The notes below the pieces were generated by a model, which was not told where the DNA came from, ran no database searches, and saw only the letters and a list, made by a program, of their open reading frames with translations. A DNA stretch of 64,000 bases from Antedon mediterranea (lineage: Eukaryota > Echinodermata > Crinoidea > Comatulida > Antedonidae), in assembly GCF_964355755.1 (NCBI RefSeq), contig NC_092678.1, positions 20,432,922 to 20,496,921 of the forward strand, in the 5' to 3' direction. Both the position numbers and the translations under genes were made by a program. Below, piece by piece: positions 1 to 64,000 of the stretch (positions are counted from its first letter, which is position 1; every line of letters starts with the position of its first letter).

Positions 1-150
1 ATTATCCATGGTAAATTATTATACGATGAAACAATTACCCTTGTTCTATTGACAGTTACGTATTTAAACTCTGGTATGAATCCTATTGTGTATTCCTTTA
101 GGAATGAGCAATTTATTCACTATTTTTGTTCATTGATAAGGAAAGGCTAA
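1..150 (+). CDS. Rhodopsin-family GPCR, C-terminal end only
   Basis: The frame is open from base 1 to the TAA at 148-150 and gives 49 residues. They contain the end of the seventh helix with the NPxxY-type motif (GMNPIVYS), followed by FRNEQFIH and a short basic tail. These match the C-terminus of the complete receptor at 5253-6119 almost residue for residue, so this is a tandem paralogue whose 5' part lies outside the window. No intron is seen. Ligand unknown. Confidence 0.9.
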   Translation: MIHGKLLYDETITLVLLTVTYLNSGMNPIVYSFRNEQFIHYFCSLIRKG

Positions 151-235
151 CGAATGTTGAACATGTGGGTGTCATTCACATATTTTGTGATTGGTACAAT
201 ATGAATGCTTTTACTATTAGCATGATTAGGCCTAT

Positions 236-282
236 TTATTAACAATACAAAATGGCCTATTCAAAATATTTTGATGGACAAT
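236..282. mobile_element. Terminal fragment of a TTAA-site transposon
   Basis: The stretch ending GGACAATACATCT-TTAA at 266-282, preceded by GGCCTATTCAAAATATTTTG, matches the right end of the 2.5 kb element at 11650-14120. It is a decayed end or solo fragment; the other end is not recognisable here. The next 250 bases are AT-rich with nothing identifiable. Confidence 0.55.
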
Positions 283-748
283 ACATCTTTAACTCGAATT
301 TAAACTTAACTTACAAACAATTTGACTAACTGTATCATATCCAGATGGTAGAACGTATTAAACAATAAATGAAAAAAAAAATTGTTTGGTACATCTTAAT
401 TAAAACATAGGCCTATTTATTAACTTTCTAAAAAATAATTAACACTAACTAACAAGTCTCAAATAACCTTATCGCGTTTTCTATCGTTTTGCTATGAACA
501 ATTATTAGAATAATTAAATCGGTAAAATATGTTGTTTGAAAAAAAAAGAGCTGCTCGAATTGTAACTAACAACTTCGATTATATTAATGTAAGGGGTGAC
601 AACATCATCCAGAACCTATCGTGGCAAACTCTTGAAGAGAAACGAGATTTCTCCCTAGCATGTCTAATGTATAAATGTGTTTACGGCCTTGCACCAATTA
701 GATTAGTAAATGAAATTGAATTGATTCGCGATATTCACACCCACTTAA

Positions 749-3700
749 GAGCCATTGTCTGTAAAAATCAAAGATTTGGTGGCAGATGTAAAAAAATGGA
801 TTTCTCTCAAATTTTTACCATAAAAAGCAATAAAAAGCATATCTACAACATTCATTTCAATTTTTAGCCTCCGTTGCCATGACAACGGTCAATTATCCAA
901 ATTTTGATGTTTTTGCCATTTTTCACAGATTTTCTATAGTGAAAAAGTACAAACTTGTATACTTATTTTAACCAAAAATACTTACAGTATACAGTTTTAG
1001 TTTATAGCAGTGTAAACAACATGTATTGAGTTCCATTTAATGTAGAAAAAAAATAAATTACAAAATGGAGTTTGGTTGATACCATTATTTTAAAAAGGGG
1101 TGTTTTTAAAAAATATTTTTTTTATAAAAGTATACCTCATAAACGTACCTATAACTTCCAAAGTGGTGTTTTTAAATCAATGAGGTTTTTTAATTTGATA
1201 GTCAATAGGTTTGTCAACAATAATCACGAAAAAAACACTGGGGTAAATTTTGTACATAGGTTTTGTGTTGCCAGGAAAATACGAAAAATACAAAAAATAT
1301 AACAAAATATCAACAAACAAAACACATGAAACACAATTTAAATATGGCTAATCCAATAATAAAATGTATATGTGGCTTGTCATAATGCTACTAGAGTCAT
1401 ACGAATATTTTATATAAAATAGGAGAATGTGTTGCCAGGTTTATTTCAATTAATTGCCAGAAAAACAGTATTTTGCATTGAAATATGTAGTTGATGGAAA
1501 ATAATGTTAAACTTGGAAATAATTGCGTCAATGGTTTTTATAAATTTTTAAATCTATTTTGTGTAAAGAGATACAGAAAGACTTCCCAAAAAATCTGACC
1601 TTGTAAATAGGTCATTTGAGGTCAAAAGGGGTCAGAATGCAAAACAGGACAGGTCCCCACTTTACTACAACTATTAATGTTTGATCAAAATTTACAAGAT
1701 AGTTCATAACAATTCTCAACAATTTTCTTATTTTACCTATAGTGTTACCTTAGCAACCATTTCTATGTGTAACTAAGGAAAGTAATTTTTTTTTAAACGT
1801 AAAAAATGGCGTTTTTATAAATACAAAGAATTGATTGCATTTTTCATTTTTCTCAATTTTACTTCTACTGCATTCCATTAATGACAAACTTGACCTTGTA
1901 AATTCATTCATTTTGAGGTCAACATTTTACTTTAAATACTGAATCCTAATAATCTCAGAAATAAAGTCTTGACGAATCTGAATAAAGGTAAAAAAATGAC
2001 CTTTAGTGTTATCTTAAACCTGTTTACGTAACAAATGATATTTAAAAAAAAAATTAAATATGGAGTTTCATGAAAAAAAAAATTGTTTACATATTGAGGT
2101 CAAATGACATCAACATTTTACCTATAGTGTATTGTAGCAACTGTTTCTATACGTAACTAAGTACAATATTTTTAATATGGGGTTTCATGACTACAAACAA
2201 TTGATTACATAGCTTATACTACCTTTTCCCAAATTTACTTATCTACTGAATCCCAGAAAATGTGTGACCTTGTGAAAGGGTCATTTTTTGGGTCAAGTTA
2301 TGTCAAAATGTATTATTTATGTTATCTTAGAACCTGTTTCTATGTATAACTAAGGATAATTGTTTTTTTAAATACAGTTGAACCTCCCGTAAGTGGCCAC
2401 CCTCGGGACCTGGAAAAGTGGCCGCTTACGGGCGGTGACCCCTTACGGGAGGTTCTGCCGATAAAGGGCCAAAATCACTTATTATGGCTATATACGATAT
2501 TCTTAACGAAACGAGCCTCTCAATTTTCCAGCTAATTGTAGGCCTATTATTATTTATAATCAGGTGGTTTAGTATTTTTTAGCATTTTCAGACAAATTTT
2601 AAAAACTTTTATTATATGAAAAATGGTCGGTCAAAATCTGTGTAGTTTTCTCATCTCTTCACAGTAATGTTTTTAAAACCTCTTCAAAATAAAGCTAATA
2701 TATAAAGAAATACAATAAACATGCACCTCTAATTCATAGGTCCATGCAATAAGTATCGCATTTTTCGATTGGCCGCTTACAAAAAATCTCATTTTGAGTA
2801 TAAAAAGGTGCCCGCAGTTGCTTACGGTAAGCACCAAATGCACTAATTGGATAGGAAGAACAAACAGGCTTTTCAAAGTGCGTCCGTTAAGGGAGGTGGC
2901 CGCTGTAAATAAAATATGGGGTTTTCATGAATAAAAATAATCACAGAAGAAAGTGCTTACGAATATGACCTTGTGAAACGGTAATTTGAAAATGCAAATA
3001 AGGCATGCCTGCTAATAATCTATAAATTTAAATTTGTATGAGATAAATATGCAAAATCTAAAGAATATCTCATTTTTAGTTACCATAGTAACTGTTGCTA
3101 TGCATAACTAAGGGAAATTAAATAATTATCAGATAATTATTAATTAATAATTAATACTGAATCCAACCATCACAGTAAAAAAAAATATAGAATTTAAAAC
3201 CAATATTTAATAATAAAGTGTGATATTTTACATGCTGACCTTAAATGAAATGAAATTTCAAAAAATCAGGGCTTCAATATTTGTTATGTAGCATTAACAT
3301 ACCTGAGTATATCATTGACTTTTGATTGGTTCTATTTTGGGGAGGGGAAAGTGGTGGATCCAGGACTTTTAAATAGTTAGGGGGTTGAAGGCGAGGGTCT
3401 AAAAACTTAACTTTATGTCCTATCTTTTGCATTTCAATTTTTAACTTGGGGTGGGTGGGGGCTTGGAGAAATGAGGAGGGGATGGGATGGAGGAGTTTGA
3501 ATCCGTCTATTCATTGGGGCGATAGTAGCGGCAGTGTGGGTGGTGCTTGAATGCATGCATTTGACACTCTATAGTGGATGATCGACCAAAGTGTTGCAGT
3601 TTATCTTTTTGTGGTTATAGTTGGTCGGGGTGGGGTGGGGGGTAGTCGAAAGTGGTGGTGGATGGGCATGTGGGATCTGCTTAGGTTAGCAAATAAAAGA

Positions 3701-4540
3701 AGTAAACAAATGAAAGAGGAGCTTCAAAATAAGAGTGGAGTAATCTGTTGCAAAGATTAAAATTCACAACGATCTGATAATTTATTCAAATTTTCAGAGG
3801 ATATAACCTATAAAATGACATTAAAACTGGGAATTACAGAATCTATAATTAAAATTTTTTTTTTTTCTCACAACACAACTAGAACTATATAAAACATTAA
3901 GAATTTTTCTGACCAATGAGTTTCAAATCAAATAATTAAAGAAAATAAAATGTTTTTACTAATATACCATATATTTTTTTTTTATAAAAATGCCTATGTT
4001 TCTCGCAACACTGCTTGTAGATTTTAAATTTACCCCAGTATTTTATTTTAGAAATCAATTATTAAACATTAGAACTACCTATTTGTAATAAATCAGCTAA
4101 AAAAAAACACCACTTTGGGCGTTATGGTGAAGTAAAGTTTAGTTGCATTGAACAATTTAAAAAAAGTGAAAAACACCCCTTTTTAAATAAATGGTATCTC
4201 CCAAGGTATGAAATAAAAAAAATAAAAAAATTTGAAACAGGTATACAATGCATTGTTATTATGCATACACTAATTATTTTTTATAATTAAATGAACAACA
4301 CAAAAATATCGTTCATCAAAGTAGTACCAATATCCATTTTAAAAAACCTTAAAAAAGGACAAAATTTGTCAAAAACACAAATTTGGCCGTTGCCATGGAA
4401 ATATACGTGTGAAATAAAAAATACTTCATATTTGATTTCTCTCAACACATATATAGCCATGTGCAAAATTTGAAATAAATCCATTTTTTTGAGTCTGCCA
4501 CTCTTTTTGATATTTCTTTGATTCTTACAGACAATGGCTC
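749..4540. mobile_element. 3.8 kb non-autonomous DNA transposon with TTAA target duplication (piggyBac-like)
   Basis: Both ends begin GAGCCATTGTCTGTAA(A/G)AAT when read inward, and both are flanked by TTAA. Removing the element plus one TTAA restores an uninterrupted LINE frame. Subterminal inverted similarity continues for several hundred bases: for example ATACCATT...AAAAAGGGGTGTTTTT at about 1080 mirrors 4165-4195, and ACTGGGGTAAATTT at about 1238 mirrors 4022-4040. The middle holds imperfect direct repeats (the motif AACTAAG recurs near 1774, 2155, 2350 and 3111, with TGACCTTGT blocks between). No transposase frame is visible. TTAA targeting is the mark of piggyBac-type elements; family assignment is inference. 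Confidence 0.8.
2375..2905. mobile_element. Tigger/pogo-like MITE nested in the TTAA element
   Basis: The left end reads CAGTTGAACCTCCCGTAAGT and the right end, inverted, reads CAGCGGCCACCTCCCTTAA. Both are flanked by TA, the target duplication of the Tc1/mariner/pogo group. The ends share CAG-n6-CCTCCC-k-TAA. It interrupts the internal direct repeats of the 749-4540 element, so it is the youngest of the three nested insertions. Related ends occur near 56137 and at 59510-59540 in the RING array. No transposase seen. Confidence 0.65.
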
Positions 4541-4857
4541 TTAACACGTGGAGTAGAAAATTTGAATGTAACAATACCTAAATACACCCTTAGTAAAATG
4601 AATTCGTCCTTTAAAGTTGCAGGCGCAAAAATATGGAACAATTTACCAATTAATATTAAATCGGCACCAACAATTACGTCCTTTAAGGCTAGATACAAAT
4701 CTCATTTCTTTTCATAAAAAACTGACATGTATTATATTTAATTAAGTTTCTCTTTTGTATATTTTGATTAAGACAGGACCACAATGTAAAACAGATACAC
4801 TGTTATCTGATTGTTTTATCCTGTATAAATATATTATTTATTATTATTATTATTAAT

Positions 4858-5252
4858 GTTTACATGGCGAAATCAAATGTACGGTACACCACGTATATTA
4901 GTTCTGAAAACAACTGTTGAGTTTCTCGACGTTTCGATCAATATGCTTTGATCGTCTTCATGAGTGAGAATGGAAAAATCGGTAAACGAAAGCGCCCTCT
5001 TTTTCTTACATAAAATATCGGTAGAAGTATATCGGTAGATTGAAGAAGAGAAGAAAATTCTCCACGGTTACCACGGTTACAGCTTCATCAGTCTCGGCAG
5101 AAGTTTACATTAAATGGGCATTGGTGGCGAACATTCACTGGAGTGCGCTACACCATTGATGAACTGAACCGATTGTGAATGTATGTTTGATTGGTTGATA
5201 TCTCCAAATATTCTGCAGTTTCGAGTTATAATTTGTAGTTACTGAAGAAAAC
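4858..5252. other. Upstream region of the GPCR gene
   Basis: No coding signal. It contains a GTTTCGATCAATATGCTTTGATCG imperfect dyad near 4930-4955 of the type seen in interspersed repeats, and probably the receptor 5' UTR. No convincing TATA box. Confidence 0.3.
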
Positions 5253-6119
5253 ATGAATTACTCGGGTGAGAAAGAAACCGAAATAGATTATTTTGCTTTA
5301 ATATATGGACCAATATGGGGATGTATTTCTATTTGGATAATGTTAAGTAATTCATTCGTGATTGCATTTATTTTCTGGAAAAAGCTTTACCACAATAACA
5401 TGACCAAACGTATCCAGTTCAGTTTAAGCATAAATGATTTTACTTCTGGGATAATTGGTAGTGCTTGGGCTTTTCAGAACTTCTTAAAGGCCGAATCAAG
5501 ATTTAGATTTTTATTGGACATTATTCTTTTGTGTTTGGTGTTCACATCACAGTTACTGATGGGCTTGTTAGCAATCGAAAGATACATAGCAATAGTCTAC
5601 CCCTTTCGTCACCATCAACTGATGACGTCACGAGTTGTAAATATTGGAATTGTAACTATGATTGTAATAGGAATATTCATTGTAATTGGAGGCGCGTTCA
5701 TTATAACGTATATTAACATAGGTGCCTTCTTCATAATGTTCGATACAATACGTCTAATAATTCTCATCTTAATATGCATTTTTAATGTTGTTATTTATTT
5801 CAAAGCAAGAAAGCAACAACTTAAAATTGCCGCAATTGAGAATCTTGTGATCAGATCAAAACGCACAAAGGACTACAAGGCAACGAAAACTACACTAATC
5901 ATTGTGGGAACATATGTTGTATGTGTTTCCCCACTTGTGGTATATTTCCTGTATTGTTCTTTAGTGGAAATCATCGATGGTAAATATTCGTACAATGTTC
6001 ATGTGATAGTTGTACTATTAACAATTACATATGTAAACTGTGGAATGAATCCCATCGTATATTCCTTTAGGAATGAGCAATTTATTCATTTTTTTCGTTC
6101 TTTGATGAAGAAAGGTTGA
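5253..6119 (+). CDS. Rhodopsin-family G-protein-coupled receptor, intronless
   Basis: 288 residues, seven hydrophobic segments at about 17-42, 52-76, 85-111, 129-152, 159-183, 213-235 and 250-271. Family landmarks visible: N33 in helix 1, SIND with D62 in helix 2, the E109-R110-Y111 form of DRY, CVSP in helix 6, and N266-P-I-V-Y270 in helix 7. An N-glycosylation site NYS lies at 2-4. Unusual points: no cysteine at the outer end of helix 3 or in the very short second extracellular loop, so the usual disulfide is missing; helix 4 lacks the conserved Trp; the C-tail is only about 17 residues. It is a paralogue of the gene ending at 150 and looks like a lineage-specific receptor expansion. It should couple to G proteins at the plasma membrane; ligand cannot be assigned. 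Confidence 0.93.
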   Translation: MNYSGEKETEIDYFALIYGPIWGCISIWIMLSNSFVIAFIFWKKLYHNNMTKRIQFSLSINDFTSGIIGSAWAFQNFLKAESRFRFLLDIILLCLVFTSQLLMGLLAIERYIAIVYPFRHHQLMTSRVVNIGIVTMIVIGIFIVIGGAFIITYINIGAFFIMFDTIRLIILILICIFNVVIYFKARKQQLKIAAIENLVIRSKRTKDYKATKTTLIIVGTYVVCVSPLVVYFLYCSLVEIIDGKYSYNVHVIVVLLTITYVNCGMNPIVYSFRNEQFIHFFRSLMKKG

Positions 6120-6438
6120 ATAATCTTAAAATATGAAGGCAGTTTATTGACTATGATTGTGATTCTCACAAATGTTATGAAAACGATCAATAGTCTGTGG
6201 CTATTTATTACAGAAATACATATGAATATAGGCCTAATACAGTGTAGAAAAGTATTAAAGATTGAAACGTGTTAAAGTACAATATAGAGGTAGGCCTATC
6301 TTCTTGTACTAACATATTACCTCTGTGCACTGTCGCCCAGCGCATTATTAGCGTTCAATAGTAATGGTTTGTTTCAAATCCCAGTTAGAAGACCAGTAAT
6401 TGAATCGGTGACGTAAAAGTCAGCAGTTAATTTACCCT

Positions 6439-9400
6439 TTAAGGAAACACAGTGTATTGTTGAAGTTGTTCGTAGGCATAAGCGACTTTTAGAAGAGTTT
6501 TCTCGTCAAACATTCGTCCAACTAACATCATCCCCACTGGTAGGCCATCTATGAAGCCAGCGTTGATGGTCAGCGCTGGATGACCAGTTGCGTTAAAGGG
6601 TGATGTGTTGGCCAGATTTCGTCCAGCCTCTTTCAACAGAGCTATAAAACACAGAAATATTGTATTTCAAACATTATGTGAAAATAAATGTGATATGCCC
6701 AAATATGGTGGTGATATGGCCTCATCGCGTTCATATATGGGCACATTTTGTTGTCACATAAAGTTTGATAGTGTAGACAGAGCTTTAGTTTGATAAGTTC
6801 TATGTAGAACATAGTTTATTCAAATATAATTGAGTAGAATAGTGGTTGCAGTAACTGCAGTAACGTATGCTAAGCAGTCATTGTAATCATCAATTAATAT
6901 GATTACCCTAACGCTTGCTAAATAGTTACAAATGTAGTTACTGCAGTAACTGCTGTAGAGCATTATGTGTTCAAATCGTACCTGAAACTGATGTGTTTTT
7001 TGCTGGTAGTTTTGGCGTTTTGAATGGAATAGTTGGCATAGCAATGACATCAACCTTCTGGAAAACTTTATCATATTCTGCAGTCAACAATCGCCTAAGA
7101 TTCTGAGCCTTGCCGTAAAATCTCCCTCGATATTCATGTTTCATATATTCTCCCAACATCCAAACACGCTAATAATATTGGAGTATAATTGAATGTATAA
7201 TGTAATGAATCACTAGAAAGAGCTAATAGATACATAAAGGATAATAATCTATAATAGACTATGAGTAAAAAAGAACACGGTGTTAAGATAACTATAGCGA
7301 GGCATTTAATAAAAAGGCAAACTGCCTTAAAATGTAAATGTGACATGTTTCGAGAAACTATTCTCATCATCAGAACAGTAAACAACGCCTAGTCTGAGTG
7401 CTTATATACCAATAGGACATGTGTATGTAAATGAATAGGGAATTAGCATAATAAAACAACAAGGAATGTAGGCAACAGCCAATAATATGACAAGTGTGAC
7501 GCCTAAGTTATAGATTAAATATATGTAACGTCCACTTTAAGGTTAGGAATAACGGTATCTGTTTTGTCTTAGTATGTATTATTTTTATCATTATCTAAAT
7601 ACATGTTTAACAAAACAATTAATATAATGCAATGGTTTAACAAATTCACAGAAAAATCGGTTTAGGCCTAATTAGCTGATTTATTAAAACTAGTGTTTTC
7701 ACAATGTTGTTTTCTCATACTAAACTGGGCGATGATAAAAACAATACATTGATGAGTTTAGTTGTGCGCTTGGTACTTTTCTATTCTGTCTCAATCTAAA
7801 GCTCTGTGTACTATCAAACTTTATGTGACAACAAAATGTGTGTGTCAATATTACTACCATATTTGGCAACATCACACCTTTTTTGTCAAACTAGTTTGAT
7901 AGTGTAGACAGAGCTTAGTTAGTCAAGACAACATCCAATCTATCTATTAACAAACATGTCATTGTCGTTATAGGCATTCACTAAACAACTAATTAATAAA
8001 TATTGTCGGCTCCAAGTAAAACATACTATACTATGTTATTTAAGAAAATAAACGATGTTTGTTATTTAAAATTTATATGCGCTTTGGAGTACAGTTGCGG
8101 TGATTGATTGACGTTTCCAATTTCGTGACGTATTGAAAATCAATGAATGGTCTAATTTGTTAAAATGTAATACATTTGGAATTAGTCTAGTTAATTGAGA
8201 TATGAAATGACGAGGTGTTCATATAGTTTGAATTGGATATTGATATTGTTGTCAAACCCATAAAGACTTAGTAATAATGAAAATAAAGACTAGAACAAAC
8301 ATTTGCATGATGAGAAGTATTATTAGGATATCAGCTACGCCTGAATTAGATCAAATGTTTATCACCACAAACATTGCTATTACCTTAACTGCAGGTGAAA
8401 GATCATCTGGTTGTGACTGGAGCCCTCTGCCAACAGCGTCCATCATACTTGTTGAGTAGAACCCTTTGTGACCGCTTCCAACACCTAAAATGAAAAACAA
8501 AGCAGCGCACACAACATATTTTAGTGAGTAGCCGAGTGGTTCAGTGGAACCATGCATAACCATAATATCGCCCTTAGGTGGGAAAGATTCTTCTCGGATA
8601 ACGGTCTTTATCATCGTAAGATCCAGTGTACACAAATTGCGTGTGATCAATATTACACCTTTCGAGACGAGTAGGACTACTGGATAGATGAGAGATAACA
8701 GTTAGAAATAACAGTTTAAACTCCCGAATAAATGATAACCCTATACCATAACATGTCTTTGAAGTCTCAAGAAAGTTTCAAAATATGAAATTAATGTTTT
8801 TACTTACAACCTCCTCGTAGCATTGTGTCACTTATTCCTTGATGTGCCATACACCACCTTATATTTTTACCTGAAATATCGTTTCAAAATTGATCAGCAT
8901 ATTACTGGCTTTGCCAATGTTGTATGTATGTTTCATGACAGAAAATCTTTACAAACCAAGCGCAAACCTAACTATATGTTTTTCTGGAATATTCTATGAA
9001 ACTCTCTCTGTGCTACCTGTTTTGTATTATTCATACTTTTGTTTTTTATTCTAGGTGTATTTTGTTAAATACACTTAGAATTGTATCTGACTGACTGTCA
9101 ATAATCTGTTAGATACTATCTAATGACAGCTGCCTAATCGGGTGTTTTGACCAAAATGAATCAAATTGATACAGTTTCTTCTTATCTAAGCTGAAAACGG
9201 TAATTGTTGTTATTGTTTGGCTGTTGTATTTTTCAATGTATTAGAAAATATGGTTTACCCTGATTGTGTAAAGGAACCGAAACATCTACGATCTTCGCCA
9301 ATAATAATGTTGACATTTTGGAAACAGCCGACTTTACAATACTGTTCACCCTGTCGTCACAATCTTGCTGCTCAAAACCCTCCTTAAGCAATCCTATTGT

Positions 9401-10122
9401 AATGTTCTTGAGATTTTCACACTCCACCTGCAAAATACGAATGGTTTAGGATAACAAAAAACTGTACAAGTGAACACAAAAATTAATAAAAAATATAATT
9501 GAATATATAGCCAGTATTGCATGTTTGTTTTTGTTTATCTTCAGTCAGTTGTTTGTTTCTCTTTATTATAGTTAATATACGCCATGTGTGCCAAATAGTT
9601 TATAATATTGAGTAAAATTAACTAACTGTACTCACAGAATCTGAATATTTTTCTCCCACGATTGTTGGGTTTTGTCGTTGATCGAGTCCATCATCATATC
9701 CTGCGATTGACTCCAATAGAAGAGCACAATCCTTTACGTTCTTTGCCATAGGTCCTAAATGATCGTTAGTTGGTTCCATGGCTTGAGCACCTGTGTAAGG
9801 TACAAGACCATGGGTAGGCTTTAAGCCAATGATGCCACAGCAACTAGCAGGTAGTCGTATCGACCCGCCCTGGTCACCTCCAATCGCCATGTCCACTTCA
9901 CCTTTTGCTACCTGTGAAAATAAGTCAATCATGCATGTCCAAGAAAAAAAATAATCTTAGATTATGAAAATCTAATAAGCACACCTTATAGCTAGGAGTG
10001 TGTATAACCGCGTATTCAGGAAAATTGTCTCGGAAACCTGGTTCAACTCTCTCAGTCTAAGAATCCCGTACCTGGTTGAAACTGTCATTCTGAGGAATAT
10101 GGGTCTCTTCCTAGGCCATATA

Positions 10123-10215
<93 letters not shown>

Positions 10216-13200
10216 TTCATCGAAATGTCAATTTACTTACCAGTACCGCACAGCCTGAGCTTGACCCTCCTGCACTGTGCGTGTAAGCGCAAGGATTCAG
10301 CGTCGGCCCTTTGGCTGCCATATAACTTACTCCAGAAACGCACCAGTCCTCACACACCGCTTTACCCGCAACTGTTCCACCTTCGGAAGAATACAAATAA
10401 CTAAATTAGGCCTAGCAAAATTGTACGTATAATTTATCTGTACATCTTTAGACAAAAACAACAAACCTGCATCTAGAACCCGGGTGACCACCGTGGCATC
10501 AAACTCTGGTACATATCCTTCCATTACCCATGATCCTCCCATCATAGGTACTCCAGAGACGGCGATAGTGTCTTTCATTGCTATACGTTTTCCCTGCAGT
10601 AATCCTTCTGAAGCCCCTTTAATGTCAGTCTTCCAATACCTACGAAATCCACATTGGAAATGTAATTAATTAAGCGATCAGAAACTAAGCTAAATACAAA
10701 ATGCAGAGAACGAAAGAGTGCGTCCTATGCAATGTTTTTGTTCATATAAAAAGATACAGAAATTCGATATTTGTCTTTACATTAATATTTTGTGACGTCA
10801 TCAATATGGATACAGTAATCCATCCTTCTGGTTAGGCTCAGATCTTACAAACATAATGCCTTACCACGCATTAAACGGATTTTCCGCCGCCGTCGGTCTG
10901 TAACCCGGTAGTCGCGGATACTTCACTGGAAGCGTAATCTCCGGCAGCTTTTCTATTTCGTTATAACAGCCAATGATATCCTTCATTAGATCCCTGTATT
11001 CAGCCACTTCTTCTTGACTAAGATCAATTCCGATTCTCTGGGCAAGTTCTTTCGTCTTTTTTAGACTAGGTAAGCGAACTGGTGGTGAACTGTATGTTCC
11101 ATCTTTAAAAAAAAGTAATTTACTAAACGTTCATATTTTGTTATTAGGCTTCCGTTTGTTACTGTTTGGCAAACTATAATTTTGCGGAGTATACTGTAGT
11201 ACATGTTTGTTTTTTTGGATGATAGCGTCCACAATTTTCAAGTTATCATCCTGAATATTTTGGTGTGAATAGGTATATACTTACAGAACATTCCTATTGT
11301 ATTTTAAGAACATTGGCCGATTAATAACTTCACAAATAAAAGAGAAATATATATATTTTTTTAACATGGGCCGAAATATCAAGTTGTGCGCCCTCTCTAT
11401 CCCATATATTTTGCTAAGTACTTCACTCAGTGTCTGAGTGCTTTCATTGTTACCCAGGTGTATATGGGAACTCGGATAGTGGCCAAATCTGGCATAATTA
11501 TCTGGCATAATTTGTACACAATCTAGCATAATTTGGCTGAAAACCCGAAGAGCTTTTTTTTTTTTTTTTTGCTTCCCACCTTTGTGGTACATAAAACATA
11601 CACATAAACCGCCCTCTTATTCACTGTTTTGGTGCACTTTTAGCCTTAAAGATGTATTGTCCCCCTGAAAAAATTTTTTTTTTCAATATTTTTGTTGAAT
11701 AGGCCATTTTAATTGCACATAAAAGTTATTCACTTTGACCTCAATTTGGATCGAAAAAAATAATTTTTTACACGGGAAAATCGAAATTTAATGCAAAAAT
11801 TTACCAACCGGAAGCTATTTGTCTGGAAGACAAATGTGTTCCGGTTTAATTTAACCCTTGACCTGAGTTAGCTCATAAATATTCATATTGTATGGATACA
11901 TCGTGTGGATGATGATGCTTTCCAAATCAACAGCCAACAACGATAGCAATGCATGCGTGCGAGAGAGTCGAGTAGTGATGCGAGACGAATCTTGAAGAAA
12001 ACACGAAAACTATAGCTAGCAGAATGCTAAGTTAGAATTACAGTTGGTAACTTTGATGTTGAATCTTATTCATTTAGGTGAGTTTGTTTTCGCTAACAGG
12101 AGAGGCCTAGCTAGGCCTGGGCCCGAATTTGCTGCTACTGTACTACTAGTACTACTACTACTACTACTACTAGGGCCTAGTAGCACTGACAGTCTCGAGT
12201 AGCCTAACTGCTGCCTAGAAAGAAGTAGAGTGTAGTACTAGTAGGCCTAGGCAGTACACTGCTAGCTAGGGCTACAGTAGACCATGGAGGTATAAAAATA
12301 CTTCCATGAGTAGACCACCACCAGAAGGGACGTATTTTTGTTTTAATCATGATGAATTGGTTTAATTTTTAAAGATTTTAACTATCTATTCGGCAGTGAA
12401 AATTAAAAAAAAAAAGAAAATCTAAATATTTTTTTGGATGTTTTACTGATGCAATATTTTAAAAATATTTTCTGTATCAAATGCAATAGGTTCAAATTAA
12501 CATTCCGCAAATAAACATTTTATGCAGATATTTTGACACAAATTTCTTTTTTTTTTTAGGTTGATTGATTGAACAATAAGAGCAAGTAGTGAGAAACATA
12601 AAATGTATCGTACAGTGGCAACATTCACAATTTATTGAAACGTTTCTTACTACTGTATTAAAATGACACTTTGTAATGGATGTGAGCGATCTTAGAAGAC
12701 TATAGCTGTCATAATTACTGCCACAATCAACACATTGATAATTAGTAGACAAATTGACACAAAAAACAATACAGGAATTCAATAAGATATACTGTATATA
12801 TATATTTTATTAACTCCTTTTGCACTGTAATATTTACAGTAAAATTATAAAGTGTAAGTAAATTTGAAGAATTTATCCTGTGTACTGTTGTAGTAGTTTT
12901 TTTTTATTTATTGAATGTTATGTTTACAAAAAAAAATTATACAATATTTTACAAGCTGGACAAGGACATATTGGCGAAATGCAGCAGGAGAGTCAGAAAT
13001 ATTTTTCCTGCAATATCCAATCACATTCCAATACCGAGTCTATCATTGTTGTCTTTGGGTGACCTCTGTTCCAGTCTTCATCAGCTCAACGTCTTTAAAA
13101 AAAGTAAAAGCAAAGTATGAAAATCTGGAAAAAATAGATCATGCATATTTAGTGCAAAATTGGGCTAGTGAAATTGCTTACTTTAGCATAGTCAAATAGG

Positions 13201-14884
13201 TATACTACCTTTCTATGGTAATTAAAACACATTACTTATAATGTTATAACTTATAAAAAGAGAAAATAAATATTTGACTTACTACAGTACAGAGAACATT
13301 GTTTGTGTTGTAAAATGGCTAAGCTGGCTTTTCCCCTCTGTCTACTTGTACAGTGCTGCTGGAAGGTTCTCAATTTCAGGCTTGTATTGCAACCATTTTC
13401 CCTGAAAAATGTTTGTTTTTATCATAAAAATTAGTTAAACAAGCTTCAACTGTAAATATATATGGTACAGCAAGCTGGCTGTATTTTCGGAATGTAGCTA
13501 AGATTGATGGCATATAGCCTAGGCCAGTCTATGAAGAGTACAATGTATAGGGCCTAGCTGGGCATCTTCTGCAGGGACCCGATTGTCACAGTCTGCTTGC
13601 TACTAGCCTAGTAATATGCAGCAGCATGTATTAATTATTCTAGGCCTAGGTCTAGCCCTGAACTGAAAAAATCCCAGGCTAAGTTAATTAATTTACCTTC
13701 CTGTTATTATTGCGTTATATATATTATTACAGTATATTTAAAATAACCGTCTAGGCCTACTTACCGACAAATTAACAGCTCAGCTTTACATATTTATACG
13801 ATCAGGCCAGGGAAACCCACAGTCGCGTCGATCTCTGGTGGTGTTGTTGTTGTATACAACGTGCATCGTCCATTGTTAGATCAGATCTCTGCTGTGTGGA
13901 TGCTCATTAACATATCATGCATATGTATGAGTTAGCTCTACCGGCCTAATTTCTGAGCCGATGAGTTCGAAAAAATGGTAAACTTATTTTGATTTTTTTA
14001 TAAGCGAAATCAATATTTTTTTCGGTGGAAGTGAATAACTTTATATTAACTACAAAACGGTCTATTCAAAATTTGATTTTTTTCATCTTTATTTTTCATT
14101 TTTTGGGGGACAATACATCTTTAATTGTGTCTGGCATAATCTGGCATAATTTTGTGCTGCCACCTAGCATAATTTCATTTCGCTCGCTGGCCACACTGAT
14201 CTCGGTTAGATCAAGACACACAATTACTAGCTGCATTATGGAAGTACGGTTTCCATAGGTGTTTGATAAAAAAAAAAATTACTGGGTTAATAATGTTTAG
14301 CGCTTAGAGGTTTCACAACATTAGGCGCTATATAAATCCAGGACATTATTATTATTATTGACGAAAAAAATAATTGAGGTCATTATTCAAATGTTGTAAC
14401 AAAGGTGATTGTATAATTGTATAATATTGTAAACAGTATACATGTTATACCCGGACTTACCCTTTAACAGGTACATAAATAGGAAAAATAGCAAAAATTT
14501 AAACAGTAATCAGTACGGTAACTAATACTGTATGTGCCTACCTTTTTGTTGCCAACCTCACAACAAACTTTACGTACATTATAAATACACGCGTTAACTA
14601 AGGTGTGTTCACAAAATGCATAAGCAGAAACGACAGTCATTTGATCAATTACAAGAGACGAGAATCATCCGAACTGTCACGTGTGATTGGTCAAAGGTAC
14701 TTACGCTTACGCCCAAAGGTGTGAACTGTTTGTTAGCTTCATATTACTTAGTCGAGCATTCACAAGCGATTGATCAAATAATCCATCTCTTGTGATTGGT
14801 AAAATCACTTACGTTGCGTTACGTACTTGCGTTCTGTCTGTAGTTAAAACCAACCTTTATCGTGATATACTTACATGAAGCCAT
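6439..14884 (-). CDS. Amidase (amidase-signature family), copy A, ten exons, 519 aa
   Basis: Hydrolyses an amide to acid and ammonia by family; the natural substrate is unknown. Exons in transcript order: 14875-14884, 10865-11102, 10467-10639, 10241-10380, 9636-9911, 9259-9427, 8808-8870, 8384-8484, 6982-7168, 6439-6641. All junctions are GT-AG, all phases close, total 1560 nt. The Ser-cisSer-Lys triad is readable as K105 (MKDTIAVSG), S180 (GGSSSG) and S204 ([11 protein letters not shown]). The spacing of 75 and 24 residues, and motifs such as [22 protein letters not shown] and [12 protein letters not shown], match bacterial enantioselective amidases of the Rhodococcus type rather than FAAH. 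No signal peptide. The ten-base first exon is chosen because copy B has an equivalent seven-base first exon in the same phase; it is the least certain part, 3.8 kb upstream across a transposon. Confidence 0.88.
6668..6793. mobile_element. MITE family A copy, left end missing
   Basis: Lies in the last intron of amidase A. It ends GATAGTGTAGACAGAGCTTTA, the family A terminal repeat, and carries the family core ATATGGGCACAT and TGTCACATAAAGTTTGAT. Confidence 0.75.
6843..6960. repeat. Palindromic MITE family D (TTACTGCAGTAA ends)
   Basis: Starts TTGCAGTAACTGCAGTAAC and ends GTTACTGCAGTAACTGC, giving inverted ends that are each self-palindromic around the PstI site. Related copies at 34571-34695 and 40849-41000; isolated motifs near 44395 and 52508. 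Confidence 0.6.
7797..7919. mobile_element. MITE family A copy, full length
   Basis: Terminal inverted repeats AAGCTCTGTGTACTATCAAAC and GTTTGATAGTGTAGACAGAGCTT enclose about 75 bases. It sits in an intron of amidase A. Confidence 0.8.
10119..10212. repeat. (TA)n microsatellite
   Basis: About 45 TA dinucleotides with one G interruption near 10129. It is in the intron between exons 4 and 5 of amidase A, only about 30 bases from the donor of exon 4. Confidence 0.97.
11650..14120. mobile_element. 2.5 kb TTAA-site transposon in intron 1 of amidase A
   Basis: Both ends read AGATGTATTGTCCCCC inward and are flanked by TTAA (11646-11649 and 14121-14124). The terminal inverted repeat continues imperfectly for about 150 bases (GAATAGGCCATTTT / GAATAGACCGTTTT; AAAGTTATTCACTT on both sides). 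Further in, GAGTTAGCTCATA at about 11865 mirrors 13925-13940. The interior is AT-rich with a (CTA)n tract at 12140-12170. A minus-strand frame of 96 codons at 12492-12782 is rich in paired cysteines but matches nothing I recognise, so no transposase can be claimed. Confidence 0.78.
12492..12782 (-). other. Unrecognised Cys-rich open frame inside the TTAA element
   Basis: The 96-codon frame includes Cys pairs ([17 protein letters not shown]) that could bind metal, but it has no family resemblance I can name and codon use is not distinctive. It may be chance or a relic of element coding capacity. Confidence 0.15.
14601..14840. mobile_element. Two diverged MITE family B copies
   Basis: Family B has inverted arms with a gttACGCAAG-type core and inward-facing TGACCAAT / ATTGGTCA. 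Here GATTGGTCAAAGG with CTTACGC is followed by a second unit with GATTGGTAAAATC and CGTTACGTACTTGCG. The start of amidase A exon 1 lies just downstream at 14884. Confidence 0.5.
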
Positions 14885-15178
14885 TGCTAAATATTGTGTT
14901 TGATCAGTCAGCTTCTCTTCCGACCAGAAGTAGGCCTACCAATTATAGGCAAAACATATTATTAATATGCTGCTAACTTTATCGCCTTTTTTCTGATTGT
15001 CTTCTTAAAATGGCCTTATTATAAATATCATGATTTTATTAATATGAAGGCCTACAATAAACTTTTATTTATTATTTAATTTGGAGCGTATACGTGTGTA
15101 TCGTACCGTTTATTAGGCTGTTATAATCTTACGAGGTATACTTGAAATGACGCATGCGCAAATGTTTAACATTCATTA

Positions 15179-15282
15179 TTCCCACTAGTAGACAACGCAA
15201 GGACGAAATGCAATTGTTGACCAATCACGGCGCGATAGATGATGATACTTGCGCTTACGTACTTGCGTTAACTAGTGGGAAG
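15179..15282. mobile_element. MITE family B copy
   Basis: Ends TTCCCACTAG and CTAGTGGGAA form the terminal inverted repeat. GACCAATCACGG and acgtACTTGCGTT lie inside. Confidence 0.7.
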
Positions 15283-15549
15283 TTGCGCTGGAGAAACATA
15301 GCGTATAGCACTATAAGCCAACTCGACAATGCTGAAATAATATAGGCCTATGAAATTGAGGCTATGAAATTCAGGCAGTATGCGTCTTTACTCCTGATTC
15401 CAAATGCTATATCTCCCTCCACATAGATACATACAGTACCGAGAATTGGCTTACTCTCGGTATTATCCAAAATCAGAAACGTTTATTCCAACCACATATT
15501 ATACTTTCCCCTTATTCCACCCCCAAAGACCAATTTGTCATTCCCGCAG

Positions 15550-15662
15550 GGACCGAGCTTTCATTCCCCCAGGTGCCGAGCTGTAATTTCTCAGAGACCA
15601 AGCCTTAATTTCCCAAGGACTGAGCCTTAATTTCCTAGGGACCGAGCCTTAATTTCCCCTGT
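15550..15662. repeat. Minisatellite, about 24 bp unit
   Basis: Four to five imperfect copies of GGACCGAGCCTTAATTTCCC in a row. Confidence 0.75.
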
Positions 15663-16595
15663 AACCTCTCCTAGCAGACAACGTGTAAGCCTACCTTACA
15701 TAAAATTTGACGACCGGCAATAAGGCAAATCAGTTCAATGTTCAAGGACTTACATACACCGTATGGAAAAACTACGTAAATGTGTAAAATTGATGTGATT
15801 GTGATGTCATATCCAGATTCAAATATAAGAATTAGGCCAATCCATTTTTATTATAGGGGAGATAATTATGATACTGTATATCTGAAATCTTCATAGCAGG
15901 AATATGAAATGAAAATACCTTTTATAAATGATGATTTCAGCTTTAATACTGTATATCTTTATAATAGACCTACCGGTATCATTTTGCAATTGTGCACATA
16001 ACTATTTATTGAATATGGTATTAACATGCATTGCACGCTTAATAATTCTGTAACCTTTAATATGTATTTATTAAATATGTTATTAACATATTATGCATAA
16101 TAATACTGTACATATAGTATTTATTTATTTGATTTGTTTATTCTAAAGTTTACAAAAGTAAAACATTTAAGGAAAAAATACAGAAAGCAAAATGATAACT
16201 TATATCCAATAAATGAAACCAAAAAAATACATTATTATTATTATTTAAAAAACATCATTTCGGACCTACGATGTCATCTTTTCATTTCACAATGATTCTT
16301 TATATATGTTTAGAACTTTATTAGACAGCTTATTCTCTTAATTAATCAATAACAGTAACAAACTCTAATATCATACGTACGTAGGCCTACGAGACATTTT
16401 GTTGTTTAAAACTTGATTGATCTTATTTTAAGATATATATTTTTTTTATAAGGAAATTCGAAATTGTATTTTTTCACATTGAGTTATAACATGCGTGGTC
16501 TAGTTTGGAAGTAATTCAGCCAATTACGATGGATAATTTTAACTGTCGTTTCCCATTGGTCAACTTGTTTGCCTACGTTGAATATCATAGTGGTC

Positions 16596-19500
16596 CTATT
16601 GGCCAAGTTGTTCGTAACCGTGCGCTACTTTCAGAAGTGTTTTCTCGTCAAACATTCGTCCAACTAACATCATCCCGACTGGTAGGCCATCTATGAAGCC
16701 TGCGTTGATGGTCAGCGCCGGGTGACCAGTTAGGTTAAATGTAAATGTATTTGTCAAGTTATTTCCACCATTATTGACCAATTCTAAATTACAACGATAA
16801 TAAATTGTTTGTTAGTGACCGATATCTTTTGTATATGAGATTCTATATGTGATTATTGGCCAGTTCAGGCTTAGTTATATACCCGGATAAGTTGGTGAAC
16901 TACCACTAAAGTTAGCGATAACTGTGCCCACAAATGTACCTGGATAAATAACTTATCCTTAACTGCCGTATTGTTAGTAGAATCTAGTTTAAATAACATT
17001 AAAAATGTCAATTTTTTAGAAAATATCATTACCTGAGATTGAAGCGCCCTTTCTCTGCAGTTCTGGAGTTCGAAACGGAATCGTTGGCATAGCAATGACA
17101 TCAACCTCTTGAAAAACTTTATCAAACTCTGCTCTCAACAATCTTCTAAGATTTTGAGCCTTGCCGTAAAATCTTCCTCGATATTCGTGTTTCATATATT
17201 CTCCCAACATCCATGCACTCTAAAACATAATATACATGTTACAAGAATTATTCACCAAAAAAACAAACTCTGGTTGAAGTTATTGATATGTTGGATGCCT
17301 ACCTTAACTGGAGGAGGTAGATCATCTGCTTGGGATTGAATACCTCTACCGACAGCGTCCATCATACTGATGGAGTAGAATCCTTTGTGGCCACTTCCAA
17401 AACCTACAAAGAAATGATGATATTCGTTCCCAGTAGTATTATTTTTAGTCGCGTGCAACACGACCCTACAGCTCACTATGTAGGTTGGTCGGTCGGTCGG
17501 ATGGTCGGTATAAACACTAACTCAAATTTGAGCACGCGACTGCATCCATTATGGCCCTGTTTTAACAATGTGTTAAGGCAGAATTCAAGAATTTTGAGAA
17601 AATGTGTCATGGGATAATTTGAAATGATTTCGGTGCCTGGAAATTACATTTCTAGAATATAATGAGTCTTAGAAAAATTACATTTGAAAGTATGCTAGGC
17701 CTATTAGTTATCTAAGATAATATAAGTTACCGTAGTTACGAGAGTTGGCATTTTACAAAGGTAGAATGACGAAAATCTATACGGTTAAAATGTTACTTAC
17801 ACCCTCCTCGTAGCATTGTATCTGCTATCGCTTGATGTCCCATACATAGCCACATATTTGGACCTATACAATTATTTTCAACGATATACATTTCATTTTC
17901 AAAAATCCTTCTGCAACATTTTCTTATTGAATAACTACCATTTAGTGTTGTGTTACCTAAAATGTTGTTCATTGTACGTGTTTTTTTTCAATTCAATTCA
18001 ATTTATTTTTATTTCGGAAATATCATCAATAATAATTAACTTATAAAAAGAAAAATCGTAAACTCTAAACTTAAGTATATAGAATGCTTCTCCATCTACA
18101 ATACATTTTGGAGTTATGGAGCATATTATTATGTTTGCAAACACAAGCAACAAGGATGTTACCACTATTCAACATACGTTGCTAAAACATAGGTAGATTT
18201 TACTTATTAAAGAAAAGTTCAATAAACATTGCACTGGCACTACGACTTCTTTTCTATGAGTTGAAATGTAACATAAATCTTACCTTGCTTGTGTAATGGT
18301 ACCGAAACGTCAGTAACCGTTGCTTTCATTTTTGTAATTTTTTGAAGAGCTGTTCGAACCAACTCATTTACTACTTGTTCGGAGTTATCCTGCTCAAAAC
18401 CTTCTTTCAACAATCCAATGGTAATATTATCGAGCGTTTTAAACTTCAACTATAAATAGAATGGATTTAAATAAGATATTGATAGTGTACTGTACGACTA
18501 AAGCTGTGTCTACACAATCAAACTAGTTCGACAAAAAAATGTGATATGACATCATCATGTCCATACATGGGCACATCACATTTTTGTCACATAAAGTTTA
18601 ATATTTTAGTCAGAGCTGTACATATCCAACTGATAATGAACAGCATGTTTTCCGCTTATAAATGAAGAACAATCATACTTACTGCGTCTGTGTATTTTTC
18701 TTCAACGATTGTTGGGCTTTGTCGCTGATCGAGTCCATCATCGTACCCTGCTATTGCCTCCAAAAGAAGAGCACAATCCTTTACGTTCCTTGCCATTGGT
18801 CCTAAATGATCGACTGTCGGGTCCAGGGCTTGAGCACCTGTGTAAGGTACAAGACCATGGGTAGGCTTTAAGCCTATGATTCCACAGCAACTGGCAGGTA
18901 GTCGAACTGACCCGCCTTGGTCACCTCCAATCGCCATGTCCACCTCACCTTTTGCAACCTAACAAATTATAAAAGACATCCATTTATAATTCTCAATTCA
19001 CTGCAATAATTAGAAAGCTTCAATTTGTGACGTACCGATGATCAAACTACGTCATGTCATGGAAGATCATGTTCACTCTTCCTGGTCATGTTCATTAAGT
19101 GTGCGAATACGGGGATACTGGGACGTGTGTCCTTGTGCCCCACCTCAACACATTGGTTGATGGTTTTTAGGCCCCATGCGAGACACAAGTTTGATGGTTT
19201 CTAGGCCCCATACGAGACCAACGATATTCGATTGACCTGACCTAGGTAGGTTGTCGGTCTTCGCAAATCGAAAGCTTTTAATGACAGACGTCTCTAGACT
19301 TACCAATACAGCACAGCCTGAGCTTGAACCACCCGCACTGTGCCTGTTGTTGTGAGGGTTCAGTGTCGGTCCTTTCGCTGCCAGAAAACTTACTCCAGAA
19401 ACACACCAGTCCTCACACAATGCTTTGCCTGCGACTGTTCCACCTTTGCGTCAATACAACATAAAAATCAATCATATTTCACTTTTCTTTAACTTTTCAA

Positions 19501-21921
19501 CAACAATAATAATTAAGATAATAGCACAAGATTTTCCACTATTATTTGTCTCTTTTCAGCTCACGTTAATCTTGTAAAATAACACGCCAAGTTTTAAGGT
19601 AAGCCTAATAATTTATCTTCTTACGTATCTTTATATCAGAGGAAATGGAATTTAGGTTTGATTCCCATATACAAGTTCGTAAGCGTAACGTAATCGATTT
19701 GACCAATGACGGCGCGATGGATTATCCGAACTGTCGCTTGTGATTGGTCAACTTACGTTACGTCCTAGTGGGAACCAAGCCTTACACTATTCGGGTCGGG
19801 TCGGGTAATATGTTACCTCTTTACTACTGTATTGTATTTCTGTGTTGTATTATCAAATCATAATATAAGAGTTTCAAACAAGGATTTCGAAATTTCTTTT
19901 CACAAACCAGATGAACAATATCCTTTTACATCTTACACTTCTACCGTATTCTGGGTTAAAATGTCATACCAAAAAATGCATCAGTAGTCACAAACCTGCA
20001 TCTAGAACTCTTGTGACCACCGTGGCATCAAACTCTGGTACATATCCTTCCATTACCCATGATCCTCCCATCATAGGTACCCCAGAGACGGCGATGGTGT
20101 CTTTCATTACAATGCGTTTACCTCTTAGTATTCCCTTTGGCGCTCCAGAAATATTAGTTTTCCAATACCTGCAAGTAAACCAACCTAATTAGACAATTTG
20201 TTTGGTAGGTACCATTAACTACCCGAATAATAGCAAAAAATCAAACAGTGCTGAATCTTTTATGTTTCTTTTTATGTTTCTTATATCTGTATAATGCCAT
20301 CTCTGTATGATGTCATCTTCTCTGTAAGATGTCATCTCTGTATGTTATTATCTCTGTATGATGTCATCTTTGTATGGTGTCAGCTCTGTGTGATGCCATC
20401 TCTGTAAGATGTCATCTCTGTATGTTATTATCTATGTATGATGTCATCTTTGTATGGTGTCAGCTCTGTGTGATGCCATCTCTGTACGATGTCATCTCTG
20501 AATGTTATTATCTCTGTATGATGTCATCTCTGTGTGATGTCATCTCCATGTGATGTCATCTCTGTGTGATGTCATCTCTGTATGGTATTATCTCTGTATG
20601 ATGTCATGTCTGTATGATGTCATCTCTGTATAAATGTCATCTCTGTATGTGTTGTCAACTCTGTATGGTATTATCTCTGTATGATTTCATCTCTGTATGA
20701 TGTCATCTCTGTACGATGTCCTATCTGTATGGTGTCATCTCTGCATGATGCCCTCTCTGCATGATGTCATCTCTGTATGGTATCATATCTGTATGATCTC
20801 CTAATGTCATCCGGCTGTATGATGTCATATATCTGTATGAGGTCATCTCTGAATCTATGTCTTGTTCTTCCTTATTTTATTTCATTCAACTTTATTGGTG
20901 ATCGTTCTTAGGAGATGCCATGTTTCTCAATTATTATTCTTTGGTAAGATACTTTTCTCTTAGAACATAGGATGTTGCTAGTTGTCGGTCTTTGTATTGT
21001 CTAACTAAATGTCAACAATAGCTATGACACTCGCTCGATGTTATATTTGGTGTCATATTATAGGCCTATCTATTTATACCTACCACGCATTTAGTGGATT
21101 TTCCTCCGCCGTAGGTCTGTAACCCGGTAGTCTCGGGTACTTCACTGGAAGCGTAATCTCCGGCAGCTTTTCTATTTCGTTATAACAGCCAATGATATCC
21201 TTCATTAGATCCCTGTATTCGGCTACTTCTTCTTCACTTAGATCAATTCCGATTCTCTGGGAAAGTTCTTTCGTCTTTTTTATACTAGGTAAGCGAACTG
21301 GAGGTGAACTGTAGGGTACATCTGAAACAGATGATATGTGTTCGACTGTTAATAATTTTTCGAATGGACTTTTGTTTTATCCTTTTGATGAACATGGAAC
21401 GTTTTAGATTTTTAAGAAAATTCGTTGATTTACTGTGTATTGACACTAGTAATACACTTGATTTTACATCTGTCAGTTGATTGTGTCTAACTAACTCTTG
21501 CAAGTCATATAAAAACAAGTTTAGCTGCATTAAATAAGATACTCTCTGTCACTAGAAGAAATGCACAATTCACTTTATGCGTACATACTTTCCGACAGAT
21601 ATATCGTTTATTAAAAGTATTTTAATACAGCTAGACTGTTTATAGATGACTTGCGATAGTCAGTCAGACTCTATCTACTGACAACTGCAGAATAGGGTGA
21701 ATAATGTAAAAAATTAAAATTAACAATTGACAAGGCCTTCTTTTTTTTAGCATTTTTTTTTTCAATAATGGATGGATTCTTACATAATGTTAATGAATTA
21801 ATTAAATATATGAATCTACCGCAGTTTACTGCAGTACGAAAGAACAATTATTGGAATAATTCTAACATTAAGGCAGTGAATACAAAGAAAATATAAATTG
21901 TAGGCTACACTTACGTGCCAT
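16596..21921 (-). CDS. Amidase (amidase-signature family), copy B, ten exons, 512 aa
   Basis: Exons in transcript order: 21915-21921, 21084-21321, 19996-20168, 19304-19443, 18683-18958, 18284-18449, 17801-17863, 17303-17403, 17033-17219, 16596-16783. All GT-AG, phases close, 1539 nt in total. Seven of the ten exons have exactly the length of their counterpart in copy A; exon 1 is one codon shorter, exon 6 one codon shorter and the C-terminus five codons shorter. Triad: K104, S179, S203, with the [11 protein letters not shown] signature intact. Start: ATGGCAC, then the donor GTAAGT. This is a tandem duplicate; both copies look functional. Exon 3 shares a run of well over 60 identical bases with copy A while the introns are unalignable, which suggests selection or gene conversion limited to exons. 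Confidence 0.93.
17447..17540. mobile_element. MITE family C copy
   Basis: Inverted ends AGTCGCGTGC and GCACGCGACT enclose AGCTCACTATGT and a GGTC/GGTCGG-rich stretch. In an intron of amidase B. Same family at 22572-22654 and 61436-61526. Confidence 0.8.
18500..18618. mobile_element. MITE family A copy
   Basis: AAGCTGTGTCTACACAATCAA to TTTTAGTCAGAGCT, with the core CATGGGCACATCACAT. Intron of amidase B. Confidence 0.75.
19657..19785. mobile_element. MITE family B copy
   Basis: Ends in GTCCTAGTGGGAACCAAG, with the paired TGACCAATGACGG and TGATTGGTCAAC inside. Intron of amidase B. Confidence 0.75.
20285..20865. repeat. 16 bp minisatellite with higher-order structure
   Basis: About 35 copies of a 16-base unit close to ATGATGTCATCTCTGT, in the intron between exons 2 and 3 of amidase B. 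Near 20330-20530 blocks of five variant units (about 80 bases, including TGTTATTATC, TTTGTATGGTG and CAGCTCTGTG) recur in the same order, showing higher-order amplification. Confidence 0.95.
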
Positions 21922-22571
21922 TTTATCTGTTCGATGTTCGGTTTCTCGGTGAACAAAATATCAAATCAACTAATACTGAAAATCCTTGAACGTGCCTGGT
22001 ATAGAGGTTGGCATAGGTTTTCTTTTTCCAATTTGTTACTGCCTTTAAATTTACTTAATTGAGTAAATTTATAAATAAACTTAATTGTATTAATATCTTG
22101 ACTTGGTTTAGTTTGATTGTTTGATCTCATAACAAGTGAGTAGCATTTATGTACGTTTGACGAATTTCATTTGCACACATAATAAACTCTCTTAAATGGC
22201 TATTACGTATTATTAGTAGGCGTTTTGGTTCAATAAATAAAGAAAGTGTCTCCATTAAAAAAAATTAGGATAGAAAGGATATAGTATATTGTTTGTGGTT
22301 AAATAGTTTAATAAGCCAATTTAATATTATGGTTAACATTATGCCGGTAGTGATAGGAAATCAAACAGCAGTTATACACAATTTCGTTAAATACAATTTA
22401 TTTATTAAAAATCAACTATTATTACATACACAGTATTCAAGAATTAGGAAAATATATTATATAACATTTTTTACAGGCCTAACTACTGTAGTTTAATTTT
22501 TAAAACATTTAAAACCTGAATTAAAACACTTCAAACTAGATTAATTGTTTTTTCATTAGTTGCTGGTTTTT

Positions 22572-22654
22572 AGTCGCTTGCAACGCGACTCTAAAGCTCA
22601 CTATGTCGGTCGGTTGGCCGGTCGGTTGGTCGGTAAACACTTGAGCACGCGACT
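22572..22654. mobile_element. MITE family C copy
   Basis: AGTCGCTTGC to GCACGCGACT with CTCACTATGTCGGTCGG inside. Confidence 0.8.
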
Positions 22655-22884
22655 ATGTGCAGCCATGTAGCCTATATGGCCTTGTAAAAATGCATTAGCC
22701 TTCTTTCTCTCTAAAAGTGGCATTTAAAATGTTATAGGCCTACTATTATTTCATTTATTATCTTATTTGTATAAGGCGGTCATGAAAGCTTTCGGCTAGG
22801 CAGGCGTATTTTTTTCAGAAGTGCAGTGTTTCTTCTAAATTCACTGAGCCTACCCTAACACTTAACCAAACCTTCCGTTATCCA

Positions 22885-23011
22885 GGCTTGGTTCCCACTA
22901 GAGACGCAAAACAATGACGGAGACGCAACGCAAGCGAGTTGACCAATGACAAGCTAGAATAAATATATATATTCATTCCGCTTTAATCTTGCGTATCTAG
23001 TGGGAACCAAG
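22885..23011. mobile_element. MITE family B copy, full length
   Basis: GCTTGGTTCCCACTAGAGAC at the left and CTAGTGGGAACCAAGC at the right form a clear terminal inverted repeat. Confidence 0.85.
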
Positions 23012-23015
23012 CTTA

Positions 23016-23151
23016 AAGCGTGGTTCCCTCTAGAGACGTAAGTGAATTGACCAATCACAAGCGATGGATTATTCGATCTGTTGCTTGTCTTTGGTCTACA
23101 AGCTTGCGTTGGGTTTACGTCATTGTTTTGCGTCTCTAATGGGAACCAAGA
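23016..23151. mobile_element. MITE family B copy, adjacent to the previous one
   Basis: GTGGTTCCCTCTAGAGACG to CGTCTCTAATGGGAACCAAG, with GACCAATCACAAGCGATGG inside. The two copies are nearly abutting. Confidence 0.8.
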
Positions 23152-23308
23152 TTTAGCTAGAGACGCAACGCAAGCGAGTTCCTCAGGCCTACTAATTCAT
23201 CCTTTTAATGTTTAAAATATACATGAATAAAATAACTTTGTCGTATGGACATGACGTCAAAAACGAAAAAAAAATAGGCCTAAGTGTAGGCCTACAATCC
23301 CATTTGTA

Positions 23309-26300
23309 TCACTTAAAGTCGCCCGGGCTCATTATAGCCCTTATCCAGGATTCTCTCTCTTCTGTACTGGATGCCTGAAATATGTATTGTTTTCCCTTCC
23401 TTGTTTTCACTCTAAACAGATTGGAACGAGATTTATTTTTCACTTTCGAGTCTGAAATCCAAACAAGCATGGTAATAAACATTTATTAGTTAGTGGTAAT
23501 TAAAATTTATTAACATTATTATATGTTCCTAGAAACATAAAGAAAATACAATGTCATCTTTAGGCTACGTGCACACAATTGTGGATAGGCATCTGATTTG
23601 CATCAAATATCCACCCGCGTGTTTTGCCCCGCTCAGTAAAGTGGAATTGTGCATTGCGTCGGTTTATCTTCTCATTTTGCTAGCCTACATTTTCCTGAAG
23701 TCATGGTTTTGAACAAACACCGACACAAATTATAATTATTTAAGCTTCGTTCACACTGGGACGTAACGCAAAGACGCAACGCAAGTGTGAATTGACCAAT
23801 GACAAGCAACAAATCGATTAATCCATTGCGATAGGTCAGATCACTTGCCTTATGTCTAGTGGGAACTAAGCGTCAGCCTTATACTAAATCGTGTTTAATC
23901 TTAGTAAACAGAGGGATATCTTTCCTTCAACCTCCAATCAGCGTCGGTACGGGTATGAAATGCCATGTGTGCCAACATTTTAGTCTACTCCATAGCATTT
24001 TTATTATTATACTGTTTTGACGGTCACGACTTAAACTTCAATGACTTACTGTGACCTCCTTCCATCCATACACTGTATACGTATGTTTGTTTAAATGCAT
24101 TTTAAATAAGTGGAAAATACACGAAACGAAAATTACCGTCTAGCCTAATGTTTGAAAAACATAATTTTTAATTTTCCTTTCGTCGACGTGAATATCATAT
24201 TTTTATTTAGTTTCTGGTTTTTATTAATGTCTTTAATAAGCGACCATTATGATTTATCACAAATAGCGTGAGTGATGCATGATTGGAAGGAATTGAGAGC
24301 AATAGCGCCACCAGCATAATAAAAACTTTATATACTAAATAATGGTGGCGCTATTGCTCTCCATTCCGTCCCGTCATGCATCGCTCACGCTATAAACTGC
24401 ATTATGTCAAATTTACACGATAACCACGATTGCGTACGCGTGCCTTTCTCTGTTTCGTATATTTTTCGATTCATATTAATCTGTGTCCACACGAGTGTTG
24501 GTACACTTACCTGATGAATCTGTATTTAATATTTCAACCGAACAATAGTTTATATCTACTTCTCCGAGTGGTTTTTCCTCATCAATCTGAAATAGGATTA
24601 GATTAGATTAAATTAGACTGGTTGGATTAATCCGAGAGTGTAATGTGGTGTAATGGTTAGGAAATCTGAGATCTTAGGAGATCCTGCTTTTTAATTAAAT
24701 AAGATACTTAAAGATGAGCGGCGTATCAATTTGATCTCTGGTGCGCTTGCGTACAATTGAGGGACTATAGTGCTCTTCTGTACCACGCCGAGAGTGTTAA
24801 AGAGTCGCTATCAGATCGGATTTGAACAATACCATGAAAGCCCCAGTGGTATAATGGTTAGGAAATCTGATTGCTTCTTAAATAAGATACTTAAAGATGA
24901 GCGGCGTATCAATTTGATCTCTGGTGCGCTTGCGTACAATTGAGGGACTAGCGCTGTTCTGAAGTACCACGCCGAGAATGTTAAAGAATCGCTATCCAAT
25001 CAAGTTTGAACACTACCATAAAAAGCCCCAGTGGTCTAATAGTTAGAACATCTGCATATCATGGAGAAGGTCCCCGGTTCGAATCTTTGTTGGGGCGAAT
25101 TCAGAATGTGTTCTATGCCAGTAGTGTTTATTATACATCTAATAATTATATATTTATTTATAGTTGTAACCGTGGGATTAACCCTGCAGAACAACCAATA
25201 GGGATTGTGGTTCCGAAAACTGTCTATGTTCATGTAAGGTATGTCTATATTAACAATTGGTAATTCCAGATTAGCAATATCCTGTAGATATTCACCTTTG
25301 ACCCCCGATAATACTGTAATAATTGTGGCTTATCCCATAATAGGAATAATCTAGCTTTCCACGTTCGGCGCACGTGACCCTGTAAAATATAACAGACAGA
25401 ACATGAATAGTTTGGATGAATCATGAATGGGTGATGAATACACGAATAAACTTAATTGTGATAGCTTGTCTTGCTGTAAAAACATCAACATTTTACTGTC
25501 TTTTCATGCTGTTAAGTAAGCAAATATTTAACACAATGTACGGTATGTATAGTGGGCTCTACTATACAAACACAATGCTGTTTAAAATTGGACCTCTTAA
25601 CAAACATAATGCCACTTGTGGGGCATGATAACAAACAATGCAAATAGGGAAATTACATTTCATCGCGTATAAATTATGTATAGATTTTCATTGGCACTCA
25701 GTGATCTAACTCAACGCAATAGCGCTCTAGGCTTATTGGTAACCGTGATTGTAATTCAAACCCAAAAGATATAATATACATTTAAAAGTTTGTAACAAAG
25801 TTCAAAGCAGTTAATGCTTGATTCATGTTAAATCTTGGTTCCCACTAGCGACACAACGTAACACAACATACGCAACGTAAGAAAAGGGAGGGAGAGGAGA
25901 GGGAACCAAGCTTAATGGTCTGTCTACACTATCACTTTATGTGACAAAAAAAATGTGATATGCCCATATGTGGAAACGATGATGTCATCTCACTACCATT
26001 TTTTAAGCATATCACTACCATTATTTGGTAAACCATCAGGTAACTGGTTCAATATTTCACACAGTCCAAAGACAAACATTAACCTTTGAACTTACCCTTT
26101 TTAATAGAAATCCTTGTTTAATCAATTTTCCACCTTCCGGTCCATTTAATAATTTTGAAGGTATCACTACCTTCTCTTTTGCCCTTTTCAATTGTTTTTC
26201 GTCGTCTGAATCGGATTCATCGCTACTACTAGTGAATGTATCTTTGTTGTTAGATGTGAAGGCTGACTGGATAAAATAAAAGAAAGAATTCATAATTTAC

Positions 26301-29300
26301 GAGAAAGGGAATTAACGAATAATTTATCATGATTATAAATACATACAGTTTGCAAACGTATAATCAGCTATTGTTGTTGATATGAAATGAAATAGACCCA
26401 CTGCAGCCATGTAATATTTCGTTATTGTTACTTAAAGGGTCACTAGGCCTATAGAAAACTACAAATTCAACAATGGTAATGTAACGACTTTAATGTAATT
26501 ATGACAGTGGTCTTTCGGAGTTGGTGGACACTAGAGGACACAGCGCAAGAATGTACGCGTAACAACACTGACCAATCACAATGGATGGATGATTATCCCC
26601 CGTGCGTCGTAATTGGTCAAATTAATAATGCGCAACCTCCCTTCATCGCTTTCTAGTTGGAAATAAGCTTTACGCAAAATGAGATTAGTTTAATGATTTC
26701 AAAGGTAGAATTTGAGGAACAATAGACACACAGCAGCCATCAAAATGTCACTTACAAATCGATATAATGCATGTCGTTCGTCTTGGAATGTTTTTGCGTC
26801 TTTCATCCCGTTAGTGTCACCCTCTAGTGCTTGTAGATAAGCCCGCCCAAGTAGCCTATTGCATTGCTGAACTCCGTCCTCTCGATTTGAGACAAACGAC
26901 CATTCTAAGAGCCAGTCTACCAAAGCCACTCCTGTTAAAGGTACATTAAAAAAGCGTGATGTGCCCAAATATGGTAGTACTATACCCATGGTAGTGATTT
27001 GACATCATCATGTCCATATATGGGCACATCCCATATGTTGTCACATAACATTTGATAGTGTAGACAGAGCTTTAGAATTAGGATCAATGGTGTTTGTGTC
27101 ACGTAAATAAATTGTTCTTCCGGGTGTGATGGAACTCATCGCCAACATTGATGAATTACGGCATAATTATTACTTGGCAAAATCCCAAAGAATTTTACTT
27201 GTTAGCACGGAACACAATTTTTAACTTATTTTTCTGATTTGTTCCTGATTGTAAATAGCTTTATATCAATAGATTATGTCTTTTGATTTTCAATAAAATC
27301 GGTATATCGATGACGTCACAAAAGCATATTATTATTATATTGATAGTTGTTTTGTGTTGCTTTTGATTGGAAACAGTATAGTAGTTGGATACCCGGCCGC
27401 CTTACCTGTAAAACAGTGATTGTATTTTTTAGTACCGACAACGTGCGTGTCCAGTTGAATACCACCTCCAGAATCTTGCATCGCTGATACAAGATCACTT
27501 ATATAAAAAAAGAAGGAAGTGAATATTAAATCAATAATACGCCTACATGGAGAGGGATGAGGATACAATCGAGATGTTTAGGAGCATGGACATGGGAGAT
27601 ATCAAACCTATAATATTTTATGAAATTAGTTGGGTTAGGCTCGTGTTGTAGGCCTATGTGATGTGACTATTGTATAGCATACTGACATTGTAGGCTATTG
27701 CATAATTGAATGTATACGCAATGTCATGACGGGTGCATGTACCTATTGCATTGATAGCATACTACATTTTAGGCTATTTCATAATGGAATATACGGAAGA
27801 AATTAATATCTATTGCTTTCCAAGAACAGTTACCATTTATAAAATAGCATAAAATGTGAATGAAAATAAATACATAGAAAAACATTACACTTAAGAAATC
27901 AAACATGCAAAGCAGGGGGATAACCCTTTAAGCCCAAACGCTTGTTTAGTGTAAGCATTCTCCATGGTGTAAGTGTTACCCCGCCCGGCCGGTGGCCAAA
28001 TTTCACGCTTCCTGGCACACTTCGCCTGATTTTTCAGTAGGCCTACATTAGGTCATGGAGGTATAAAAATAGATTTTTTTTTTCTATTTTTATACCTCCA
28101 TGATTAGGTATTGTATAAATTACGGTTGAATCATACTGAAATCCATTAATCAAATCTTCGAAAATATTAAATATGTGTTAAATATTTATGATTTTGTTTT
28201 ACAGTGATCAATTCTTGTGTGGTTATTAGTTTCTATTAAAAGTATAATATAATTTCAGTATAGGCCTAACAATCGAATAATATTATTTACAGTTTCTTAA
28301 ATGAACTATTTTTTATCTCAAGAAACATCATAACCAGGAAATTACAGGTGTGGTTAGACATTAAGACTTTGAACTTTGTTCATGATGTAATCATAGAGGT
28401 GGTATACCTCCATGGTATAATTATATTCCCCATCATTGGTGAAGAGGATTAGATGGATTAAAAGATTACATCAGATGTTATGAATGGCATTAAGCCTAAT
28501 AATAACAATGCATGTTCATATGATTCAATAGAAGTTAAATTCCCTTTTTTCATAGCGTTTTGTTTTGGTTCCTTACTAATCACAGTATTTAGGGAAAATA
28601 AAGTCATCCATTGGTAATTTAATTTCTTTAAGTTGAGCGCAGAGGTCAGATTTGAAAAATAAAACCAATGGTTTTGTCCAAGGGAAACTAAGGGAAATAA
28701 TGTGATGTAGGCCTATCTAAAAATAGCTTGTTTACTTTGGGACTTAGGTGTGGCCCAACTAATGACAGCCAATAGCGTTAGGATTACATTCGGCTACAAA
28801 CCATCCCATTGGTTGACTTACTTTAAAGACTTGTCGTGTTCTTTACCGTCTACTCGAACGGCATCAACTCCTCTGATAGCCTCACTGATGGCAGCTACCC
28901 ATTCTTCTCTTTCAGCGTCACCAGATGCTTGAACCAGAAGATCTTGACCAGCCATGGATGATATTTGAAATACGTCCTAAATTTAAAAGATGTTACATAT
29001 AAAAACGGTACATTTAAAACGACTTTGTGATTATTAAGTTAATATATTCCCAACTAGAATTCTTGTTTAAAACAAGTGATTTAGAAATGTTAAAATTGTA
29101 ACATACACCAAATTACTGGCGATGCCTACACTAATAAACTAGTTTGACAAAAAAAGTGATGTGCCCAAATAATGGTAGTGATATGCCCAAATATGATAGT
29201 GCATCATCATGTCATATATGGACACATCACATTTTTTGTCACATATTAATGGTTTAGACAAGCCTTAAGATATTTAAGCACTTGAAAGTGAGCAAAATAC

Positions 29301-32300
29301 TTTATTATTGCGGACCACCATATTTTAAGATACAGTTAATTCGAGATTTCAAAAAGATTTGTGACGTCATCAAATATATTGCAACGTCAATAGGCATGAT
29401 AGGCTATATAGGATAGTAAATTATTACAACTTGGACAGGCACACAACAGAAAGATATACAAGTAAACGCACTGGTCATTTTTCCAAGTAGTAAATTATAA
29501 CATTGATACTAACAATGCGTTGTTCTAGAATTATAGAAATATTTTCAACTCAGTGGGAAGCTTTCTAATTACAGGTTACTGCACCTCATAGGAAGTACTC
29601 TGACTATATTTATAATTTAAAAAAATAAATATTTTAAAAAGAAAGTTCAAGCGAGCAGGAAAACAATGCGCAAATATATAGCGTGTTGGAATTATTGCTT
29701 TAAGACGTCGTCTACGGTTACATTCATTATTGTCGTCGCAGTCGCCGCCGTCCTCGTCGTAGTGGTTATAATTGTGGTCGTCATTGTCGCCTTCGTTATC
29801 ATTGTTTTGTATTCGTCATAGTCGTCGTCCTTTTCGTAGTGGTTGTCATGGTTGTGGTCGTCATTTTTATCTTCGTCATCTTTGTCTTGTGTTCGTCATA
29901 GTCGTCGTCGTAGCGGTTGTAATTGTTGTGGTCGTCATTGTCGTATTCGTCATTGTCGTCTATTGTATTCGTCGTCGTCGTCGTCCTCGTTGTAGTGGTC
30001 ACCATTGTCATCTTCGTCATCATCATCCTCTTTGCGTTCGTCATATCGTCGGCGTCCTCGTCGTAGTGGTCGCCATTGTCATCTTCGTCATCATTGTATT
30101 TGTATGCGTCATCGTCGTTGTCATCACCATCATCGTCGTCGATGTTTTCGTCACCAATATTTACAATAAATGTACAAACCGTTTTCTTAGTGTATTGCGG
30201 AACGGGTGAGATAACAGAGCTTCCTTTTAATATGACGACACCAGCCGCCGCCTCGTCTTCCTTCTTTTTATAATATCGTAGTTCCTCCGGGAACAATACA
30301 AACCACCGGGTTCTCCAGTTGGTACGAACATGACCCTACGAGTAAAAGGTTTAAATTCAATGTAAAACAGTGTGTGATCTTAATAAAATAAATAGGAACG
30401 GATGTACGTGATTCCGAATGGTGATGTGATGCAATTGTATACCACTCTGCTCGGAGAGGATCTTTTGTATCCGTAATATCATAACCCATACATTACATTT
30501 ATGATTTAAATGGTTAATAACTTCCCTTCCTATGCGTTATTCCGTACTATTTCTTTGAAGAGAAATAATGGAAAAATGCATTTATTATTATACCAATGTT
30601 GGCGATCTAGAAATGGAAACGTGTTGATGAAGCCATAAAGATATAGCGAGATTACTCCCGGTTAAAGTATTTTATTAATTTTATAATTTTTTTTTGGAGC
30701 GGTTAACCGACATCTGCTTGCTTCCGGTGATGCAAAAACGTCAGCTTATAACTTACGGAAACAATATCTACAATTGGCAATTGATATAGGATTCTGATAA
30801 ACTTTGAACACGTTCAAGCTAAATTGAATTTTGTGTTAGGCCTGTTGTGTTAAAAGGTCTCTCTCTGACCACCGTCCCATCCGACCTATATCTATACAAA
30901 ACCTCCCGATACCATTAAGCCGCAAATTGTTGGTTGTGAGTCCAGAAATGCCCGTTCACACAGGGACACCTTTGATTAAAACAATGGCTAAAGGCCTATT
31001 TACACAGACGAACAATAACAGTAATGAATATTGAGTTCCGCTCAGAATAGATACAGATTCTACGTGGGATCGGACAAGCTACGCGGTTTTCCGCTTACCC
31101 TTACCGCTCGTCTGTGTAAATTTGGCTTAACAAGTGCATTCAATGTTGTGTTTGCAGATGTGTTATGACAAAACAAAATAGTGATGATTATATAAAAATA
31201 TATAGAAATATACAGAAATGATTTTAATTAAGCTTATTGTTATAAAATGCTGGGATTATACAGGTCGTTAGAATTAATCTATCTTCACAACACAAAAAAA
31301 CAGAAAAAAAAATTTTAAAATTATACATACTTATACAGTGCTTAATCATTGCATTCCGGAGGTGATTCTTTTCTGCTGGAGTGGTTGTAGGAATTAATAG
31401 ATTTAATCATTGGCCATTCATTCATACAAATTCATTACAATAACAAATACTATAGTATTGCATTTTGTTTACTCTTAAATCAACGTTGAAATTTCAACAA
31501 TTGAATGTCAAACAAATACTCGTTATAACTATTGGTTCTGCCGTAACAATTTAACTTTGACATTTTCGTGGGAACAATAGCAATAATTGCGAACCGCATG
31601 TAGGTCGGAAACTTAAGTAAACTCAGACAAGTGTGACAGAACAGATTAATTTATACACTTGATATTGGTAAAAATAGCCTACAATACAATTAAAAAAACT
31701 AATTTGACACTTCTCTATGTGACCTGATTGCCTTTTATATCGGACCTACACTACTGAAGTTATTATCGTGAACCCACTATGAAACTCTGTCTTCACTATG
31801 AAACTTTATGTGACAAAAAATGTGATGTGCCCATGATGATGTCATATCACTACTATATTTAGGCACATCATTTTTCAAACTAATTGATAGTGTAGATAGG
31901 GCTTTACTGAATATCACTTCGTTTCGTTTTTTCGTTTATTTATTTTTTTTTCCACTCACTTATATATATATATATCATTTACATTTACATAACATATATT
32001 AAATGTGGATGGATGGAAGTCACAGTAAGTTCACTGAACTTTAAGTCGTGACTCCCGTATGCCTATAAGTATACTAACATTGCTACAGAGTAGACTAAAA
32101 TATGAATATATAATAGTGAAAGTACATAAAATCAAAAAAAAAAAAAAAAAATTAAATTATAGAAGTTAAGATAAATTACTAACTTTATATTTTAGAAGTT
32201 TGTATGAGTTCCTTCTCCTAAGGTTTTCCCCATTAAAATTTCAACAATATTGTACTCATAGAATATCTCCGATTTTTATCAAAAGAGAGTGTGTGGGTTC

Positions 32301-32708
32301 CCTCATATGGTATGGTATTAAAACATTTAATTAGGCCTAACAATTGTATTTTTGGTTTTATGCTAATTTTCTTCACTTTGTTTATTATTATATACATTTA
32401 GAAAAACGGAACTCAGACCCGATAGACAGTAAACGAATGTTAACATTACCGTAATGCCTAAACAGTATAGGCTTACAATTCTTTTATTATACAATCAAAA
32501 GAATCATAGTACCGTGGGCTTACTATAGTGTTTCATATCGCAATTTTACAACCCCGCTGATTTCCTATTCAAATAAAATCAAGCTTATGTCAACATCCAT
32601 TCTGTGTTATGTATATCATAGAGGTATCCTCTATGTGTATATCAAAAACAACGTTAAGCTTACCTTTTTGACGAGAAACCCTTCTTTTAACTTGGCGCGT
32701 TGTGTCAT
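23309..32708 (-). CDS. PLEK: Pleckstrin (PH-DEP-PH), nine exons, 365 aa
   Basis: Exons in transcript order: 32664-32708, 30180-30335, 28822-28976, 27406-27497, 26756-26931, 26096-26266, 25296-25379, 24511-24586, 23309-23451. Phases close; 1098 nt. First PH domain about residues 5-105 (KEGFLVKKGHVRTNWRTRWF, and EREEWVAAISEAIR as its C-terminal helix with the invariant Trp). DEP domain about 125-210 (HCFTG, VDWLLEW, ALYRF). Acidic/Ser linker SSSDESDSDDE near 222-232, where vertebrate pleckstrin is phosphorylated by PKC. Second PH domain about 252-360 (IKQGFLLKRGHVRRTWKARL, TEERESWIRAI). The length is close to the 350 residues of vertebrate pleckstrin. It binds phosphoinositides and links them to actin remodelling. 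The donor after exon 2 (GTTTGT) is weak, and the acceptor side of that join rests on the PH alignment. Confidence 0.93.
23743..23873. mobile_element. MITE family B copy
   Basis: GCTTCGTTCACACTGGGACG to GTCTAGTGGGAACTAAGC, with TTGACCAATGACAAGC inside. In the intron before the last pleckstrin exon... downstream part of the gene between exons 8 and 9. Confidence 0.75.
23945..24135. repeat. Interspersed repeat, inverted copy of 31910-32110
   Basis: GTCACGACTTAAACTTCAATGA and TTTTAGTCTACTC here recur in opposite orientation at 32018-32100 (AGTAAGTTCACTGAACTTTA...GTCGTGACT...GAGTAGACTAAAA). Both copies are in pleckstrin introns. Family unknown. Confidence 0.6.
24264..24392. mobile_element. Palindromic MITE family E
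   Basis: TAGCGTGAGTGATGCATGAT...GCAATAGCGCCACC is mirrored by GGTGGCGCTATTGC...GTCATGCATCGCTCACGCTA around a 31-base AT-rich loop. The arms are about 49 bases with few mismatches. It lies between exons 8 and 9 of pleckstrin. Confidence 0.85.
24640..25097 (+). mobile_element. Tandem tRNA-derived SINE units
   Basis: Three tRNA-like heads (GTGTAATGGTTAGGAAATCTG, CCCCAGTGGTATAATGGTTA, GCCCCAGTGGTCTAATAGTTA) and two shared bodies (AAGATGAGCGGCGTATCAAT...GCGCTTGCGTACAATTGAGG...CCACGCCGAGA) repeat with a period of about 183 bases. The last head at 25024-25097 has a seven-base acceptor-like pairing GCCCCAG/TTGGGGC and a B box GGTTCGAATC. Its T and D stems are broken, so it is a SINE head rather than a working tRNA. 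In the intron between exons 7 and 8 of pleckstrin. Confidence 0.75.
25832..25913. mobile_element. MITE family B copy, internally deleted
   Basis: CTTGGTTCCCACTAGCGACA to AGGGAACCAAG with most of the interior missing or replaced by an AG-rich tract. Confidence 0.65.
25918..26037. mobile_element. MITE family A copy, right end decayed
   Basis: GTCTGTCTACACTATCACTTTATGTGAC with the core GATATGCCCATATGTGG. Ends just before pleckstrin exon 6. Confidence 0.65.
26510..26670. mobile_element. MITE family B copy, diverged
   Basis: TGACCAATCACAATGGATGG and GTCGTAATTGGTCAAATT as inverted inner arms; the outer arms are poorly kept. Confidence 0.55.
26948..27073. mobile_element. MITE family A copy
   Basis: Core GTGATGTGCCCAAATATGG and right end TTGATAGTGTAGACAGAGCTTT; left terminal bases are lost. 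Next to pleckstrin exon 5. Confidence 0.7.
28053..28103. other. Perfect 21 bp inverted repeat (hairpin)
   Basis: TCATGGAGGTATAAAAATAG plus A, a nine-T loop, then the exact reverse complement. It is in a pleckstrin intron. The same motif (CATGGAGGTATAAAAATA) appears at 12284-12301, and a shorter related dyad at 28395-28425. Confidence 0.95.
29128..29268. mobile_element. MITE family A copy, diverged
   Basis: AAACTAGTTTGACAAAAAAAGTGATGTGCCC at the left, TTTTTGTCACATATTAATGG at the right; interior carries two ATGATAGTG / ATGGTAGTG units. Confidence 0.65.
29715..30165. repeat. Trinucleotide array (GTC/GTT/ATC variants) next to a pleckstrin exon
   Basis: About 450 bases dominated by GTCGTC, GTCATC and GTTGTC triplets on + (GAC/GAT on the coding strand). 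It begins about 15 bases downstream of the exon 2 donor on the coding strand. The exon frame stays open through it and would encode a long Asp-rich tract if the intron were kept. Confidence 0.9.
30950..31135. mobile_element. MITE family G copy
   Basis: GGCCTATTTACACAGACGA at the left and CGCTCGTCTGTGTAAATTTGGC at the right. A relative lies at about 61000-61150 in the RING array with GCGGTTTTTCGCTTACAATTACCGC. Confidence 0.6.
31787..31907. mobile_element. MITE family A copy
   Basis: AAACTCTGTCTTCACTATGAAAC to TTGATAGTGTAGATAGGGCTTT. Intron 1 of pleckstrin. Confidence 0.75.
31910..32110. repeat. Interspersed repeat, inverted copy of 23945-24135
   Basis: See 23945-24135. It also contains a short TATATATATATA tract at about 31962-31975. 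Confidence 0.55.
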
Positions 32709-34105
32709 TTAGCCACCGACGATGTAGGACCTATTTTAAATCAGTAGCCCGTCCTTTAGAAAATCAACTCACCGGGTCTTGATCAGATTAAGTTATGCCT
32801 GGCACGGATATTGGTATTGCATTGTAATGGGAAGTTACTATACTATTGATATCATTTTACGCTCTATTCGGTTCCTGGTTGTAACAACAATTATTATTGT
32901 CAGTATTAATCATAGGCTTATATTTCAAATGGAGGCGCTGTGTAGTGTACTGTTGTCACTTGCAGAAATTGAAAAAAAAATTGTCTTATAGTAGGCTATA
33001 TTCTAATAAAACGTACAGTAACTACAAAAGTGCATTTATTTATTTGTTTATTTATTTCATACGCATCCGATCACACACACACAAACTTGAAAATGGATAT
33101 ATATTTTATAATTGATCGTGCTTTATAGGTCTATAAACAAAGTCTATTTTGAGGCATAATTAGGACGTGGAGTTGAAAGAGTCATGAGTTATAACCCTGG
33201 CACTAGGTCAGGATTGAACCTTGGACCTTGGGATTGGAAGAAAAGCAGGTTAAGCTACAGGGGACCACTATATTATCTTTTTGTTCGTATCAAAACAATG
33301 AATAATGCCATAGTTCTAGCGTTTGTAGGGTTTTGTAAATGTTTTTAAGTCAGTATTTTATGGTACACAAAATGCGGTACCATCTAACGACGTTTATTGC
33401 CAATAAAAACCATAGAAAAAACTCTCTGTTCTAACAGTATAATGCATTGACAAAGTATTAATTAGCATAAAATGTATACAAGTATTTAGATCACAGTGCA
33501 TTTCCTGGTGAATTTTACCTTGATATTTCGCGTGTCTTACGGCGTTCTTTGTATAACGGCACCATGGGCGTGCCATAGATTGGTGGTGTTTGTAAATCTC
33601 CGTCACGCGATGGTTCTGAACGTGGGGGGGAGGCCTAGCTATGGTTTAAAGTACGAATTTTCACGTATAGAAGATCAGCAATAAGAACACGTAAGTTTCT
33701 ATTATATTATTTACCGTTCACACCGTTATTAAAAGCCCAACTTTATGCATTTTATAGCCTGGGTTAGGCTAGCCCAGCCATGCCTACATTCTAGGCTAGG
33801 CATAGTTTGTTTATACCTATTTCCACACGCGACACAGCGATAGCTGTATCATATAGTTATGTGATGTGCTCGAAGTCGTTTCGACCTACTATGAGTATCC
33901 ATATTATGATTACGTGTTATTATCTTTGGGCCTAGATCTTAACGAATTAGATGGCTAATTTATATATTGATAAACTATTCTATGCCTATATGATCGAAAA
34001 TATTGATTTAAAAACATGATTAATTGTAAAGTTATCAATATATAACATGTGTTACTTTATTTTTCAGAGATTATTACAAATTTAGTATCTGTAGGCTAAG
34101 TAAGG
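32709..34105. promoter_or_regulatory. Divergent intergenic region, pleckstrin (-) and ATP23 (+)
   Basis: The two translation starts face away from each other across 1.4 kb. On the ATP23 side an untranslated first exon probably ends at 33690 (AACAC|GTAAGT) and rejoins at 34068 (TTTTCAG|AGATT), so the ATP23 promoter would be near 33500-33650. No TATA box is evident. A tRNA-type SINE occupies part of the spacer. Confidence 0.45.
33170..33280 (-). mobile_element. tRNA-derived SINE fragment
   Basis: On the minus strand: GTGGTCCCCTGTAGCTTAAC followed by a B-box-like GGTTCAATCC about 45 bases on, the layout of a tRNA-derived promoter. Confidence 0.55.
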
Positions 34106-36284
34106 ATGGCAGCAAAGGAAAATGATTCACCCTCCCCTGCTTCTAAAAAAGGAAGTCTTGAACATAGATCTTGTCTTAGAAGATTAGAATTTGCTTGCAA
34201 AGAAAGTAAGTTTTGGAACATTTTAATTTGATTCATATCTAATCTATATATTTGTGTTGTTTTCCTAATGAAATAACACAGTAAGAATTTCATTATTATC
34301 ACAGTATATTAATTATAGTACTGACAGTAGGTACACTTAAAATACTGTAAATATCCATCCCATCATGCAGCATGCTACAGAAACATGCCTATAATATCCC
34401 ATCATGCACCATGCTACAGCAGCACGCAAAGTCATGACACATTAACTTCAATAGCAAGTAACTTTTTTCTTTACATTTAACAAAAATGTTTTAAATTGTT
34501 TCAGGTCCTTTTGTAAAGTTCATGCTGAAATCTATGGAAGCACACGGATGGTAAGTACTGTAATTTACTTCACTGCAGTTACTGCAGTAACTATATTGCT
34601 GTAGATAACCTGTTTTAGTAATATGCAATTATGTAACTAACTTTTTTTTGTAAACATAAACTAAAAAATGTGGTTACTGCAGTAACTGCACAGTAGAATC
34701 ATTTTGACATTATCCTCAAGTACTGTAAACAGTATAATGCACTTGTCACTATACGACCCCCGGGAGAGTTGCCTCATTTGTCCGATGTGCGTCATACCTT
34801 ATAAATACAATGACGCACCCCTGTGTCAAAAGTGACTTACCTTTAGTTGACCATGACGCACCAATTTAGACGCATTGTGACTTGTTCATGGTATTGTGGT
34901 GGTACACACCATTGTTCATAGATGTGAAGTACTCTACCATAGGTTGGGTTTTTTGATGCAACCCTGCGTCAATAATTGTTTGTAAATGACGCACCTCTCC
35001 CGGAGTCGTATAGTGGGTCATACAATTTAAGTGCATAATGCTTACCAAGTTGTACGAATGATTAATTTAATTTTTGTCTTTTCAGTCCTGTGAACATATC
35101 TCGGCACATTTCCTGCGAAAAATGCCCCGAGGACAGTATTATCAATGGCGGATTTGATCCTTCAAATGGACAGATTGTACTCTGCGAAAACAGGGCGCCA
35201 TCACAGCGTGTTGTTAGCACATTACTCACTCACGAACTCATTCACGCATTTGATTTCTGTCGTGCTCACGTAGAGTGGGACAACTTAAAGCATGTTGCCT
35301 GCACAGAGGTAAGTTTTTTTTAAATCTTTTGTGTAAAAAAATATGCTTATACTGTATCTATATCACAGTATCACAGCCAAATTATGTGATACAGTATGTG
35401 TCACATGGGATGCCTGTATCATAAGCTTAACCCTAACAAGCACTACATTTGGTGACACTATTACAGAATGTGCCTACTGTATATACTGGACTCATGATGG
35501 CATATGTGAAGATACAGTATATAGTACAGATAATCGGGTTGATTTTTTTAAAGGCCATTTATTAATAGATTATTTCATTTGTGAATTTTCAGTTGTACTT
35601 GTTTTTGACCTTTAACCTCTGATCTATTTGCAGATTCGTGCTGCTAGTCTTAGTGGAGATTGTTCGTTTGTTAGCCAGAATGTCTATAGTCACAAATTTG
35701 GTTTCAAGAAACATCATCAGGTGCTTTTATAATTTTTAGATTTTAAAATACTGTAACTCAGTATCTCAAACAAATACTGTAATAGAGCGTCACATATGTA
35801 TCACATGTGACACCTGTATCATAAGCTATTAAGCCTAAACCTAGTTTAACATACTACAGTCGCCATACTGTATGATGCATATGTGACACTTTATTTTAAA
35901 ATCTGCCTATGATACTAGACAGATGTGGAGATAAAGAATTGTATAGAATATTGTGTGACTATGAATTTTTTTATATAAATTTCTTTAAATATTTACATAT
36001 ATGTTGCAATTATTCATATTCGATAGGCTATACACAAACAATTCACAAACAAAAGGAAAACCATATGTGTGATTATCTTTCGTTTCTTTCTTTAGAATTG
36101 CGTTCGGGAACGTGCAATGAAATCGGTTATGTCGGTGCGGAATATATCTAAAGAAGACATTGACAAAGCGATGGACGACGTGTGGGATATATGCTTCAAC
36201 GATTTTGAACCGTTTGACAAAATACCAAGAAACAAAGAAGAAGTTAAACGTATGTCACGTCAAAAATACAATTATGATTTATGA
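34106..36284 (+). CDS. ATP23: ATP23 mitochondrial inner-membrane metalloprotease, five exons, 214 aa
   Basis: Coding exons: 34106-34205, 34505-34550, 35086-35308, 35634-35720, 36096-36284; GT-AG throughout, phases close, 645 nt. The peptidase M76 motif is H98-E-L-I-H102, followed by AFDFCR. Cysteine-rich flanks (C49, C59, C62, C82, C107, C121) are as in ATP23, whose fold is held by disulfides in the intermembrane space. The family member in yeast processes Atp6 and helps assemble F1Fo-ATP synthase and degrade lipid-transfer proteins; the animal protein was also named XRCC6BP1/KUB3. Start ATG 34106 follows AAGG and is the first in the exon. A polyadenylation signal AATAAA lies at 36318-36323, 34 bases after the stop. 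Confidence 0.96.
34571..34695. repeat. Palindromic MITE family D
   Basis: CTGCAGTTACTGCAGTAACT at the left and GGTTACTGCAGTAACTGCA at the right. In ATP23 intron 2, starting about 20 bases after the donor. Confidence 0.7.
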
Positions 36285-36649
36285 CATATAGTTACTTAGA
36301 AATATTGTTAATTTATGAATAAATTCTGATTTATACAAAGAATGTTTGTCGACAATTTGTGTTGTGTCTTGTTTTATATGTTAAACAGTTAAATTGAGAA
36401 GATTTCTATTGAATCCGTTTTTTTAAATTAAAGAATTGAAGAAAACATATTCAATATTGCAAGATTCTACTCATCCCATGCATAATGTATTTGAGGTGTT
36501 ACGTAGCGGTAGATGTTAACGGTCCATCATCTCTTGTACAAATAGGTTTCGTAATAATTGTTTTTGTTAGTTTTTCATTTATCTGTTTTTCTATATCTTA
36601 GAGCAAACAAAATTTCTATGTATATTTAATATGATTGATGATTGATTGA

Positions 36650-36840
36650 AATATATATTTATACTGGGTAACCTCTAAAGTCAAAGACTGGTCTCCCAGA
36701 GGGCCCAGTTATGATCAGTGGCTGTGATGTACTAATACACCGGGGTAACCCCCTACTCAACTCGAACTAGGTCTTTTAAAGTGCACACGAGCTAGATGTG
36801 TACACTGGTTTATAGTCTAGGACAAAAATCTGAAAAGATG
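36650..36840. repeat. Interspersed repeat, SINE/LINE-tail type, relative of 63175-63400
   Basis: Shares CACCGGGGTAACCCCCTACTC, CTTTAAAGTGCACAC and GTTTATAGTC in the same order with the copy near the right edge of the window. This string is common in deuterostome repeats; exact family not assigned. Confidence 0.6.
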
Positions 36841-36924
36841 CTTAGAAATCAAGTTAGGGGGAGCGGAATGTTAGAGGCTGTCAACATAGCCAGATATCCT
36901 AATTAAACCGTTCTGATCACTCTA

Positions 36925-37135
36925 AGCCCTGTTGACACTTAATTTTTTGCCTCGTATTGAAATGGCGGCCATTTTTATATAAAATGTGGATAAAATCAGA
37001 TCTAAATAAGGTAGATACACAATCTTGGTGTCTAAACACATGTACTTCAGACACGGAATCCATTAGGCCTTGTTGACATTTCAGTTTTGGCCTCGTATTA
37101 AAATGGCAGCCATTTTGAAAAATGGCCACCAGTTT
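36925..37135. repeat. Short direct duplication
   Basis: GTTGACACTTAATTTTTTGCCTCGTATT...ATGGCGGCCATTTT at 36927-36978 recurs diverged as GTTGACATTTCAGTTTTGGCCTCGTATT...ATGGCAGCCATTTT at 37072-37116. Confidence 0.7.
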
Positions 37136-38104
37136 AAAAATACAAAATCTGTAATCATTTGATTTAATTATATTTTTAATTGTGCTATGACATTCATTAA
37201 AGTAAATTTTCGATGCTGAAAACTTTTTTCTATGGACTACTTCAGTAAGTACTAAGTATATACAATTAAATTACACAAATGAAACGTTTTCTTTTTTACA
37301 TAAATCATAAGTCTAACAGAATATACACAATATGCTAATTCTAAATAATTTTTGGAGTTTTACAAAAAAAAGTTTTTAATATTTCAATTATTAAAACTTA
37401 TAAATTTGAAATCAATTATAATGTATTAATTAATATAATTAATGTATGGTTATATGGTTTTTCCTTCATTATTCACCGACCATATATATATATACAGAAT
37501 GTAGTAAGTACTACTACTAATAATACAATTATTATATAACACAATATTTTGATTTAAGTAATGCAACTTCTGTAAGATGCGGTCTCCCCACTTTTGAATA
37601 AAAGGCGCAATTTTAAAAAATCAATTTGATATTGAAGTCGGTCTATTCACAAAATGTTGCGTAACACAACTTTGGGAGTTCTAATTGGTGGGGTTTAATC
37701 ATGTGTGACAGTCCATAAAATTATCAATATATTTTTTTTGAAAATATGGACAGTTATCTTAAACGCCACACACTACCATACTCATATTAATTCAATAAAC
37801 ATATTTTTTATGTTTTTAATATACTTCTACATTTCCAAGTGATTTTTATTTCCTATATAGTTTTTATTTCTTACACTGTAGTATTTATAGGATTCTTTAT
37901 TTTTACAATTTAACATTTCTGTTTTAACAAAACACTTCGATCATAGGGAAAGACTAAACTGCAAATGACATAATAATACTACCTTAACATGGTCAATATA
38001 TTAACAATAATAATACATTTGGACTTTTATGATCATACATAAAGCCTCTATGCGCTTCAAAATAATGCTGAATCTATTTATTGTATATTTTTAACCAGTG
38101 AATT

Positions 38105-38275
38105 ACAGTAGTTCAGCACTGAGAGTGGCGTAACACTGAGGCCTGTGGTTTAGGGATTCTAGGTGGCCCTCCAACACTGGAGGACTTCGGTGTTTTTAGC
38201 CTTGTTCCCTCTCAGGGGCCCCCAAAGCTCCTGGGCTTAGTCGTTGTGCCACTAAACAATGACTAATACATACTG
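38105..38275. repeat. GC-richer interspersed repeat fragment
   Basis: Locally GC-rich sequence (GGTGGCCCTCCAACACTGGA...CTCAGGGGCCCCCAAAGCTC) stands out from the AT-rich surroundings. Old repeat fragment by composition; no family assigned. Confidence 0.35.
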
Positions 38276-39036
38276 AAAGATACCATTACACATTATTACA
38301 GTAACTACACAGTACTTTAGTTAATTTTTATCTACACCAACTTATTAATTCTTGCATACAACCAGGGTTAGATAATGCTAAATAATTTTTTTTTTATCAA
38401 TCTGGCAAGTTTTCAATCATATTGATCAAGTATTACAGAAGATGACATACTGTAAAGATCTATAAATGAACATAATTAAATAGTAATTTATTTTCTAGGA
38501 AAAGAATATGTTATAAACTAAATTACCCCTTAAATATCTTTTAGTTATTCTATTTGATCATTTTAATTTCTACAGTAAATCGATCAATTTTCTTTTCCTA
38601 CACAAAATTTAATAAACAAATAATAATAACCCTTTTCCATATTGTGTTTTATTTTGTTAATACAACTTAAATATAAATGTCTTTAAAATTAAAGTATACA
38701 TAAATAAAGACATTATTATTAGTAATTAATTGTTAGTAAACAATTACAATCATGTTTTAAAATTTATATCCCCGGTTTTTTTGTTTTCAATTGTCAATTT
38801 TTAATGTTTGCAGCAAATTAAACATAACTGTACTTTAATAGTAATTATGCAATTATTTGATATTTAATAATTTTATTATACCTTTGCTTGTTTATATTTA
38901 CAAGGCGCGTTTTTATTTGCTTTCTGGATGTGTCTAAACATTTTAAAAAATAAATAAATAAAATATAATTTTTGCTAGTGAATGAAAACTTCTTGAGTCA
39001 GAGGATCGTTCAACCGTTTCGATATTTGCAGGACTT

Positions 39037-42000
39037 CTATTGGATGCAATCGATCACATGAATCTGCAGTGTGTCTATATCTGGAAACAAGTTTTGGCAA
39101 ACAGGACACTTGAATTCTTGCGCCTGTCAAAGAAAAACAAAAATGGCTGTTCAAATGTTTTCCTAACAATCCTGGTTATCATTAACATTTTCATAAATTG
39201 ATTTTATCTTATCTTTCTGAAGTTATGATTCTTAGACACCATAATTACAAACTTTCGCAAAGTACTGTAGAGTACTGTACCTTTTCTATATAACTTATTT
39301 CTATTTCATTTACTAATGTTGCCCAAAAGCTCTGCTAATTTTTCTGGCTGTTTTGCCTTATCGTTTTGATTTTGCTTTTATTTTGTATCTCCATTGAGAT
39401 CCAGCCACTGATACCAACAGCATTGTCATTTTTTCCAGTAATTTGCCTTTATTATTATTATTTCTATAATAGGCGGTTGTATTTTCTTGACAAATACATG
39501 CATTTTTATGTTAAATAGCAGCTCTTACAACCTGTGAAAAGTGGTGTTGTGTCTAATCACCCTTGCAAAAATGTTCTATAGAACATTTTATAGAGCTCTT
39601 TGCTATTCTATAGAACATTTCTATAGAAATATATTTCAATTTCTATAGAAATTATTGTGTCTATAGAATGTCTTTTTTCTTTTCTATAGAAAATCTAATT
39701 GTATTGAATTTCTATAGAACCAGTGGTTGGGTACTTCTTATGTACTGATAAACAGAGTGGTTGTTTTACCAGTGGTCGGGTAAATCTTATGTTATGATAT
39801 TAAGATGGTTGTTTTACCAGTGGTTGGGCTGTTCCCATGTGGTAATTACCACCAACAGGGTGTGGATAATAGTCTTCCTGTCTTCCATAAGTCTGACCAG
39901 AAGCAGGTGCGATTGTATGCTGGGGGTAACCATGCGCGGTTTGCACTCCTCCATATTTACGCTGTAGATCCTCTAAGGCTTGCATATTAGCCGGACTTTG
40001 GTCTTCCGTCAACTGTTCCATTTCTCTCTCTTTCATTTTAATAACTTCCAAAAGATTTTCTCTTTCGCTGTGTGCTGTCTCTCTGGCTTGTCGCTCGGCT
40101 TCAAAATCGGCCTTGTACACCTCTGCCTTTAAAACAAATAACAAGAATTAGTAGAGAATTGGTAGAAAAACTGGAAACAGTAACATTTAATTAACCCAAC
40201 ATTTTCATAACAACCTCGCCTTGACCAAACTTAAGCTCTGTCTACACTATCAAACTTTATGACAAAAAAAATTCAATGTGGCCATACTGTATGGAAAAGA
40301 TGATGTCATATCACTACCATATTTGGGGCATATTACTACCATATTTGGGCAAATCACTACCATATTTGAGCCAATTTTTTTGGTTTGATAGTATAGACAG
40401 AGCTTTACAGTACGTCCTCCCGCCATATATTTAATTTATTTACCTGGGCAGCCAATGCAGAACACTTGTCTTCTAATTGGTTTTTCATTCCTTGCAACTC
40501 TTTGATGTGAGTGTCTTTCCTCTCGTGGGCTTCTTGGCTTTGCACCAACCTTATTGTTATGTCGTTTAATGCCTACACAAATAATAAAAATAATTTGGGG
40601 TTAAAATAAACAAAGTAATTGCCTACATAAATAACAACACACATTTGGGATAATATAAACAAATTAATTGCATTTGTTGTCGTTAGCTAGGTGTGGTTAA
40701 TTTTACGCCTAGTTTCCTACAAGTTTGTCCTCAAAGACAGGCAAGAATTATCACCAAATGACTTTTGGTATAAGATGTTTTTGAAATGGCTACCTCCTGA
40801 CATAAATGTTGTGAAGACCAACTCGTAAAAGAGCTTCTAAAAATTATTTTACTGCAGTTACTGCAGTAACTGTTTCCTCTCTAATTATTTAGCAATCCTT
40901 TTTTTTAGTATATATATTGTATTGTTAATTGCAGTTATTAAAATTGCCTCATACAGGTACATTACTGCAGTAAAAATACCTAGTTACTGCAGTAATAAGT
41001 GTTCAGATTATTTGAATGTTTAAGTACTAAACGTATATGCCAGTAAAAAAAATCTTAATACCTGCTCGTCAACTGCATTCTGTTTTACATCTTGATATAA
41101 TTCTTGAAATTCTTGGCATTTACTTAGAAGGTTGTTTCTTTCATCGCTAAAATAATATTTACACATTTAATATTAATTTACATCTAAAGCTTTATCTACA
41201 TCAAACGTTATGTTAAAAAAAAATTATGTGATGTGCTCATATATGGACATATTTGGGCACATCACACTTTTTTGTCAAACTAGTTTGATAGCGTAGACAG
41301 AGCTCAAGGTACAGTACTAATGAAGAAGTATGGTGAAACACTGGACACTATTCTGATAAAAAATGTTCTTTTTTTTTCCTAATAGAAAATCTGGTTTTTG
41401 ACAAGTTTTCATTTGATATGGTAGGATATTCTGGGTGAGTTTTTTCTTTATTACAAACTGTTACTTCCACATAGTATAGAAATATCTCATTAGCTGCAAA
41501 CATATTGGTATAAAATTGGCTTATATTTGCCTACAAGTGCAAGTTCTCTTTTTAAACACAGCCAGCCAATTATTAGTACTGACGGCCAACTTCAATTAAC
41601 AAAAAAACCATGTCTACTTACATAACCAAGTATAGGTCTTTTTCGAGACGTTTAACTTCGTTATTAAGACGCTTAACTTCATTGTTAAGACGATCAATGA
41701 TAGCTGTGTCTTGCATACTTTGGTTGTAATGTTCACTATCTAAAACAGAATTCTTCATCTCCAGACTTTTAATTCTGTGTTTCAATTACAAAAATCATTT
41801 TATTTTTAAATTCAATGCGACAAACTTGGTTTAATACAGCAATATAACTCATCTTTACTACTAGTAGTTGACTCTCCTTATACAGGACTCTGAAAAATGG
41901 AAACTCTCCCAAAACCAAAAAGTCCCAAATTCTTGTTTACCGTTGCAACCACATTTGGAATACTAGACTACAGTATGGAAAACCAGACATATACAAGCCA

Positions 42001-45000
42001 AAGAGTGTCTGGTATAAGGAAAGTCTTCTTTAGACATACAGTCCAATTCCTGTAACTGCCTTCTTTCTTCCCTGACAACAGTGCATTGATACCTGACTCA
42101 TTATCCCTATGACACACCCATGACCTCCCCATGACCTCACTGACAAAGAAAGAATACAATCAATGTCAGAAGACGCTGATAAAAGGTCAGAGTTTGAAGA
42201 TAAATGCCCAGAAAGATGAGGAAACACATCTTGTGATGGGCGAGCCTTAAAAAAGAGATTTAAAAAGATATCTAGTGCATACCTTTCATTTTTCTTCTCC
42301 ACCTGTTTGTTAGCGTTGGCTACTTGAGCATTCATTTCTGAGAGTTCCCTCATTAGATGCATCACCTGTCCTCTTAAGGCACGCATGTTCTCTCCAGTAC
42401 TTTGATATCGTGGTTCCTATATTATGAGAAATAGACCCTGGATTACCACACAATTCTTAGTTGTATACTGAATAAAGAGGTATAGGTACCTCAACATACA
42501 GTATAGCCATAACATCGGCACAGGTTCAAGACTTTCCTTAAAGTAATACTGACCTTAGCCTCTTCTAGTTCTCTAGAAAGGTTGTCTAGTTTCTTATTCA
42601 GTTCTTCCACAGTTAGCTCATGTTCTCTTTCTCTCTTGGTCATTTCTTTGTCAAGATTACTGCTTTTGTATTCCAGTCTACTTTGATTTCTAATCATTTC
42701 CATCTCAAGATCGTGGCATTTCTTGGATTCGTTTCTCAGTTTTTCCTGTAGACTAGAACATTTTTCTCTTTCCGTTTTGAAGAGCATCATCAAATTCTGT
42801 ACTGTTTCATCATTTGATTCCTTCTTGTAACTCTTAACACCAGTACTTGGAGCACTGCCAACCAAGACTTCTGTAGACTGAGTTAAAGTTTTAGATGATG
42901 GCGGTGACTTCACAGTTACTTCTGGTATGTTTGCAGATTGTTGCTGGTGAGAAGTCTGACTCTTCACCAGTTCATCCTTATCCATCTGAACTTTGTCATA
43001 GTTTGCACGGAGTCTTTCAAACTCTTTTGACTTCTCTTCCTGGATGTGTTGATACCTAAGAACAGAAGCCTTCAGAGCATCGATCTCTGTCTGGTTCTTT
43101 GAATGCATATTTTTCATGCTTGCAAGATCTTCTGTCAACTGAGTATTCAGCGATGTCATTTTGCCGAGTTCATTTTTCATCGATGCAACATTGTCTAGGG
43201 AGCTTTCTGGCAATGCACTTTCTGATGTTCCATTTGATGTTTCTGTTGATTCTGAGATCTGCAATAGCAAAGTAAAATAGTAATACTTGTAGTACAAATA
43301 ATAAATAAATAAATAATTGTAAATGTCCAATTAAAATAAATCATTTTTATTTCTTTCGACGAGTTAACATTCAACTACGACCCATGCCGCATTAAAGAAT
43401 AATTAATTTAAATGAGTTTTGTCCTACCATGTTTGGAGAATGTTGAGCTAATTTCATTTCCGATAACTGTTTGGCTATCAAGTCGATCTGTTCATCTTTA
43501 CATTTTAACTGTTCGCTCATCTCCGCAACCAATGCGTTTAACTTGGTCATTTCTTCGTCAGTTGTGCTTGTTTCTTTTCTCTCCTTCTGTGTTCCGACCT
43601 CTTCAACAGTTTCTGTATTGCTTGTGTCTAGCTTATCTGTCTCTATTTCGTCTTTGATTTGTAATGAGATATGCTCAAGGACTTTTTTATATTTTGGATC
43701 TTTTTCCTAAAAAAATGTTTGATAGTTCAAATTATTTGCCCTAAAGGAAATTCATGTTAACATACAATTGTTCGAAATTAGTTAAAGGTTATTAACACAG
43801 AAACAAACTGTATATGACTATGTTTTACTATTAGCATCCACCTACAGTTAAGAGGTTTCATAGGAAGGGAACATAGTTCTGGTGAATAACATTCTAAAAT
43901 AGAATTCAACCAATCAATGAATTATAAACAATATTTTGAATTTTCTTTATTTGGTGGTTAAGATGCTTAGCTACCGATCACAGGGTCATGGGTTCAAATT
44001 CTGTCAGATGACAGGATTTTTTCTCATGACAACAACTCCACTCGAACCACAGACTTGCCACTTTAAGGAAGGCAGTGAAATAACTCACAAATCGCAAGCT
44101 TTCCTTGGCAATCTGCCAAAAATGAGAATTTTTTTTAAACGAAAATAATTTAAGATCTAAAACTAGTCAAGGACATACTTGAGTTTTATAAAAGATTGTT
44201 GAAATTTAATGTTACGTTTGAACAAAAAAAAAATTAATTGTGGTTGTCATTTAATAATCTGTACAGGAGGTGACTACATCCGTTTGTAACTCTTTAAATA
44301 TTGCGCAAGAATTCAATGGCGTGTTTTTGTATATTAAACCATACTTGTTGGTCCTTGAGGCATAATTAATTGGCAGAACACCAGCATACAGGTAGTTACT
44401 GCAGTAACATGACATGGATCTGCCAACCAATTATTTGTGATTTTTTGTTACGAATAATTTAATAATACTTTTTTATATTTTTAATGTTTTTTATGCGTGC
44501 ATTATGTATTTTTATACCGCTTTGTATAGCATTATAGTACTTTTATATTTGAATTTCTTAGTTTGGATTGTCAGGCAAGCTGGCTATAATAATTGAGTTT
44601 ACTTTTGACGTCCATAGCCGACGACGAAATTCTTTTCTTATCTTGTATGTTATTGTATATTGTTATGGCTTAATAAATGAATGAAAAAAAAAAACCATTC
44701 ATTTCAAAGGCCTAACTTAAGCTCAGGGTCAAACGGGTTGTTTTCATTTTCTTGTTATTTAAAACAATTTTGTAAAAATGAAAATGAATACACAGAAATC
44801 TTCCATTTTTCAATACATAAGTATTATTAATTAATTAAAAAATATATACCCTTTCAATAATTTGCCCGAGTTGTTCCAAGATTGATTCAATACGTTGTTT
44901 ATAGCTGTCATTTTCTTTTCTTAAATTCAGAATCATCTCCTTTGCTTGTTTGAACTTTGCGTCAAACACTTCTACATTTTTTTCCTGATTAATTCTCATC

Positions 45001-45498
45001 ACCTTTGTTTCTTCTATTCGTTTAATGAGACACAGATTTAGTTTCTGTAGTTGTTCTAAAAAATAAAAGCGTTTTCATTTAAATACATTATTTTTGTTTT
45101 AAAGCCAACTACATCTACTAGTCATTCTCTTTTCTAACAGTTCCTACGATTAGAGAATGTCCTTGTCATTCTCTTTTCTTATCTGATTAGATGAGATTTT
45201 GTTCCCTTCTCTAATCATTTCCAATGATTGGATGAGATTTTGTTTGTGTGTGTCATCGTCATGGAGAGTTCGTCATAGGGATTTTCTTACCTTTAAGATT
45301 GGCATTTTCTTCTCTCAACATTTCCCATGATTGGATCAGATTCTGTTCATCTATATTCGTGTGATGGTTCTCAGATAAGTGCTCTTCATTGATATCACCC
45401 ACTAGTGGCTCCTTAGAGTAATTCAAAACAACAAAATCATTTGGAATGCTGGACAAATTTGCCTCAAACATCTGTTGATTTTCACCATCGTTATCCAT
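39037..45498 (-). CDS. OPTN: NEMO/optineurin-family ubiquitin-binding coiled-coil protein, ten exons, 764 aa
   Basis: Exons in transcript order: 45291-45498, 44850-45055, 43428-43706, 42554-43258, 42283-42416, 41622-41774, 41062-41146, 40444-40572, 39818-40126, 39037-39123. Phases close; 2295 nt. Almost all of residues 50-660 is predicted coiled coil by heptad pattern. The UBAN segment that binds linear or K63 ubiquitin is at about 634-660 (AEVYKADFEAERQAR). The C-terminus is a C2HC zinc finger: C742, C745, H758, C762 (DIDTLQIHVIDC). An LC3-interacting motif D21-F-V-V-L25, preceded by two serines, lies near the N-terminus, as in optineurin. It is longer than vertebrate optineurin (577) and NEMO (about 419). 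The role would be selective autophagy or NF-kB signalling. The LIR favours optineurin; the UBAN wording is close to NEMO, so it may represent the unsplit ancestral type. Confidence 0.92.
39555..39722. repeat. Cluster of TTCTATAGAA palindromes
   Basis: The ten-base palindrome TTCTATAGAA, or one-base variants, occurs about seven times in 165 bases in the last intron of the NEMO/optineurin-like gene, with irregular spacing. Confidence 0.9.
40232..40406. mobile_element. MITE family A copy, with internal triplication
   Basis: Ends AAGCTCTGTCTACACTATCA and TTTGATAGTATAGACAGAGCTT. The internal unit CACTACCATATTTG occurs three times, so this copy is longer than its relatives. Confidence 0.85.
40849..41000. 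repeat. Palindromic MITE family D
   Basis: TACTGCAGTTACTGCAGTAAC at the left and AGTTACTGCAGTAATAAG at the right, with a further ATTACTGCAGTAAAA inside. Confidence 0.65.
41188..41306. mobile_element. MITE family A copy
   Basis: AAAGCTTTATCTACATCAAACG to GTTTGATAGCGTAGACAGAGCT, next to exon 7 of the NEMO/optineurin-like gene. Confidence 0.8.
43955..44045 (+). mobile_element. tRNA-derived SINE head
   Basis: GGTGGTTAAGATGCTTAGCT (A-box-like) and GGGTTCAAATTCTG (B-box-like) are separated as in a tRNA promoter. No working tRNA cloverleaf. In an intron of the NEMO/optineurin-like gene. Confidence 0.6.
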
Positions 45499-46684
45499 AT
45501 TTCTCTATTACTGTAAACAAAAAATTCAGTAGTATTGATAATATATTATAATTTCATTTCAAAATGTTTTCTTAATTTATGACGTACTGTATACAATACA
45601 AACATTGGAAATAGTTATGAAAGTTAAAAAAATCAATACTGGTAAAAATGAAACATTGAAAGAAATTTATTCTCGGATGGAGCAGTGACCTCAATATTGT
45701 AAAAGAGATATAGCTATAATTAGATCATTAACTTTCTGAATATTAATATATGCCAAATTTTAGAGTAGGCCTGTTGCAATACAGTTTCACCAAACTCTGT
45801 TTACATTTAAAAAGGTCAAAGCAGACTGACTGATTGCTTAATAATGGTGATGATGTAATATACACAGCAGCAAATTTTGATTTTAATCTTTGGAATTAAA
45901 CAAACAATACTGTAAGTTTCATATATGATTTGTCCTAAACCTAGACTACATAGGCCTAGTCGTTATTGGATTATTAAATTCTATATACAGTCTATTACTT
46001 CTTGTCCAAAAAAAAGTACCATAAGAAATGCTTATTAGAATCAATACAACTTAATGAAATAGATACCAATTAAGTTAGCTAAGTATAAACTTATATGCCT
46101 TCTTCCTAGTACGTTTAGTAAGAATTACAATGTGTTAAATAGTCTAGGGCCTCCTAGGCCTAGCCTAGGCCTTCGGCTAGGCCTAGCTAGCCTAGCCTAT
46201 ATTAATCAGGGAATTTCCCGCAACAGGCACCGGTCAGTAAATCCGTGCGTCGCGTGAGGCGTAGGCCTATCCTAACTTTAAAACACTGCAAAAACTACCT
46301 ACTTCTTACCTGTATATTAAGCTATAAATGTAGTATTATGTTTAACATCCTTCTTTATTGCTCTCCGCTACAGAAATACGATTTGGTAATTTCTGGATTT
46401 CTAAAATACACAATTGGAAATTCCAGAATCTAATTGAGTAATCTGTGTACGTGTGTGACGATGATTTTGATGATAATAATAATAACGTCAGGCATCAATG
46501 ATTTTGCTTTTAAAAACTAAAGGTGGCGTCCTATTAGTAAACGTGTTGAGCATATCACGTGACTCTCTTTTCTGTCGGCTACTGATGGGTAGCAGAAGGT
46601 TCTGGTTTTCTTCGTAATTAGAAGTCAAAATTTAACAAAATACAGGCATTTTCTTCATACTTTTTATAATTGGTGGTGTTAAAT
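45499..46684. promoter_or_regulatory. Divergent promoter region, NEMO/optineurin-like (-) and SEC61A (+)
   Basis: The start codons lie 1.19 kb apart facing away from each other. The SEC61A-proximal part is relatively CpG-rich (CCGTGCGTCGCGTGAGGCG at about 46243). The palindrome TCACGTGA at 46555-46562, extended to ATCACGTGACT, fits the E-box/CLEAR consensus bound by USF and TFEB-type factors, about 120 bases before the SEC61A start. Several TAGGCCTA-type palindromes at 46150-46200. No TATA box. Confidence 0.45.
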
Positions 46685-52999
<6,315 letters not shown>

Positions 53000-55370
53000 A
53001 ATTGACCAATAAAAACTATTCATAAGACTATTATAATTAGGGTATTTCCCTTATATTAATGTATGCGTACTGCATACATAATTAGGGAGTTGTTTTGTGT
53101 TGACATACTAATTAGGGGATTTCCCTATGCTATTATTTCACTCTCATTACTAACCCATTGATGTTTAGTTTTAGATGTTTCTTTTTAAATGTTTACCATC
53201 TTTTCGTTTTCACCATGTCAACTTTTCTTCGTTACCGACTCAGCTAAAAATGTTTCTGCAACATAACATGTAATATTTAAGATATTATTTCTTGCTCGGG
53301 ATAATTATTTGAGATAGTAAAATTTTCATTCTAATCGGTAAAACAAATCTTCTCTATGGAAACGTTTTGCCATGTGGCCGACGACACGCCCGTAAGGATA
53401 GCCAGTCCTCCCTCCAAAATACTGTAAACAAATCAAAATAAATTTAATAATAATTTTACTTTAATATGCCCATTTTAGCACTACTTTACTTGTGTGTTAT
53501 TCATGGCGTTGAGTAATTTTAAATATTGTTTAGTAATTAAATTCTTTTCCTTTAATTTTTTTGTTCTGTTCAAACATGAATTGACTTCCTTATTTAATAA
53601 ATAATTTATTTGTTATGTTATTGTAAAATGTGCTACTTAAAAAAAAAAATTATCCCTACGCATATTTCTACCAATACTTATACGATCGCCATTTATATTC
53701 ATGCGTTTATAAATTAAATTAAAAGAACAGAAAATGTTATATTTTTTGTGGAGTTGTTGGATATGAAAGTGATTTTAAAGAAAAAACAGGAATTAATGTT
53801 ATGCTTTATACTATCTTCTTGCAAAATTAAATACAGTGTAAAAACTATAAGAATAATAGGTGGTCTGCTACTGAAGGTTGAGCCATCTAGTTAATTTCAC
53901 GACAGTAATATATAGTAGTACTGTAAATGCTGTATGTATCAACAATTTATGGTTACAAAAGTCATGTTTGGAAATAAACTGATAACAAAGTTTTGAAATA
54001 TGTTTTATGTTTATTCGTCCATATATGGACATGATAATGTCATCACTACCATATGTGACAATATTGCTACCATATTTGGACATATCACACTTTTTTGTCA
54101 CATAAGGTCTGTCTACACTTTCAAACTTTGTGTGACAACAAAATGTGATGTGCTCGTATATGGACATGATGTCATATCACTAACCATATTTGACAATATC
54201 GCTACCATATTTGGGCATATCACACTTTTATTTTCAAACTCGATTGCTAGTGCAACAGACAGAGCTTAAAGAATTGTGTCGATATTTATTTTGTGCTTAA
54301 ATTTCCATTTTTTTATTTTGAGGCGCAATTTATTTATTTCAACAATATTTTACAGGGTAAAGCCGAAGCTAATCAATAGGGGGACCCTCACAAAAATACA
54401 ATATGACAAGACAAAAACAACACAATTAAACAATTAAAATAAAGCAACACAATAATAAACAACAACATCCCATGAAAAAAATGATTAAACAAGAAATATT
54501 TCTTACAAAAAACGCTGATCGACATTTTAAAATTAATCATTGTTCTTTCTTCAGATAAATTTATTAAAAAGATGTCCCTTAATCCCAAAAATACATACAT
54601 ATCAAAGATAGTTCTTTAATTAAGAATCACATGCCCATTTAAATATGGTCAATTTTGAACTTTAATGTGCTGCGTTTGTGACCTAAAGGCATGCAACTGA
54701 ATACCCTCTAGAGACATTGTGATTTCAAGCAAAGAGTAATATATATTCTTTGCTTTAAGTGAGAAAATTCTTTCCAGTCTGTCAACCAATCAAAGAGAAT
54801 CCAAAATCGTTCAACCATAAACTCTCTTTTCCCATAGTTCAGCAGCTGGGATCTATAAATTATAGTTGAGTTTACAAATTAGCTAAAACGTCAGCCTCTA
54901 GTACTATAACTGCTGCTTGCTTTCAGCTTATAAATGAGTCATCTCTTGTGACGTAGCGGACTAGAGCAGCAGCGTGAAAAAAAATTGTGTATGTATTTAA
55001 TAACTAAAACCTGTTTGATAGTTGGACGATGCTTAGCTAGTGCGGTTTCACCTTTTTCTATTAATATTCCTACGCCCCCCCCCCCCCCCCCCACTCCTCT
55101 TCCTTACAACACGACATGTGTCTTCACCCTATATTTCTGAATGTACCAGACGGCTATTCTGGGTTATGTTTATCCGTATCCATTAAAAAAAAAATGATTT
55201 CAAAATTAATATTTACTAGAAATGTTTGAGAACACTGCCTATTTCTCATGAGAATATGCTAAAAAGTCGCTGGTTAAACAGAATGTTACAATCCTTCTTC
55301 AATGAATATACACAAATATTGATTGATTTCGTCTATAATAATCATTATTACCCTAGTAACACGGGATTTC
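53000..55370. other. Intergenic spacer downstream of SEC61A
   Basis: Starts with the SEC61A 3' UTR. Two MITE A copies at 54005-54270. AT-rich elsewhere, with a poly(C) run at 55076-55092. No gene recognised. Confidence 0.55.
54005..54270. mobile_element. Two overlapping MITE family A copies in tandem
   Basis: The first (to about 54110) is half a copy ending TTTTTGTCACATAAGG. The second runs GTCTGTCTACACTTTCAAAC to GCAACAGACAGAGCTTA. Both have the CACTACCATATGTGACAATAT core variant, so the pair seems to come from one duplicated subfamily. Confidence 0.7.
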
Positions 55371-55379
55371 CCCCATACC

Positions 55380-55614
55380 CATTGTGGAAGAACACTTACA
55401 TATTCATAATGTTGTAATACATTTGAATTCTTTTGTTTTTATAATGTTATTATTCAATTAACTTTATTGATTTTGGATAAAAACAATTATATTATAGGGT
55501 TTCTGTTTTTACGATACCTTAGACTGACATCGTTGTAGTAGATTCAACACTTATAGTATGCGGCAAAATGATCTGTATATAAAATTAATTTTAACTCAAT
55601 TTCTGTATTCCATC
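55380..55614. promoter_or_regulatory. Conserved upstream block of the RING microgene array, copy 1
   Basis: A block of about 190 bases (AATTAACTTTATTGATTTTGG, TAGGGTTTCTGTTTTTACGA, CACTTATAGTATGCGG, GATCTGTATATAAAATTA, TTCTGTATTCCA) recurs before copies 2, 3, 4 and, diverged, 5. The TGTATATAA-type motif is 35-45 bases before each ATG and could be a TATA box. Confidence 0.5.
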
Positions 55615-55848
55615 ATGCCTTGGAATTGTATCATTTGTATGAATGATATAATTCTAGGCTTCTGGTAGTGCTCTGACTGCACATGTGCAGCTCACTTGGA
55701 GTGTATACTGAAATGGTATACCGAAAAGCGTAGTTGTCCACAATGCAGACGACGTCACCGACGACGTGGACGTCCTCCCCGCCGAGCTCTAAGAGCTCCC
55801 CAACGAGCTTCTCCTCACTGGGTTGTAGAATTTGATTTCTATACCTAG
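55615..55848 (+). pseudogene. RING-v microgene copy 1, in-frame TAG at codon 18
   Basis: The 78-codon frame matches the intact copy at 60379 throughout: C5-x2-C8, C22-x-C24-x2-H27-x2-C30, C41-x2-C44, then an Arg-rich tail and the shared end FDFYT. GAG (Glu18) is TAG here. The remaining 60 codons, including a longer Arg/Pro-rich tail (RRRHRRRGRPPRRALRAP), stay fully open. So either the nonsense change is recent or the site is read through; a recent pseudogene is simpler. Confidence 0.75.
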
Positions 55849-55856
55849 TAAATTAA

Positions 55857-55883
55857 AAATCCATTTTTTTTTAAAATGGATTT
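55857..55883 (+). terminator. 3' stem-loop after RING copy 1
   Basis: AAATCCATTTT (55857-55867) pairs with AAAATGGATTT (55873-55883), starting eight bases after the stop. The equivalent stem after copy 3 uses CCTT/AAGG, a compensated change. Could be an mRNA 3' element; role unknown. Confidence 0.55.
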
Positions 55884-55888
55884 GAAAA

Positions 55889-57140
55889 TTAACAAATATT
55901 AGAAATTTCCGAGAGCACTGCCCTATTAGAGTATTACTATGAGAACATGCTAATATATTCGCGCCATTTAGACAGGACGATTTTGTGAATAAAACAAAAT
56001 AACCGGTACAGCATGTTACAATCTTTCTTCCATATTGACTTTGATTTTATTGATACTATTTCAGCATTTTATATTCTACTTTGGCTATTCCCAAAATGGT
56101 ATGGAAACGTCACAGCAATAAACACATTTTTACGAGAGGTTCAACTGTAGTTATAATGTTAAACAAGACAACCAATGCTATGTAATCTTTCAGTCATATT
56201 TAGTTATTGTTTTCGAAAAGCACGTTTGGCTTATTGATGTACCCTCTTTATTGCCCTTTGTATTAGGCCTACTTGTTTTGTAATACAATTTTTGTCATAA
56301 CTAAAAGTGAGTTCCATCACTTCTCCCCACTTCATACCACATAAGTCTTCATCTTATGTTCGCATGCATGTACCGAGAATAAGGCCTACCTCAAATTGTG
56401 CATTATTAGAGGATTAAACTCCATGTTCTCATGTTTCGGTTTGAAAACCATGCATAGAGCCTACCTTTGACAGTGTCCTTATTTATTTGACATTTCTCCT
56501 TTTGGAACACAGTGGTTAACCCGCACAAACTGCTGTGGGGTGGTAATTATACAAAACAGTTTAGTATTAGAAGTGTTTTTCTTCTACGCCTAGACGATTT
56601 TCCATATGCCCTTTTATAGGGGAATGCGCTTGTAGCCTTTTCATAATGTAGTACTCTATTTTACACTATTACACAAAACATTTAAAAGAACGTGTAAAAT
56701 GACGTTTGCCAGATAAGTAACATATTTGAAAATTGCAAAACAATACAGAGTTTTTTTTTTATTAAGCGCGGAACATTTTCTTATGCAGGGCCGCATCTCT
56801 GAATGTCGCTCTATTTTTATCGTTTTGAATAATCAATTGTCCACATAAATGTAATGGAATTCAATATGGTAGACGCGATGTTTTAAGGTTGTTTATGTAA
56901 ACACAGCAATCCATGTAAAACCAAAGAAATACACCAGTGTGTGTTAAATCATATATAATTATCCAATTATGGACAAACAACAGCGCCCTCTAGTCCCTAT
57001 TATGGACAGAAAGTAACCAATTGTGGACAGATTTCACCAACCCTATTTGCAAAAATATCAGATTATTATTTCGTATTGTTCTCTATACCCATGCACAATT
57101 AATGTCTGAATATTCTGATTGTTCTCACGGTATTTTCTTC
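55889..57140. other. Spacer of the RING array between copies 1 and 2
   Basis: Contains unit-specific sequence shared with the spacer before copy 3: the block from about 56130 (GAGGTTCAACTGTAGTTATA, a Tigger-like end) to about 56570 (AACTGCTGTGGGG, AGAAGTGTTTTTCTTCTACG) recurs at 59515-59960. It is followed by 500 bases unique to this unit. Confidence 0.6.
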
Positions 57141-57383
57141 CATGCCATATATAGGAGACTTTTTGCATATTCATAATGTTTTACTAAATTGTAATAATTG
57201 TGTTTATGTAGTATGTTTTTATTTAATTATCTTTACTGGTTTTCCAAACAATTTTTTATATTATAGAGTTTCTGTTTTTAAGAGATTTTTGACTGAAACT
57301 GTAGGATTTTGTTTAACACTTATAGTATGCGGTAAAATGATCTGTATATAACATTTATTTTAACTCAAATTCTGTATTCCACC

Positions 57384-57494
57384 ATGGCTAGGAATTGTAT
57401 CATTTGTTTAAGTGATATAAGTCTGGGCTTCTGGAAGTGCTCTGTCTGCACTTGTGCAGCTCACTTGCAATATGACTCATTGTTCTTATATTAA
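57384..57494 (+). pseudogene. RING-v microgene copy 2, truncated
   Basis: Starts CCACC-ATGG and matches the family for 28 codons (NCIICLSDISLGFWKCSVCTCAAHL), then leaves the family sequence and stops at codon 37. The last two zinc-ligand pairs and the Arg tail are gone, so it cannot fold as a RING. A break or replacement at about 57467 removed the 3' part. Confidence 0.8.
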
Positions 57495-59270
57495 TTATAC
57501 ATTGTTTCTTAATTCTTAACATTCCCTTAAATTGTAGAATGTTCCTATAGATACTATCCTACTGTGATTAAGGAATGAGTCATTTATTACACTAATAATC
57601 ACTTATTACGTTAATAATCAAAATATGGATCGTTTTCAGTTGAAGATTGTAGGAATCCGTCAACGTTATTCCTTTTTTAGGCCTACTTTTTATTCCGTGC
57701 CAATGCACACAAAATAAAATGTCGCAAGTCATCTATATATAAATTTACGTAAAGGCAAAATTCGGTAAATCGCGCCTTACTTCTAGAATTTTTACTCGAT
57801 GGTATATAAAGTTGGTTCGTACTTTCGGTACTGATTTTAACCAACTGATGTAACCCTGTTTACTAATTAAATTAAGTTAGATAATTAGTTATTGACGATT
57901 AAAACGAATTTAGGTTCAACGATTTGCCCCAAATAGGGGTGTTTTCCGATCGTGGTATACACTGTCTAATGGATGTCCATCTTGAAAAATACCCGCCACA
58001 AAAATGCGAGGAGGCTTCGCATTTTCCTATCTCCTCCTACGATAATTGTTTTTAATAGCTGAAAACCGGTTGAACAGTTCGAGTACAGCATCATAATGTT
58101 GAAGACAGGCCGATTTTCTTTAAAAAATACTATTTTGATACATTTAATATACGTTTTTACAAATGTATTGATTTGTGATGAATGGAACATTCCAAATTAT
58201 TTGGTTTAACCATAGAGGTTTAGATTTATGGGCCCCCTTGGAGATTAAACATAAATAGTATTGCAATGCTGTACAATACTGTTAAGGTATTAACCACTTT
58301 TGATCGCAATTTGAATCGCAAATTTCTTACTGTGAGTGTTGGTACTGTTAGATGTAATATAAAAATATATACAAATAAACTTTATTACTGTGAGTGTGGG
58401 TAGGCCCTACTGTTATATTGTAAACATATAATATACAAATAAACATTCCAAATTATTTGGTTTAACCATAGAGGTATAGATTTAGATTTATGGGCCCCCT
58501 TGGAGAATAAACATAAATAGTATTGCAATGCTGTACAATACTGTTAAGGTATTAACCACTTTTGATCGCAATTTGAATCGCAAATTTCTTACTGTGAGTG
58601 TTGGTACTGTTAGATGTAATATAAAAATATATACAAATAAACTTTATTACTGTGAGTGTGGGTAGGCCCTACTGTTAGATTATAAACATATAATATACAA
58701 ATAAATAAACGTTATTACTGACAGTTGCTTCTCAACGTTTGTATTAATTAATAATTTAAAAATATATAAACGTCGTAGTGGTGTATCGTTACATGTACTT
58801 TACTATTTCAATCGACTATGACAGTGATAGTTTTAACAAAGTACCGTATTAAATCGTAAATGTTTTACTGTATTTAGTGGTATATTATTTATAGGCCTAT
58901 AACACATTAAAAACAATATTTCGTTACTGAGTGGATAAGAATATATTTTAAAATGTTTCCTCTTTGTACCTATCTTCTTCCCCCATCCCTCAACTCTTAA
59001 TGTTACATACAAAACACAAATTGGGTTTGTTTAAATGAGTCCAAATAAAAAAATTTGACTCATTTTGTTTCTCTCTCGGAAGTAATTCCCAGGGTGCTAA
59101 TTTTGGTTGACTACATAAATCTTGTGTATATTTATTCGTTTCTGTAAACGACAATGTAATATAGTCCTGCGGTACGTACATTTGAAATCTCCATTTTTTT
59201 CTCGCTGGAAATAAATTCGAGAACCATCTGTGGGCACGACCTAGATGGTACGCGAGCGAAGCTAAAGTGT
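57495..59270. other. Spacer of the RING array between copy 2 and the 59275 relic
   Basis: Bases 57590-57700 (AATAATCAAAATATGG, AACGTTATTCCTTTTTTAGG, CCGTGCCAATGCACAC) recur at 63485-63590, showing another shared unit block. It also holds the 256-base tandem duplication. No gene seen. Confidence 0.55.
58191..58703. repeat. Tandem duplication, 256 bp unit, two copies
   Basis: TCCAAATTATTTGGTTTAAC at 58191 and again at 58447. The two copies are nearly identical (small insertions ATTTAGATTT and one-base changes), so the duplication is recent. Confidence 0.95.
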
Positions 59271-59345
59271 GCACGATGACGGCTCACTTGACGTGTATAA
59301 TGCGTTGGTATACCGAAAAGCCTGCTATCCGCAATGCAGCGCCTC
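59270..59345 (+). pseudogene. RING-v microgene relic
   Basis: GCTCACTTGACGTGTATAAT...TGGTATACCGAAAAG...CCGCAATGCAG matches the H27-to-C44 part of the family, with a one-base frameshift after Lys. Nothing of the 5' part remains. A sixth, decayed array member. Confidence 0.6.
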
Positions 59346-60378
59346 TTTCGTTCTTGTGTCACGCACATTCTTTCGACCCATTCTTAGGCCTAGGCCTATA
59401 TGAATAAAACGTATTTATATCCACACGTTATACATGTCACACGCATTATTTATTTTGTCTATTGTTGTGTCTCATAATGGTGTTTTAATGCCACTTTTCC
59501 CGGTCCCGAGGGTGGCCGCTTACGGGAGGTTCAACTGTAGTTATATTTTAAACAAGACAACCAGTAATGCTCTTTCAGTCATATTTAGTTATTGTTTTCG
59601 AAAAGTACGTTTGGCTTATTGATATGCCCTTTAATATGTGTTCTGTATTAGGCCTACCTGTTTAATGTAATACAATATGTGTCATAACTAAAAGTGAGTT
59701 CTATCACTTCTCCCCACTTCATACCAAATAAGTATTCATCTCATATACCGGAAATTAGGCCTATTTCAAATTGTGCATTATTAGAGGACTACTGTTAAGA
59801 TCCATACTTTCCATATTTTGGTTGTAAATCATGCATATTATAGACCCTACTTTTGACGGTATCTTATTTATTTGACATTTCTCCTTTTGAAGCCGCACAA
59901 ACTGCTGTGGGGCGGTCATTATACAACATAGTTTAGTACTAGAAGTGTTTTTCTTCTACGCCTAGGCCTAATATAAATTATGTTTTATTGTATGTTAAAC
60001 CACCAGAACGTATTTATATCCACAAGTTATACAAGTCACACGCATTATTGATTTTGTCTATTGTTGTCTCTCATAATGGTGTTTTAATAGTATAACATTA
60101 TTATTATATAGTTACATGGGGTTTTTCCCCCATGCCCTTATAGAGGAGACGACTTGCATATTCATCATAATTGTGTACAATTATTTTAATAATTGTGTTT
60201 ATGATATACGTTGTTATTTAATTATCTTTAATGAATTTGGAAATAAATAATTTTAATATAGTGTTTCTGTGTTTACGAGATTTTAGACTGAAACCGTTGT
60301 AGTAGATGTAACACTTATAGTGTGCGGAAAAATGATCTGTATATTAAATAAATTTTAACTCAAATTCTGTATTCCACC

Positions 60379-60591
60379 ATGGCTTGCAATTGTATCATTT
60401 GCTTGAATGATATAATGCTAGGCTTCTGGGAGTGCTCTGACTGCACATGTGCAGCTCACTTGGAGTGTATACTGAAATGGTATACTAACATGCGGAGTTG
60501 TCCACAGTGCCGCCGACGTCCACGTAGACGGCGTCGGTGTTCTCGACGAGCCCTCCCTCACTGGGTCATAGAATTTGATTTCTATACTTAG
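60379..60591 (+). CDS. RING-v-type zinc-finger microprotein with Arg-rich tail, 70 aa (intact copy 3)
   Basis: Ligands in RING order: C5-x2-C8, x13, C22-x-C24-x2-H27-x2-C30, x10, C41-x2-C44. The fourth ligand is Cys and the fifth His, the C4HC3 order of RING-v (MARCH-type) fingers, with the RING-typical W34 and CPQC end. Then come 14 Arg in residues 45-58 and a conserved tail PHWVIEFDFYT. Start codon in an ideal context, CCACCATGG. No membrane segment, unlike MARCH ligases. Expected to be a zinc-binding protein, possibly a minimal E3 ligase; the basic tail could bind nucleic acid or drive nuclear import. Single exon. The family is otherwise unrecognised by me. Only intact copy wholly in the window. 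Confidence 0.7.
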   Translation: MACNCIICLNDIMLGFWECSDCTCAAHLECILKWYTNMRSCPQCRRRPRRRRRCSRRALPHWVIEFDFYT

Positions 60592-60596
60592 TGTTA

Positions 60597-60626
60597 AAAA
60601 TCCTTTAAAACTTCAATAAGGATTTT
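60597..60626 (+). terminator. 3' stem-loop after RING copy 3
   Basis: AAAATCCTT (60597-60605) pairs with AAGGATTTT (60618-60626), six bases after the stop. It matches the position of the stem after copy 1, with an A-T pair replaced by T-A. Also present after copy 4 (62155-62176). Confidence 0.5.
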
Positions 60627-60999
60627 AAATGTACCTAATATTAGAAATTCACATAACTAGAGAAGAACTTTAGGAGACCTCTGTTTGTTTGTTTATTAAT
60701 TCTTTTCCACACATCAATATACGTTTTACTTCAATATATTTGTGTAAAAGGGCATTCCCTAAAGTGTAGACTTTCCCGTGAAATAACGAGGCGCAAGATT
60801 ATAAGATAGGAATTTACCACTGTAGGCCTATACTAGCTTCCATTAACCGAAAACATAAATGTTGTTGTGGTGGTAAGGTGAAACATTACGGTACTTCTTT
60901 CCCCTCCTAATCTACAGCCAGTGCAATTACTTTAAAGCATTCGTGCTTTCTATATTTGGCCATAAAACAAACTTTAGTGGACCAGCGTATGTAAATCTG

Positions 61000-61150
61000 T
61001 AACATGCATTAGCCTCGAGGCCTAACACGCACCTACTTTCCACCACTCCGTTCGCGAACTCCGCGCGCTGTGTAAATGGGAAAAGCCACGCGGTTTTTCG
61101 CTTACAATTACCGCTTACCGTTACCGCTCGTTTGTGTAAATTGGCCTTTA
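61000..61150. mobile_element. MITE family G copy
   Basis: Right end CCGCTCGTTTGTGTAAATTGGCC and CCACGCGGTTTTTCGCTTAC match 30950-31135. It sits at the junction of the two duplicated array units. Confidence 0.55.
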
Positions 61151-61435
61151 GGCCTACATGTTTAATGTAATACAATATGTGTCATAACTAAAAGTGAGTT
61201 CTATCACTTCTCCCTACTTCATACCAAATAAGTATTCATCTCATGTACCGGAAATTAGACCTATTTCAAATTATGCATTATAAGAGGACTACTGTAGGAT
61301 CCATACTTTCCATATTTTGGTTGTAAACCATGCGTTAACAGGCCCTACTTTTGACGTTGTCTTATTTATTTGACATTTTCACACAAACTGCTGTGGGGCG
61401 GTCATTATACAACATAGTTTAGTAGTAGTGTTTTT

Positions 61436-61526
61436 AGTCGCGTGGACGCGACTCTATAGTTCACTATGTCTGTCGGTCTGTCTGTCGGTCTGTCTGTCGG
61501 TCCGGTATGCATTGTAGCACGCGACT
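61436..61526. mobile_element. MITE family C copy
   Basis: AGTCGCGTGG to GCACGCGACT with CTATAGTTCACTATGTCTGTCGG inside. It splits the GTGTTTTTCTTCTACGCC sequence that is continuous in the sister unit at about 59945, so it inserted after the duplication. Confidence 0.85.
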
Positions 61527-61949
61527 TAATGGCTGTTGGCCTTGTTCTTCTACGCCTAGGCCTAATATGTATATAAATTATGTTTTATTGTATGTTAAAC
61601 CACCAGAACGTATTTATTTAGTTATACATGTCAGACGCATTATTGATTTTTTCTATTGTGTTTGAATAGTATACTGTAATTGCTATGGTTACATGGGGTT
61701 CCACCCCCCCCCCCATGCCCTTATAGAGGAGACGACTTGCATATTCATAAGTTTGTACCATTATTTTGTGTTGTGTTTATGATATACGTTGTTATTTAAT
61801 TATCTTTAATGAATTTGGAAATAAATAATTATAATACAGTGTTTCTGTTTTTCCGAGATTTTAGACTGAAACCGTTGTAGTAGATGTAACACTTATAGTG
61901 TGCGGAAAAATGATCTGTATATTAAATAAATTTTAACTCAAATTCTGTA

Positions 61950-62146
61950 TTCCACCATTGAATGATATATTGCTAGGCTTCTGAGAGTGCTCTGACTGCA
62001 CATGTGCAGCTCACTTGGAGTGTATACTGAAATGGTATACTAATAAGCGTAGTTGTCCACAATGCCGCCGACGTCCACGTAGACGGCGTCGGTGTTCTCG
62101 ACGAGCCTTCCCTCACTGGGTCATAGAATTTGATTTCTATACCTAG
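61950..62146 (+). pseudogene. RING-v microgene copy 4, start deleted and nonsense-mutated
   Basis: A deletion of about 23 bases joins CCACCAT to TGAATGATAT, removing the start codon and the first Cys pair. In the rest, TGG (Trp17) is TGA. The remainder through FDFYT and the stop (62144-62146) is well kept and close to copy 3, so inactivation is recent. Confidence 0.8.
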
Positions 62147-62411
62147 TGTTAAACATCCTTTAAACTTTATAAGGATTTTAAATGTACCTAATATTAGAAA
62201 TTCACATACCTAGAGAAGAACTTTAGGAGACCTCTGTTCAGAGGATAGGAATTTACCACATATTTTTCCATTATTTTTGTTGCCGAAAACATAAATGTTG
62301 TTGGGGTGGTAAGGTGAAACATACGGTACTTCTTTCCCCTCCTAATCCACAGCCAGTGCAATTACTTTAAAGCATTCGTGCTTTCTATATTTGGCCATAA
62401 AACAAACTTTA

Positions 62412-63005
62412 GTATCATATCATATCATATCATTTATTTAGCCAATATACAGAACAGTACAAAAAAAAAACAATACAAAAGTAAGTCAATGAGGCCGGAC
62501 AACCTAAAAGTTATAAATAAAAATAACCGTCGAGAGGCTCTCCACATCGAAATACTTACATAAAATGAATAATACATGGATTCTATTAAAATTGAGATAA
62601 AACTATAAAATTCAGCAATGGGTTTTTATAAAAAATTGTTAATTTAAAAAGATAGAATTAAGAAAATATCTTTAAAATATACATATGTTCAGATTAAAAC
62701 AGATTATTAAAATATTTCTTAAGGCTATGCTTAAAACAGTTTATATTAATTAAAAGTTGGTTGCAGAGATCCGCAGGAAGATCTCTAAAATGTCTAACAA
62801 AAAAATTAAAGACAGAGTTATGAAATAAATCAGTCCGGGCTATAAAATTATTGCGCAACTTAAGGTTATTAACATGTCTGCAATTAATAGATAAATATTT
62901 AAAAACTTTAACATCATATAATTTGTACATACCAGAGTGGACCAGAGTATGAAAATATGTACTTAGAAGCACCAGATATAGTGCTTAAAGTCTGCGTAAC
63001 ATATG
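62412..63005 (-). mobile_element. LINE 3' fragment, minus strand
   Basis: The frame ending at 62694 (reading leftward from 62972) resembles a CR1/L2-type reverse transcriptase C-terminus (RTDLFHNSVFNFFVRHFRDLP, INCFKHSLKKYF). The 3' end is at 62412, marked by a (ATCAT)n tail of the kind these LINEs leave. It interrupts the array tail at TTTAGT. Confidence 0.75.
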
Positions 63006-63174
63006 AATACATTTTGTATTTTGTAGGAGAGTATAAATTTCTATTCAATTTATGTCTCTCTATCAGCCACTGTCAATGCTTTTATTTTATTTATTTTATT
63101 TTTTATTTTATTTTATGTCTTTAGGCAATGTGGCTAAGGATTACCAATAGTGAATTAATCACTGTCCTATCAGA

Positions 63175-63400
63175 TAGGTGGTAATCCCCCTGATACAGGG
63201 GCTATTTTGTGAACCAGTTCACCGGGGTAACCCTCTACTCTTTTCGAATAATGAACTGGGTTCTTTAAAGTGCACACAGGTTATAACTGTGTACATTGGA
63301 CATACGGTTTATAGTCCTTATCCGAGAAGACTTGTTCCACCACCAGAACTAGGAGTGAGTCGGCCTCGAACCCCTGCCGATATTGTTGGCTCTTAAGGTA
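63175..63400. repeat. Interspersed repeat, relative of 36650-36840
   Basis: TTCACCGGGGTAACCCTCTAC, GTTCTTTAAAGTGCACACAG and GGTTTATAGTCC in order, followed by GAGTGAGTCGGCCTCGAACC. Unassigned family. Confidence 0.6.
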
Positions 63401-63484
63401 CGGTAATCATGTAATAATGCGCATTGTGTACAATATTTTTCAACCAGCAAAATCTATGTATAAATTAACAATAACTCATTAAGT

Positions 63485-63944
63485 TAATAATCAAAATATG
63501 GTTCGTTTCAGTGGAAGATTGTACGAATCTGTCAACGTTATTCCTTTTTTAGGCCTACTTTTTATTCCGTGCCAATGCACACGATATAAAATGTCGCAAG
63601 TCACAGTATTTTATTTCGTCTATTGTTATTTGTATTGTGTGTTTTCTAAAAATATGTGTCGGTGTTTATTGGGACTTTCCCCCATACCTTTTCAGAATGG
63701 ATGCATACATATTCATAACATTAAATAATATAGCTTTACAATATTTTGTTTTGTTTTTGATTATTGACCTTCACTGATATTGAAAAAAAAATTATTTTAT
63801 GCACAATTACTATTTTCGAAATATTTTACATTGAAACTGTTGAATAGGATCTAACACTTGTTGTGTTTGGTAAAATAAGCTGTATTTAAGATACATTTAG
63901 GCCTAAACATAACATCTGTACCTCGTCCCTCCGAAAGAAGGAAG
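63485..63944. promoter_or_regulatory. Upstream block of RING copy 5
   Basis: Begins with the shared AATAATCAAAATATGGTTCG block also at 57612 and continues with a diverged form of the array upstream block (TTATTTTATGCACAATTAC, CATTGAAACTGTTG, GATCTAACACTTG, AAGCTGTATTTAAGAT) before the ATG at 63945. Confidence 0.5.
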
Positions 63945-64000
63945 ATGGCAGAGCAGTGTATTATCTGCCTGCAGGCTGTAACTGATCATCATAGCCCTAT
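63945..64000 (+). CDS. RING-v microgene copy 5, N-terminus only (runs off the window)
   Basis: GAAG-ATGGCAGAGCAGTGTATT encodes MAEQCIICLQAVTDHHSP. The CIICL of the family is kept, but the rest of the N-terminus and the 5' leader differ from copies 1-4, so it is a more distant paralogue. The 3' part is outside the window. Confidence 0.65.
   Translation, partial: MAEQCIICLQAVTDHHSP

Follow-up and report, generated by a model that had tools for sequence, protein, structure and literature searches.

A putative multi-locus family of single-ORF RING microgenes with a common C-terminal tag in Antedon mediterranea

INTRODUCTION

RING-H2 fingers have C3H2C3 ligands in the arrangement C-x(1-3)-H-x(2-3)-H-x2-C, and RING-v (RING-CH) fingers follow the spacing C-x-C-x7-H-x2-C. 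The third ligand pair is C-x2-C in the PHD and NSE1 fingers. MDM2, IAP, and RNF4 have C-terminal tails that act in trans within RING dimers, and activation tails of this sort are closely spaced to the RING.

The family described here is closest, by profile and fold, to E3 enzymes with RING-H2 or zf-RING_2 fingers (synoviolin, RNF126, Arkadia, RNF165, and EL5), with which it has in common the frame CxxC...HxxCxxxW...CPxCR. It has a Cys/Cys pair with C-x2-C spacing where those enzymes have C-x-H, and unlike them it carries no other domain and has a C-terminal tag of its own. NSE1, the variant RING of the SMC5/6 complex, has the same C4HC3 ligands in a similar spacing. It differs in having a winged-helix (WHB) domain and in working as part of a complex, and in a search with the family profile it came well below the RING-H2 proteins (2ct0, E 1.5e-4, against 1.4e-8). 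Ubiquitin-ligase activity of NSE1 was reported in some studies but not observed in others (PMC8750328). The ZNRF1 RING is the best single PDB match of the protein encoded by one copy, c4 (E 4.4e-4). ZNRF1 and one subgroup of the family (A-type) both have C-x-C-x2-H-x2-C, with c4 aligning to the ZNRF1 CLC-x2-H, but ZNRF1 is a longer protein and members outside the A-type lack the Cys at residue 24. A finger on contig 1 of the same genome (L033, ECMVC...WNCQHC...FHIKCIKRW), which we take to be an NFX1-like N-terminal finger, has the same WxCxxC and CIxxW arrangement, but it lies in a 354-codon frame without the tag and matches at E 0.043 only. Finally, MARCH and viral RING-v proteins are C4HC3 by count like the family, but have a C-x-C-x7-H spacing that none of the seven family proteins compared shows.

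RESULTS AND DISCUSSION

Six tandem copies in the window

The window is the whole stretch of 64,000 nucleotides of contig C9 that was analyzed. The original prediction had called five or six copies there; we found six, all on the + strand, spanning 55.6 to 64.0 kb:

55615-55848, + strand: c1, full-length A-type copy with Arg-rich linker, interrupted by a single in-frame TAG
57384-57470, + strand: c2, A-type finger, only the first 29 codons left
59258-59388, + strand: c3, decayed fragment, nearest to c6 (84% and 68% over two pieces)
60379-60591, + strand: c4, A-type, intact 70-aa ORF with RING, Arg-rich linker, and tag HWVIEFDFYT
61946-62146, + strand: c5, A-type, start region lost and one TGA, tag intact
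63945-64000 and past the window end, + strand: c6, B-type without Arg-rich linker, start of an intact ORF

With c4 as the query, c5 (E 2e-42), c1 (4e-39), c2 (6e-14), and c3 (4e-5) were recovered within the window; because the matches reach down to E 4e-5, chance likeness among these copies is excluded. A block structure was also apparent, as 57593-57731 (3′ of c2) is 92% like 63466-63603 (5′ of c6). The description "one intact, several broken" holds inside the window, where the intact copy is c4, but not once c6 is read beyond it: its genomic ORF (G000:C9:20496866-20497081, 72 aa) is intact as well, making two. Tandem duplication followed by decay had been foreseen correctly, the C9 copies being tandem duplicates of which four in the window are broken or partial.

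A family on four contigs

Relatives of the C9 copies were found at four other genomic places (m7, m10, m11a, and m11b), giving about 10 copies on four contigs. Five of the 10 are broken (c1, c2, c3, c5, and m10), five ORFs retain at least one complete finger together with the tag, and no family ORF has an intron. The m7 gene carries two complete fingers and one incomplete finger. The single-finger members are 70 to 97 aa long and are filled by finger and tail, in agreement with the proposal of a free-standing RING microgene family. The copies probably represent RING microgenes, each a single ORF, that form one family spread over several loci. Judged from the sequences, it appears to be a genuine gene family maintained by selection; its general type is familiar, and its tail is undescribed.

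Searches of viral contigs with single proteins and the profile confirmed no relative, nor did searches of prokaryote genomes. PHROGs gave no match to c4, and NCBIfam yielded nothing above its cut-off for five proteins, c6 alone having two weak matches below it. Scans of the window for Rfam families (gathering threshold) and tRNAs were empty. In line with the original description of an unfamiliar family, nothing that was searched matched a known repeat or a transposon ORF. A literature search that covered few subscription papers found no RING family with this C-terminal tag. The letters FDFYT occurred in one paper found there, on a synthetic peptide.

The finger is RING-like

The finger, which starts at residue 5 or 6 of the intact proteins, has the ligands C-x2-C / C-x2-C / H-x2-C / C-x2-C. 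All eight ligand columns were invariant in the seven aligned modules, and the C4HC3 ligand type originally proposed was borne out. The third pair had been placed at C22 and C24; family-wide it is C19/C22 of c4, and by alignment with ZNRF1 the C22/C24 assignment is possible only in c1, c2, c4, and c5, the subgroup that alone has a Cys at residue 24.

Pfam zf-RING_2 (PF13639) was the top match for all six proteins tested. It exceeded its cut-off of 27.3 in four of them (m7, 42.9; c6, 34.9; m10, 34.2; m11a, 33.3) and fell below it for m11b (24.4) and c4 (19.4), which we counted against a RING-ligase reading. The family profile matched 124 PDB sequences at E<=0.05, with synoviolin best (1.4e-8); among the best 60 of the 124, which were inspected, the first 30 comprise only RING proteins and known RING ligases. 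Fingers of C4HC3 type can also be binding modules like those of PHD or C1 domains: the profile matches include a protein kinase C delta C1 domain (E 0.0011), and m7 scores 31.1 against the Pfam C1 cut-off of 26.5. The fold model of m11a has pLDDT values of 75 to 85 over residues 1 to 50. Its top Foldseek match, RNF165 with UbcH5b~Ub (E 0.011, probability 1.00), superimposes with an rmsd of 1.7 over 49 columns, and no match of this model in PDB reached E 0.001. The c4 model was too poor to use (mean pLDDT 59.4). Profile and predicted fold thus both say that the family finger is a RING.

Among the E2-contact features of RINGs are a second Cys preceded by Ile or Val, CPxC, and an Arg after the last Cys. 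All of these, together with the helix Trp, are present in c1, c4, c6, m10, m11a, and m11b. In m7 the Arg is missing from two of the three modules, one of which is also without the Pro. A Drosophila survey (PMC3166285) links the helix Trp to E2 contact.

The seven proteins compared all contain the NSE1-type pattern (C-x2-C third pair, x4-H-x2-C; c1 with X at its stop), and none has the RING-H2 pattern C-x(1-3)-H-x(2-3)-H-x2-C. Among the Pfam families listed (25 of 30 for c6), no winged-helix domain was found. The affinity to RING-v/MARCH originally suggested did not survive: the C-x-C-x7-H-x2-C spacing is absent from all seven proteins, and Pfam RINGv (PF12906, cut-off 21.6) scored only 17.8 for c6 and 20.8 for m10, and was not listed for c4, m11a, m11b, or m7. 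The Drosophila survey calls every C4HC3 RING "RINGv" (PMC3166285), and in that loose sense the term fits the family.

A conserved tag behind a variable linker

Most copies end in a C-terminal tag, W[IV]xx[FY][DE]FYx. As a genome-wide DNA pattern the tag gave 12 matches, compared with 10 for a reversed control pattern. Eight of the 12 are the eight family members that reach a tag; the other four (contigs 3, 5, 7, and 11) are below the 10 of the control, and no RING was found near those on contigs 7 and 11 in 401 and 501 bases, respectively. In the m11a model the tail (residues 53 to 76) has pLDDT values below 50, and the tag is conserved nonetheless, which we counted as the behavior expected of a docking motif.

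The linker between finger and tag varies freely among members. Its kinds comprise short polar stretches, TPS repeats, extra RINGs, and poly-Arg, and the distance from the last Cys to the tag Trp ranges from 17 residues (c4) to 43 (m11b). An Arg-rich linker is present in c1, c4, and c5, and c2 is truncated ahead of it; c6, m7, m11a, and m11b lack one. The Arg-rich tail given as the family hallmark is therefore real in three copies, but it is the linker of one subgroup; the tag defines the family.

Selection and decay

For m11a/m11b, Ka/Ks was 0.15 over RING plus tag (65 codons) and 0.13 over the RING alone. For c4/c6 it was 0.37 over RING plus tag (55 codons) and 0.48 over all 70. Ratios were thus below 1 in both pairs of intact genes compared (range 0.13-0.48), as the dN/dS check had anticipated, all values being point estimates on short alignments. 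The c1/c5 (0.68, 46 codons) and c3/c6 (1.01, 19 codons) ratios fit dead copies. The suggestion of "genes in conflict or dosage games" found no backing, these short alignments being without sign of positive selection. What the sequences themselves establish is a finger of RING type, the tag, constraint acting on the deep pairs, and the map of copies.

Proposed function and alternatives

The reading that we favor, and hold to be somewhat better than even, is that the genes encode small E3 ligases that all use their shared tail to bind the same partner, and that members of the array arise and decay locally. The RING would bind an E2 enzyme, so that the protein would act as a small E3 ubiquitin ligase, and the tag may serve as a short linear motif by which the whole family docks to a single partner or substrate. 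Linkers would set location, the Arg-rich A-type linker favoring nuclear or nucleic-acid binding. The C9 array may have grown by local duplication of a unit that paired an A-type with a B-type gene, and most duplicated copies would have decayed later. A more ambitious version is doubtful, namely a lineage-specific ligase toolkit in which the constant tag would lead to one hub protein, the linkers would be free, the poly-Arg A-type would lead to chromatin or RNA, and the C9 genes would turn over fast, possibly in the germ line or immunity.

The tag might instead activate the RING in trans, with aromatic residues that contact the E2~ubiquitin on the other protomer of a RING dimer. The tag may resemble IAP tails, is C-terminal and aromatic, and its pattern occurs behind this RING and elsewhere only at chance number; however, the variable Cys-to-Trp stretch of 17 to 43 residues makes this rather improbable. 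It is also unlikely that the finger is a non-catalytic reader or decoy, working either as a binding module of PHD or C1 kind or as a RING that occupies a partner without ubiquitin transfer. The C-x2-C third pair and the C1 score of m7, with its degenerate modules, are consistent with such a role, but RING proteins come first in profile and fold searches, and CPxCR and the helix Trp are retained in c1, c4, c6, m10, m11a, and m11b.

Origin as a transposon coding sequence or an endogenised viral gene, spread by an element, is very improbable, although intronless ORFs and broken copies on four contigs would suit it and many RING proteins from a viral structure library were matched (best E 0.001). 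A stretch of 244 nt upstream of m11b is an imperfect inverted repeat with itself (73%), one of 136 nt upstream of m7 has a single further copy on contig 3 (95%), and a 44-nt piece beyond m11a also recurs elsewhere. These repeat counts are lower bounds, for flanks of c4, m11a, m11b, and m7. Otherwise the 1-kb flanks of m11b, m11a, and m7 match only themselves, c4 upstream DNA matches only the C9 cluster, the C9 copies are tandem duplicates, and no relative was found in viral contigs or prokaryote genomes. A dispersed element carrying the genes did not appear in these DNA searches of the c4, m11a, m11b, and m7 flanks. Least credible is that the entire family is decaying and none of it expressed: half of the copies are broken, but the five ORFs with finger and tag, and a Ka/Ks of 0.15 over deep divergence, argue against relics.

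The family points to a minimal E3-like protein, a RING with a ten-residue tag, that selection maintains at several places in a single genome. A tag that is a docking signal would provide a short linear motif open to testing and lead to a hub target, and one that activates the RING would make a very small complete ligase. Annotation easily misses or misnames such short single-ORF genes.

Upstream blocks and 3′ hairpins

The DNA around the C9 copies contains the following features:

55396-55614, + strand: c1 upstream block, common to c2, c4, c5, and more weakly c6
60123-60378, + strand: c4 upstream block
63671-63944, + strand: c6 upstream block, 66-75% identical in pieces to the c1, c2, c4, and c5 blocks
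55857-55883, + strand: c1 hairpin, 11-bp perfect, directly 3′ of the stop codon
60597-60626, + strand: c4 hairpin, 9-bp, directly 3′ of the stop codon, in the same place as in c1 with different stem letters

In the c1 block, TATTCATA lies at 55401 and a TATA-like box precedes the ATG by 39 nt; TATTCATA recurs in the c6 block at 63710. DNA of 60100-60378 was found at four genomic places, all in the C9 cluster (itself, c5, c2, and c1).

A hairpin as strong as that of c1 arose in 0 of 500 shuffles and 9 of 1500 background windows (folding energy z -2.08). For c4 the numbers were 6 of 500 and 34 of 1500, with an unremarkable folding energy (z -0.86), and for m11a 5 of 500 shuffles (z -2.98). The m10 hairpin is weaker and further downstream (15 of 500), and none beyond chance was found 3′ of c5, c6, m11b, or m7 (90, 448, 295, and 377 of 500, respectively). 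We thus rejected the hairpin as a family trait and regard it as an oddity, as it is strong in only c1, c4, and m11a of the eight members tested. Both c1 and c4, with their strong 3′ hairpins, are close relatives.

Copies of the C9 array and their relatives

Searching the window by tblastn with the 70-residue c4 protein recovered c4 itself (60379-60591), the other RING microgenes c5 (E 2e-42), c1 (E 4e-39), c2 (E 6e-14) and c3 (E 4e-5) and, at the window end, matched weakly the opening codons of c6, which continues past that end as an intact 72-residue frame with 47% identity to c4. These matches and the reading of c6 therefore bring the known copies of the C9 array to six, two of them intact (c4 and c6). 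With family members as queries, c3 was identified as a decayed relative of c6. No additional array copy was found by tblastn in the 10 kb starting at C9:20496400. Comparison of the window with itself revealed block homologies within the array, which suggests that a unit of one A-type gene (with an Arg-rich linker between RING and C-terminal tag) and one c6-like B-type gene was duplicated, c2 going with c3 and c4/c5 with c6. Between c2 and c3 lies a 262-bp tandem duplication (58186-58705), about 96% alike.

Protein searches of the genome (354 Mb, 18 contigs) with c4, m11a, m11b, m7 and c6 as queries yielded four further family places, alongside other RING proteins. Ten copies are a lower bound for the family, because the search scores only the best candidates. 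The m7 gene encodes, in a single frame, two complete and one incomplete RING-like fingers followed by the shared tag, W[IV]xx[FY][DE]FYx. A DNA pattern for this tag gave 12 matches genome-wide, eight of which are c1, c4, c5, c6, m7, m10, m11a and m11b, i.e., all family members reaching a tag; the four matches outside the family stay below the 10 that a reversed control pattern gave.

Family members reaching a tag
c1: tag HWVVEFDFYT; linker Arg-rich
c4 and c5: tag HWVIEFDFYT; linker Arg-rich
c6: tag HWVDEYDFYS; linker hydrophobic
m11a: C11:15427333-15427560, open from ATG to tag; tag GWIRTYDFYT; linker short, polar
m11b: C11:15502870-15503160, open from ATG to tag; tag SWIRTFDFYV; linker of TPS repeats
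m7: C7:6303048-6303554, open from ATG to tag; tag SWIRTFDFYT
m10: C10, start about 24395594; tag SWIRAFEFYT, in a frame other than its RING

The Arg-rich tail of the original prediction thus holds for c1, c4 and c5 but not for the other linkers listed. The distance from the last Cys to the tag Trp ranges from 17 residues (c4) to 43 (m11b).

Nature of the zinc finger

The finger had been assigned to the RING-v type. Pfam zf-RING_2 was the top match in all six proteins tested, above cut-off in four, whereas RINGv was listed for c6 and m10 only, both times below cut-off. Against the PDB, a family profile retrieved RING-H2-like E3 ligases first (synoviolin, 1.4e-8; RNF126, 2.9e-8); the C4HC3 ring of NSE1 came lower, at 1.5e-4, and a C1 domain matched at 0.0011. 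A fold model of m11a gave a RING with moderate confidence and a disordered tail, and the solved structures nearest to it were RINGs, several with bound E2 or E2~ubiquitin, with no match at E 0.001 or better in that structure search. Modeling of c4 was unsuccessful. By the Pfam, PDB profile and m11a model results, the family finger is a RING both in its frame and in its fold; its third ligand pair is C-x2-C.

In an alignment of seven modules (c4, c6, m11a, m11b, m10 and two of m7, with the remaining m7 module and the copies c1, c2, c3 and c5 set aside), the invariant columns were exactly eight Cys/His: C-x2-C, C-x2-C, H-x2-C and C-x2-C. Residue 24 of c4, previously proposed as a ligand, is Cys in c1, c2, c4 and c5 only. 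It is not a family-wide ligand but may be one within that subgroup, because ZNRF1, the best PDB match of c4, aligns C-x-C-x2-H-x2-C there.

Selection and proposed mode of action

Nei-Gojobori Ka/Ks (point estimates without confidence limits)
m11a/m11b, RING+tag: 0.15 (65 codons; Ks close to saturation at 1.7)
m11a/m11b, RING: 0.13 (46 codons)
c4/c6: 0.48 (70 codons)
c4/c6, RING+tag: 0.37 (55 codons)
c1/c4, RING+tag: 0.29 (54 codons)
c1/c4, RING: 0.39 (43 codons)
c5/c4: 0.30 (62 codons)
c5/c4, RING: 0.24 (36 codons)
c2/c4: 0.33 (29 codons)
c2/c1: 0.48 (28 codons)
c1/c5: 0.68 (46 codons)
c3/c6: 1.01 (19 codons)

Values involving broken copies mix former constraint and decay. In both intact pairs, m11a/m11b and c4/c6, the ratio is below 1, and by this measure the proteins have been retained.

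Most probably, the protein would act as an E3 ligase reduced to a RING and an address tag. The single-finger members carry sequence features suited to contact with an E2, and the tail is predicted to be disordered yet is conserved. The chief rival readings are that the tail is an activation tail acting in trans, or that the finger is a non-catalytic binding module.

Flanking DNA

The cluster members have upstream blocks in common, and a TATA-like box lies 39 nt 5′ of the ATG in c1 and c2. Among the invariant runs in the alignment of the cluster's upstream DNA, CATATTCATAA (c1 numbering) is the longest; in c4 a 3-nt insertion splits it. Its 8-mer TATTCATA, with at most a resemblance to a POU-type site, is found on the coding strand less than 450 nt before the ATG in three of the four dispersed genes (m11b, -241; m10, -256; m11a, -309; absent from m7), against a background of 161/3462 windows. 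The binomial estimate is about 4 in 10,000 for an 8-mer picked after inspection. Two other 8-mers of the run, ATATTCAT and ATTCATAA, each occur in 2/4 dispersed genes, and another, CATATTCA, in none. Counting 5′ of m11a, m11b and m10 and window positions 55401, 57168, 61742 and 63710, TATTCATA lies 209-309 nt 5′ of the ATG in 7/9 members examined; c4 has TATTCAT only and m7 none.

Perfect hairpins with differing stem letters occur shortly 3′ of the stop codon in c1 (55857-55883), c4 (60597-60626) and m11a (L012 3579-3603); behind c5, c6, m11b and m7, none was found beyond chance. Hairpins as strong as that of c4 occurred in 34/1500 background windows.

Judged from the DNA around c4, m11a, m11b and m7, the family is not an evident mobile element. 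The DNA upstream of c4 was found at four genomic places, all inside the C9 cluster. In a DNA search of the genome, where absence of matches is no proof of rarity, 1-kb pieces around m11b, m11a and m7 matched themselves and little besides: the m11a piece has 44 nt in common with contig 7, and the m7 piece 136 nt at 95% with contig 3. About 200 nt upstream of m11b, an other-strand self-match marks a 244-nt imperfect inverted repeat (73%; C11:15502416-15502659).

Other features of the window
5232-6116 (+): 295-codon open frame, rhodopsin-type GPCR match (Pfam 7tm_1)
6.4-21.4 kb (-): amidase exons, seemingly present in two copies; 9621-9956 resembles 18659-18958, and the latter, the sole piece scanned, matches Pfam Amidase
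20286-20797: minisatellite, 16-bp unit TCTGTATGATGTCATC, about 32 copies, 80-bp higher-order period
29802-30335 (-): PH-domain frame
35066-35320 (+): M76 peptidase frame
42494-43330 (-): coiled-coil-like frame, no Pfam match, presumably GM130-like
49538-49801 (+): SecY/Sec61-alpha frame, preceding the array
54019-54280: short repeat of ATCACTACCATATTTG-like units, matching many other window places
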